Position numbers and translations under genes: made by a program. Positions 1-64,000 of a stretch of DNA of 64,000 bases are shown here, piece after piece. Below the pieces are notes generated by a model. That model was not told the DNA's origin. It was given only the letters and a program-made list of their open reading frames with translations, and ran no database searches. Every line of letters begins with the position of its first letter. Position 1 is the stretch's first letter. This DNA is from Straminergon stramineum (taxonomy: Eukaryota; Streptophyta; Bryopsida; Hypnales; Calliergonaceae), in contig OY987270.1 of NCBI GenBank assembly GCA_963920665.1, forward strand, positions 16,084,019-16,148,018, given 5' to 3'.

Positions 1-443
1 TGAACACATTGCAGTTCTATTTTATCTATTATGCATAATTAGGCAAAGAAGTTCAACCATCACAGATCAGCTAAAAACATGGTTATTAGTCAAATTAGAT
101 TGTTCAAAACAGTTTAGACAACATCACATGGAGATTTATTATGGGGCAGGCAAGACAAACGTAATAGAATTCATGGAGAGACTACCCTATGATTTATTAA
201 GAGGTTCCCTACGATCACATACTTGTATCTACTTGAAAGAAGCTTATGTCACTATTTAAATCTTTAACTTACAATCTGTCAATAAAATAAATGGATATGC
301 CTCTCCATGATTGACCTACTTCATTGCCATCTCCCCATGATTGATGTCCAAATTCATTAAAAAAGTCTGATATTGAATTTGTTTAGTACTTCCATCAGTC
401 ATTTCAGCTGCATATGTACCACCAAGATTTGAAAACTCAAATA
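1..443. other. AT-rich flank, no gene seen
   Basis: No convincing coding frame, repeat or RNA gene is visible. If the minus-strand ORF just to the right is the 5' part of a larger gene, its later exons could lie here or beyond the window edge, but none is recognised. Confidence 0.4.
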
Positions 444-1016
444 CTAGAAGATAGAATTGATTTTCAGGCACACCAAATGCAAATGCAGAAAGGGATTGAA
501 CTGGCGGGTGTTTAACTTTGGTGTGATGAACCTCGGCTCGGTTGATTCACTCACTTCTGTGAACACAGATTGAGTCACATCTTCCTGCAAGACCACTTTC
601 TTGCTTTCACCTCCTCCTGTAATGACACCTGGAGCAGTATTTTCCTTCACGGAATTACCTTTCCCTTCACCAAAAATCTTGTTGACAGTGACACTCCCTT
701 CTGGTGCTTGTTGAAGCTCAGTAGCAAGGGCAGAAAGCCCCCCATGTTGCTGCTGAGCTTGTGGAATGTCGAATCGGGAATGCTGGGCCATCTCCAATAG
801 ATGAGCATGAGCCTTTGAAATAGTAGTCGTAGTAGCCCTGCGAGGGACTTGGGTTGGAATGGCGATGCTGCGCACAGTCGGTTTCAATGGCACCAAGTTT
901 CTTTCTGTTGGATTTTCTGTCGGATATTGTTGTAGTCTTTTGAGGACTTTTACCTCAGATTCCTTCTTTCTTTCCAGTGCTGGAGAACTTCCCCACCATC
1001 CCCACCACTGAGGCAT
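444..1016 (-). CDS. Hypothetical 190-aa ORF, possible exon
   Basis: An uninterrupted minus-strand frame of 190 codons begins MPQWWGWWGSS and is rich in Thr, Glu, Gln and Lys. Its base composition is more gene-like than its surroundings. No domain is recognised. The start MPxWWG followed by a Lys/Glu-rich stretch is reminiscent of the N-terminus of YODA-type plant MAPKKKs, but nothing beyond those few residues matches and no kinase motif (GxGxxG, HRD, DFG) is present, so this is only a hint. The reading frame ends in a hydrophobic stretch that may be intron read-through. It could be one exon of a gene continuing past the left edge, or chance. Transcript evidence would decide. Confidence 0.3.
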   Translation of the reverse strand: MPQWWGWWGSSPALERKKESEVKVLKRLQQYPTENPTERNLVPLKPTVRSIAIPTQVPRRATTTTISKAHAHLLEMAQHSRFDIPQAQQQHGGLSALATELQQAPEGSVTVNKIFGEGKGNSVKENTAPGVITGGGESKKVVLQEDVTQSVFTEVSESTEPRFITPKLNTRQFNPFLHLHLVCLKINSIF

Positions 1017-3615
1017 ATCAACTGTCTATAAGTGAAGTCAAAAGCAGAGGATGAAATAGCAGTAGAAGAAAAATAGGAACCAGAAGAAAGTGTTCAAGGC
1101 CATGTCTATTGTAATCCCTTCCCAAGGATCTCAAGAACAGATATTCTACCCCTCGGGCGAGGAGACACAAAAGGCCAAAGAGCGGAAATCTTTAATTATA
1201 GAGTTACGTTGAGTTTGCATGGAGAATTGGAATGTACCGAGGAGATTTTATCTGCTTGACCTGTGCTTGCTCTCGCTTGGAGGTCTGCACAATTACATGC
1301 ACATCACACTCAATTACCTTTAATGTAATGTTCACTTTTCCGTGCAACCCTGCACTCTTCTCCTATTAAACCCAAAGGTTGATCTAACACAGACCTTAAC
1401 AAATGCAGTAGAGAATGTGTTCGCATGGGCAACTTTGCGTGAAGTAATTGAATTCTACAGCACTATTCTTCAATTCCTGTTCAAGGAATGCAGAACGTCA
1501 AGGCTCTTTCAATAAGGTAAGGAAATTCAAAATCGCCACTCTAGGCATTGAGCAGGTTCATGATACTAGACAGGTCAAATTTCTATATGTTCTTGTTGGC
1601 AAACGAAAGAAAGTATTAACATTCCAAAGAATGCATTATTTTGTTATTGTACAAAATGGCATGAAGGTTCAAAGTTCTATTAGTAGATGACTTCAACAGA
1701 TGTCTTAAGTGATCTACATCCTCCTAATCAATATATACCCATCGTCTAAGATTTTAGGATGCTCATTCTGCGTGTCCCAATCTTACCAAGAGTACAAGGC
1801 AGTACCGTTGTATTGTATAAAATCTGAAGGACCAAAAATTCATGGTTTGAAAGCAACCAATTCAATTGATCATATTGAGAAAAATAGAATCAAGATATCA
1901 CCAGAAGCAGTAACAAAATTGCATATGTAAGTCAGAAATGAAATGATATTGAATATTCTTGTAAAATCCCCAACTCAAAACGCCTCTGAAAACCTTTAGG
2001 CCAAATTTGAGTGTCTTGGTCCTTCAGATTGTTAGAATTTGTGTTAGATGGTGCTAACCTGTGTAACATGTGTAGAGGATGTAGTTCGAGGGGAATTCTT
2101 CGCCGGTTGCTTTTTAATCTGGTGAGCCACATTCCTCTCTGAACTTCCACACGAGTTATGAATATTTAACCAATTTCCCTACGAATGCCTACGGTATTCA
2201 ATAAGTGAATAATGGTGAAACCCTCAGTAAATATTAGTAGAATAATCCAGACACTAACATTCCAGTATTCATAGCACCTTTAAAACAATGGTAAATTTTG
2301 TAAACCTTTCTGTGGTTGAGGATGACGTATCCTGTCGAGTAGGTTGGGTTTTTTCTTAGGACTGTTCTTCTTCTTCTTCTTCACCTTGTCTTGGCCTGGT
2401 GGGTTGGGTGCTGCATCCTTTTTCACGCGAGGCTTACAGATCTTTTTAACAGTCTTTTCGGGTTCTTGCACCTTATTGTTCCCCTTTGCCATTATGATCT
2501 ATTCATTACCTCAATAGAATATTGTAAGGAGGAGAAAAAAAAGAAAAAGCAGACTCAAGTTCAGGTTTGCAATAAAAAATGTATCTCACAGAAGCTTTTT
2601 CCAGTCAGCCTGCATAATATTCTAGAGAACCCCTGTTGAGCACCCTCTGAATTGGCAAAAAAGATTCTTTGAAGAATAAAAAGGAACTCGTATCATATAT
2701 TTACAAGGTTGAGATTAATTTGAACAAATGAAAGCTCCTCAAACCAATGAGTCATGCCTTCAAATATGAGAATATCTCAGAGCTCCAACACTGCTTGATG
2801 TGCTCTGACTTGACATGACTCTGCTCTAAAGCTTTGTTGAATGAATTTGCTCCAACTCTTTGTTGACGTTGCTCTCAAAATGTGCCATACCACTAGTACT
2901 CAAGAATGTTATATGGACTTATTTATAACTACGGTTCTTGTTATCGAAATCATATTTACCTGTTCATGAGTTGTAAAAGCCTCGAAGCAGGAGAATCATG
3001 GTGGAGTGGCTCCAGGTGGTATTCAGTAAGCTTGAACAATAGGTTTGCTTAAGGAAATAAGCGCCCAGTCCACCTGAAATCGCCATGTAAGGGTAAATGA
3101 AGCCGGAACCTTACAGGTGATCAAATCAAAAAATTATTGGATAAGCGCTGTGAGGTTTAAGTTTCTACAGATTAATACCCAGAAGAACATCAAAGAAGGA
3201 GCTAAACGCCCTTGTCTCTATCCCAAATAGAAACGTGTAATTTTCAAGTCTCTTTCCATAATCCTCAGTGACTGAAAAACTCTAATCAATAAAATTTGAA
3301 CGCCATTGTTCCCATTACCACAATTCACAAACCTACTAGCACAGAGAAATTCTGTCTTTGGAATGATGGGCCTCAACATGCTCCTATTCCTTATAACCCA
3401 AGCCTCATTTTCATTGGGCACCAGACCTTTCTGCATTTCAAACCATTGCTAAGTGATTCACTAATATATAGTGAATCTGCTGCAGCTAAACCCTGAGTTT
3501 GTATAACAGGGCACTTCCTCACTATCACGAAACTTTTAAATTCTTCTAACAAAGAGCTATCAGTAGTACTGCGAAAACATTTGACCTAATTTTCCAACAG
3601 CAATCCAAACCCTGA
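1017..3615. other. Intergenic or intronic stretch with one Lys-rich ORF
   Basis: Mostly AT-rich sequence. A minus-strand ORF at 2280-2492 (MAKGNNKVQEPEK start, runs of lysine such as DKVKKKKK) ends next to a plausible donor (AAAG/GTTTAC), so it could be a small exon encoding a basic, nuclear-type peptide, but no family is recognised and no partner exon can be proved. No repeat is evident. Confidence 0.2.
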
Positions 3616-4158
3616 CGTGTTAGCTCGCAGCTCCAAAATCCCACAGGCAAGACTTCTAACTTTTCTACAGATGTCAAATCTACGATCACTTGACAAGAAC
3701 AAGCAAGAGCAGGAGGAATTCACCATAGAATTTCGGAAGTCACAGAGCCCTCACACTTCCGAAATTTTGGATTGGCAAGAACCAAGCCCTTGGCAGCAGC
3801 GACGTCGGTGCCCCGCCTCGCATGGCCTCCGGAAAGTGAGAGTCTTCGAAGGGACGATGCGAAAGCAAGCAAATGCAAAAGTTGCAGCAGAGGAGATACG
3901 AAGGACGCAGGTTTGCCTTGGCATTTCATGTCCACTACTATCCGTTCAGTACCTATTCAAAGAGAAGGGTTATTACCAGTTTCCATTTCCTTTCACTTCA
4001 CTTCATATCCCTCCCTTGTGCTGCTGACATCTTCGGTTCTGTTCCATTGCAGAAAGACTCCTGTTCCCTTCCGTTGTTCTCGTTCTGTGGATAGACACAG
4101 AAGACTAGGGGTTCCAGACTCTGTAGGTTTGTTAGCTGATTGGGCATCACTCATGTGA
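3616..4158. other. GC-richer block with overlapping ORFs on both strands
   Basis: Around 3770-3940 the sequence is clearly richer in G+C than its flanks, like the first exons of the two confirmed genes here. Plus-strand ORFs (3617-4027, 3772-4158) and a minus-strand ORF (3720-3935, 71 aa starting MDMKCQGKPASF) overlap. None shows a recognisable domain, and the strand cannot be decided. It may be the 5' end or promoter of an unrecognised transcript. Confidence 0.2.
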
Positions 4159-5436
4159 GTCTCCTCTCTTCAAAATACAAGTCCCATGATGAGTTTTGAA
4201 AGATGATTTTGACGCTGCCTTCTTCTCTGCTCTATGCCAACTTAAAACACCCCTTGTTAGTTATTCGTGAGTAAAAGAACATGACAAGCCACAGGAGTAA
4301 CAAAAGAGTGACAAAAGATGTTACTCCTATAATGAGGGTGTACTTTTCAGGTTATTGGACTAGCATCAATGTATGGATTGTGCGCATTACAAGCCCAATC
4401 AAGGGACTTGAAAGTTACCGAGCATGATTATGACAGACATGCTCTCCATTTCCAATGCTTAGTTGCCACCTCTACAGAAAAGAGCTCCAATTAGGTTATA
4501 TGCCATTATGGACGCGTTCTGCTTGATCCAAGATGGACCTGGTCTGGGATAGAGAGGAATCATCGACACCATCAAATCCCCAAGGCGCGCTGATAGAATC
4601 TGAAAGATAGCTTTCTGCACTTGAAAACTTCGAAACCTATCTCACACAAAATATCATTAGATATAGCTGGTTCGTATCTGTAAACGAGCTCAAGGCCGAG
4701 TATGAGGAAACCTTAAAGTTCATGATCATGATCAGACGCATCTAATTTGGGATTCTCAACGAGTCTCAAACAGTCCCTCAGCCGATAAACAATTCTTGGA
4801 ACACATCTGGCATGTGCTCCTCTGCTTGTAGTGAAAGGCAAACATGAGAATATGAATCCAAGAAACACACAATAATCGCAATTGCATTACATGAACTACA
4901 TCATGCGGTGTATACCCAACCTGTACTGCAGAGTACCAACAATGAATCAAATTGCGAACAAACATACCTCAATCTCTAGGATCTGGTTGTTACAAAGTCA
5001 TAAACGTAATATCAGTCAAAGCATGGTCAAGGAAACGCAGATTTGTATTTTACAAGAAGTCACAGAACCTATTACAGTGCTTGATTTGAACCTAGAGAAT
5101 CAGAATACCATTTTTCCATCGTTTTCTCCTACAACAACCTGCCTTCAGAACAATCTTTCAAGAAAAGAAACCAATTCAAGACGTCAGCCAATGTGGAATT
5201 CCTCGGTAGTACTACTAGGATTGATGCGAACGGAACTGTGGACATACCCTCTATTCGAAACTAGCCAGAATGCATTAAATGTACAACTCGAAATCCGCTT
5301 ATTGAAGCTTTGTGACCTCAAGATGCTTTTCCAATGACTAAATCAATTTCTTTTTCAATGCGAAGATGAACGTCTATGTACACCTATATACACAACGTCG
5401 TTGAATACTTCCAAGGAAAACACTCAGTAATAGACC
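4159..5436. other. Region downstream of the 274-aa gene
   Basis: No gene is recognised. A 151-codon plus-strand ORF at 4882-5337 has no recognisable motif and ends about 100 bases from the stop codon of the minus-strand gene to its right; it probably overlaps that gene's 3' UTR and flank. Confidence 0.3.
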
Positions 5437-8092
5437 TTAGGCTATTAATTTGAGAATCAGGCAGCAGGAGGTCCAAACAGCCATAGAAGCTGCCCGAATC
5501 ACGATGGGATGCCTGTAGATCCTGCAAATTGTACGGTCAAAGACAGCAATTCGTTCAGTTGAACCTTCACTCGAAATAGGAGACACCAAGGATATTGAAA
5601 GTGCAAGAAACTACTGAACTACCAGAGAAATAACAAGGACCACAGAGGTACTTACGATAGTGCTGTAGCACCCCACGAACCAGCCGTGTAGATATACTTC
5701 CCGGTGGTCCACAATGAACGCAGCCTTCCTTTTGTCTCTACCTTCGAGAATGCTTGCGCCATTGCTATAGAACAATACCAACAAATCAATACGAGAAAAA
5801 AGAAAAAGTATTGAGTTCATCGGCTTGATGAAGGAATATTGGTCTACGGAACGTATAATTCTCCCTCATCGTGCATAATCCCAAAATGTTAGAAATCCAT
5901 TCAAGAGGCAATATTACAGTCAATCCTATGGAAACTCCTCATCTCAAACTCTCCAATGTAAGCTAGATATCGACGGGCTAATCAAAGCGAAATGTAATGT
6001 GAACGCGAATCTGCTCAGGCACATGATGTGCTTAAACATACATGAATGAGCTCTCTCAATGAAAACACAAACCCAAAGCATTGGTAAGAAGAAAGCATAC
6101 TACCTTGTTGTAGCTCCTTTGGAGTCAGATTCTGGCAAAAAGAACACGAACACGTGTCAGTAAGCCATCGCAACAATTGTTCCATCACCTAATTTATGAA
6201 GAATACACAAATGTTTTGCTCCAAGTAAAAATGCTCCTTTCCTAAATTTATTTCCAAAATTTGTTCCAAATCCATGCGCTCTGTTACTTACCTTGTTATC
6301 TTATTCCAACTAGATAACCTTCAATATTATACCGATTGTGCTCCTAGCATGGTAATTAAAGCTAAAGGGAAGACACTCGTTACTCTTCTGCCAAAATCGC
6401 TAGATAAGAATTGAACCAAAATGCGCACTTTTCGAAAGTCACCTGTAATTTTAACGAATTGACCATTGTACAAACAAGTTGTTTACTGCAAGTAAAATGA
6501 GGAGCAGGAAACCGACCTTCGCCTGTGGAATTGATGATATGTACCGAGCTATAAAACTCGCAATCCCATCCACAATATCCTCCTGGCTGATCAGAACATA
6601 ACCATCGGTTCCCAGACCATCTTTCACCTCCTTCGTTTCCCTATCCATGTCGTTCTCTGAAAGCCACAACCACCAATTCGGGTCATCCACATCCGCTTTC
6701 ACATACATGCCATCTGCACGACAACAACCAAACTTGTTAAAAGTGAAGACAGGCAGTTGCACTTATTTCTGCCTTATTCTCTTCTCACATCTATACAAAC
6801 GTTTGTTTTTCTAACATCACAATTAAAGCTAGATGACAGCCCAGTCGTTTTAACAATACCTTAAGGACAGACCCAACCCGAGGGGCTTGGGTTTAAGAGA
6901 ATCTCGCAATAGCATCATCAATACTTAATATCATTCTCTCCAAGAGATGTATTTATCATGCTAAGTCGCGGGTTCCAAATCTCAATTTCAATGTGTGATT
7001 CTTGCATTAAAAAGTTTTTTAGAATTTTTGTAACAGGAGCTTAGAGGTTGCCCATTGCCTTGAGGAGGGCAGACACTCATCATTGATTAGCCTTTTGAGC
7101 AAGCTTCATGATGCGCATGTCATAAACATTCTGAAATCCAATTCTGGGCAGCTCTCTCCAGGACCCAAAATAACCATTAAGAGTTAATAAGAATTCACTC
7201 CTCCTGCCTACTTATCAGGAGACCCTCGTGCACTTATAACGAATTTTATTTCATACAAAACAAAGTCATGATTAATTAGGACTCTAGTAACTTTTTCAGG
7301 ATGAAAAATTTCCATAAAAATGAAAATACCTGCAGTTGTCAAGAGCGTCGTATCCCTCGACGTCGAGCCACCATCTCCTTCCAGCGACTTCAGCTTGTCC
7401 AAAAAGGCAGGCGACGCCACGCGCAGCTTCAATTGCTCATAAATCTGGCTCCCCAAACAATGCATATAAAATACGGAAATCGGGGAAATAGCTCTTTCAA
7501 AGAAAACGAAAATTCAAATTCAAACCGAAAACACTCACACCTGACCAATGCACATGATTGCTACGACAACAGAAAGGGCCAAAAAAAAGAGGAAAAACAA
7601 GGGAAAAAAATTCGACGAAAAGCCACTGCGAAAATTCCAATTCTCACTCCCATGCAGCCTCAACCAGTGCACGTACAGCGCCAACTAATACACAAGCTAA
7701 CAACGGCCGAAAGAATGGCAATACAAAGAGGAAAACCATCGGATATAATTCCAAATTCCAATTCGAATAAATTGAAAGACAGAAATTGAGAAAGCACTGA
7801 CCCCGATGGATCGATCGACGGAGAATTCGCCCGTGGCCAATTTCTGTTGATGCAACTCCAGAAACGCCTGCTCATACATGTGGATGGTCGCCCGGAGTCG
7901 CGCGTTCTCTCGGCGCTGGAGCTCCAGGTCGCTCTCGACCTCGGCCCAGTCGTCCCAGCAATCCGTGGTGGCCTTGTCGTCTTCGGCTTTCTTCTGCCGT
8001 TTCTCTTGCCGCCACTCCCAGACGCCCACCACGGCTTCCGCCATCTCGCCCACCGCCACTACGGTCTCCCCCACGCCATGCACTCCGACCAT
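5437..8092 (-). CDS. Conserved-looking 274-aa protein, six exons, coiled coil and hydrophobic C-terminus
   Basis: Six exons join with GT-AG introns in one frame: 8092-7802, 7444-7330, 6713-6517, 6131-6104 (only 28 nt), 5764-5656 and 5521-5437, giving 825 nt including the TAA stop. Exon 1 starts MVGVHGVGE and has a charged, heptad-like stretch (about residues 55-85, around ELQRRENARLRATIHMYEQ), a likely coiled coil. Exon 3 carries DPNWWLWLSEND and an acidic region. Exons 5 and 6 hold KYIYTAGSWGATALS and a final hydrophobic segment around IRAASMAVWTSCCLILKLIA, which may sit in a membrane as a C-terminal anchor. The frame is open further upstream to 8332, but the ATG at 8092 is preferred because the upstream residues are Pro/Ser-rich and UTR-like. 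The family name is not recognised; the gene looks intact and functional. The 28-nt micro-exon is a likely cause of misannotation. Confidence 0.85.
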
Positions 8093-8095
8093 CCT

Positions 8096-8104
8096 AAACC
8101 CTAA
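8096..8104 (+). promoter_or_regulatory. Telo-box AAACCCTAA beside the start codon
   Basis: AAACCCTAA lies a few bases upstream of the minus-strand ATG at 8092, in the presumed 5' UTR. Telo-boxes are known plant promoter and leader motifs, common in growth and translation genes. Whether it acts here is inference; a nine-base match can occur by chance. Confidence 0.4.
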
Positions 8105-8637
8105 CCCCGAATTTGGAGCTACAATTGGCGATGGTCGGGTTGGGCTGGGGTGGAGAAGACGACGTCGAGGAGAAGGCGAAGGATTCGCTTGTGGGGAATT
8201 GCGTGTGTGGGATTGGGGGGTGTTCGGGTGTTGGATGAAATTGGGTGGATGAGCGCGGGACAGGGAGTCCTCATTCGTTGGGAGTGATTCAAGAGAGAGG
8301 AGCTCGAAAGAAGAAGAAAGAACTGCAACCATTCTAAGCAGCTGGCCTATATGAAGAGTTCGTTTGGTTTAGGTCCCACATCAAACTGTGAAAAGTCATT
8401 CCAAGTAACCCTAGACTCTGTACCTTCGTGAGAAGGAAAACTCTCACGTTATTCATTGATTAATGCAGCATAATTGTAGGTTACATATAGTGTGCAAAGT
8501 GGAGATTGGTGTTCAATTGACCAAATTTAAAGAGATGTTTGTAGGCTTATTCCACATATTGTGTACATAGAAATTTGAGGAGGTATGTGATTTGGACATC
8601 TAAGATGAAAGGGATGGTCCAAAACTCATTTGATTAA
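8105..8637. other. 5' UTR and promoter region of the 274-aa gene
   Basis: GC-rich to about 8250, then CT/GA-rich and AT-rich, consistent with leader and promoter of the minus-strand gene. No TATA box was assigned. The region ends at a 223-bp TTAA-flanked element. Confidence 0.4.
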
Positions 8638-8860
8638 CCCTAGAAAGGCCCTTGGGGTCCCTCTATACGATCTGTATTTAGCTTTATAACTCTTCAATTA
8701 TGGTTTAATAGATGAGTTATGATACATTTTTATTTATATACTATCTTGATCATTAATTTACCTTGTACTCAAAAGTATTTGGTCAATGTTTTCCTATTCA
8801 AATACCACTAAATACATAATATACTATATGGCCACAAAGGGCTTTCAAACCCTTCTAGGG
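8638..8860 (+). mobile_element. 223-bp TTAA-flanked MITE, copy 1 (CCCTAGAAAGG ends)
   Basis: The element starts CCCTAGAAAGG and ends with the inverted form CCTTCTAGGG, bounded on both sides by TTAA (8634-8637 and 8861-8864). A second copy of exactly the same length lies at 53881-54103. It is too short to encode a protein. Four-base TTAA duplication plus CCC...GGG ends is the established signature of the piggyBac superfamily; assignment to it is inference because no transposase is present. Confidence 0.85.
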
Positions 8861-8864
8861 TTAA

Positions 8865-10389
8865 GGTAGTTTGCTCTTAAAGCGACCATCTAAGAGTTGA
8901 TTGCCTTTTGGGGGAAGCAAAATTCCTTGTAAAAATTTTCATTCAATTTTAGTAGGAAGAAAAATGGAATTGGCATCTAATCCAAGTTGTTTCATATTTT
9001 TTGGACCTTTGTGGAATTAGTTACGAATTTTAGAAGTTGAAATGCAACTATCATTGAAAGCAACCATCTCCTAAAATGTGCACTTTTGGTACATTGAAGA
9101 AAGAAAAATGTATTTGGGTATCATGATTGCCTTTAGAGCATGGGTGCTTTTAGAGCAAACTACCTTAGGAATTCTTAATGTATGAATTATCTATCTATTT
9201 TTCAATGATTCCTAACTCTTGGACTAGAAAGGATTTTGAAAGGATTTATAGTTTGTACAAATAAAAGTGAAATAAGAAAAGGAATCCTTTTATATATTAA
9301 CCTTTGTTGTGAGGACTAATTGTCTTTTTGTAGAAAGTAGGGGTATGGTGACTATGCTTATAGTCATGTGTGGGTACGCAATGATCTTTTGGATTACTTG
9401 CATTGGCAAGGTTGTTTGCTTTATGCTTTTATCATTTCCTTGAATATTAGCATGGGCATATACTTTTTGTATTGTCAATGGGTAAATACAAGATTGTAGT
9501 AATTGAGTAATAGAATTGAGTGTAGATTTGTCTAGGTGATTTGTATGAACAATTGGATGTTTGAGATGTATGTTAATAAGATAGATCAAATTGAGGCTAT
9601 CTATAAATATATGAACAAGTTCATGAAAATTATTTGTACTAAGGTACATGTACTAAAAAATATATGGATTGCAGTCCTTTCTACTCACAAGATGTTTTGG
9701 AGTCCAAGTAGTCTAGCAGAAAGTTATATTTTTCCAATAGTTATAAATGTTGTAACCAAAAATTTTAAGTAACTAATTGTTTGAACCAAGAGGTTCTTTT
9801 TGGGGTGGTATGAATGATTCATCTATATAGTAAGTGTATGGGGGTAAATACCTAGTGTAGTTCTACTATTGTAGTCGAGTAGAAGAGTTATGCTCGGTGT
9901 ACATAGATGGATGCAATGGTTGTGGTGGGGATATATGGAGGTGTTTTGTGTCATTTAGTGCTTTTGTTGACCATGATATTGAGAAGGGGAAATTTGTAGA
10001 AATGATTTTTTAAATTGTAATTCCATGGTAGATCATTGGATATTTATGATTAAAGTATTGATACCGAGAGATGTTGTACATGGTGTCATTGATGTGTACA
10101 AAGTATTTGTAGGGCTTGAGATTCTTCAAAAGGGGTTTTCTTTAAATGTCTTGGTCATGTAGGTTTGAGGTATGTAATAAATTTAGCATCAAAGCATGCG
10201 AGGATGTGTATGTTACAAAATTATGTTTTAAAATGGCAAAGTATTTATACCAATTTTTGTTAGGGCTGATGATGATGGTGTTGGATTGGGGGTTGTGTGT
10301 TGATGTCAATCAAGCCCAATATTAACATTGGCTTATGTCTTCTTAGGCAAGGATGTGAACTAGTTGATTACCTTGTTCATTAGTGAGAG
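8865..10389. other. AT-rich intergenic stretch
   Basis: Short unrelated ORFs only; no gene or defined element is recognised. The sequence is T/G-rich on the plus strand from about 9290 to 10300 and could be an old unclassified repeat. Confidence 0.4.
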
Positions 10390-11451
10390 CACTATAAGAA
10401 AACATGAAGTTTTTGGGTGTCTAGAAAAACGTGTGACGACGTCGAAGTTGGCACAAAAAAAATCAGCACTAGTGTCACCTAAAATTTGTTATAATCAACA
10501 AGCCAAAAACATGGAAAAAAACATCCATTTTGAGCTTGATTTTTTCTAACATCACAAATAACATATTCTTTTAAGCTCCCCTAAATGCGCCATGTGGGCA
10601 ATGAGAGCCACATGGCAGGGGGGTTTCATCCACATTGTCTCTGATGTGGCACCTAATGTGGCATTTGACATGATGGCAGGAAAAGTAACCTGGCATGCCT
10701 TGTCAATAAACTTTTATGTTGTTAAAAATTTTTGGTGTTGCTTTTTGAGACGTTAAACTAGACTTTTGAGATGACATCAACTGGTGCATACCCTATTCAT
10801 AAGGCAAGATCAATGAAAAATAATTATATAAAATAAATTAAAATAAAAAAAATAAAATGAACAAAAAAATTATTGAATTAAAAATAAATTACAAAAACTT
10901 ACCATCTACCATCAAGAGATTTTTCGATGGTAAAATGAACAAATTACTTCTTTGAAAGTTAGTGAGAATGAAGGGTAAAAGGGTCATATTTGTATCCATT
11001 CTCCGTCCATGATGAGACAAAAGATATGAGATAATTAGAATATGGGAACTTGATCATTGTACATGTCAATGTTGTTTTAGACGTCTACATATTGTTTCAA
11101 ACATTTGGATGTTTTTGGAGACATCTTATATGAAACACAATTCTTGTTTTCCATATCCCATATGGATTGTTTCACTTCCTACCATCCCACGTTTCTAAAG
11201 ACCAACTCTTTTCATCTATGATGCATATCCATCCATTTTCCCTTTTTCACAAAGTATACTATGTGGTTGCCATTTCCCTCAATTTTTCATATATGGTCAA
11301 AGTTTTACCATAGACCGTAGTAATTTTACTAACTTATTGGAAGTCAAAATGGAGCTACTTGTTGACATGGATGTCTATGTTTTTTTGGACGTCACAAAAA
11401 AATATAACCATGTTTTGTCTAATATCACTAAAAACATGTCCATCTATAGTG
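10390..11451 (+). mobile_element. CACTA-type non-autonomous element, uninterrupted copy
   Basis: It begins CACTATAAGAAAACATG and ends in the inverted form of CACTATAGATGGACATG, about 1.06 kb, with no transposase ORF. A second copy of the family is split by a hAT insertion and an inversion (27450-27693 and 38538-39559); this copy shows the uninterrupted sequence at that insertion point (around 11360-11390). CACTA/EnSpm elements normally make 3-bp duplications; the flanks here (GAG and ACT) do not match, so the target duplication has decayed or the boundary is slightly off. Confidence 0.7.
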
Positions 11452-11504
11452 ACTATAATAAATCGGAGGGATAAAGGCCAATGTCAATGGTACCCATTTG
11501 ATCT

Positions 11505-13737
11505 TTGCCTATTCTGACCTCCTCATATTGTTTAGCATATTGCACAACAGTGGCTAGATCTCTAGGATTCTTTTCTTTTAAACAAATTTTGAATTCTAGG
11601 GGATATAATCCTCCCATAAAAATTCCTATTAGATATGCATCTGGAATCCTGTGACCTGTCTATTGTTGCAAAATATATTTCATTCTACTATAGTAATTAT
11701 TTACACCTTCTCTTATTGTCATTCTTATAGTTCTTAATCATTCTTGTAATTAAACTCTCCGTAAAAGCCAAAGGTCTAAACCTTGTTAAAAAAGCATCCC
11801 TCAATGCATTCCATGTTCTAAATGGACCATTAGTTTGGTACCATTCTTGGGCAATTCCTATTAGGATGGCAAGGAAGGTAGTGAGGTAACTAGCCTTAGG
11901 AATCATATTGGCCGCACAAACTATGCTAAAATGATTTAAATGGTAGTCAAGATCTAAGCCTGCTTAACCATTATATTGAGGTAAAGTAACAAGATTTAAG
12001 GGTCATGGTTGTGCCATGTTATAATTGTCCAACCATGAATCTTCCTCAAAATTTAAGGTCCTATAGTCAAAGTCTAAATCGTTTGGTAATTCTATTTGTA
12101 GTAGGTAAAGGTGATTTTGGAAACTAAATGGGTCAATATTCTTGTCTAAGTTAAAATTTTAAAATTGACTTGTAGATATTTCTAAATGCGGAGGTGTTTC
12201 AAGCATATCTATGTTAACCGAATTTGTAGTGGATGCTCTTAATTCTTCTTTAACCCCTAAAGTCTCAAACATGGTTTTTTGGCATTATAGATATATTGGG
12301 CAGCTCACTACGAGCGGAATTTTCCGTTTTTTCTTTGAAATTTTGATACAACATGTGGTTGAGGAGTAGCTTTAAGGCCCAACAATTTTTATAAGTTTTG
12401 GCTACATGGTTAAAAAGTTATTGTATGATATGTAGTTTCTTTTCCAACTCAGGCAGCTCAAGCAGATAAAAAAAAATCACTTTTTTCAAAATTAAAAATT
12501 TGAAATTGATTTTCTAGATTTCTATATATGTGGAAAGCTTTGAATCATTCCATTTTGATCAATTATGTGAAAGTTATGAGGAATTTTACTTTGTGGGCAA
12601 TTATGGATTCTCTACTCTAAAATAAACTTTGAAGTCCTTCATTTTACTCAATTTTTAATATTTTTTGAAAAAAATAAAATCATAGGATGTAGATTTTTTA
12701 TTACAACATTACAACCATTGGGATTGTCAATTTTCAAATCCATAACAAAATTCTTAACAATTTAGTATTTTCAATCATTATCTACTTCTTTCTACTTACT
12801 ATTTTTTTCCTATATGTTGTACAATTCCAAATGATTTGAAATTTTTCAAGCATGTAGCTAATTTGCCTTGAAGAATGAATTAAAAGAGACACATACATTT
12901 TGGACATTTTTTCATACAAATATGACCTCGTGAAGAGCAGCTGCCCAGTTTTTCCTAGGGACAAAAAAAGGATTTTAGTCAATTCAAATGCTAATATCTT
13001 GCAATCTACATGGTGAAAATTTATGAAATTTTTTCCACATGTTCTCAAACCGTCTTACTACAAGATCCTATGGTTACATGTGTCCAAAAATGTTTTTTTT
13101 CTAAAATTTGGTTCTTGTACTAGAAACAACAGTTTGGGAGCGTTTTTGGTGAAAACATAGTCAAAAACGTTTAGGGGTTAATAGGGGTTAAATAATTTTC
13201 TAGTCTCTCTAGCACACTAGGACTTTGTTGACTCCAAGTATCTATCAAATATTTTGAAAGTATAGCATTGGATTCATAGTCATAAATCCTTGGTGTTGGA
13301 AATAAATATTCAACTAGTATGGAAGTTCTAGGTGGACTAATTGATGATTGGAATAAGGCTCGATTTATTGATGTTTCAATAGATGGAGATTCCAATTCAT
13401 TTAATTGTGAAGTAACAGTAGCTTCAAGGGGAGTTCCTCTCCCTACTATTCTTCTATTTGAAGATCCTAGTTGTATGGTAGAACTAACTTTAAAGTCAAT
13501 ACTTGACCTAATTATTTCACTTTGAGATTCATCTTGATTAGTATTTGTTACTAACTTTTGAAATTGTCTTAGTAAAGAGTCAACCATATTTGGATCTTCT
13601 GGACTAGGTGGGAGTTTAGGTGGTGAAAAACATGGGTTAATGTAAGTGGCTATTGATCTTCCATATCTTGGCTTACTTTCTTCTTGTATTTTATGTGTGG
13701 CTTCTTCTAATAATCGATTAGGAGTTTTGCTAGACAT
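11505..13737 (-). pseudogene. Decayed retroelement gag-like ORF interrupted by a TTAA element
   Basis: Minus-strand coding remnants run from 13737 (MSSKTPNRLLEEATHK start, 180 codons open) into the 0.93-kb element at 12254-13177 and resume from about 12249 to 11505 with several stops and frameshifts. The later part contains AQEWYQTN and RDAFLTRFRP, the Trp-Tyr and F..RF.P pattern typical of retrotransposon capsid (gag) domains. It lies downstream, in the same orientation, of the primer site at 19141-19156, so it likely belongs to that element. Ty3/gypsy is the best guess; a pararetrovirus relative cannot be excluded. Not functional. Confidence 0.5.
12254..13177 (+). mobile_element. TTAA-flanked 0.92-kb element, copy T1
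   Basis: Starts CCCCTAAAG, ends CGTTTAGGGG, and is bounded by TTAA at 12250-12253 and 13178-13181. It shares length and internal order with copies at 20564, 31709 (reverse), 54762, 56084 and 59155, for example the ACTACAAGATCCTATGG block near the right end. No transposase ORF. It interrupts a gag-like reading frame, so it inserted after that retroelement. Confidence 0.85.
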
Positions 13738-14591
13738 TTAGTGAGGCCATAGACAAAAGACAAATTTCTGTTGGATAAAAGTTAACTCTAAGTTTTTTCA
13801 ACAAAATCCTAGGAAATATTGGGGACCCATTATTGTATTGTCTTTTTGAGGTAATGAGCTCCCTATGCTCACTAAGTTGTTTGTTTCAACTTGTCTAGGA
13901 TTTTTATACCTGCTAAAAGAAAGTTTAACAACCGATATCGGTTATTGTTCTACAATCTAATATAGTCAAAAATAGTTGGACAAATTAGACTAAAAGATGG
14001 GCTTTACACATAAAGTCTGGGATAAGTGGAGTTATTGTTGGTTTTATTGGACGATAAGTAAATTGATAAATTCTATCAACAATCTTATTGCCCATCCAAG
14101 CGGCATAAACTTTGGGTACTTTAGTTTGAGTTTGAGATTTTAATTTTTTGTATTGATTGATTAGGTAGTGTAAGGAAAAATCAAATAATAATTCACCACT
14201 TTTCACAACAAATCCTTTTGGTAGTTCAAGTTTCTCCCAAATTTTACTAAAAATAACTTTCTTTCTGTCTAATAGTAATTATTCTATTTTTTGTTTTAAC
14301 TGCTATTCTTTTATATGGTTTCCACTTAGTTAGAATCCTTGTCCAAAATACCCGTTTTTATAAAGACAATAAAGGGTTATAAAAAGACAAGGTCCGAAAT
14401 AATAGTCTTCCACTATTTCTAGGACTTCCCATGGAAATAGGTATTCCATTTTTATTCATCTAGAATTTTTTTAAATTTAAAATTTATTTTTTAAACTCAA
14501 ATTCTTGGCTTAATTCCTTGGTTTTCCTATTGTCTACTATTGTTACTAAATATACATTTGTTATCATAGATATTGATACAATTTATATTAG

Positions 14592-14647
<56 letters not shown>

Positions 14648-15637
14648 CTCTTCAATGGGATATCCTTCAAAAATAAGCTACATGCTAAATTTGTACCAAA
14701 ATATGATAGTTGAGCTTATACATCCAGCTCTTAATAACCGGCCCCTCCTGAGACTCATGAATAGGGAGATTAAAAACCAACTGTTTTCTTTCTAGACTAT
14801 GTCAGAAATTAAAAAGATTTGATGTCTTTTTAGGGGAAAGAGCCTTAATTCACCAAATTAAAGCCAAACCTGAAAGTTAGTAGCTAGTTGCATGAATGCA
14901 ATGAAAACTGTGGCGCCTCTATTCCCCACTTGGACTTGTCCATACTTGTCTCACAAATTCACAACAAATCAAGGTGTTGCTTGAGGATTGATTAAAGTTT
15001 TTTTATGCTAGGAGAGGATTGTACTAGCTCATAGTGGAACACAATGACAATGTGGAATGGCAATTACTACCTCTTCTGAGCACATTGTCATGCCAAAACA
15101 AAATTTTCAATCCAAAAAAAAGGAATTCCAAAGGGGGTCCACATGGCAACATCTCATTTGTCCTTAGAAGAGGTACAAAAGTCAATACTTCAGATTGTAC
15201 ATCTAGCAAAGTGAAACACATGAAATTTTTCATAGGACTAAAGATGTTGAAAATGGTAGTTATAAAATCATACAACATCAAAACTACTTAAACATTTCTT
15301 TGCAGAGTTGTGCTGGGAACTACACTATGAAATTGTTGTGTAAGTTTAGATTTCCCAAAACTACCAGAATGTACTTAGGTGGAGCTACTATTTCATGAGC
15401 ATCCATTTAAAGTAAATCTGTTTTTGAAGTAGCATCTTGCTGAGTGCCATTGATGACTATGATTGCCTTTGGATCACAATGCAAGTGTATAGGAACATCA
15501 TATGTACCAAACGAATCACATGAATAAAAAAATATATAAACATATTTGAAAATAGTCAAACAACATACAATAAAGTCCAAGACAAAGAATTTGAAAATGA
15601 GAAGGCAAAGTGGCTTTAGAACAATACTTGAAATCAC
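13738..15637. other. Retroelement debris with a dinucleotide repeat
   Basis: A minus-strand frame at 13985-14206 (MKSGELLFDFSLHY start) is probably more of the same decayed retroelement, but no motif identifies it. The rest holds no gene; 15407-15637 may be a trailing part of the HUH-like gene to the right, with no confident exon. Confidence 0.3.
14597..14644. repeat. (AT)24 microsatellite
   Basis: Forty-eight bases of uninterrupted AT dinucleotides. Such tracts are length-polymorphic and error-prone in assemblies. Confidence 0.95.
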
Positions 15638-16665
15638 ATAATCGTGAGCAGCACCTTCTCGAGCCTCGTCCATCTCCATAGCCAAGCGTAGCCGGCCCAA
15701 GTGAGCCAAATGGGAACCAGGGTTTGTGTGTTCAAAAAAGATCTGAATTACATCATTCATTTCAATAGCTTGTGGATTGATCATGCACTTCTAAAGTGCT
15801 GAGGCTTTGCTATACTCCATCCCACCTTGATGGACTCACAAAACCCATGAAGCGGAGGGAATGTATTGTCCAGATTGTAGCATTGGAAGGAGTGTGCCCG
15901 AAAGCGTACTGCCAAGTTGTTTTTGCATTTTGTATTTGCAGTATGTTGCAACTCTCTCGATGAGATTTGTGTGAGTTCGAACAATTCGGTTCTTTGCGAA
16001 AAGAGTACCATGCTTGATGTACTCCTCAACTCCTTCAATTTGTTCAACTGTCACGTTTCTTTGAATGTACTGAAAGTGGTCCTAGCCTTTGTCTTTGATA
16101 CAATAGCCAAGCATTCCAATAAAAGTGTGTAGCCCAGTATTACGAAGGGATTTTGGGAGAATGTGATGGCCCACTGGGGCATTTTTTACATCATCCCATC
16201 CAAGATATTGTTTAATTTGTTTACTAACCATGGCTACAGAAGACGTCAAAAGTCTGTACACCATTTGCATGTGTAGTCTGCTTAGACCGCTACCTCTCTC
16301 AATTGAATAGAGGCCCGAGATGCATTCTTTATCAAGAAATTCTTCAACCTTTTCAAGAAGCTTAGTAGAGATGTCAACACTCCCAACTAAAATTGTCACA
16401 TTGACATCCATTTCTTTTGGTTGCATTGAAGCACATGTTGTTGGAATTTTTTTCAAAGCATTCTTTTTCAATGGTGGGTTTTTCAAAGCAGGCTTATTCT
16501 TTGCCTTTTGCTTTCTAGTAGAATTTCAATGAACATGTTCAGCACTAGCACTTTCTTGTATTCCAGTGTTGGAGAATGGACACTCTTCAGTGTCTGTTGT
16601 TTTGCCTCTGCGGGTTGTACCTTTAAGAATTTGAGATATGGGTGGCGCTAGGATGCAATGCTGCA
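15638..16665 (-). pseudogene. Decayed Rep-like (HUH-type) endonuclease ORF
   Basis: One minus-strand frame runs from about 16665 to 15638 (about 340 codons) with in-frame stops at about 16530 (TGA), 16084 (TAG), 15838 (TGA) and 15793 (TAG) but no visible frameshift. In order it shows ERGSGLSRLHMQ (16297-16262), resembling the Rep HUH motif with the first His replaced by Arg, then FIGMLGYCIKD (16123-16091), resembling the Rep motif with catalytic Tyr and Lys (YCxKD), then QIEGVEEYIKHGT, RVATYCKYKMQKQ and MLQSGQYIPSASW. Rep-class HUH enzymes nick DNA through a tyrosine and drive rolling-circle-type replication or transposition; Helitrons and the replitrons described in green algae use them. No helicase is seen. 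A splice acceptor (CTTGCAG) near 16665 may mark the exon start. The family call rests on motif reading alone. Non-functional as it stands. Confidence 0.5.
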
Positions 16666-18254
16666 AGATAACAACAACATAGCTGCAATAGATTAACCAC
16701 CTAGTACTAACATCAACATTGAAGAACTATACACCTGTGTATCATCCAAAACAAGAACTATGTATTGCCAAAAACTAGAAGCTGACCTAGGAAGCCATAC
16801 AACAAGTAAAGACTAGAAAGAGAAAAATTTGAACATTGGACAGATAGACTATCCTCTGAACTAACCTAAGCTAAACAAGTATTGAATCTAAGGGAATTGA
16901 ATTAAACTAAAGTAGGCAGCTCTAGTGGAAAACGTCGCAATCCAAGTCTCCAAGCAACATCAGCCTCTATCCTCGTCAGAGCTTCAAAATGGAGGCGCAG
17001 CCCATCAATGGAGCAGCAATGAAGCTTGGGGAAGCAACAACAAAGCTTGGCGGAGCAACAACAGAACTTGGTGGAGTAGCAACGGAACTCACAAGTGAGA
17101 AAACTCAGGAAGAACAATGTTTGAGGAAGGGTGCCAAACCCTATCAAGAGATCAACGGACCTCATTTTTTACAAGGACAGCCCAGCATCGACGACTCTTA
17201 GGTGCTTCTAGTTTTCTCTTTAAGTAATCAATGGCCCGAGATGACCACCAATCACGAATTTGGGTCCACTCTCATCAACGGCTCTAAGGGGGGTTGTTTT
17301 TATTTTTCGAGTTCATCAATGGTCCCTATTTTTTGATGGGCAAGGGGGGGCATCATAGGGTTTTGTTGCTACTTTAGGACACATTGTCAAGAGTTTGGTT
17401 CAATTTCGGCTAGTGAAAATGGTATTGGGCTTTCAAAACAACAACCAACAGGTGATGTATAAGCTCAATTAATTTTGTTTTTTGACTTAGTTGTGGTTTT
17501 GAGCTTGATTGAATAGATTCTCTAGTGAAATAACGATAATAAGTAGTAGTAAATCTAAAGACACCTTGTATGCATCTATTGGCACACTAACAGTTTGCTA
17601 GATGGCATGGGTACAGGTGAGGATTACTACCTCCTAGGAATTTTTTTCAAAAAAGTGTCGAACAAGTCTATGGGCAGATGAAGAATTTATATTGTTGATT
17701 TGCATGATGCTGGGACCACCAAATCCCGAGCATTACTCAAACTCATATTTGCTTTTTGGCTTGTTTGTAATGGTAGTTCATCAAAGATGATTTTTTGTTT
17801 AGTCTGATATTCCTTTGAGTGCATGTATCTTGACATAAGAGTACAGTTACCACAAACACATGTGTTATGGCCAAATAGTATTGCTTACGGCTTGATTGAT
17901 CACCAACTAATAGGAATTATTAGTATTCTTATACTCTATTTCTTTTGTTGAGAGCACTTGTTACAACTCTTGATTATTGGAACGTTTTGACATGAATCCA
18001 ATTGCCAACCATAATGTATATGCAGGATTTAGTTCAAGTCTCCTTCCCTTCACATATCTTTGTAATACAGATCTTCTCAAATTTGAGATTTTGTTTGGTA
18101 CTATCAGTTGTCTCCTCTTCATAAAAGATGTTTTCTTGTTTATAACAAGAATGAATCAAAAGTCCTAAATATGAGTAGGATTTTCGAATGGGAGGTAGAA
18201 TCTACTCTGACCTTATCAAGGAAGTATTGAAAAAAATATTTTTTTATATCTAAT
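16666..18254. other. Intergenic stretch with a low-complexity ORF
   Basis: At 16989-17100 a short run of imperfect GGAGCAACAACAAAGCTTGG-like repeats opens overlapping ORFs on both strands (Leu/Gly/Ala/Thr-rich or Cys-rich); these are probably not genes. Nothing else is recognised. Confidence 0.35.
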
Positions 18255-18872
18255 TTAATACAAATTTGCTCTAAACTCCCTAATTTCACGTTGTGATGGG
18301 TGAAAATAAATTAACGTGTTAACAATAGTCCTAAGTTGAAGCAATTTGTCTATAGGAATTTCAAGTTTTCCTAGATGATTCAATCCTTTAACTATAATCT
18401 CAAAATCTAAGTCGTAGGAAATGTGAGAATGTTTTGGAATTGTTGGTTTAGAAGTCCTAGTTGCTATGTTAGGGAAAGTAGGGTTATGAGAACAAGTAGG
18501 TGTATGAGATTTTCTTTTTGTACTATCAAAGGCTTGCTTCTTAAAACAAGTTTTCTTAATGTGTCCAATTTCCCCACACCAATGACAATGGTTTTCCTCT
18601 CTAAGTCCTTGTATTTTTCCTTTGGTATAAGACCTACTTTCCTTTATGTTCACGTTTTTAGAAGTTGAAGTAAATGATTTTAAGGAGTTGGGAGTACAAT
18701 TATTGTTTAGAAATGTTTCTAAGGGTATGGGTCTATTGTAACGAATTATAGTAGGTGTTGGTTCTACTATGTCCTTTTTAAGAAAGATATCCGCTAGAAC
18801 ATTGTCTATTATTTCTTGACTTATTTTTGTACATTGACCCATGAAACCAAAATCATAATAATATATTTTCAA
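18255..18872 (-). pseudogene. Retroelement ORF with CCHC zinc knuckle
   Basis: A 205-codon minus-strand frame carries CHWCGEIGHIKKTC (about residues 95-108), a CX2CX4HX4C zinc knuckle as found in retrotransposon nucleocapsids. It starts about 270 bases downstream (minus sense) of a primer-binding-site-like sequence at 19141-19156. The capsid part expected before a zinc knuckle is missing, so the ORF is truncated, rearranged or an unusual gag. It is in the same orientation as the gag-like remnant at 11505-13737. Confidence 0.55.
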
Positions 18873-19140
18873 TTTTTATAGTGTGTAAGTATCCTTAACC
18901 TTTTATCAAATTTGTTCCTTAATTCAAAAGTTTGATTTTTAAAGGAATTTTAATAAGAAAATCAAAGTTCATTCAAGATTAGTGTGGAATTCTAAAATAG
19001 AAGATATCTATTCTATTTTCTTTATATTTTCCTTGAAATTTTGAATTTAACTCAAAATTTGAATTATTTTGAATTTAGAAAAAATTTAAATAAGGTATTA
19101 CTATTTTACACTTTAGCCACTGATAGCTAAGACCTTTTTC

Positions 19141-19156
19141 CCGACAGCAACGCCAA
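19141..19156 (-). other. LTR retrotransposon primer-binding site
   Basis: Minus-strand TGGCGTTGCTGTCGGG follows an LTR-like end TACA by three bases. It resembles the TGGCGCCGTTGCC-type primer site of plant Ty3/gypsy elements (Athila-like) with a small deletion. It fixes the minus-strand direction of the retroelement to its left. Confidence 0.55.
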
Positions 19157-19159
19157 AAT

Positions 19160-20404
19160 GTAATATAGGGTTTTGTTTCATTCCCAAAACACAAGAAAAC
19201 ACAAGTATAGGGGTTTATAAAGGAAAAGGTGTATTCAATCTATTGTTTATATGACTAATGTCACTTTTCAAATAGACTAATACTTAAAACTTGAAAATAC
19301 CTGGTTTTAGTCTTATAATTCACAAACACTCATATTCCCAGAGGTAATAATTTCGTGGACAATCCTTTACCAATGCAAACACAATGAAGTCCTAGTCCTA
19401 TATAGTGTTCTACAAGGTGGTCAAATAGTTTGGTCAAAACTTCAAGTTTGGTCATATTGTCTTATGCAAAGTATAATCTATAACATAATCAATTTCCAGA
19501 TAATACTTTGAAAATATTACAAATAATTCATTAATTATTCCTTTTTATATGTATTGGTCAAATTGTCCAATAAGTGCTCGCCATGAACAATCCTAATGCA
19601 AAATGCCTAACTCCGTCAATCCTAGGTCAAATTGTCTCAGTTAATGGAGAGTATGCAAATTTGGGTGTTGTACCCAAATTTCATCTTTCTCCTTTCTCTT
19701 TTCTCCCGTCTTTTGAGGTCAAATTGTCAAATAGTCCAAATCTCACAAACACTGTTAATTCAAACACCAACATTATAATAAATTATGATTTTGACCAATA
19801 TCAAGTACCTAAAACCAAAATATACAAATCAACCAAGCTTAAAGAATTGAAGATCAATGACTTTAAAACGTGTAAATAATCATAAGAAACTCTTAAACCA
19901 TCTTAAAACTAGGAAAATCCAACCCTACAAGCGTGGAATATAGCCTTTAACCATGAAATCAGCCCCTATGGGCGTGTTTAGGACCTAAGTCCGTGAACTG
20001 CAAACCTATGGCCGTGGTGAGCCTCCAGAATAGAGATTTCAACCCAAAATAAGGATTTCAGTGATTTGGCCCTATGACCGCTCGATTTGGGCCTAAGGCT
20101 GTGCGTCGCATCCCATGACCGTGCGAAATCCTTGATTTCACCGCAGACTACTGCGACCTCCTACGCCTGTTTGTGTGACGCAACAATCTCAAATTTTTTT
20201 GTTCGTTTTTATCAAGTTTACAAAAATTCTGTTCTGATTCTTACTCAATCAATCAATTCCATTTATGCAATCCTCTCAGTGCTCAAAATTCGACAATCTT
20301 GTAATATTTTGGCGTTTAGTAGAGAAGCCAAACCAATAGCCACATTCTGCAAATTTTGATCAGTTCGTCCAAATTTTCTAGAGTTTGCTTGTGATCCTTA
20401 CTCG
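19160..20404 (-). mobile_element. 3' part of a large retroelement LTR, split by copia
   Basis: In minus sense this stretch runs from the copia 3' end to TACA next to the primer site at 19156. Its other part is inferred to be 30028-30987, beyond the copia 5' end. Together they would form a TG...CA LTR of about 2.2 kb. The bases flanking copia (TGAAT and CGAGT in sense) agree at three of five positions, with two transition differences, as expected for an aged 5-bp duplication. The second LTR needed to prove this is not seen in the window. Confidence 0.4.
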
Positions 20405-21509
20405 TGTAGAATGGAAAGCAAAGATATTGAAGGCAAAATATGTTCATATATTATTATGATAAGAGAAGTTATAAGATAGTTTATATACAGTACATGAACA
20501 GTTGTGTCTATTCATTAAACTAACAGGTGCGACTCTATGTCTAACTTATGCTAAGCTGGTTAACCCCTAAAGGACCAAATGGTGTTTTTTGGCAACATGG
20601 AGATTTCAGGCAGCTCATTACAGATGGAATTTTTATTTATTTTCTTTGAAATTTTCACACAACATGTGCCCAAGGAGTAGCTTTAAGACCCAACAATTTT
20701 CATAACTTTTGAATACATGGTTAAAAAGTTATTGTATGATATGTTGTTTTCATTGCTTAGTGGGCAGCCCGGGCAACAAAAAAAACTTCTTTAAAAATCA
20801 CTGCTTTTTTAAATAAAAATTTGAAATTTATTTTCCTCATTTTTATATACATGGAAAGCTTTGAATCATTCCATTTTGATTTATGAGATGAAAGTTATGA
20901 AGAGTTTTAGTTGTCAGTAGTAGTTTGTGGGTAGTAATGGAATCTTTAAGACCTTTCTTTCACTCAATTTTTAATATTTTTGGAAAAAAATAAAAACGTG
21001 AGGTGTAGATTGTTTATTAAAACAATTTAACCATTGGGATTGGAATTTTTCAATTCCATAAATAAATTCTTAACAATTTAATATTTTAAATCATTCTCTA
21101 CTTCTTTCAACTTATTATTTTTTTCCTTTATGTTGTACAATTCCAAATGATCTAAAATTTTTCAAGCATGTAGACAACGTGACTTGAAGAATGAATCCAA
21201 AGAGTTACAACCATTTTGGACATTTTTTCATAATGATCTGACCTTGTGGAGTGCATCTGCCTGGATTTTTGCAGGGCCAAAAAATGGCTTTTTGTCACTT
21301 CAAATGCTAATATCTTGCAATCCAAACAGTGGAAATTTCTGAAATTTTTTACACATCTTCCCCAAATAGTTTACTACAAGATCCTACGGTTACATTTGTC
21401 CAAAAATGTATTTTTTTTCTAAAATTTGGTACTTATACTAGAGATGACAATTTGGGAGCATTTTTGGTGAAAACATAGTCAAATACTTTTAGGGGTTAAC
21501 TATCTAACA
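20405..21509 (-). mobile_element. Copia 3' LTR (169 bp) carrying a TTAA element
   Basis: In minus sense it starts TGTTAGATAGTTAA and ends CCATTCTACA. Removing the insertion at 20564-21499 leaves 169 bp, the same length as the 5' LTR at 30988-31156; by eye about eight positions differ. It is in the opposite orientation to the 5' LTR, which is one line of evidence for the inversion described here. Confidence 0.9.
20564..21495 (+). mobile_element. TTAA-flanked 0.93-kb element, copy T2
   Basis: Starts CCCCTAAAGG, ends CTTTTAGGGG, bounded by TTAA at 20560-20563 and 21496-21499. The uninterrupted copia 5' LTR contains a single GTTAAC at the matching place, so the empty site directly confirms the TTAA duplication. 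Confidence 0.95.
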
Positions 21510-21521
21510 CTCCCCTTGCAG
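21510..21521 (-). other. Copia polypurine tract
   Basis: Minus-strand TGCAAGGGGAG immediately precedes the LTR start TGTTAG. Polypurine tracts prime plus-strand DNA synthesis in LTR retrotransposons. Confidence 0.75.
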
Positions 21522-23039
21522 TTGCAACAATTATACTGAATTATATTTGGTTTCTTATTAAAGCCATGGGTCTTGGATGTAATCTGATATTGATGAATCA
21601 GAGCATCTCCCCCTTCATCAAATTATGGAAGAAAGTCCTTGAGCAGCTGAACAGAGATTATGCTTGGTTTGCGGAAGCGATTTGGTGAGAATGTCAGCCC
21701 ACATGTCTGATGTGGGGGTGAACTCCAGGTGGAAAACTTGAGAGTCAATTTTCTCACGGAGAAAGTGATATTTTATATCAATATGTTTAGAGCATTCATA
21801 ATACTTAAGATTTTTGGCAAGTGTAATGCACGCATGATTATCACAATAAAGAGTGCTACATCAGGAACTTCAAGACATGTGAACATGGTGCCAACCTCCA
21901 TACCAACCTAGTATGGATAAAATGACACTAAAATGACCTGTATGCTGCCTTTGGTGTCAAAATGGCATCAAAACAATCTGGCCCAACTTTTCTGATGTAG
22001 GTAGATGAACATGATATCCCAATTCGGTAATTAAGGCTTGAAGTCACAATAATTCCTTTGTGGCTGTGGCCGCAGCAATATATTCTGCCTCAATGGAAGA
22101 CAAGGCTATAACTGATTGCTTTTTGCTTTGCCATGATATTAAATTTCCATTAAGTTGGAAGAGATAGCCAGAAGTGGACTTGCGACTATTGATGTCACCA
22201 GCCCAATCAACGTCAGTCCAACCAAGAACGGAATATTTAGAGAGATTGGGAGAAGAATAGTGATAGACTAAACCCCAATGACAAGTATGTTTTAAGTAGC
22301 AAAAGATTCGTTTTAAAGTTGTCCAATGACGAGGTCATGGATTGGCCATAAATTGTGGCAAATGACTTACTGGAAAAGCTAGATCAAAGCAATAGCAAGT
22401 AATCAGCCATTGTAAGCAACCAATAGTTTGAGCATAAGGTATGGATGCCATAAGGGATAATTCTTCAAGTGTAAGATTCTCTACTTGAGTGTGAGAGAAG
22501 CGAATGCCAACTTCAAGCGGTGTAGAAACGAGTTTACAATTTGTCATGTGAAACTTGACCAAGAGATCATTAATATACTTGTCCTAATATAGAGTAATTG
22601 TCTTGGCCGTGTGATCTCGGCTTACTTGAATACCTAAGAGATACTCCACATCGTGGTTATCTGTCATAGCAAACCTAGTAGTGAAAATAGCTTTGTGAGT
22701 TGAAAAGTACTAGAGGTTATCAGAGACAAGAATTAGGTCATCAATATAAAGGCCAAGGATAATAAAAGAAGAATGAGAGGTCTTAAAGTAGACGTTGGTG
22801 TCAGATTTACACTTGAAAAATCCTTGACTGAGAAGGAAGTCATCGAATAATTCATACCAAACGCGCGGTGCTTGCTTGAGTCCATACAAAGACTTGTGCA
22901 AGCAACACACTTTGGTTTCAGAACCAGGTTCTATAAAGCCTTTAGGCTGAACAAGATAAATTTTTTCTTTTAAAAGACCATTTAGGAAGGTTGTTGTAAC
23001 ATCCATTTGATGAGTGTACAAGTTATGAAGCGTTGTAAG
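21522..23039 (-). pseudogene. Copia reverse transcriptase and RNase H, 3' half
   Basis: Minus-strand frames at 23039-22710 and 22562-22335 carry the copia motifs HQMDVTTTFLNG, LYGLKQAPRVWYE and the catalytic LYIDDLILVSD, followed by the MASIPYAQTIGCLQW segment before RNase H. Stops and frame changes show decay. The 5' half of the same reverse transcriptase is on the plus strand at 35174-35331; the reading frame matches across the 8-bp duplication CTTACAAC when the two are brought together. Original function: copying element RNA into DNA. Confidence 0.9.
23032..23039. repeat. 8-bp hAT target duplication, pair A (left)
   Basis: GTTGTAAG abuts the CAGGG end of hAT element 1. Its partner is CTTACAAC at 35324-35331, the reverse complement, next to the other hAT element. 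Its own element's far flank reads GTTGATAT, which does not match. Confidence 0.9.
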
Positions 23040-23239
23040 CAGGGTTGTTCTGTCGAACATGTTTTGGGGTTTGGGTGTCGAGTTGTTCGTCTGATGTCGC
23101 ATATCGTATAAGACGAGTGTCGCATATACGAGACAAATTTGACGAGCGCGAAATTAGGGTTTAGGGTTTTCGGGCAGGGCAGCCAAAATTTTTATCTTAC
23201 ATGGCGGGTTGTCAACAATGACGTGGAAAGCTTTGACCA

Positions 23240-23700
23240 CGTCACCATAGGCGACTACGGGTGGGGCGACCGCGGGTCCTAGAATGAGGGCGACTGCGGG
23301 TTCAATTTGGGGCGACTGTGGGTCCTAGAATGAGGGTGACTGCGGGTTCAATCCGGGGCGACTACAGGTCCAATCCAGGGCAACTATAGGTCGAGGGGGG
23401 GGGCGAGTGTGGGTCCATGGGGGGCGAGTGCAGGTCCAGGAGGGGCGAGTGCGGGTCCAGGAGGGGCGAGTGTGGGTCCAGGGGGGGCGAGTGCGGGTAG
23501 AAGGGGGCGACTACGGGTCTAGGGGGGGAGTGCAGGTCTAGGGGGGGTAAATGCGGGTAGAAGGGGGCTTAGGGGGGCGACCACAAGTCATTTCTTGGGC
23601 AATTGTGGCTGATGGGGCGACTGTAGGTCTCAGACTCAAGAAGTCTTCTAGTTCATGACGATGGAGGCGGCTGTGTATGGGGCGACCGTGGGTTAGGGGC
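23240..23700 (+). repeat. GGCGACTGCGGGTC minisatellite, left block
   Basis: Degenerate tandem units built on GGCGACTGCGGGTC or GGCGAGTGCGGGTCCAGG, about 20-35 bp apart, strongly G-rich on the plus strand. The inverted counterpart is at about 37990-38330. Confidence 0.85.
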
Positions 23701-23934
23701 GCCAGAAAACATGAGTTTGAGTTTCCCCCCTTACAAAGTGGAGGGAAGGCGTTCAAACTTTTCAAGTACCGCTCCCCCCTTTTCTGAGGAATAACTCCAG
23801 AAAATCCTAAAACTAAGGCATTCAATACTAAGTGATCAAAAGTTAATTAAGTAATAAAGAAAGCAAATTGGTTTAGGAAGTGGAGATTTGGAAAAGCCCT
23901 TTTTCCTAACATTTCATTTCTCCTTCATCCATCC

Positions 23935-24785
23935 TTGTGGTCATGTCAAATTCAACGTAACCATTTCCTATTTTAATTTTTGGAGGGAGTAAATTGAGAG
24001 GAGACCTTCCCTTTTAGGGGAAATCATGTACAAAAAAAATACTAACATCGTGGGATGCACAAAGAAGAAATCTTCTTATCTACATAAGAAGTGGTTTAAG
24101 AAATGGAGACTTGGGGAAGCTCTTCTTCTTGACATTTTATTTTTCCTTCGTGGTCATGTCAAATTCAACGTGACCATTTCCTATTTTAATTTTTGGAGGG
24201 AGTAAATTGAGAGGAGACCTTCCCTTTTAGGGGAAATCATGTACAAAAAAAATACTAACATCATGGGATGCACAAAGAAGAAATCTTCTTATCTACATAA
24301 GAAGTGGTTTAAGAAATGGAGACTTGGGGAAGCTCTTCTCCTTGACATTTTATTTTTCCTTCGTGGTCATGTCAAATTCAACGTGACCATTTCCTATTTT
24401 AATTTTTGGAGGGAGTACATTGAGAGGAGACCTTCCCTTTTGGGGGAAACCATGTACAAAAAAAATACTAACACCGTGGGATGCATGAAGAAGAAATCTT
24501 TTTATCTACATAAGAAGTGGTTTTAAGAAATGGAGACTTGGGGAAGCTCTTCTAATTGACATTTTTTTTTTCCTCATGCTCATGTAAAATTCAACATGAC
24601 CATTTCCTATTTTAATTTTTGGAGGGAGTACATTGAGAGGAGACCTTCCCTTTTGGGGGAAACCATGTACAAAAAAAATACTAACACCGTGGGATGCATG
24701 AAGAAGAAATCTTTTTATCTACATAAGAAGTGGTTTACGAAATGGAGACTTGGGGAAGCCCTTCTCCTCATCATTTCATTTTCCA
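23935..24785 (+). repeat. 213-bp tandem repeat, four copies
   Basis: Landmark ATGTACAAAAAAAATACTAA occurs at 24026, 24239, 24452 and 24665, an exact 213-base period. Because 213 is 71 codons, short ORFs repeat in phase; they are not considered genes. Element 2 carries three copies (37060-37760). Confidence 0.95.
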
Positions 24786-25069
24786 TCCTCCAACATAGGA
24801 ATTTCAATATAGTCCTCCCCTTGATACATCAAGGGGATTTAAAACACATTTGAAGGGGTGAATGAATATTCAATTTATTGAAGATTAAAAAGTTAGGAAA
24901 TGACACTTTGAATGGTTTTTATCTTACAAGTACAAGGTTTAAGAGTTCAAACATTTTTACGACATATAATGAAAAGCAACTCACATGTGTGTCATTTTAT
25001 CCATCCTAAAAAATAGAAGTACATTACTTTTGGACTCGCATACATGGAGAAGGTCCATGGTTTTTCTAT

Positions 25070-25112
25070 AGGGTTTAGGGTATAGGGTTAGGGTTTAGGG
25101 TTTGGAAAACCC
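25070..25112 (+). repeat. Degenerate TTTAGGG telomere-like tract
   Basis: About six units of TTTAGGG, TATAGGG or TTAGGG. This is the plant telomere motif, here interstitial and inside a transposon. The inverted copy is at 36795-36831. Confidence 0.8.
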
Positions 25113-25329
25113 TCTTCAATTTCTCTAATTAGTCATACTAAAATTTCTGTATTTATAGACTAATTCTGTAGTATTTACTAACTACGAGCATTGAAGGACA
25201 TGTCAATTATAGTGTATGGAAGATGCAATTAAGCTTGACTTCATTAGAGTTGGAGATGGCTCACATCTTGTGGTATGTTGGTTCCTGCACTGACGTGACT
25301 TTAAGATAGAGGTGAATATAGGTCTTGGG

Positions 25330-26645
25330 CGAGTTCAGGTCTTGGGCGACCGCGAGTCTTGGGCGACCACGGGTGAGGGCGAGTTCGAGTGTTGTTGTTG
25401 TTGAGCCCAATTTGGTGGATTGGGGGGCGACCTCGGGTCATGGGCGACCGCGGGTGAGGGCGAGTTCGAGTCTTGTTGTTGTTGAGCCCAATTTAGTGGA
25501 TTGGGGGGCGACCTCGGGTCATGGGCGACCGCGGGTCTTGGGCGACCGCGGGTGAGGGCGAGTTCGAGTCCTGTTGTTGTTGAGCCCAATTTGGTGGATT
25601 GGGGGGCGACTTCGGGTCATGGGTGACCGTGGGTGAGGGCGAGTTCGAGTCTTGTTGTTATTGAGCCTAATTTGGTGGATTAGGGGGCGACCTCGAGTCT
25701 TGGGCGACCGCGGGTCATGGGCGACTGCGGGTGAGGGCGGGTTCGAGTCTTGTTGTTGTTGAGCCCAATTTGGTGGATTGGGGGGCGACCTTGGGTCATG
25801 GATGACCGTGGGTGAGGGCGAGTTCGAGTCTTGTTGTTGTTGAGCCCAATTTGGTAGATTGGGGGGCTACCTCGGGCCTTGGGCGACCGCGGGTGAGGGC
25901 GAGTTCGAGTCTTGTTGTTGTTGAGCCCAATTTGGTAGATTGGGGGGCGACCTCGAGTCATGGGCGACCGCGGGTGAGGGCGAGTTCGAGTCTTGTTGTT
26001 GTTGAGCCCAATTTGGTGGATTGGGGGGCGACCTCGGGTCTTGGACAATCGCGGGTGAGGGCGAGTTCGAGTCTTGTTGTTGTTGAGCCCAATTTGGTGG
26101 ATTAGGGGGCGACCTCGGGTCATGGGTGATTGCGGGTGAGGGCGAGTTTGAGTCTTGTTGTTATTGAGCCTAATTTGGTGGATTGGGGGGCGACCTCGGG
26201 TCTTGGGCGACCGCGGGTCATGGGCGACTGCGGGTGAGGGCGAGTTCGAGTCTTGTTGTTGTTGAGCCCAATTTGGTGGATTGGGGGGCGACCTCGGGTC
26301 TTGGGCGACCGCGGGTGAGGGCGAGTTCGAGTCTTGTTGTTGTTGAGCCCAATTTGGTGGATTGGGGGGCGACCTCGGGTCTTGGGCGACCGCGGGTGAG
26401 GGCGAGTTCGAGTCTTGTTGTTGTTGAGCCCAATTTGGTAGAATGGGGGGCGACCTCGGGTCTTGGGCAACCGCGGGTGAGGGCGAGTTCGAGTCTTGTT
26501 GTTGTTGAGCCCAATTTGGTGGATTGGGGAGCGACCTCGGGTCATGGGCGACTGCGGGTCTTGGGCGACTGCGGGTCAGGCGAGTTCGAGTCTTGTTGTT
26601 GTTGAGCCCAATTTGGTGAATTGGGGGGCGACCTCGGGTCTGGTA
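25330..26645 (+). repeat. 81-bp tandem repeat, fifteen copies
   Basis: The landmark GAGCCCAATTTGG recurs 15 times, mostly 81 bases apart (about 99 in units with an extra GGGCGACCGCGGGTCTTG segment). As 81 is 27 codons, long ORFs stay open on both strands (27-residue repeats such as RASSSLVVVEPNLVDWGATS); they are artefacts of the period. Element 2 has five copies (36115-36590). Confidence 0.95.
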
Positions 26646-27125
26646 GGGTGACTGCGGGTCCACGGGCGATTACTTGTCTTAGACAAGGCGACTGTGGGTC
26701 TAGGGGCGAATGTGGATCCTGGACAGGGTGATTGCAGGTCCTGGACAGGGCGACTGCGGGTCCTGGGCAGGGCGACTACGGGTCCTGGGGCGACTGCAGG
26801 TCCTGGACAGGGCGACTGCGGGTCCTGGGGCGACTACAAGTCCTGGACAAGGCGACTGCAGGTCCTGGACAGGGCAACTGCGGGTCCTAGGGCGACTGCA
26901 GGTCTTGGACAGGGCGACTGCGGGTCTTGGGGCGACTACAGGTTCTGGACAGGGCAATTGTGGGTCCAAGGGCGCATGCGGGTCCTCTGGAGGGTGACTA
27001 CTGGTTCTGGGCAGGGCGACTGCGGGTCCTCTAGAGGGCGACTGTAGGTCTTTTGAGGCGCGTGTGGGTCCCCTGGGAGGCGCCTGCGGGTCTTTTGGGG
27101 CGCCTGCGGGTATTTGTGAGGCATT
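26640..27125 (+). repeat. GGCGACTGCGGGTCCTGGACA minisatellite, right block
   Basis: Roughly twenty degenerate units of about 20-24 bp built on GGCGACTGCGGGTCCTGG. The inverted counterpart is 35690-36110. ORFs here are repeat artefacts. Confidence 0.85.
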
Positions 27126-27449
27126 ACTCTCTTTAGGCTCCGACTTCATGTCTTTGCCTCACAAGTCGCCAAGTACTTCCCACCCGCGGTCGCCTAGGAG
27201 CGTGAACCCGAAGTCGCCCTATCTATAATTGCCTATAGCCGTGGTCGCCCACACCCGCATGCGCCCCTTTAGGATGCCATGTAGAAGACACATGTTTGCC
27301 ACATGGCATCCAGGTGGCCTCACGGGCAGGGTGAATTTTAAAAAAAAGTCAAAGCTAAGTTTGACTCTATTAGACGGACAAGAGGGTCTACTTGACGTGT
27401 TGGACGTCGTGTTCGTCGTGTTGTCGAACTGTCCGCCGGAACAACCATG

Positions 27450-27457
27450 GTTGATAT
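27450..27457. repeat. 8-bp hAT target duplication, pair B (left)
   Basis: GTTGATAT directly follows the CATG end of hAT element 1. Its partner is ATATCAAC at 38538-38545, the exact reverse complement, beside hAT element 2. Confidence 0.9.
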
Positions 27458-27693
27458 GCATGTCTATGTTTTTTTGGAGATCACAAGAAAACATGACCAG
27501 GTTTTGTCTAACACCACTAAAAACATGTCCGTCTACAATGACATCTATTTATTTTCCAATTTAGCCACTTACGTTTTCCTCAACATCAAACCAAATTCTC
27601 ATTCATGTGGATGTTTATTGTCCAACGCAAGGTGTTTTAGAAAATAGGTTACGTTTTTGGTAAACAACACAAAAACACAATTTTCTTATAGTG
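27450..27693 (-). mobile_element. CACTA element, terminal fragment split by hAT and inversion
   Basis: Begins with the 8-bp target site GTTGATAT (27450-27457) at the hAT end and runs to TTTTCTTATAGTG, the CACTATAAGAAAA terminus, at 27693. The next three bases ACT (AGT on the minus strand) match the AGT that follows the other terminus at 39560-39562. The remaining part of this element is at 38538-39559. Confidence 0.8.
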
Positions 27694-27696
27694 ACT

Positions 27697-28594
27697 AGAA
27701 GAAAATGAGGGGTTTTGCGACAACTATTTGCAACTGGTTTTGTAGTTGCATGAGACGTTTGCAACTACTTGACAATTAAGAGCCCACCATTGCAATAGAC
27801 AAGTTGTACTCGTTGCATATCAGTTGCAAAAATTTTAAGGATGTTTCTCATCCAACAACCTACTTGAAAGTTTGTCAATGAACTCTTTTGATGTGGTTGC
27901 TTATGTGGAAGTTATTTGTGTGCGACTAGTTTGCAACTAATGTGCAACTAACATGTAATTGGTTTGCTACTTTTATACAACTTGTCTATAATTCATAGAT
28001 TTGGAAATTTTAATTTGCCAAATCCAAAAATTTCTTAAACTTTTAATATTTATAGATTTTTGTAGATTATAAAAATCTACAAAGTGTAAAAATCTACAAA
28101 ACGTAGAAATATAAGAATTTCATTATCAAAATTCATTACACAAGAATGTTATAACTTATAATTCTTATATGTCTAACCTAATGGTGTTCATGACAATTGA
28201 TATGGGACAATTAATAAAAGACTTAATAGTAGTTGTATTTTAGTTGTTTCCTAGTTGCATGCTAGTTGTATTTTAGTGAAAGTCTAGTCATTTTTTAATC
28301 AAACTTTAGTCGAATTGTAGTCGTACTGTAGTTGCAGTCTAGTTGCAATGAAATTGCTTTGCTATCAAATTTAGATTATATGCAATTGTGGATAGACACA
28401 TTGGACTCTACAAAATGTAAACTTGTCCACATTGACAATTTTGATGAATATTGGATGTAAAATACCTTACATTAATTCTTATGGTTAGTACCAATGACAA
28501 GTTGCATCAAGAGTTGGACACTAAAGTAGACTTGGTTGCTAGAGTCCAACAATATACGTATCAACACTAGCGAGATTCAACTCCTGCTTTTTTC
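27697..28594. other. AT-rich stretch with recurring GTTGCAACTA and CTAGTTGCA motifs
   Basis: From about 27710 to 27980 TTGCAACT-type motifs recur; from about 28225 to 28350 TAGTTG or TAGTC motifs recur about every 10-11 bases. The two blocks are roughly inverted versions of each other. No gene is seen; it may be the degenerate end of an unclassified element. Confidence 0.4.
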
Positions 28595-29972
28595 TTGTTT
28601 CAAGTTTATGAGTTGCAATGCAATATGTACCTTAGCATACTCACTTTTGAAAAGAATCAAAAACTATCAAATGAGCAATTCAACAATGCATGGGAAACAA
28701 TAGACAAGTTTGACAATATGCGGAATCTCCTTTATAAGATGATAGTACGAAAAGATCTTATTTTGACTAATTGGTCAACTCTTTTTTATCTTATTGCTGA
28801 TTTGGGAGTAAGAGCATTATTATATTATGTAAATCTGGAGAAAAAATTAAGTCAATGTCGGCGAGAGGATTTATTGAATATACCCCAAAGAAAGATTCGG
28901 ATTGTAGACCAACATACTAAAATGAATCCAAATTTCTTAGCTCAAAAAGACATCCAAAATAAGTGGAGATTAGGATTGACCCAATTACAAGAGCACATGA
29001 AGAACCAAGGTGATATTATTATCTTATTGACTACAGTGACAAATCGTAAAGCTGTTGCATAAAGAGGTGAGCTGACTACTAGTCACTATTTATACAACCT
29101 CCAAAATGGATATATCAGATTATCCAAGACCTTGGATGCCCTTGAAAAAGGGATTTTACTTATAAGTAATGTCAAAGAAATATCTGTGTTTGATTTACGG
29201 CTTGCAACACATCAACCTTCACCTTGGATTACATTAAAGACTCCAGTTCAAGGTTCATCTCTTACCTAACGATTTTTGGGACATTACTATCATATGTTTG
29301 ACAACATAGCTATTGAAAGTCCAATTCCTTCCTGGAAAGCCCTAGAATGGCTTGTGGAAGACCATGGATTATCAGTTATAGAACATGAGCCATATGACAA
29401 AGTCTATGAGCATATATCTACGAATTGGCAAGAGAACCCCCCAGCAGTAGTGGTAACTAATAACCACTTTTGCCCATGTAAGAGAAGGTACAAATGGAAT
29501 CCCAAAGCCACAATTGATTCTATATTGGCCAATTATACCAAGAGCATTGGATAGTGTAGTATCATGTGCTTGAGCCTATGGATCTTTTCATGAGGAGCAT
29601 ATTACACACACAGATCCAGTATGTTTTCGAGCAGCTATCTTCTATGATTTCTTGAGGATGATGTGTGAGACTCATGGTATTATCATTAATGTCAATAAAT
29701 TTGATAAATTATACCTAGAGTTCCATATTTTGACCAAGATCCAATATGGAAGCACTCGATGGTTTCAAGTACTAGAAGTTATGGTCATTACTTATTTCTT
29801 CTGGGGAGCCCATCCGTCGATTATCAATCAAACAAATCGACACAAGCCTTTGACACGATGGTTAGCAAACCAATGTTCCAACAACCCTAAATTGCTTGAG
29901 GAAAATCTGGATATTGAGAGAACAACAACTAGAGCACATACGAAGCGGATTCGACATCAAGACCAAAGATGA
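28595..29972 (+). pseudogene. Unrecognised decayed ORF upstream of a polypurine tract
   Basis: One frame from 28595 to 29554 (about 320 codons) is interrupted only by TAA at 29060 and at about 29269; a shifted frame continues at 29652-29972. Segments include NMRNLLYKMIVRKDLILTNW, CRREDLLNIPQRKIR, PSWKALEWLVEDHGL and HFCPCKRRYKWNPKATID. No family is recognised. It sits just upstream of a polypurine tract and LTR start (30015-30028), where some plant Ty3/gypsy lineages such as Athila carry an extra ORF. That role is inference. Confidence 0.35.
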
Positions 29973-30014
29973 AACAAAAGACCTAAATACTATTGACAAG
30001 GTCGTCAATAGGCT

Positions 30015-30025
30015 AAGTAGGGGGC
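30015..30025 (+). other. Putative polypurine tract
   Basis: AAGTAGGGGGC is followed by TATGTAGACC, giving a TG LTR start at 30028. This is the expected layout at the 3' end of an LTR retroelement, though short purine runs can occur by chance. Confidence 0.4.
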
Positions 30026-30027
30026 TA

Positions 30028-30987
30028 TGTAGACCAAAAATTTAGAAAAGGATTAGTAATTTTAGAAAAAATAGCTTATTAGGGGCCCTTTATTAGAAAA
30101 TATACAAAATAAAGTTAGAAATAAAGTTAAAGTATCCCTAATAGTGTAAATAGGGATATTTACCTAGAATGAATGAAAAATAAAAATAAAAATAAAAACA
30201 TACAACTTGGATGAATGAGGTGTGACTTAGGTCACACCTTTTCACAAAAGTAATGCCCGTTTGTTTTTAGAACTATAAGAACTTAAAAATAAATAAAAAC
30301 TACGGCATTGTGAGATCCAATTTTTTTTTATAAATATATTATATTGTGTATTATGTTTATTGTGCTTATGGTTATTATGCAAGATTGCATTGGTATAATT
30401 TAAGTTTGTCGAAATTCTTGCTAGGATTTAAGTTGAAATTTATAATTGTGAGATTTGTGATTATAAGGATTTGTATTTGTTATCATGAGAAATTAAGTAG
30501 ATGTGTTTGGGTGTCTTGTGGAGAAAATTGTGAGTGTCTGGTTATCATTGTGTTATTCTATACAATTTGTGCAATTCCGGGAGAATTGCTAAACTCACAA
30601 TTTGAGAATGTTCTCTCCATCTTTGAAGTTACTTTTGTGAGATTTTCAATTTCAAATTTGTCAGAGTTGTAAGAGATCAAGAATTTGAGGAATGAGGATG
30701 AATTTTAAATCAATACTGACTAGGGAAGAAAATTCTTGGATACTGAAATTCGACTGAATTGAGAGGCGAGAACAATTTGGTGTCGCATTGCTGGATACAC
30801 CCCACGAATCTACAACCAAAGAAGTTAATTGTTGCAATCACGAGAGATTCAAGCTTCTCATTTAAAGTTGCGATCGGAGTTGCTACAGCGCTTGGCTTGG
30901 CTTCATTTTAGGTTCTTCAAAATTTGGAAAGTTTGGTCAAAATTGGATGGTTGATGGGGTCATGCAGATCAAATCGATTGAGTGAAT
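30028..30987 (+). mobile_element. 5' part of a large retroelement LTR, split by copia
   Basis: Starts TGTAGACC after a polypurine tract and continues to the copia 5' LTR at 30988. Inferred to be continuous, before the copia insertion and the inversion, with 19160-20404 read on the minus strand. No second LTR copy is available to check it. Confidence 0.4.
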
Positions 30988-31156
30988 TGTTAGATAGTTA
31001 ACTAGCTTAGCATAAGTTAGACATAGAGTCACACCTGTTAGTTTAATGAATAGACACAACTATTCATTTGTTGTATATAAACTATCTTATACCTTCTCTT
31101 ATCATAATAATATATGAACATATTTTGCCTTCAATATCTTTGCTTTCCATTCTATA
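30988..31156 (+). mobile_element. Copia 5' LTR (169 bp)
   Basis: Starts TGTTAGATAGTTAAC, ends CATTCTATA, and is followed at once by the primer site TGGTATTAGAGC. The matching 3' LTR lies on the opposite strand at 20405-21509. Confidence 0.9.
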
Positions 31157-31168
31157 TGGTATTAGAGC
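31157..31168 (+). other. Copia primer-binding site (initiator Met tRNA)
   Basis: TGGTATTAGAGC differs by one base from the TGGTATCAGAGC primer site used by plant copia elements. Confidence 0.85.
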
Positions 31169-33436
31169 TGATATGAATCGATCTGACCATGTGTTTTCCT
31201 TCACAGCCCAGTGTTGCATGCTCCAGGGAAGACGTGCTTGACCTATTCGTCGTTGAAGAAGAAAGAACTGAAGATGATAATCATTTATGATTTGTTAATG
31301 GTTTTTTTCAACTTCCAATCAAACCTACATTTCAAGAAATCACTAAAGAACAATAGCAATGAGAAGAACCCAACGAAGAACAACAAGTTGAATTCACGAA
31401 TGTTGCATATATAATTTCAAATGCCCCTGCAAGTTTTATTAGTGCACTAGCTACATTTAATGAGCTACATCCACATTTTTTTGTTGAAGATGGAAGTTTC
31501 ATGACTCTGGCTATTCATTAGGAATTTTAAGACATACAATAATGGCCAACCTTGGATTAAGTTCAGCTTCAAGAGCTTACTATATTCCACTGTTAAGTGC
31601 TACAATCTATGCAACATGGAGCATTAAGCTAGAAATGCTACTTGCCCAGTTTGAATTGTGGACTATTGTTGATGGTATTGAGGTTGCACCTCCTGTCTTT
31701 GATGTTAACCCCTAAAGTTCTACGACTATGTTTTCACTGAAAATGCTTCAAAACTGCCATTTCTAGTACAAGTGCCAAATTTGGAAAACCCCCCTTTTTT
31801 TTGACACATTTAACCATAGGATCTTGTAGTATACTGATTTGAGAGCATGTGGTAAAAATTTCAAAAATTTCCACAACATGGATTGCAAGATATAAGCATT
31901 TAAATTCATTGAAATCATTTTTTGGGCCCTACAAAAAACAGGGCAGTTGCACTTCACAAGCTCACTTTTCTATGAAAAAATGTCCAAAATGGTGGTGCTT
32001 CTTTGGATTCTTTTTCCTAGACAAGTTGGCCACATGCTTGAAAATTTTCAGATCATTTGGAATTGTACAACATATAGGAAAAAAAATAGTAAGTCGATAG
32101 TAGTAGAAAATGATTCAAAATACTAAATTTTTAAGAATTTAATTATGGAATTGAAAATGGCAATCCCAATGGTTGCAATGTTATAATAAACAATCTACAT
32201 TGTATGATTTTATTTTTTTCCAAAAATATTGAAAATTGAGTAAGATAAAGGACTTTGAAGTTTATTTTAGAGTAGTGAATCTATAACTGCCCGCAAACAA
32301 AAAATCCTCATCATTTTTGACTCCTTGATCAAAATGGAATGATTCAAAGCTTTCCAAGTATATATAACTCTAGAAAACCAATTTCAAATTTCAGTTTTTG
32401 AAAAAAGTGATTTTAAAAAATCTGCCTGGACTGCCCATTTACAAAAAAAAGCAACATATTAGGCCATAACTTTTGACTCGTATTTCCAAATGTCATGAGA
32501 TTTGTTGCATCTGAAAGATATTCCTTGTACCCACCTTCTATTAAAATTTGGGTCAAAAATATGGAAATATCCAACCACACGTACCTGCCCAAAATTGCTA
32601 TACAACCAAAAAATGCAGGTTGGTCCTTTAGGGGTTAATGGTCTCTCTGCCTGGAAGTTAAAAGAATCTAAAGCAAGATCTGATATTCTCTTACATTGTG
32701 GTGAGAAACAATTAATCTCACTTTGTCCTTTATTCACGTCAAAAAAAGTTTGGGAGCGCGTAAAACAATTATATGAAAAATCCAACAAAGCCAATCAAGT
32801 CCATCTTCACAAACAATTGTGTCACCTCAAATGTTTGAATCTGATGATGCTATCAAATTCCTAGAAACCTAGCAATCTTTACTACAAGAAGAAACCATTG
32901 CTGGATGCATTTTCACAAATTCATAGCAAGTTAATTTATTACTAGGAGCACTTCCAAACTCCTGGAGTGTTTTTATTACAATCAAAGGTGGAATAGCAGA
33001 TTTGACATTTCCATATCTGCTCTCTAATATTCTCCAACAACATGCAAATAACTGCTCCAAAATTGGGTATTCCAAGACCACCACATTCCATGCTAAAGGA
33101 AAGTTTCATAAACCTTAGTCAAATAAGCCATCAAAATCTCGTTTTCAAAAATCGAGTTTACAGGCTTCTAAACTCCTTGCTCGACTTCCAACTAGTCAAC
33201 CTTGTGTCATTTGCCATTATTGTGGCATACTTGATCATAAGGCTAATGAATGTTGCAAAAAAAAGCGTGACCTCAGTCTTAACAAAACACTAATCAATAA
33301 CTTCACTATTGATGATACAACATATTTGTTCTTAGCTATTGTCAACACTTCAATTAATTGCGAACACTAGTACTTGGACTTCGGCACTAGCCAACATATG
33401 TCTCCATTCAAACATCTCTTTTGAGATTATCAAGAG
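31169..33436 (+). pseudogene. Copia gag and protease remnants, interrupted by T3
   Basis: Decayed plus-strand coding sequence with several stops. A zinc knuckle CHYCGILDHKANEC (CX2CX4HX4C) lies at 33212-33253, and the protease-type motif YLDFGTSQHM at 33371-33400, where active copia proteases have D-S-G. A TTAA element (31709-32634) interrupts the gag frame. Gag packages element RNA and the protease cleaves the polyprotein; neither is intact. Confidence 0.8.
31709..32634 (-). mobile_element. TTAA-flanked 0.93-kb element, copy T3 (reverse orientation)
   Basis: Left end CCCCTAAAGTTC, right end CCTTTAGGGG, bounded by TTAA at 31705-31708 and 32635-32638. Its left part is the reverse complement of the right part of T1 and T2. 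It sits in the copia gag region. Confidence 0.9.
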
Positions 33437-34489
33437 TTGGATAACCCCAAGACAATTTTATTAGGTGATAACAACTCACACAACACTTTAGGATTTGGTT
33501 CCATCTTAATTAAACTCCCCAATGGCCACACATTACTAGTTCAAAATATTCTCTTTGTACCAAGCTTAGCAAAGAATTTGCTTTCTATAACTCAAGTCAC
33601 AAACTCTAGCAATACAATTATGATCTTCACAAAAGATACATGTATTATTAAGACCACTAATCCTAGCAATCGTCAATGCATGACTTTTTGGATTTCCAAA
33701 TCTGGCAATCTATTCTCTTTGGGAATTGGTATTGATCCTCCCATTGAAAGCAATGTAGTTACATCTATTGGAACATCAAGTAAGTCTGACTTGCTCACTT
33801 TAAAGTGGCATTATCGACTCGGCCATCTTAATATTTGCTCTTTGAGCGTCATGCAAACCCAAGAATTAGTTACAGGTCTACCTCCTCTCAAATCTACACT
33901 TTCTTTATGTGTTGATTGTACTTTAGGCAAACAACATCAAACACCCTTACTTTCTAGACCTGCTACAAGAGCCATAGCCTTGCTTGCTCTTATTCATACA
34001 AATTTATGTGGCCTGATGCAAACTCCTTCTTTTGGGGGAGCTCACTATTTTCTTATTTTTGTGGATGATTATTCACATTATACTTATATCTACTTCCTTC
34101 AGAAGAAATCTGCAACCTTTCACCATTTTCTGGAATACCAAGCATTGGTGGAAAATCAAACCAATCACAAAATCTTGATCTTACGCTCTAACAATGGAGG
34201 TGAATTCACTTCTAAAAAATTCACTCAATTTTGTTCAGAGCAAGGCATTCAATGTCACCTCACCAACCCATATAATCCTTCCCAAAATGGTGTTGTTGAG
34301 CAAAAGAATCGAACTCTTGTTGAATCTACCTACAATATGCTTCACGCTACTCAATTATCCAACTCTTATTGGGATGAAGCTGTATATACAGCATGTTATT
34401 TACAAAAGTACTCTTACACCTCAACTTTAAATCAATCTACACCTTATCAACTTTGGACAAGCACAAAACCACATCTCAGTCATTTGTGA
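33437..34489 (+). pseudogene. Copia integrase region, catalytic residue changed
   Basis: A 350-codon open frame contains the gag-pre-integrase motif WHYRLGHLN, CVDCTLGKQHQTP, the core segment HTNLCGLMQTP, FVDDYSHYTYIYFL, and NGVVEQKNRTLVE. In active copia integrases the first catalytic Asp lies in HxDLCGP; here it reads HTNLCGL, so that Asp is Asn. The second (DDYS) and third (Glu in the NGVVEQKNR segment) are present. The frame ends early at 34489 and coding continues with disruptions. Integrase inserts the element's DNA copy into the genome; this one is probably dead. Confidence 0.85.
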
Positions 34490-35331
34490 ATCTTTGGTTG
34501 TATAGCATATGCTCATAGTCCTGATGAGAAAAGAACAAAGCTTGACTCTAAATTTAAGCCATGCATCTTTGTAGGGTATGGTGACCCTCTTGGAATTAAA
34601 GGCTATAGATTATACGAACCCTCAACTAAACGAATTTTTAGTAGTCGTAATGTCATATTTTTTGAACACTCCTTGCTTAATCGGAAAGCTATTCCAAGTT
34701 CCACTCAAAGTTTTCCTCTAGATCCTTCTACTTTCAATCAAGTAAACGATCATTTTTGAGGATTCTACTCCATAATTGCCACCACCTGTAATTTAGCTAG
34801 AAACACCACTTGGAACACCCAGTTCAGCCAACATCAACTAGACTAAAACTCCCAGTTCCAAACCTATTATTTCCCCTCCCTGACGTCTAGCTAATCATAC
34901 ATCGTCATCTCATTGTCATACTTCTCCTCCTCAGAATTCCACTCGACCCAATAAAGGCTAGTGGCGATCTTGCAAATTTCGTAATGAAAGTTACTTTGCG
35001 TGTGCTTTTATAGCTCAAGTTACTGAACCAAATTCAGTCCAAGTTGCTCTCTTTGGCCCTGAGGCTAGTCATTGGCGAGCAGCCATGCAAAAAGAATATG
35101 AATCATTGATGACCAATAAACTTGGACATTGGTTGATCAACCTTCTAATCTCTCCATTGTTAGCTCCAAGTAGTTGTTTCAACGCAAGTATAATGTTGAT
35201 GGCACTATAGCATGCTACAAAGCTTGCTTTGTGGCCTGTGGTTTATCCCAAAAAGTAGGTATCGACTATCGAGAAACTTTCTCCCCAGTCATAAAAATGA
35301 CCTCCTTAAGACTACTTTTTGCACTTACAAC
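34490..35331 (+). pseudogene. Copia integrase end and reverse transcriptase, 5' half
   Basis: Remnants after the integrase include the reverse transcriptase start region at 35174-35331 with YKACFVACGLSQKVGIDY and ETFSPVIKMTSLRLLFAL, close to the copia consensus. It stops at the 8-bp site CTTACAAC, where hAT element 2 begins. The second half of the domain is on the minus strand at 23039-21522. Confidence 0.85.
35324..35331. repeat. 8-bp hAT target duplication, pair A (right)
   Basis: CTTACAAC precedes the CATGG end of hAT element 2 and is the reverse complement of GTTGTAAG at 23032-23039. The far flank of element 2 is ATATCAAC, not CTTACAAC. Confidence 0.9.
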
Positions 35332-36114
35332 CATGGTTGTTCCGGCAGATAGTTCGACAACACGACGAACACGACGTCCAACACGTCAAGTAGACCCTCT
35401 TGTCCGTCTAATAGAGTCAAACTTAGCTTTGACTTTTTTTTTAAAATTCACCTTGCCCGTGAGGCCACCTGGATGCCATGTGGCAAACACGTGACTTCTA
35501 CGTGGCATCCTAAAGGGGCGCATGCGGGTGTGGGCGACCTCGGGTGTGGGTGACTACGGCTGTAGGCAATTATAGATAGGGCGACTTCGGGTTCACGCTC
35601 CTAGGCGACCGCGGGTGGGAAGTACTTGGCGACTTGTGAGGCAAAGACATGAAGTCGGAGCCTAAAGAGAGTAATGCCTCACAAATACCCACAAGCGCCC
35701 CAAAAGACCCGCAGTCACCTCCCAGGGGACCCGCACGCGCCTCAAAAGACCTACAGTCGCCCTGCCCAGAACCAGCAGTCGCCCTCCAAAGGACCTGCAT
35801 GCGCCCTTGGACCCGCAGTTGCCCTATCCAAAACCTGCAGTCGCCCTAAGACCCGCAGTCGCCCTGTCCAAGACCTGCAGTCGCCCTAGGACCCGCAGTT
35901 GCCCTGTCCAAGACCTGCAGTCGCCTTGTCTAGGACTTGTAGTCGCCCTAGGACCCGCAGTCGCCCTGCCCAGGACCTGCAATCACCCTGTCCAGGATCC
36001 GCAGTCGCCCTGTCTAGGACCTGTAGTCACCCTGTTCAGGATCCGCATTCGCCCCTAGACCCACAGTCACCTTGTCCAAGACAAGTAATCGCCCGTGGAC
36101 CCGCAGTCACCCTA

Positions 36115-36590
36115 CCAGACCCGAGGTCGCCTCCCAATTCACCAAATTGGGCTCAACAACAACAGGACTCGAACTCACCTCACCCGCGGTCGCCCAAGAC
36201 CCGAGGTCGCCCCCCACCTGAAGTCACCCCCCAATCCCCCAAATTGGGCTCAACAACAACAAGACTCGAACTCGCCCTCACCCACGGTCACCTATGACCC
36301 GAAGTCGCCCCCCAATCCACCAAATTAGGCTCAATAACAACAAGACTCGAACTCACCCTCACCCGCGGTTGCCCAAGACCCGAGGTCGGCCCCCATTCTA
36401 CCAAATTGGGCTCAACAACAACAAGACTCGAACTCGCCCTCACCCGCGGTCGCCCATGACCCGAGGTCGCCCCCCAATCCACCAAATTGGGCTCAACAAC
36501 AACAACACTCGAACTCGCCCTCACCCGTGGTCGCCCAAGACTCGCGGTCGCCCAAGACCTGAACTCGCCCAAGACCTATATTCACCTCTA
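36115..36590 (-). repeat. 81-bp tandem repeat, five copies
   Basis: Reverse-orientation counterpart of the fifteen-copy array in element 1, with the landmark CCAAATTGGGCTCA five times. ORFs here are repeat artefacts. Confidence 0.9.
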
Positions 36591-37059
36591 TCTTAAAGTC
36601 ACGTCAGTGCAGGAACCAACATACCACAAGATGTGAGCCATCTCCAACTCTAATGAAGTCAAGCTTAATTGCATCTTCCATACACTATAATTGACATGTC
36701 CTTCAATGCTCGTAGTTAGTAAATACTACAGAATTAGTCTATAAATACAGAAATTTTAGTATGACTAATTAGAGAAATTGAAGAGGGTTTTCCAAACCCT
36801 AAACCCTAACCCTATACCCTAAACCCTATAGAAAAACCATGGACCTTCTCCATGTATGCGAGTCCAAAAGTAATGTACTTCTATTTTTTAGGATGGATAA
36901 AATGACACACATGTGAGTTGCTTTTCATTATATGTCGTAAAAATGTTTGAACTCTTAAACCTTGTACTTGTAAGATAAAAACCATTCAAAGTGTCATTTC
37001 CTAACTTTTTAATCTTCAATAAATTGAATATTCATTCACCCCTTCAAATGTGTTTTAAA

Positions 37060-37760
37060 TCCCCTTGATGTATCAAGGGGAGGACTATATTGAAATTCCT
37101 ATGTTGGAGGATGGAAAATGAAATGATGAGGAGAAGGGCTTCCCCAAGTCTCCATTTCGTAAACCACTTCTTATGTAGATAAAAAGATTTCTTCTTCATG
37201 CATCCCACGGTGTTAGTATTTTTTTTGTACATGGTTTCCCCCAAAAGGGAAGGTCTCCTCTCAATATACTCCCTCCAAAAATTAAAATATGAAATGGTCA
37301 TGTTGAATTTTACATGAGCATGAGGAAAAAAAAAATGTCAATTAGAAGAGCTTCCCCAAGTCTCCATTTCTTAAAACCACTTCTTATGTAGATAAAAAGA
37401 TTTCTTCTTCATGCATCCCACGGTGTTAGTATTTTTTTTGTACATGGTTTCCCCCAAAAGGGAAGGTCTCCTCTCAATGTACTCCCTCCAAAAATTAAAA
37501 TAGGAAATGGTCACGTTGAATTTGACATGACCACGAAGGAAAAATAAAATGTCAAGGAGAAGAGCTTCCCCAAGTCTCCATTTCTTAAACCACTTCTTAT
37601 GTAGATAAGAAGATTTCTTCTTTGTGCATCCCACGATGTTAGTATTTTTTTTGTACATGATTTCCCCTAAAAGGGAAGGTCTCCTCTCAATTTACTCCCT
37701 CCAAAAATTAAAATAGGAAATGGTTACGTTGAATTTAACATGACCACAAGGATGGATGAA
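37060..37760 (-). repeat. 213-bp tandem repeat, three copies
   Basis: Reverse-orientation counterpart of the four-copy array at 23935-24785, with the landmark TTTTTTTTGTACATG three times at about 213-base spacing. Confidence 0.9.
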
Positions 37761-38537
37761 GGAGAAATGAAATGTTAGGAAAAAGGGCTTTTCCAAATCT
37801 CCACTTCCTAAACCAATTTGCTTTCTTTATTACTTAATTAACTTTTGATCACTTAGTATTGAATGCCTTAGTTTTAGGATTTTCTGGAGTTATTCCTCAG
37901 AAAAGGGGGGAGCGGTACTTGAAAAGTTTGAACGCCTTCCCTCCACTTTGTAAGGGGGGAAACTCAAACTCATGTTTTCTGGCGCCCCTAACCCACGGTC
38001 GCCCCATACACAGCCGCCTCCATCGTCATGAACTAGAAGACTTCTTGAGTCTGAGACCTGCAGTCGCCCCATCAGCTACAATCGCCCAAGAAATGACTTG
38101 TGGTCGCCCCCCTAAGCCCCCTTCTACCCGCACTCGCCCCCCCTGGACCCACACTCGCCCCTCCTGGACCCGCACTCGCCCCCCCTGGACCCGCACTCGC
38201 CCCTCCTAGACCTGCACTCGCCCCCCCTGGACCCACACTCGCCCCCCCCCTCGACCTATAGTCGCCCTGGATTGGACCTGTAGTCGCCGTCATTCTAGGA
38301 CCCGCGGTCGCCCCACCCGTAGTCGCCTATGGTGACGTGGTCAAAGCTTTCCACGTCACTATTGACAACCCGCCATGTAAGATAAAAATTTTGGCTGCCC
38401 TGCCCGAAAACCCTAAACCCTAATTTCGCGCTCGTCAAATTTGTCTCGTATATGCGACACTCGTCTTATACGACATGCGACATCAGACGAACAACTCGAC
38501 ACCCAAACCCCAAAACACGTTCGACAGAACAACCCTG

Positions 38538-38545
38538 ATATCAAC
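38538..38545. repeat. 8-bp hAT target duplication, pair B (right)
   Basis: ATATCAAC follows the CCCTG end of hAT element 2 and is the reverse complement of GTTGATAT at 27450-27457. Confidence 0.9.
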
Positions 38546-39559
38546 AAGTAGCTCCATTTTGACTTCCAATAAGTTAGTAAAATTACTATGGTCTATGGTA
38601 AAACTTTGACCATATATGAAAAATTGAGGGAAAGGGCAACCATGTAGTATACTTTGTGAAAAAAGGAAAATGGATGGATATGCATCATGGATGAAAAGAG
38701 TTGGTCTTTAGAAATGTGGGATGGTAGGAAGTGAAACAATCCATATAGGATATGGAAAACAAGAATTATGTTTCATATAAGATGTCTCCCAAAACATCAA
38801 GATGTCTAAAATAACATCCAAATGTCTAAAACAATATGTAGACATCTAAAACAACATTGACATGTACAATGATCAAGTTCCCATATTCTAATTATTTCAT
38901 ATCTTTTGTCTCAGCATGGACAAAGAATGGGTACAAATATGACCCTTTTACCCTTCATTCTCACTAACTTTCAAAGAAGTAATTTGTTCATTTTACCATC
39001 GAAAAATCTCTTGATGGTAGATGGTAAGTATTTTGTAATTTATTTTTAATTCAATAATTTTTTTGTTCATTTTATTTTATTATTTTAATTTATTTTAGAT
39101 AATTATTTTTTATTGATCTTGCCTTATGAATAGGGTATACACTAGTTGATGTCATCTCAAAAGTCTAGTTTGACGTCTCAAAAAGTAGCACCAAAAATTT
39201 TTAACAACATAAAAGTTTATTGACAAGGCATGCCAAGTTACTTTTTCCTACCATCATGTCAGATGCCACATTAGGTGCCACATCAGAGACGATCTGGATG
39301 AAAAAAACCCGCCATGTGGCTCTCATTGCCCACGTGGTGCTTATGTGGCATCTACATGGCGCATGTGGGGGAGCTTAAAAGAATATGTTATTTGTGATGT
39401 TAGAAAAAATCAAGCTCAAAACGGATGTTTTTTTCCATGTTTTTGGCTTGTCGATTATAACAAATTTTAGGTGACATCATAGTTGATTACTTCCATGTTA
39501 AAGTCAATGTCCCATTACGTTTTCTATGACTTCCAAAAAAACTCAAGTTTCTTATAGTG
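38538..39559 (-). mobile_element. CACTA element, main fragment split by hAT and inversion
   Basis: Minus sense starts CACTATAAGAAACTTGAG at 39559 and runs to the 8-bp site at 38545-38538, where hAT element 2 begins. It is homologous to the uninterrupted copy at 10390-11451, for example the segment around CTATGGTAAAACTTTGACC. AGT at 39560-39562 pairs with AGT (minus strand) next to the other terminus at 27694-27696, a 3-bp CACTA target duplication now 11.9 kb apart. Confidence 0.85.
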
Positions 39560-39562
39560 AGT

Positions 39563-42500
39563 GAATTGCATAAATTAAAAGTCTACATTTTGGTGTTTTC
39601 TCATAAAGACCATTCACATTAAAAAAAATTCAATTCCGAGTACCTCACCTACTTCAATGCTAAAATTTTCACTTCCTTTACAACCTCGGGGGGACACTTG
39701 GATTGAGTTAGAAGACCACACGAGTTAAATCATCTAGGATCCTTTTTATTCATGAAATGTAACATTTCTATCAAATTATAAATTTTACATGTAATGTAGG
39801 GTGCTTTAAACTCAAAAAAGGAATGATTTGAGAATCTAATAAGAATATGTTTAGAATATTCTAGAATATACCTCAAGTATTCCAAATATGTGATAGCCCC
39901 CATTCAAATACCTTTTTCACGCATGGGGTTACAATAAATATATGTTAGTGATCCCTTGGGCTTTACAAACAATAGTACTCAATTCCTAAGAATAAGGCCC
40001 ATCTACATGTTGCAAGAACAAGTTCTTTGATTTAGATATATAATATTGTTTTTGAAGAAGATTCTTTAGGGCCCACATGTCTTGTTTCACTTTTATTTGA
40101 AAATCATGATAATTCAAAATTTTCAAAAAAATAATTAAATACAATGTTTTTATTCATATATATTTGCAAAGTGGTTGTATACAAAGATGACTCTCACATT
40201 TGAAAATATGGTCATTGCCATGTCCTCGTGTAGTTTGCATTACTGTTTTATTAGTGCATTCACTACATTGTGTATTAGAGGTACTTATAAATACAAAGTG
40301 TTGTATGCAATGCTTCACGTGCTTCAAACTAGATATGATTTTAGTGACTATAGAAGGCATTGTTTCAAAGTTTCAAATTTTTTAGGGTATTTATTCAGCA
40401 ATACCTTTTGTTTCTCAATAATCATGGTATGCTAGAAACAAACCAAAATTATGTATTTTGGTGTACATGGTCTCTTCTTTAGGATGGAGAAAGTATCAAA
40501 ATTCATTTTTTATTTGTTTCGCTAGCTCATACTCAAGTCTTGTTTTAGATCATATAATGTGTTCTTTGTCCAAGTGCCTCATAAAAGCACTACATTTCCT
40601 AACCTCAAATCCCCAAATTGTTTATGTATTCCGTTTCATGGTTGTTCTTTGTCATGAAGAACTACCAAACTCTTTGACATTGACACTTGTTCCTCACAAG
40701 AACAAGGGGTAGGACACAAACTAGAGTTTTCAATGGGAATCCAAACACCATCCTACTTTGTTTCAAAACTCAACGGCCAATGGCATGCAAAAATCCTTCC
40801 ATTCTTGCCATTTAGCAAAGGAGGAGACCTAATGTAGTTGATGTTGTAGCTGGTGCCAAAAGGACCAATTTTGAGATTTAGATGGAGATTTGATAGACCC
40901 TCCCAAATCCTACAAGTACAATACATTCTAGGTAAGAATCTAGTGTATTGGGTTTGCTTATACAATAGGGTTGCAATTTTATTGTGTGTACCTTAACAAA
41001 GAGCCAAGCGGATTCATCATTTCATGGAGCCTTGTTCGAACAATTCATTTCTCATGAACTTACTTGGGGTGGACACTCACTACATTTTAGAAACAACGTG
41101 TGGAATAAAATAGATAGTGGTTAATTCATTTTGGGTAATAATTATGAAAAATTTACAAATAAGTTAGTGGCCAAAGAAAGTGACAAATCTATTATAAGTA
41201 ATGTAGATAGCCAAAAATCTGGGTCATTAGTATTCTATATATGTAATTTAGGGGCTGGAAATTAGAATCCTATATATTGTATTTACTACAACCGGCATGT
41301 ACAACTGGTTGCACCAATAGGCTAGATGTATAGTGGATGAATTGTCTAGCAGATGGTTGCAAATATGGATGAAGTTGTGAGGGTTGTGAATTCTCAATTA
41401 GGTCTGGGAAGTTGTCTATTGCACTATTTGCTTTTTTCTCACATTAAGGTAATTGTGCAAGGGTGAGCTCGCTAGTTGAAGCAATTTGAAGGCAAGATAA
41501 GAAGTGAGGGTTTTAGGATGCCAAAATTGTACGTGTTGATACCCTAGAGTGGTTTTGCTACCTAGATAGACTATTGTTGAACACAACTAGTTGTAGCTTC
41601 GGAGATTTGGTTGGGGTGATTGTTTTTGGTGGTGCCTTATAAATTTGTTGCTATTGGAACATAAACTTCTTGGATTTGGTCTCGGTTAAGGGTAACCTCT
41701 TGTCCTTCTTCCATTGCATATTTTGGGCTCCATTAAATTAATTTTAATTCAAATGTACTTGAAATCACAAAGGTTTATTTACCCACTTCATGTGGGCTAT
41801 AGATAGGGTTCAAGGGGTCCAAGTAATGGTGACTCAAGTAAAGATATTCATGATGGAGAATGATTTTTCTATCCCTACATCTTATAGCAAGGTGAAGATA
41901 TTTGAGGACAAAATATATGCTTCACTCAGGGATCAATTGGAGGAGAAAACAACATTGGAGTGGCCATTTGACTTTTGGGACAATTAATGAAGAGTGCTAT
42001 AGAATAAGGTTAAAGATGGAAGCCTTGAATGACGTGGTTGCAGATGTTTACATTTTGCTAGTGGATGTGCAATTAGAGGGTGAAGAGGCCTCCAAATGGC
42101 GTTGACTAGACTATCATGCTACACAAAGTCCACCAAGAGATAAGGATGGGTTTTTTTTCCCTCATTTATAGATGAAGAAGGTGTAGTGCAAGTTGTAGAT
42201 CCCATCACAAACTCTAGGGTTACTAGAACATCAGGGGTCATTGTTTCTTTGGAAAACAAATTGCATTCCATGCACATTATAAAGGAGATTTGAGAACGCT
42301 ACCTTGAATAATCAGAGAAGATGAAGATGAATTTGAAGTGCTCATCACAATAAGACAATCAATGGTTGTTGAGGACAATCCATTTCAATGGAAATGGAGT
42401 AGTGAAGATATTTTGCATTGAATGCTGGAAAGAGATAACTCAGATAAGTGGGGACAGTGGAAAGCATGACAAAACCAACATTCAAAATTTGTTCAACAAT

Positions 42501-43639
42501 TTAAGATGGAAGCACCTATTGAGTACAAACCATGTGAAGAATTGGTGTGCTGATAATGACGTGCAGTGTGTTGATCATCCGCAGTCCATTGTGCCAAAAG
42601 GGAAGGCCACTCCATTGACTCCCAAGATGCACCTAAACTCATAGAAGAAGGAATTTTGATTGTGGAAGCAGTAAACAACAGTTTAGGGGATTTGCAAAAG
42701 CCTTTTACCTCCATTCTTGATCTCACAATGAGCTTGCTATGCTAGTGATTCTTGTGACCCGGTGAGTTTGGGAAAAATTGTGAACTGATCATGTACTCAG
42801 AGCAGGCAAATGACAATTTAATGCCTGGTGAATTGATGTCTGCAACATGAATCTCAAAACCATCCCTGAACACGCGGATAGTGCTCAAGCTATGGAGCTG
42901 AAGACCAAAAACTCTTGAAAAAAATTCATGTCCTACAAAGTGTTCACATCATGTCATGTACAAGAGTAAAGTAATTCTTTCATTTGCCTTCAGGGTAGGT
43001 TGTTTATTGATTTGTCTAAATCGAAAGCACTAACAATCCCGTTCATGGAGATCTACCACAACTCTCGTTTGTAAGATTGTCACTGTCTTTAGTTAGTTGG
43101 GTTTGCGACATCAAACTGGTGGTAACACTTGTTTGCTCATACACTCAATTATAATATTTTATGTGAAAGAGCTTTCTGAAAGTAGGGGTAGAGACCCCTT
43201 GTGAACCTCATGTCTAGCCCAAAATACCGTAAGACGGAGCCACAAAATTTTGTACATTCAAGGCTTCTTCTCCGCAATGGGCAACCTAAGAATTGTGTCA
43301 ATCCTGATACTTCTCCACATCATTCTTCAATTCTAAGAAAATATGGTTGTTGTTAAAGGTAGTGCAACATGCACAGACAAGCTCGGAACTTAAGTTACTA
43401 AGGACTCACTGGATAAATGGATGAATGAAAATGGATGGAGAAGCCAGCGCTTAAGGGTTTGCAACCCCTAAAGATCACCGACAGCATACAAAATGGGATG
43501 TTGGACAATTATGAATGTATTTTTTCATCTAGACAATCTCTCAGTAAGTATTTTTTGCAGTGAGAGCTTTTGAAGACAAGTACACTAGTTTGTCCTTACA
43601 GTGAATAGGAAAAATTAGCTTCACATAAAAAATTAGTGT
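39563..43639. other. AT-rich intergenic region, no gene recognised
   Basis: About 4 kb with only short ORFs (under about 95 codons) lacking motifs. No terminal repeats or LTRs were recognised. It may hold old, unclassified repeats. Confidence 0.4.
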
Positions 43640-44169
43640 CACTACAAAAAAAATTGGATATTGGTACTAAGGAATACAATAATATTTCAACTTGCACTAA
43701 TTCAAAATATTGTGGTTTTGGTAAATGAGTGTCACACATGTACACTATTAGAATAGATTATTGTACCATGTTTAGCACAAATGTTGTCAAATATTACAAG
43801 AACTTTGCCCTTTCCCCCCCAAAAAAATTGAAGTAATCACCATATGTCCTCATGGGCTCAAAATCTTCAATTGCCCATGGCTTGAAGCTATTGTCATCCT
43901 ACTATTCATCACCTTTGAATTGTTCTTGTTTCAATTGAATATTCACAAAAAATCTAGACTTCATTCAATTGTCCTATTCATATGTGGGGAAATGAATTTA
44001 CTCATGACTCTAACTTCTTACAAGAGGGGACCAATGGTATTTGTGAAGACTCTTCGACATAAATACTTGTAGTACACATGAAATGGGTTAAAATATTCCT
44101 TCCTTGTAAGATGGTGTAACCATTTGTAAGTTCATTTTGTAAGTTAACACGCACCAATACGACAAATCA

Positions 44170-45120
44170 GTAATGCTTGTGCCCAATTGCGCAGAGTGCA
44201 GAGTGGGCAGAGTGAAGCTTTCAATTGTGAGAGCCCTGATTTGCAAAGCATCGATCCCACTCATTCGTGATCATTTCACGAGGGAAATTTGTGTTCAATC
44301 TTGTGTCCTAACTTGTACAATGTTGGTAACTTCTTTTCTACTTCTCGAAGTCAAATATACAAATAATTATGTTTGCATGGAAGGCAACATGCCCACGAAA
44401 TGCGATGTTCGGTTTCTGGGGTCAACCCTTTGAATCTCTCCATCGGAGTATGACAACCAAATTTCTGCAGGGCCCGAATGACACACCATAGCAACGAGGA
44501 CAACAAAGCTGAGAAAATCCTAAACCAGCGTAGAGTGATTCCCGGTGACCAAGTCTGCTTCCGCCCAGATTCGTCATTACCGCGTTGAATTGGGAACGTA
44601 TTCTTCTGTCGACATGTTAAGGGCCGTAGTGCTCAACAAAGCTTCAGCTCTTTCCTTGTGTCTCTGTTGTTTGCTCTTACCCACCGTCGGTAGGTTCCAG
44701 AGCTGGTCACCACTGGGAGCTTCTTCGTTTGCAGCGAGAGACTGGGTTGGGAGCGCCGTCTTGATCGAGCTGCTTGCTTCCTTATTATTGATTCTGCGGA
44801 ACTGGTGGAGCTCTTTGGAGGTATTACGACTGAATTGCCGATAAGTTTGGTGTTCGGTGGCTGCTTGATTTGCTGGGCGATTGGGGTCGGTGTGAAGGAG
44901 ACTTCTCGCTGCACTTTTATTGCATTTCCGGGTACAGTTCGAAGTCACTTCAGTCTGGGATTGCTGTGATCTTCTGCAAGGGAGTTTTAAGAGTTTGCCA
45001 TGGATTGAGGAAATGAAACAGAGTTGACCACCTCAATTGAACCATTACCACCTCCTAAGTGGTAAACTCAATTTCATTACCACGATGCTAAACTCTGAAG
45101 ACTCCCTTGTGTTGTTCGTG
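44170..45120. other. GC-richer segment inside the long-TIR element
   Basis: This block has higher G+C than its surroundings and overlapping ORFs on both strands (44545-44844 plus, 44577-44948 minus) with no recognisable domain. It may be a gene fragment captured by the element, but that is inference. A small inverted motif (TTACCACCTCCTAAGTGGTAA) lies near 45043. Confidence 0.3.
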
Positions 45121-45179
45121 GCGTCTCCTTCAATCCTTGAATCGGTAGTGGAATCCTGGCTGGACTTGCCTGGTATATA

Positions 45180-45649
45180 AGGTAAAACAGCCCATTACGG
45201 ACCAAATGGGGGGTTTGTCCTCTTGTCATTTCTGAAATTTTCTATTTTTTTTCCAGAGAAAGCCAAGTGATAGAAATGGCGAGACCATTTGAAACTATAT
45301 TTTTTCGACAAAATGTGAATTTGTTATGAATTTTTGAAAAGTTCAGCCCATCACAACCCAAAAGACTTTGTAGACTATCCCAAAACCATCAAAAATTGAT
45401 CCATAACACTCATCTTACTCACCTATAGCAGTCACAATATTTTCTAACACAAAAGACCTGAAAAAGGCACTTCCTACAATGAACAAACACTAAAAAACTG
45501 AAAGTTCCTATTGCGGTCACTAATTACTCCATTCCAGTTAGCTAAGACATTAAATGTGGCCCAAATCTCAATAACTAAAAGAAAACTGTAATGGAATCAT
45601 TCTTAGAAGTCCGCAATGGGTAAAAGGTCCATAATGGGTTGTTTTACCT
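45180..45649 (+). mobile_element. TA-flanked MITE X1 (470 bp)
   Basis: Starts AGGTAAAACAGCCCATTACG and ends in the inverted form AGGTAAAACAACCCATTATG, with TA on each side. It directly adjoins a second MITE sharing the same TA. Confidence 0.8.
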
Positions 45650-45651
45650 TA

Positions 45652-45812
45652 AGGTAAATTATCCCATTCCATTCCAGACCAAACGGGAGCAAGCCCATTG
45701 TGGGCTAAATGATGTTAGTGGTGTACATTCAAGTTCTGAAATGTACACCACTAACATAATTTAACTCAGAATGGGCTTGTTCCCATTTGGTTTGGAATGG
45801 GGTAGTTTACCT
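45652..45812 (+). mobile_element. Foldback MITE X2 (161 bp)
   Basis: Nearly a perfect palindrome: arms run from AGGTAAATTATCCCATTCC to the inverted AGGTAAACTACCCCATTCC and meet near 45735, sharing GATGTTAGTGGTGTACATT-type sequence. TA lies on both sides. The end sequence AGGTAAA and the internal AAGCCCATT motif resemble X1, so the two are probably related families. Confidence 0.85.
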
Positions 45813-46758
45813 TATCTCTCAATTGCTTGTTGTGTGATTTTTTTACTTCAATCTGGGTTTTTGGTAATGGATGGAACAAGCTTTTGTTTTTTATGTTGTG
45901 CAATTTGTTTTCATTAAAATTTGAAATATTTCCTACCCCTCGGTCTCGAGACAATTGCCATCACAAGTTAAAATGCCCTAGTGACCATGTCTCCCACTAT
46001 ACAACACTAATTTGTTGTATTGGTGCATGTCATAAAATGAACTTACATATGGTTAATTCATTTCACAAGGAAGGAATATTTAAACCATTAGAGGAGATTT
46101 GATGGCACTATGAGACTTTTTTAGGTTTGTTCCTATGCTGTGAATTGGCCATTGCTAGCCAAAAAAAAATTCAATGAAAAACTGTATTTCAAATTATTAT
46201 TAGTAATTAAAAATTAATAAAATTTTCATTATTTGACATGGCAATCTCTCAAACACGTCAAATTGCTTCTATGGCAGAGTTCCCAAAGTTCCCATAGTCC
46301 AAGAACTTGCAATCTTCCGAAGGCCCCAAAAATCCTCTAATGCCATTTCATAAGTAGATAGCAAAAGGAGTCTTCACAAGTCCCCCTCTTTTAAGAAGTT
46401 AGAACTATAAGTAAATTCATTTTGTTACACACACTAATAGAACAAATTTCTTTAGTGAAGTCTCTCTCTATATATTATTGTTTTTCAATTGAAACAAGAA
46501 CAATTCAAAGGTGATGATGAACAATAGGATGAAAATTTGGAGCCCACAAGGACATACTTTCGTACTTCATCTTCTTCTTTTTGATGAAGTTCTTATAATA
46601 TTTGATGACATCTATACTAAACAAGGTACACTTATTCATCCTTATAGTGTTTGTGACACTCATATACCATAGTCACACTATTTTGAATTAGAGCAAGTTG
46701 AAATACTATTGCATAATACCAATAACCATTTTTCATTTTTATTCATTTTTTTGTGGTG

Positions 46759-48135
46759 ACCATTCTTTCAAGGTGACACCAATTTTTCCCACTCCGTATT
46801 TTTACAAATCAGTGTAATTATCTTCAAGACTAATCACCGCAACAAAAACCAAATGAGCCGATATTGCCTACGGTTTGCAATGATCGAGATTGAGTAGGTC
46901 ATCCCTGTGACCTTTGTGGATATCCTACTGTACAGTGATGTACATGCTCAAATTAGCTAAGCCTACTTTTCAGTGGGAACTTGTCTGGACGCTTCCGGAG
47001 TTTTCGGATGATTGGGTCTTGTCAGCTGGCACATTAATGTTTAAAAATAACTACTTCGGTTGAAAGGCGCAGTCGTCGAGGTGGGACAAGTCTAAGGATA
47101 TTGATGGATCACTTTGGGGATTTGACTTTAGAAAGAAGACGCAGAAGGTCAGGACACCCAAACCGTCAAAATAAGCAATGCTGCATAGTTGGAGGCACCT
47201 TTTTCGAGAGAGAAACATTTTTGGGAGTACTGCTTATTAGCAAATTGAGAATCATCAATTTTCAACAAATAACCCGAGCATTGACCCGAGCATTGACATG
47301 GCGTGAGTTACAAGTAATAAGAGTTCCATCACAAAGCATTTTGAATAAGTTCACTACAGGTTAGGGACACTCTCAGAGAACTGGAATTCAAGTAGCACAA
47401 CTACTTTCTAAAATCTAATGCTATGTATTCAACAAAAGGTGAAGAAGGGAAGTAGTACCGAGGAAATCTCGATGTGCTTTATGTAGCAACAACTTCACAT
47501 AATTTCAGCAGAAAACTAGGCAAATAACTCGAGCATTTCTACAGTAAACAACTGACACTGCTGGCAATATAGTAGTAATCGTTTAAAACAACTCGAACTC
47601 AGACCAAACTATGTTCTGATGCAAACATCCTCTCTTAGAGATATGTTCTGAGGTAATGACTAGACACCGATCTTGGGCACATCAAACTTGATCAATATAC
47701 TCGGAAGTATGGAACCTGCATCTAGAGACGACTTGCGACTAACCCAGGATATGTGTGAAAAAGCTTAATCACAATTCTGTCGACCTCAACAGAACTTACT
47801 AGTATCCTACACAACATAGGAACATTCGGATTCCAAACCTACGCTCTCTAAGCGAGTGTATCTGTACCTCTAAAACTGCGATGCATTATACAAAGCCTCC
47901 AAGCCAAAAAAGTAATTTGTGGGCTCTCTAAACAACAAATTGCACAATACCAAATGCCCTCCCGATGAAGAGCCCCCGATACAGCTGAGGGTTCAAAGAT
48001 GAAGATGGAAGCTGATCTTGAAAGAAGGTAAGAGTATCCTGCTTGAGGCTTGGCCACAACTTGCTAATGGAATTTTCTGGCCCCTGCAAAGTTCCAGATG
48101 TAAAGAAGCCATTGTCAATCCTAGGCAGCAACCGT
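46759..48135. other. 3' flank of the CLB/SYT7-like gene
   Basis: No gene recognised. The right part (about 47850-48135) is probably the 3' UTR of the minus-strand gene. A short plus-strand ORF at 47101-47364 has no motif. Confidence 0.35.
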
Positions 48136-51100
48136 CTACACCTCTTTCACTTTCTGCGTGCCATTCACTTCATGCATAGGGCTTCCATTGATTGGGGTGG
48201 AAGCGGTATTCACGAGTTTATTGCTGCTTGACAACCGTTTCACTCCGCTGCTCACCATCCTACCAGCTCGAAACACTCCGGAACCCACCATACCTACACC
48301 CGACCCTACTGCATTCACACCAGTGCCCACAAGCTTCACTCCACCTGAACCAACAGTTGATATTCCAGTGCCCACCAACTTTGCACCTCCACCCACAGCA
48401 TCCATCGCACCTCCGACAACACCACCGCTCTTCGCTGCTCGCTCTTCGAGAAGTTTCTTCTCGGCATTCATGGCGAGTTCCTGTTCTTCCTTGGTGTATG
48501 GGTGGTAAAGGAGCTGGAGGCATAAAGGTATCCACCAATTAGGGCAACACTTAGTAGTACAGGTCCGAAAGTGAACGACGCTATGGAGATCTCTAGAATT
48601 GCCATTTCAGGAGTTGATATGGCGATAGTAAGACTAAACCTCTGAATCCAAGAAGTCATACGTGCATATAAACTAATACCACACTGAAGAAGAAAAATAT
48701 GTAACCCAACCATTAGTCGCAACCATTCGAGTCACAGAGTGATCTGCAATAACATCAATAACCATCAAAACCTATATAAACTTGAAACATGACGGGAGAA
48801 ATAGAGGCATACTTACTTTGAATGTGATGGTACCACGATCACCTTTATCCTTATATCTGAGTGTGTCCAAATGTTTAAGCAACTTTTGAGTGAGCTCAAC
48901 TTCAGTGTCTGGTTCCAAGTCATGCAGTGGCACCGCAGTTATGCCAAGTTCTTTATCTGTTCCAATATCCTCGTCCTTGACCTGTCAAGATTGAAGGTTA
49001 CATCATTGCGTTCATTACTAGAAATGAAAAATTACTCTAAAAACTAGCAAAATGGCAATTCAAGGAAACCCTACGGTACAGAATCTAGTGCCTCTCTTCA
49101 CAAATTGAGAAACGCAGAGGTAGACAAGTCTGCGCACACATGTATTCAAAGACACAAACCTGCAGTATGAGAGTCTGCGTTTCCGTATCCTCCACATCAA
49201 ATTCAAAGACGTTATGATCCTTCCATTCAGGATTCAGATTGCTACTAATCGTTTTGGTTTTCTCCTTAAAGAGAACACGCACAAACAATCGAACGTAGGG
49301 ATCTGATTTGCCGAATCTCTCCTCGTTTTTCAGTCCTGTAGCCCTCACTATAGTGACCTTTAGCCTACCCTGAAGCTTCAATCCCAAATCACTGCAAGCA
49401 ACCACAACTATGTTAAACCCAACTTCTACGAATGTCAAGACAAAGAAATTCCAAGACCTGAGAGACCCAAAGAGACTAACATTCTCTTAATGGCGAGGAA
49501 AAGCATTAAATGACAAAAAGACATCACATGTCAATTTCAGTTTCAAATCCAATTTCTAGACAGAAAATTGGAACAACCAGTGGTAATCGATAACTTAACC
49601 ACCACAACTTGGATGAAAATATCAGATTTTTTCAACATGAATGAACGTGCAGAAAGATCCACCTTATGATGTCCGCAGGAGTGTCACCAATTGGCAGTAC
49701 AATTCTGTGGGGCCACTCTAATTGATCCGCAACGGAGCTAGTCACCAAATCCTTCACAGCGAAAACATACGATCAGAGAATAGTAATGTCGAAAACAATC
49801 ATTCGTAACTTCTATACAAGGACGACATGAACTTCGGCATGAGTACAGACATCACAGCACAAAAGTGCACCCAGATCATCTTCATAGCTATACAAGGACG
49901 ACATTTCAGGACAACATTCAACTCGGACATGAGAACAGATATCACAGCACAGAAGTGCATCCAAATCATCTTCATAGCTACAAGTGCTATGAGCCCAGTC
50001 AGGATATACGCAAAAAAAAAAGATATGAAATCCTCGGTTAGACCAACAACCTCAATCATGTCACCAAGGCCAGGAATGGCTCCAGTGCTACCTCCGATTA
50101 CTTTAAGAGTGTATTCAATTTGAAATTTCGGCTGCACACGGAAAGCACAAACAGCTGTTACAAGACGCTGTCGAAAATGCATAAACCTCTCGTCTTCTAG
50201 TTACTCAAGTAGCAATGGAGTTCGAACTAACTCTCGAGCTACAATAAAGTTCTGCTGTCTTACAACATCGGATTGTAAAGTTTCATACTCGATGTCAGAG
50301 ACAGCTTTACCTTCGGTAGAAGAGCAACAACGAGAGCCGAGATACAGGGTATCTCGTCTGAGAGTTGGCAGATCACACGGACTGTTGCAAAAAAGGACAG
50401 TTTTCTAAGCTGCAAATTGACAAGGATGTGATCATTAGCCCTTGACCTTGACTTACAAACTTGAGTAAACAGGATTTATACAGTAATTCAAATACAAAAC
50501 CAGCTTAACGAGTTAATCAAATTCAATCAGAAGAACACGTATGGATTTACTATATCATTGTCAAAAATCACAAGGTTGACAGAAATCCCTGCACAGCAAA
50601 TCTCAAAATAAAAAATTCTCTGAACTTCTTCCAATCATCAGCAAGATGATCAAACGCGTTCGGATCACCACATAAAGTTGTCGATAATCAATTTCCAAGC
50701 ACCTGAACAGGTAATTCGGTGCCCATAACACCAATGTTAAGTACGATATCGCCATCTCCGCCCCACTTGAAGTCCAGATCTATATGCACTTGAGATTTTC
50801 GCAGCCTCTGTATCTTTATTCCTGGACCAGAGAAGACAAAAGCACTGTCACCATCAACCTACAACCAAAACATGAAAACAGCACAAAGATTCCCAAGAAC
50901 AACGTTGGACAAAAATCAGGCGGTGAGGCCTTACCATCAATCTGAGGTGCAATTTTTCCAAGATGAAACTTATCCAGTTTGAGGGACGATATCCCAATAG
51001 GAGTGTATGCCTTCAGCATTGGTTCAAGTTTCATCTTCACCAATTCTTCAGCGGCCTGCACGCTCACAACAGTACAAAAGTTGAATCATGGACTAAATCT

Positions 51101-52224
51101 TTCTTGAACCAAAATCTTCTAGGAAAGCTGAAAAGATAGATTACACAAAGCAAACTTAATTGCAAAGGTGCTTAAGGTCTAATAATTATGGAATCAGTAA
51201 CAGGTATGTACCTGTACAACAAATGGCCAAAATTTCACCAGAGTTTTGTTTAACCAGCCCACCTGTTCAAATCACCGAATAGAAGTCAGTCTTACAAAAT
51301 GAAAAGATCAGACTTCTAGCTCAAAGAACTCCTCCAAGCTAAGACCAATGACAGAAGACTCTGTACATCAGACTAATTGCAGACTGACGAAACGGTAAAA
51401 TGGTTCCATTAACAAATAATAGGGATATAAACTCTCGTTAGAAATAAAGGGAAGGAGAAAAATCATGAAAACAACAGCAAACGAATAAGTTAGTACCTTC
51501 TCGAACTCTAAGGTTGCAATGTGGCTTGGATAGCTTGTTCCACAGAGCTTCTTGAGGTCCACAATATCTATAAGGTTGAGTAGCTCAATACCAGTAGCCT
51601 GCCATGGAAATAACCACAAAACGATCATCTCAGAACAATCTCCCTTGCAAAGGTTTGTACTAAAATGCTCCAAAATAGTGACTACAAATACCAATACTCA
51701 GCTCCGACAAGATACACGTAAACCACAACAATAGACAAACTGACAAGCCAAGAGGAAAATAAAATGCAGAGAAGAACAAATAAACATCGACTGCCTACAA
51801 AGAGGGGAATGTGACATGCAGTCCACAGTAAAACCACTATGCGAGGCAAACTAGACGACGCAATGTTCGACCCTAAAAGAAAACATTCGACTTGCATGCG
51901 ACTTGTTAAATTACATTGTAAAGGTTCCATTCAGCTACACCGAAGAACAAGTGAAGGACGATTGTAATGCAGAAGAAGGTAACAAAACTCGCAGCTAGTG
52001 CTTCGTCTTGGATGAGAAATATACCACTGTTTTCTAGGATACCACAATCAGAATTCACAGAGAGGGAAGCACGAAAAGAGAGACAGGTTTTTTTCAGGGA
52101 GAGAATCCTTCAGACTAGTCACCTTCTGAATTCTGCTCTTGCTCCGTTTGTCCATCATATATTTTAATCCAGCAACAAGTCCCACCCCTACCAGAAACCC
52201 GAAAATAAGCCCGGCGAGCACCAT
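48136..52224 (-). CDS. CLB: CLB / synaptotagmin-7-like SMP-C2 protein (NTMC2T4), 512 aa
   Basis: Eleven exons join in frame with GT-AG introns: 52224-52123, 51598-51497, 51262-51212, 51055-50935, 50821-50703, 50409-50311, 50131-50051, 49751-49663, 49391-49160, 48981-48817 and 48513-48136. The product has an N-terminal membrane anchor (residues about 2-22, LAGLIFGFLVGVGLVAGL), an SMP lipid-transfer domain (about 60-250; VGWLNKTLVKFWPFV, KWGGDGDIVL, GAIPGLGDMIED, LEWPHRIVLPIG), one C2 domain (about 257-375; GRLKVTIVRATGL, GKSDPYVRLFV, NLNPEWKDH, KDEDIGTDKELG), then a VGSG/GVGMVGSG-rich tail. Order and length match Arabidopsis CLB (At3g61050, about 510 aa). The first loop reads KNEERFGKSDPY, with Glu where classical C2 domains often have Asp. 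Related proteins tether ER to other membranes and bind lipid with calcium. An in-frame ATG at 52299 would add 25 residues, but 52224 fits the family N-terminus. The gene looks intact. Confidence 0.95.
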
Positions 52225-53876
52225 GCTGGCAATCTGTGATCCAAAGAAGCACGTCCCCGTTGTATTAATCACTGATACGCAGCCCCTTGACTTCGTCACA
52301 TCTAAGTCAGGTGCCCCCTGCCTTCTTCACTATTGGTTGCATATCTAAAACTAAGGTTTCCTTCAAGCCAGGAGCCCTCAAGCACGAAAAGTCGCTCACT
52401 AGATCTTGCTGAAAACTGCTGTGCTCATGCTGACTACATGGCCACCACGGCAGAAGTGGATGCCCGCCACGACATAGCTCAAATCTTGAATCCTTCAAGG
52501 GATCTCTCCAGAGCCGCCTGTTGCCTGTTACGCAAAAGAAGAAATATAGACCAAGAATTGAGGATGACAAGACCAACTATCCATTCCTGCAGAAATTCTA
52601 GTGAACCCTACTAATTCCTTATTTTACATGAAAACTGCTCAAATAAACTACTCTATCCGCAAGCATCCCTAAAACCTCCACGAATCTGCAAATTATACCT
52701 TCGAGTTGCACAAATACCCTTGCATGGACAAAATCACAAGCTCCCGCTATACTTCAAAAAGACCGAAAACGCGAAGCACACCATTGCGCTACCCCGCATT
52801 TTTCATTACTCTAAAACATGGCAAATTCCGTCGTCTTGCCCTGACAATCAATAGATCTAAAAAGATCTAAAAAAGTGAACTGCAAACACTCCATGACTGC
52901 AGAAATTCAAGTATACAACTACATCCTATTTTCGAAGAGCAAATGCACAAACAAGCAACTCCCCACGAACACCTCTCCAAATCCTCTCAAGAAATGCAAA
53001 TTGTGCACGCAGCACTAATACCTCCCAGTCTACTTCAAATAGCTCACAACCTAGCCATCATCACAAAAATGAAGCACTCCATCACGCTACCTGGCATTAA
53101 TATTATTCTAATCCATTACAAACACTAACTCGACACTCGTGAGATCTACAAGTTCTTCAAACCTTAACTCAAAAAAAAAAAAAACTGGTCACTTCCGACA
53201 GAGTTTCCAATGCTCAATCCCTCGCCTAAATTTCTGCGGCACGGTGATTATTACCTTATCTCAAGGCGATTTTTTGGCAGGACATGAATGCGTCCAACAC
53301 GGCTACTCCAGCCACAACAGTACCACCGACTGCCGAGGGTTCCAAAAAACGAAATGGCGTCCGCGTTTGATCAAAACGGTCAGGAAAACGGCGAGCGAGG
53401 GCTCCTTGCGTCGCTGCACGCGGGGGAGGGATCGAGCAACGGCAATGCCGGGTTCACGAGGCAGGAAAAATCTAATGGAAAAGCTGGAAGAGCTCGAACT
53501 GCTACTGCAACTACTGCTGGTGACGCAGCCGAGACTCTCCTGGCACGATCCTACCGTAAGGCTTTGGCCCGCTTTTCCTGGGCACGGGTCCGTCCTAAGA
53601 TCGCGGGAGTTCCCATCCACGCCGCCCGTCCCGGTGTTTTGGTGGGTCGACCCGTTCCGTCCACCGTTTTTCAACGTTAGGATTCCGGGTACCCTGCAAG
53701 TCCCTATAACTTACCTGCCGAAAGGTTTGTTTCTTTTTTGTTTTTATTTGGGGTTTTTTTTGGGGGGGGCAGATAAATGGAGCAGATGAACGTTCAAGTA
53801 AGATACTCTGGGAGCCAATCACTTTGTGAGATACAGTACTGTACAGTGCTGCAAGTTTCTATACTGAATAGGGGTA
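52225..53876. other. 5' region of the CLB/SYT7-like gene with GC-rich block
   Basis: Leader and promoter region of the minus-strand gene. At 53290-53690 G+C rises sharply and ORFs open on both strands (53288-53680 plus, 53303-53674 minus, the latter with a poly-Ser run). No domain is recognised. A non-coding first exon with a 5' UTR intron, or a CpG-rich promoter, is the simplest reading. Confidence 0.4.
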
Positions 53877-53880
53877 TTAA

Positions 53881-54103
53881 CCCTTGAAAGGCCCTTGGGG
53901 TCCCTCTATACGACTTGTATTTTGCTTTATAACTCTTCAATTGTGGTTTAATATGTGAATTATGATACATTTTTATTTTTGTATTATCATGATTATGAAT
54001 TTATTTTGTACTAAAAAGTATTTGGTCAATGTTTTTCCGATCAAATACCACCAAATACATAATATATTGTACAACCACAAAGGGCTTTTAGACCCTTCTA
54101 GGG
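53881..54103 (+). mobile_element. 223-bp TTAA-flanked MITE, copy 2
   Basis: Starts CCCTTGAAAGGCCCTTGGGG and ends CCCTTCTAGGG, bounded by TTAA at 53877-53880 and 54104-54107. Same length and orientation as copy 1 at 8638-8860, with substitutions throughout. Confidence 0.85.
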
Positions 54104-54107
54104 TTAA

Positions 54108-54761
54108 GGGGACCAAAAAATTAAAGGGACTGATTGTAGAAAATTGTAGATGTTTGAAATATGATGTACATCCCCCAGACACTTCAATACCTACTAATGT
54201 ACAATAAAGGTAGATATTTATATTGTGTGGAATGTCGATTAATTAGTATGGGTCCCCTTAATAACCCTATTCAGTGCAGTTGGTGAGGACCTTGATTTTC
54301 AAGGTTTTTGAAAAAACAAAATGACACCATTTCTTTTAACCCTTGAACGTTGGGTTGGTCACTATAGAAATCATTTGTTTTGACACCATGTGTTATCATC
54401 TACTTTAAAAAAACAAAAATATTAGTTGGACCTCAAACTATTGTAGATAATTTCCCCTTTCTACCCCTAATTCCGAAGATGAATAGTTGCACTTATGTCC
54501 TACAAAGGAAAATTCCTTGTCATTCCTTGGACAAAAAACATCCACAATGTCGTTTATGGGTTGACCCGCAAGGACGTGGAGGACTAAATGTGTTTGATGT
54601 ATAAATTGGAGTCAGATAATTGTAGGCTAACCTCTTTGATACGGCCTTGTCCTTCTAAGGTTAGAACTAGTTTAAAGTTTAGTTGGTTCATCTTGACAAA
54701 GAGAAAGAATTCTAGCTAACACATCTTAACATGTATTTTCATACATTTGAATTAGCAATGA
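54108..54761. other. AT-rich intergenic stretch
   Basis: No gene recognised. TTAACCCTTGAACG at 54338 could be the left end of another TTAA element, but no convincing right end was found. Confidence 0.35.
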
Positions 54762-55688
54762 CCTCTAAAGTTCCAAGAGTTCCCTTGGGGGGATAGTTGA
54801 AAGGTTTGGACAGATACTTGTGATTTCAATTTTTGACAAAGTTTTTTGAAACCTTTTACCAAGATAGGGATATTGATTAGCTTTTGGAGAATGTCATTTT
54901 TATTTCAACGAGTGCCTAGTAGAAAAAGTTGTGCTACCCTAAACTGGAGACATGCAGGGGGGGGGGCAATCCAAAAAACATTGAAATAATTTTTAAGAAA
55001 ATTTATTTCTTATGAATTATATTTTTTGGTCTATTTGGAAAGATTTGATTCAATCTATTCGGATAAGCAATGTGAAAATTATGAAACTTTTTGTTTTGCT
55101 AACACTTTCAGGCTTTTAGCTAATTCTTGAAATAATAATGTATCTGATGTGTTTATGAACTCAATTTTAATAATTTTTCAAAAAGAAAAGTTGTAGGTGT
55201 TTTATTTTTCTTTCTAGAACAATCTCATTGTTGCAATTGATGTGTTTCAATTCCATCTTAGAGCTACTAACAATTTAGTTTTTCCTTCTACCTTGCATGT
55301 TCTTTGACTTTACAATTTTTTAAAGAATGAAATTCACAAGGTGTATGTGAATTTTTTTTCCTAAGCTTTCGGCTCAATCATTCAACTCAGAATAAATTTA
55401 ATTCACATTCTATAGTACAAAAAAATTTAAGTTAAGTGATTCAAAGGCTTATAATCTAACCTAGTTGGGAACAACTAAAAACTAATTTTCTTCACTTTAA
55501 ATGTTTATATCTTGTGATCAATGTGGCCAAAATTCTGAAATTTCTACTAGACATTCTCATATAGTTGAGCGCAAGAACCTGTGGTTGGATATAAAAAAGA
55601 AAAAGAAAATTTGAAATCATGTTTTGAGGATTGAAAATGGTAGTTTTGAGTGGATTTTGATGAACTAATGGCCTTAGGATTTTAGGAG
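54762..55688 (+). mobile_element. TTAA-family element, diverged copy T5
   Basis: Left end CCTCTAAAG, right end ATTTTAGGAG, 927 bp, with decayed flanks (ATGA and TTAC). Shares internal order with T1-T4, for example TATATCTTGTGATCAATGTGG near the right end. Confidence 0.55.
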
Positions 55689-56083
55689 TTACAAAATTGT
55701 ACACTCCCACTACTCTCAATGGACTAACATTGGGTAAAATTCCTATAAATAACACAAGGCAATTGTCTCTTATATAGTCAATTGATACATCAATATTTTC
55801 TTGATATGTATTTGGTTTGTGAAGTGAATCTTTGAGGAGGTCCCCTTTGCTTATTGCTTCAAGTATGTTGTTTGTCTTCGTTTGAAAATACATAACTCGC
55901 TTTCAAAAGTTTAGCTACTTGATTTAACATCCACTTTATAAGCAATTTCACTTTCCAATTCAATGTCAATAGTCAAATCAACTTGCATAATTCAACTATG
56001 GTAATTGCACCTAATTAGGCATTTTAACAATAGAAACAATGCTCAATTGCTTATTTAGATTCATTTACATGTAGTTATCTAAA

Positions 56084-56869
56084 TATCTAAAGTTTCAATG
56101 GTCCCTTCAAAGGATTTTTGAAGGTTTGAGCAGATACCTATAATCTCACTTTTGAAACATTTTTTCAAGATCGAAAAAATTGATTAGCTTTAGGGGAATA
56201 TAATTTTTATTTCAATTGGTGCCAAGGAACAAAAGTTATGCTACAGTAAGCCCCAAATAAGCAAGGGCAAGAAACAACAAATTAAAATAACAGCTTGAAA
56301 TAATTTTTAAAAATTATTTCTTGTAGATGATATTTTTTTCTACATGGAAATATTTGGTTCCTTCCATTTTAACAAGTAATGTGAAAGTTACGGAGTTTCT
56401 TGTTTAGTGAGCTATCTTAGCAAATTCTCTCTCTATATATAATAGATCTATTTTTGAACTTTCTTCTATCTTGCACCTAATTCAATTTAAGAAATTTTTA
56501 TAGAACAAAAATTACAAGGAGGGGTTTGGATTTATTTTCCCAAACTCTCAACTCAATTCTTCAACATAAAAAAACTTAAATTCAAAATTTAAAGTTAAGA
56601 GGATTCAAATCCCTCAATAATCTAATTAGGCCATCAACCCCCCAAAATTGATTTTCTTCACTTTAGACAAATGCTTATATCTTGTGATCAATGCTATCAA
56701 AGGTTTTGGAAATTCTCCCAATTATTCTCATACTTGTCTAGTGCAAGATCCTATGGTTGGATACGCCAAAATTAAAAACAAACATTCAATTTTTTTGAGT
56801 TGTTTGCATTGAAAATGGGGCAATTTTTAGTGGTTTTTGACCCATTAAATGACCTTAAGACTCTTTGGG
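56084..56869 (+). mobile_element. TTAA-family element, diverged copy T6
   Basis: Left boundary approximate (TATCTAAAG), right end CTCTTTGGG followed by TTTAA. Contains ATATCTTGTGATCAATG and GCAAGATCCTATGGTTGG in family order. Shorter than the others, so probably internally deleted. Confidence 0.45.
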
Positions 56870-59142
56870 TTTAACCTAACACTTACTTCCCAACTAATAC
56901 TCCCATAGTCCCATGTTGAGAGAGAGATTACTGTGACCCTATCATGTGCACGACAAGATCAAAAATATAGTGTCTAGTCCAGCAACTCCAGCTACTTGTC
57001 AGAATGTAATATGGGACCACTGCTTCCATGCCCAAACTTTGTCCCAATTCAAGCAACCCAGCAGCAGCAGCCACTCAGCCAAGATTGTTCATCTCAGTCT
57101 ATCGAAATAAAATAAAATCCATTTTGAATCTCCCAAAGAGGCTTTGAAATCAAAAGGACCGATGGACTGTAAAAGAAAGCTTTTTTGTTGGCAGTGAAAG
57201 AGTCTGTCTGTCTGTCAACCTGACTCTCCGTTAGTAGGTATCAGTGGCCTACCTTAGAGTATGTGGTTTGGAGCTAAAGATGACATACAGTAGGAAGCGA
57301 AAGTTCTTCAAACTCAACGGACTCAAAACATGTGGTACTTGTGAATGGCTCGATCTGCCACCTTATATTAAGTTATCCCTGCAAGGCTCTGTTTTTTCTC
57401 CTCAACCTTCATCTTGGAGTGCCTGTAAGATAGACATTTTCATCTTGCATTTCAAACCATAGATTGGTCGTGAGATGGCCAGAACTGAACCCTCTGATCG
57501 ATCTCGAGTGTACTTAGAATATCCTGCAAATGAATGGGAAAAAAAATTAAAAATCACTGCTAGGCCTAGTATGATTGAATGACAATACGAAACGGAAGCA
57601 GGTGTACAATATACAGAAACTGCATACATTACTATCATTATACAGTAAGTACTGGCTCAGAAATCTTGTACACTCTACATACTCATTAGCATATCCACCA
57701 AGGATGTGTTGAGCATTGACTGAGGACCACCTCCTATCAAATACCACTTGTTCACTTTCTCTCTAAGCTTACCAGTATTAGGGCAAGAGAGCCATCTTCC
57801 AGTACCATGTTATAACATTTCAAGTAGTTTCAGTAACAAAAATTTTAAATATGTTATGTTTAGGATAGGATGTGTAAACTTCAAACATGGAAATGTACTT
57901 CATGTCTTATGAACTTTGGTTTGAGGCTTGAATCAACATCCTCATGATGCTTGCTGGCCTCAAGAGACCAGAGCTGTCTTCTTCTTATGAATCTAACTAC
58001 ACCTACACCTAATTTAGACCATTTTCAAAAACTAACTACTGCACATTCTTGCCTAAAATGTACTCCCATTGTTTATGAGAGTTGATGAATCATTTCAGAA
58101 ACACTTATTTATAGCACTTTGAAAATTTTATAGTTTGAGGTAACTACACCTAATTGCGATTGCTTTTTAAAACCAACCTCTACCAACAAATTTTCTCGCC
58201 TTAAATGTACTTCCTCACTGTTCATGAGTCTATGGACAGATTTAGAAATGTCTATTTTCAATACTTTGAAAATTCTTATTTTAACAAGACAATGTCCAAA
58301 AAATGCATTCTAAGAGAGTCTAAAATCCCCATTTCAATACCAACAAGAACCTACAAAAAAAAATTTCAATATAATAGTGAAAAACATGCTGAATTGTTCA
58401 TTTGTGTGATTTTAGGTGTAGTTACCATCCATTCATCAAGTTGAAATTGAATTCTTGAAACAGAGGAAAATTCAAATCATCCTCGAAATTTTATACTCCG
58501 TACAATGTCTTAAGGTATATTTGCACTTGGTGTTAGGGCTGATGTTTGCAATGTGAATCTGGTCCAGAAGTAAGTCTAAATTCATCCCTAAGATCCTCAA
58601 TAACACCACTCTTTAACATTGAGTGTGCACATACCTTTAGTCTACCAAGATTGTTAGAAATTACTTCCATACTGTTACTGAATTTTCACAAACTTGTTCC
58701 TCGCATAGTCTAGACATCGAGCGAAATGGAGGTTTGTGGAAAATAATCCCAAAGTCGATCTTGCATCAAATTTCAAAACCTTGCCAAGAAAACAGAAAAT
58801 CTGGGTAAGGACTCACTGTGTGGTCAATGCATCTTGCATTGTTGTACAAAGCTCAACACACATGGGCTCCTGCTGTTTGTTTGTTCACAGGAGGGGGCGG
58901 GGGGGCTTGTGTGGTACCAGAGCCCAGAGGCCAGAGGTATCATCACCTGATCACCTATCCCAATCCCAGTACTACCTTACCTTACTCACTGGGATCCGCA
59001 ACGTCTGCTTTTCCAGGGGGCTCGTAGCTACAGTAGGTGTGTAATATGTACAACCTGTTTGTTCGTCACACCTCTGATCTTGTATCTAAACTTTCTTCTT
59101 TCTTCCTACGGAAAAAGCAAACATACAATACATATGGTAGTC
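56870..59142. other. Intergenic region, no gene recognised
   Basis: Short ORFs only (for example 57244-57462 and 58736-59044, both without motifs). The G-rich stretch near 58890-58915 is low complexity. Nothing else assigned. Confidence 0.35.
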
Positions 59143-59146
59143 TTAA

Positions 59147-60519
59147 CCCTTTAACCCCTAAACAAAACACCCAAAGGGACCAAAAGTGTCCTCACATAGT
59201 TTCAAGTCCAATTCAAAGTATTGTAACTTTTGCATCTGATGTCCGAATTCAATGAAATTTGTTGGAAAAGTTGCGCTCTTTTTTCTAGTTTGAGTGGTAA
59301 GAGTTTTACATCAATCCAAGATGAAATGATTTTTTGGAAGTCAATTGAAGTTCACAAGTTGTATTTGAGTTCACCAAACTGCATTTGATGGCTGCAACTT
59401 CGGGAGCTTGTATCTCCTTCATCAAATGTTTGTTTTCAGTAAAATTTGTTGGGTTTCGTTACCCCTGAAGTCTAGTTATTGCAGTAGAATTTTCATGTCA
59501 ATCTAAGATGTTTGGAATGTTTGGAAGCAATTCAAAATTCAAAATCCCGACATTTTTATATTATAGTGTGCTTTGGTGGCTTGTATCTTCTTCATACAAT
59601 GTCCGTTCCCAATAAGTTTTGGGGGGAAAGTCACGCATACTAGTCTAGTTTGTGTGTCTAAAATTTTATTTCAATCCAAGAGGTTATGAGGAACTGAGAA
59701 GCATTTTAGTAGAAGGAGGTTCAAGTTTTGATGTGATTTTCGCAACTTTTCTTGCTATTTTTTGACATTTCAAAGCCATTTTGCAAACAAAAGGAGTCAA
59801 TTGAATGATATTTTTTTTCACCAATGTGTTTGTACAATGGTTTTAAATCACTTTATAGTTTAAAGTTTTTTCATTTGAGTACGTTTAGAAATCGAATTTT
59901 ACCTCCAAATGTGTTACTAGGAAAATTTCAACATCCTTTTTCAACACTAATACATTATAATCTTGCAATCTATGTGGCCAAATGACTCCAAATTTGATTC
60001 ATATCATCTACAACATGTACACTACAAGATTGTATGGTTGAGACTTCTATACTTAAGTGGCATTTTGATCTATGATACTTCAAAAGCAATGATGTCTTTA
60101 GACCCCCCAAAACCTTGGGCTTTTAGGAGTTAAGGACCATGGTTGATCTAGGGGACATGCAAACTATTTTTGCTACAAAACTAAAAAATTAAAATTACAA
60201 CACTTTAGCAGTTTAAAATGAAGATGTGACCATGCATATGCATTGGACGTACAATGCATTTTACAAACATGTGTATTTTTCTCATTTATGTCCATCTTTC
60301 GTCAGTAATTGCCATATTTACAACCATTTTTGTGTTAGTATTTTGAATCCCATTTCTACATGCAAGTATGGATTGGGGTGATTCCTAGCCTAGTGGATGT
60401 GGTTCACAAATCCCCACATCCGTTCCCCATGGTCCTTCCCCAAATTTTTCTCCAAATTGTGCCCACCGAGCAAAAAGTGTCCAGATCGACCACAATATTG
60501 TTGACCAATCCTTAAAGGG
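59147..60519 (+). mobile_element. 394-bp TTAA-flanked MITE, interrupted by T4
   Basis: Bounded by TTAA at 59143-59146 and 60520-60523. The right end reads, inverted, CCCTTTAAGGA. The left end reads CCCTTTAA and is then interrupted by T4; on removal of T4 plus one TTAA (59155-60133) the left end becomes CCCTTTAAGGA, an exact 11-base match. Net length 394 bp, non-coding. Confidence 0.8.
59155..60129 (+). mobile_element. TTAA-family element, copy T4, nested in a MITE end
   Basis: Starts CCCCTAAAC and ends CTTTTAGGAG, 975 bp, bounded by TTAA at 59151-59154 and 60130-60133. The TTAA used is inside the terminal repeat of the surrounding 394-bp element. Internal order matches T1, including CTTGCAATCTATGTGG near the right end. 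Confidence 0.85.
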
Positions 60520-60523
60520 TTAA

Positions 60524-63500
60524 TGGCCAGAGTGAATTGACACCCTTGCTCATCCGCAAGGGAAAACACTGAAATTTTGTATTAGACACGCATGAAAAAA
60601 TTTGCAAATTTTGAAATTCACATTTGCAATTAGATGCCCCAAATGAGTTAGGAGAGATCTACAAGATAAAATTTTCAAGCACAAAATAGGGATCTTTTAT
60701 TTTACCTACACCATTGGAATGATTGAGGGGGGACGCTGATGGTCTTAACTTATTTGAACTTCTTTGATAGTAATTTGAGCTCTTATTTGACATTGGTAAA
60801 AAAATATGCTTGAATGATACTAAGATTTATCATTAGTTTAATTGGTCATGTAATGATATTTGAGTATTGTAGGAGTAGGACAAGTTCAAAAGTTTGCATT
60901 GTCGAAGTTCAATTATCACTCAATCTATAAGGACGTTTAATGAGTGGAAATCGATGATAATGTAACACATGATTGGAATGTTTCCTGAATTTGTTGATGG
61001 ATTTTGATGGAGGAAGGCTTGCTTAAAAAAAGTTATATTTACTACATATTTGAGGATATTTGAAGACATTTGAATATATTTCTTGAGTGAACTCTTTGGG
61101 AGTTTCTTAGCTCCATTGGGGATTATTGTCCATTATTCATATGAACTCAATTTTCCTCATGGTTAGATCAATAATTATTTCTGCTTCACTACCATTTATT
61201 AGGAAACTCTTGAAATTTGGACAAATTTTCATCTAAAAATTTCAAGAATGAATCAATATTCATTAGTGGTTGTCATAGATAGGTTTTCAAAAAAAAGTAT
61301 CTTTCTCCCTCCATGTGAAGATAACCACCAAGTGGGGCCTCAAACTTATATGGTTTCTCAAACGCTTGTCCCCATTTATTTGGGCCTTGAATGGTAACCT
61401 TCATTCATCCCACATCACCACATACAAGTGCTCAATAGCAACCAATAGGGCTTGAAGCATTTCATGCTTCAAGGGTGACAATTTAAAGGGAGTCTAGTGG
61501 AACAACTAGATCCCCCATGCTTTCAACTTTGAAAATTCATAAAATATTGTGTGAATGTCAAAAAATTGTGAAACAACATGCCCATTCTAATGTCAAACCT
61601 AACTTGAAATGTTGGTTAGTTTCTCTTGAAGGGGCTAACATTAAGGGTAGTCACACCTTCTTCACTACAAGGAAATTCTCTAAAGAATGAGAGAAAAGAG
61701 GAGCCAATTAGGAGCCAAAGATCATGAAGAAGGTTTGAAACCCCTTCTTGTTGTTTGAGGAACGAGAGTAGAGAATGTACAACGAGGTTTACAAGTGTAG
61801 AGCGTGTGTAGTCGGTGAGGAATGCATGATGAAGGTGCACAATGCAAAGGTTGTGCGGACTTCAAGATGAAGTAGGAAACACCCGAACATGAGCTCCGGA
61901 GCAGAATATTTTCTTTCTATGAAGAGTTCTCTAGATCCAATATTCACATCCAGAGGACAATAATGGACGTGGGGAACTTTTTGCAAGAGAAGAATATTTT
62001 TCCAATTGGAAGCCAACCCTAAACCACCACATCTCCATTCTTCCAAGAATTTCCGTGTAGTAAAGAAGGTGTGACTACCCTTTTTGGCTTAGAAATGAAA
62101 TCTTCATTTGGACCACCTACCTAGTCTGGTCCAAACATAAAGAGTGACGATTTTTGGTGCTTCTACCTTGAAGTTAAATTAGCTATGTGTTTTGTATGAT
62201 ACTAGCACAAACCAATTGCAATAGAACATTGAACTTAGGAGAATATAGATTGGCAAGACAACCAATCAAAGTCTTATAGAACTAGATGAAAACATTCAAG
62301 ATGACAAAATGAAACATTGGGGATGAGAACGTGACCATATTTGTGACAACGGGTCCTTGGGTGATGACAAATCATGTGACAATTAGTTGTATTTCATTAT
62401 AATAGATATCCGGAACTTCAGTTGGGTTTGGGGCTGTGGTACCGTGCTGGTGCCCATGCATGTCAGGGTATCAATATGTCGGTTGCAGGATGAACAGAGT
62501 GTCGCTACTTCCGTTTACTGTAAGTTAGTTAGTAACTTACTTGCATGATGAGGAATCTACTGGAACCTCCGCAAATTATTTCAATAGAATACTATAAATA
62601 GAAATACTTGATTATTAGAATTTGGAAATGCATAGTCAGCACTGAGTGACTGAGTGTGCAAGGCAGAGAAAAAGAAAAAGAAAAAGGTCGGTTGGTTGGT
62701 CGGTCCAGGTTGCGTCGGGGCCTCCGGAGTTGGGGGGTGGGGGTGGGGGTGGGATTTCCCGTTGAGTGAGTACCGTATAATAAGCTTATTATTTCAGCTG
62801 TTGGTCATCCTGGAAAATGGTCCGTCTGTGGAAATGGGGTGGGTCGGTGGTCTATAGAAGTATTCAAAGAAAATGAAATTCTAGAGTGGTAACAATGAAA
62901 TCCGTTTGGGGGATGGAAATCACTTTTCATCTATACTATTAAGTGTCGTGCTGCCTTGTACCATTACCACATCCAAAAGAAAAGTAAAATGAATTTTCTA
63001 TTTTTTAAAATTAAAAAAATAAATACAAAAATCTATAACTTTCACATCATGACGCCAAACTCCATGAAACAAAGCCTCTTGCAAAGCCTGTGCACCCCTC
63101 CTTGCAAAGAGCTTTCAAAAGGTACCAAAAATGTGACTGGGGATAGAAGGTCTAGGAGATCTCATTGTAGAAACAAACAACTGAACCTAAGGTATAAACA
63201 AACAAAAAAAAAAAAAAACTTTTCTGGAACATCCTTGAAACTTCAAGGCACCACATTGATTCCTATTTTACTTTCATTTTTGAATTTTTTTCTCATGCTT
63301 GGAGAGTAATCTACAAGATCTGTATCACCTTTGTGAAGAGATTACTATCTTAGTTCAGTAGTATAAGCACATCCTAATTTTTGAACTACTCTCAAATGGG
63401 AGCAAAGTAAAGCTTACCCATCTGTTCAAGCATATCAAATGACCAAATAACCATGCCAGAATCATCACATTACTAATTTGGGGCTCCATATGTACCACTA

Positions 63501-64000
63501 ATTTCCCTTTTGCATATCCCGTGTGCCTAAGTTTACTACAAGTTGAGTATGTTACAACCTCAGAAGTGATATACTACTAGTTCCACAAACTCCAGCTTCA
63601 ATACATGCAATTATAGACAAGCAACTAAACTAGTGTCCGGAGAGTTTATCTATAATTGAGGCTAAGCTCATTACAATCCTTGCTTTGGAATGTTAGAACT
63701 CTATCAATTCCTTATTACGAAAGGAATCAAAAGAACAAACATAGGAGTAATTTCAAGTCTTGCAAAAACAATTTGGGAATGATTCAAGAGGCCCTAGATT
63801 TCACCTGTGCCCATCCCAACAACCACACAACAATGTAAGGTTAGTGAGGTACACGAGGTATCTTCAATCCACGAGCGCTTGTTATCGCTATCACAAGAAA
63901 AATACCTAAATCAATCAAGCAAAACAACTTCCATCAAATGACAAAATCGCATCTTAATCTGATGACCATTAGAGCTTTGAGCCATATTTTGCAAAGGATC
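60524..64000. other. Intergenic region to window end
   Basis: No gene recognised. Minus-strand ORFs at 61616-61840 and 61789-62046 and plus-strand ORFs near 62956-63309 lack motifs. A G-rich tract at 62732-62753 is listed separately. Confidence 0.35.
62732..62753 (+). repeat. G-run tract with quadruplex potential
   Basis: Four runs of three or more G separated by single T residues (GGGGGGTGGGGGTGGGGG and on). This pattern can form a G-quadruplex; no neighbouring gene is recognised to suggest a role. Confidence 0.7.

Follow-up and report, generated by a model that had tools for sequence, protein, structure and literature searches.

Exchanged target duplications point to an inversion of 7.9 kb by recombination between two inverted hAT-type elements

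Why do two transposons of one family, lying in opposite orientation on the same chromosome, carry target duplications that seem to belong to each other? The question is raised by a locus in a window of 64 kb (the whole stretch of DNA that was analysed), in which the two elements and their flanks are arranged as follows.

23032..23039, + strand: target duplication a, outer left flank of element 1 (E1), GTTGTAAG
23040..27449, + strand: E1, putative non-autonomous hAT-type element of 4410 bp, with ends CAGGGTTGTT...AACAACCATG
27450..27457, + strand: target duplication b, right flank of E1, GTTGATAT
27450..35331, no strand: presumed inverted segment of 7882 bp, deduced from the restored structures
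35324..35331, + strand: target duplication a reversed, left flank of element 2 (E2), CTTACAAC
35332..38537, - strand: E2, of E1's family, inverted, 3206 bp
38538..38545, + strand: target duplication b reversed, right flank of E2, ATATCAAC

A sequence-only reading of the window had stated that neither element has matching flanks of its own, that each flank instead reappears, exactly and in reverse complement, beside the other element and that the two are opposite in orientation. All of this held: the swap of the 8-bp duplications is exact to the base, the left and right flanks of E1, like those of E2, agree at only 5/8 positions, and comparison of the sequences places E1 and E2 in opposite orientation. 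From base composition, both flank pairs would match by chance with a probability of about 5e-10; the family's target preference raises the true value, which is negligible all the same. When 27450-35331 is flipped back, matching duplications appear at both E1 and E2.

The rest of the family provides the baseline. From the best 40 of 858 candidates scored, chosen for their match to the 5' end of E2, 38 other copies were sampled; nine were dropped (seven without the 3' end in the fetched stretch, two running off its end), leaving 29 with both ends. Their flanks were identical at 8/8 positions in 26 copies, at 7/8 in three and mismatched in none. The duplication was 8 bp long in 29/29, the same three showing one difference.

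Flipping back also rejoins a split copia element, with the RVT_2 profile running on across the a site, and a split CACTA-like element with an AGT/AGT duplication, which bears out the sequence-only reading that the copia and CACTA halves agree independently. The parts of the copia element are given here.

20405..23039, - strand: copia 3' part, with the remainder of RVT_2; 3' LTR at 20405-21509
30988..35331, + strand: copia 5' part, with 5' LTR at 30988-31156, PBS-like TGGTATTAGAGC, integrase domains and the start of RVT_2

Positions 22-69 of the Pfam RVT_2 profile match at 35174-35323 (+), and positions 76-177 continue it at 22713-23030 (-). The LTRs, which share 95.6% identity over 158 bp, are inverted at present and become direct repeats once flipped. 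TGGTATTAGAGC resembles a primer-binding site. At the empty a site, the flanks abut with an overlap of exactly 8 bp in 17/17 testable copia loci, out of 19 other loci fetched, two of which had no match to the upstream flank. The true LTR is 169 bp long, and in the 3' copy it is broken up by an element of 0.94 kb flanked by TTAA. Repeats of 0.95 kb at 12250-13181, 20560-21510 and 31695-32638 were considered as LTRs and rejected, being separate elements with TTAACCCC termini. The outer flanks of the LTRs, TGAAT and CGAGT, agree at 3/5 positions, both differences being transitions.

The CACTA-like sequences are listed next.

10390..11452, + strand: CACTA-like repeat, third copy, with no insertion at the b site (11361-11368, GTTGACAT)
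27450..27693, - strand: CACTA-like element, one end, terminus TTTTCTTATAGTG, flank ACT (AGT on the opposite strand)
38538..39559, - strand: CACTA-like element, other part, terminus TTTCTTATAGTG, then AGT at 39560-39562

The AGT/AGT flanks of the split element appear only after flipping (chance about 0.018). The third copy runs through the b site, where it matches the target 8-mer at 7/8 positions, and 39/39 other genomic matches among the best 40 of 251 candidates scored (the fortieth being this in-window copy) cross the site in one alignment. The empty sites for both a and b are paralogous copies elsewhere in the genome and not orthologous loci.

Further information was obtained from the comparison of E1 with E2, which differ at 80 aligned positions and by several long indels, their lengths lying 1.2 kb apart. 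Their mismatches are unevenly placed (left 19/478, centre 3/1657, right 58/1054), and the centre corresponds to two tracts.

23625..25494, + strand: central tract of near identity in E1, with 3 mismatches over 1657 aligned columns, including an exact run of 863 bp at 24632-25494
36403..38059, - strand: central near-identical tract of E2, exact run at 36403-37265

In single-copy sequence, the ends differ at 11/549 positions (12/549 in a second alignment) and the centre at 0/868 (p=2.8e-5). The same pattern is found at CG+CHG sites (49/403 in the ends, 0/97 in the centre, p=2.8e-5) and at other C/G sites (26/535 and 3/555, p=4.8e-6). Since the boundaries of the centre were set after the mismatch profile was seen, the scan-type control weighs more: in context-stratified shuffles the 863-bp run was reached in 1/20000, and in single-copy columns the observed run was reached in 9/20000. 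Among 378 pairs of 28 other copies, the median divergence was 2.55% in the centre and 3.89% in the ends, and central divergence had a minimum of 0.58% and was zero in none. These family pairs and the context-stratified counts rule out a slow-evolving or unmethylated centre as the cause. When 20 pairs diverging by no more than 2.5% in their ends were compared, E1-E2 had 0/868 central mismatches and the lowest others listed had 12, 13 and 13; 11.3 mismatches were expected for E1-E2 (Poisson p=1.2e-5). One other copy, L012, comes near to the E1/E2 centre (4/868 differences, and 1/561 in the main segment of L012); some of the central similarity may therefore be near-consensus sequence. Between 5' and 3' variants in the family, the basis for a test of chimerism, linkage was too weak to be of use, with a best p of 0.003 in 2100 tests.

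An identical centre between diverged ends fits a crossover with gene conversion and argues against an inversion made by transposase. The earlier proposal of homologous recombination between two inverted copies at different insertion sites is thus supported: a single event of this kind explains the exchanged duplications, both split hosts and the central tract without differences. We consider it probable, at roughly 0.86, that the 7.9 kb was inverted by recombination between inverted hAT-type copies, with a conversion tract. A non-autonomous hAT-type family present in many copies would have placed one member in the copia element, at the target GTTGTAAG, and a second, in opposite orientation, in the nearby CACTA-like element at GTTGATAT. 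A break in one copy, the presumed trigger, may then have been repaired from the other by non-allelic homologous recombination within the chromosome. A crossover in the middle of the elements, as the outcome of this repair, would flip the 7.9 kb between them, swap the target duplications and leave a conversion tract without differences, which would mark the crossover. The tract could also come from conversion unaccompanied by a crossover, between inverted repeats lying near each other. It is doubtful that the pair, with its near-identical centre of about 1.7 kb, is a live reversible switch which still recombines, with the 7.9 kb present in both orientations in the species; on that reading, the absence of differences would be upheld by repeated exchange and not by one recent event.

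Transposase could have inserted a hybrid element whose two donor copies occupied a single site, either on sister chromatids or on homologues, an event that yields a strikingly similar flank outcome with the same duplications (section 10 of PMC2775673); E1 and E2 are of hAT type, and section 15 of PMC8225341 reports related reactions for the hAT elements Ac/Ds. However, copies born in this way would start identical and diverge evenly, whereas the ends of E1 and E2 differ at 11-12/549 positions, the centre at 0/868 and the lengths by 1.2 kb, and conversion limited to the centre would have to follow. We consider this route improbable. The segment could also have been turned by the assembler at the 863-bp identical tract, a possible switch point between inverted repeats; the real chromosome would then have matching flanks. 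Such a flip is unlikely in an assembly of 326 Mb in 59 contigs, the contig concerned measuring 23 Mb, where long reads would tell E1 from E2 by the 80 aligned differences and several long indels. Mismatched flanks in 0/29 other copies of a family of about 800 candidates indicate that misjoins are uncommon among the copies sampled, and the identical centres would still call for conversion in vivo. The inversion probably arose in vivo and is not a product of assembly.

Reversed-ends transposition, with two elements at separate sites, is known for hAT elements in maize (PMC8225341). It would leave one new shared duplication and two unrelated flanks, with the DNA between the elements lost, but here both flank pairs match and neither host element lacks sequence where it is rejoined. 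The sequence-only reading had ranked it lower, and rightly, as both pairs would not match when coming from two separate donor sites; its probability is close to nil. Hardly more credible are staggered breaks at two points, with the segment rejoined in inverse orientation and the elements either added later or present at both junctions by chance. This class, mentioned in section 15 of PMC8225341, likewise leaves inverted duplications at both inversion ends, but both breaks would need overhangs of precisely 8 bp, which is the length of this family's own duplications (29/29 other copies), and full-length elements of the same family would have to lie in fitting orientation exactly at both junctions.

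Recombination between the inverted copies has its closest parallel in Galileo of Drosophila buzzatii, a P-superfamily transposon with 7-bp duplications for which natural chromosomal inversions by ectopic recombination are described (PMC2775673). In the portion of that paper considered here, Galileo breakpoints likewise show opposite transposon copies, exchanged target duplications, single target copies elsewhere, no gain or loss of DNA and signs of exchange within the elements (PMC2775673). The exchange was shown there by chimerism against two other copies (PMC2775673) and here by a difference-free central tract, and the present inversion of 7.9 kb involves the hAT type and 8-bp duplications instead. 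Maize inversions by reversed-ends or alternative transposition of Ac/Ds share with our locus the hAT superfamily, 8-bp duplications and elements at both inversion ends. As PMC8225341 describes them in the part consulted, their two inner ends bear a newly made duplication and the intervening DNA is missing, whereas our locus has swapped two pre-existing duplications without any loss and has a conversion-like tract common to both elements.

The mechanism is already known, and it is the record of the event that is unusually complete in this example. That dispersed transposons promote inversions by recombination is textbook knowledge, but we know of few cases where one chromosome documents every step of a transposon-driven inversion. 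A span of 19 kb contains the older insertions (copia and CACTA-like), the two younger ones, both duplications and the conversion-like tract, and the controls come from a large family within the same genome. Any long-read assembly could be screened genome-wide for elements with unmatched flanks, reverse-complement flanks beside another copy and a tract of unusual identity. If both orientations occur in the species, recombination of linked transposons in inverted orientation could be measured directly in a plant at this locus.

As to the family itself, it has short terminal inverted repeats of the CA(G/T)GG kind, which is typical of hAT. Searched against Pfam, three pieces of E1 matched no transposase; an exact search of viral contigs with the 19-bp terminus gave no match, and neither did Rfam and tRNA scans of the 64-kb window. 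Placement in hAT is by ends and duplications only, with no transposase recognised in the copies. According to the part of PMC10368747 consulted, hAT transposons such as Hermes have the target preference nTnnnnAn and 8-bp duplications. Our family is alike in the 8-bp duplications, in T at position 2 of the target (14/26, p=0.011) and in A at position 7 (16/26, p=0.0013). It differs from these elements (PMC10368747) in having no recognised transposase and in the A at position 6, which is also enriched (16/26) and lies outside the nTnnnnAn pattern.

The four 8-mers that a sequence-only reading had placed at 23032-23039, 27450-27457, 35324-35331 and 38538-38545 are found at those positions, and they bound exactly two non-autonomous hAT-type copies of one family, E1 (23040-27449) and E2 (35332-38537). 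E1 starts with CAGGGTTGTT and ends with AACAACCATG, and E2 is the reversed version of this element; self-comparison of the window returns them as inverted copies, in agreement with the opposite orientation proposed. The flanks of E1 and E2 are exact complements of each other's. This observation of swapped flanks is confirmed.

The family was searched with the terminal 238 bases of E2 in the assembly (326 Mb, 59 contigs; the window is contig C8, 16084019-16148018), and the best 40 of 858 first-look candidates were scored. Two of these matches are E1 and E2, leaving 38 comparison copies; 29 of them had both ends in the stretch and nine were excluded (seven without a 3' end, two running off). The 8-bp flanks of the 29 listed copies are identical in 26 cases and differ by one base in three. 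Since none of these 29 copies is mismatched, E1 and E2 are exceptions to an otherwise clean rule. Target sites carry T at position 2 in 14/26 and A at position 7 in 16/26, which fits the nTnnnnAn preference described for Hermes (PMC10368747); A at position 6 is likewise enriched. Copies with both ends range from 3.1 to 4.8 kb, and E1 contains tandem arrays of 81-bp (25327-26640) and 213-bp units (23932-24765), with fewer units in E2. Two other copies, L019 and L044, share the target duplication GTCCAAAC on different contigs and perhaps sit at one and the same site of another repeat.

Of the two exchanged duplications, a falls within a copia element, in its reverse transcriptase, and b within a CACTA-like element. 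The features that bear on them are:

30988-31156: copia LTR
20405-21509: copia LTR, including a 0.94-kb insert
10390-11452: third copy of the repeat that the b breakpoints divide, uninterrupted through the site (self-comparison of the window)

At the a-site, the Pfam RVT_2 match is split: its positions 22-69 are on the plus strand and reach 35323, and the minus strand carries positions 76-177, from 23030 downward. Elsewhere in the genome, copia copies have these flanks adjoining on one strand, overlapping by exactly 8 bp in 17/17 testable loci (19 loci besides this one, two without a match to the upstream flank). When short pieces of the flanks are joined, the frame is open with the 8 bp present once and shifted with the 8 bp twice or absent. 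The b-site is spanned by a single alignment in 39/39 other listed matches to a 172-base query across it (best 40 of 251 candidates scored). Flipping 27450-35331 makes the copia LTRs, now mutually inverted, direct, and gives the CACTA-like termini at 27693 and 39559 AGT/AGT flanks (chance about 0.018). The earlier claim that the copia and CACTA halves agree with an inversion is supported. The 5-bp flanks of the copia LTRs, TGAAT and CGAGT, match at 3/5 positions, the two differences being transitions.

End-to-end alignment of E1 and E2 gives 80 mismatches in 3189 columns, very unevenly distributed: the left part has 19/478, the central part (23625-25494) 3/1657 and the right part 58/1054. One stretch of 863 bases (24632-25494) matches exactly. 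Because the differences are mostly of C-to-T type, we compared each sequence context separately. At CG and CHG sites, 49/403 positions differ in the ends and 0/97 centrally; at the remaining C/G sites the counts are 26/535 and 3/555, and in single-copy sequence 11/549 (12/549 in a second alignment) and 0/868. As the centre was delimited after the profile had been seen, context-stratified shuffles count more than these tests; an 863-base run came up in 1/20000 of them, and a run as long as that seen in single-copy columns in 9/20000.

A slowly evolving centre is ruled out as the cause of identity: among 378 pairs of 28 other copies, sampled by similarity to one end of E2, single-copy central divergence is never zero (median 2.55%, minimum 0.58%; ends 3.89%). 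In 20 pairs with ends at most 2.5% divergent, E1-E2 shows 0/868 central differences and the next lowest pairs 12, 13 and 13. The family ratio predicts 11.3 (Poisson p=1.2e-5, a guide only, copy pairs being non-independent). The copy L012, within 4/868 of both E1 and E2, cautions against over-reading central identity. Linkage of 5' with 3' variants in the sampled family, which would bear on chimerism of E1 and E2, was not found (best p 0.003 in 2100 tests). Central separation is at most about 0.35% (rule of three), versus about 2% in the ends and 4-5% in the copia LTRs. By this lower divergence the last E1-E2 exchange is younger than the insertions; later conversion may have reset the clock.

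Homologous recombination between the inverted copies, as originally proposed, is supported by the exchanged duplications and by a centre without differences between copies with diverged ends. According to PMC2775673 (section 10) and PMC8225341 (section 15), such recombination exchanges old duplications, while reversed-ends transposition makes a new one, with loss of the intervening DNA. The latter, previously ranked as less likely, is contradicted here. Insertion of a hybrid element yields the same flanks as recombination, but its copies would be identical at the start and should diverge evenly, in contrast to E1 and E2. A crossover with conversion would swap the old duplications and leave a difference-free central tract between diverged ends; conversion without crossover, following some other inversion event, is a weaker alternative. 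An assembly flip is unlikely because flanks are clean in 29 other copies and the contig spans 23 Mb. Recombination of this kind has been known since the Galileo work; the present case is of value for how fully it documents the event, and it offers a model for screening whole genomes.

Other features in the window are:

12250-13181, 20560-21510 and 31695-32638: elements each about 0.94 kb long, ends CCCCTAAA...TTTAGGGG, TTAA at either side of each
16085-16525, minus strand: Replitron_HUH (PF21859), E=1.9e-11
49085-49483, minus strand: C2 domain (PF00168), E=3e-15

One of the 0.94-kb elements lies inside the copia 3' LTR, whose partner has no insert and a single TTAA. TTAA flanks together with CCC ends are reminiscent of piggyBac, whose presence in a plant would be unexpected. 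Three open frames at 28571-29972 (plus strand), between the copia and CACTA-like elements, gave no credible Pfam match. The C2 domain probably belongs to a host gene. Replitrons have been described in green algae; here the match lies among the many transposons of plant type that otherwise fill the window.
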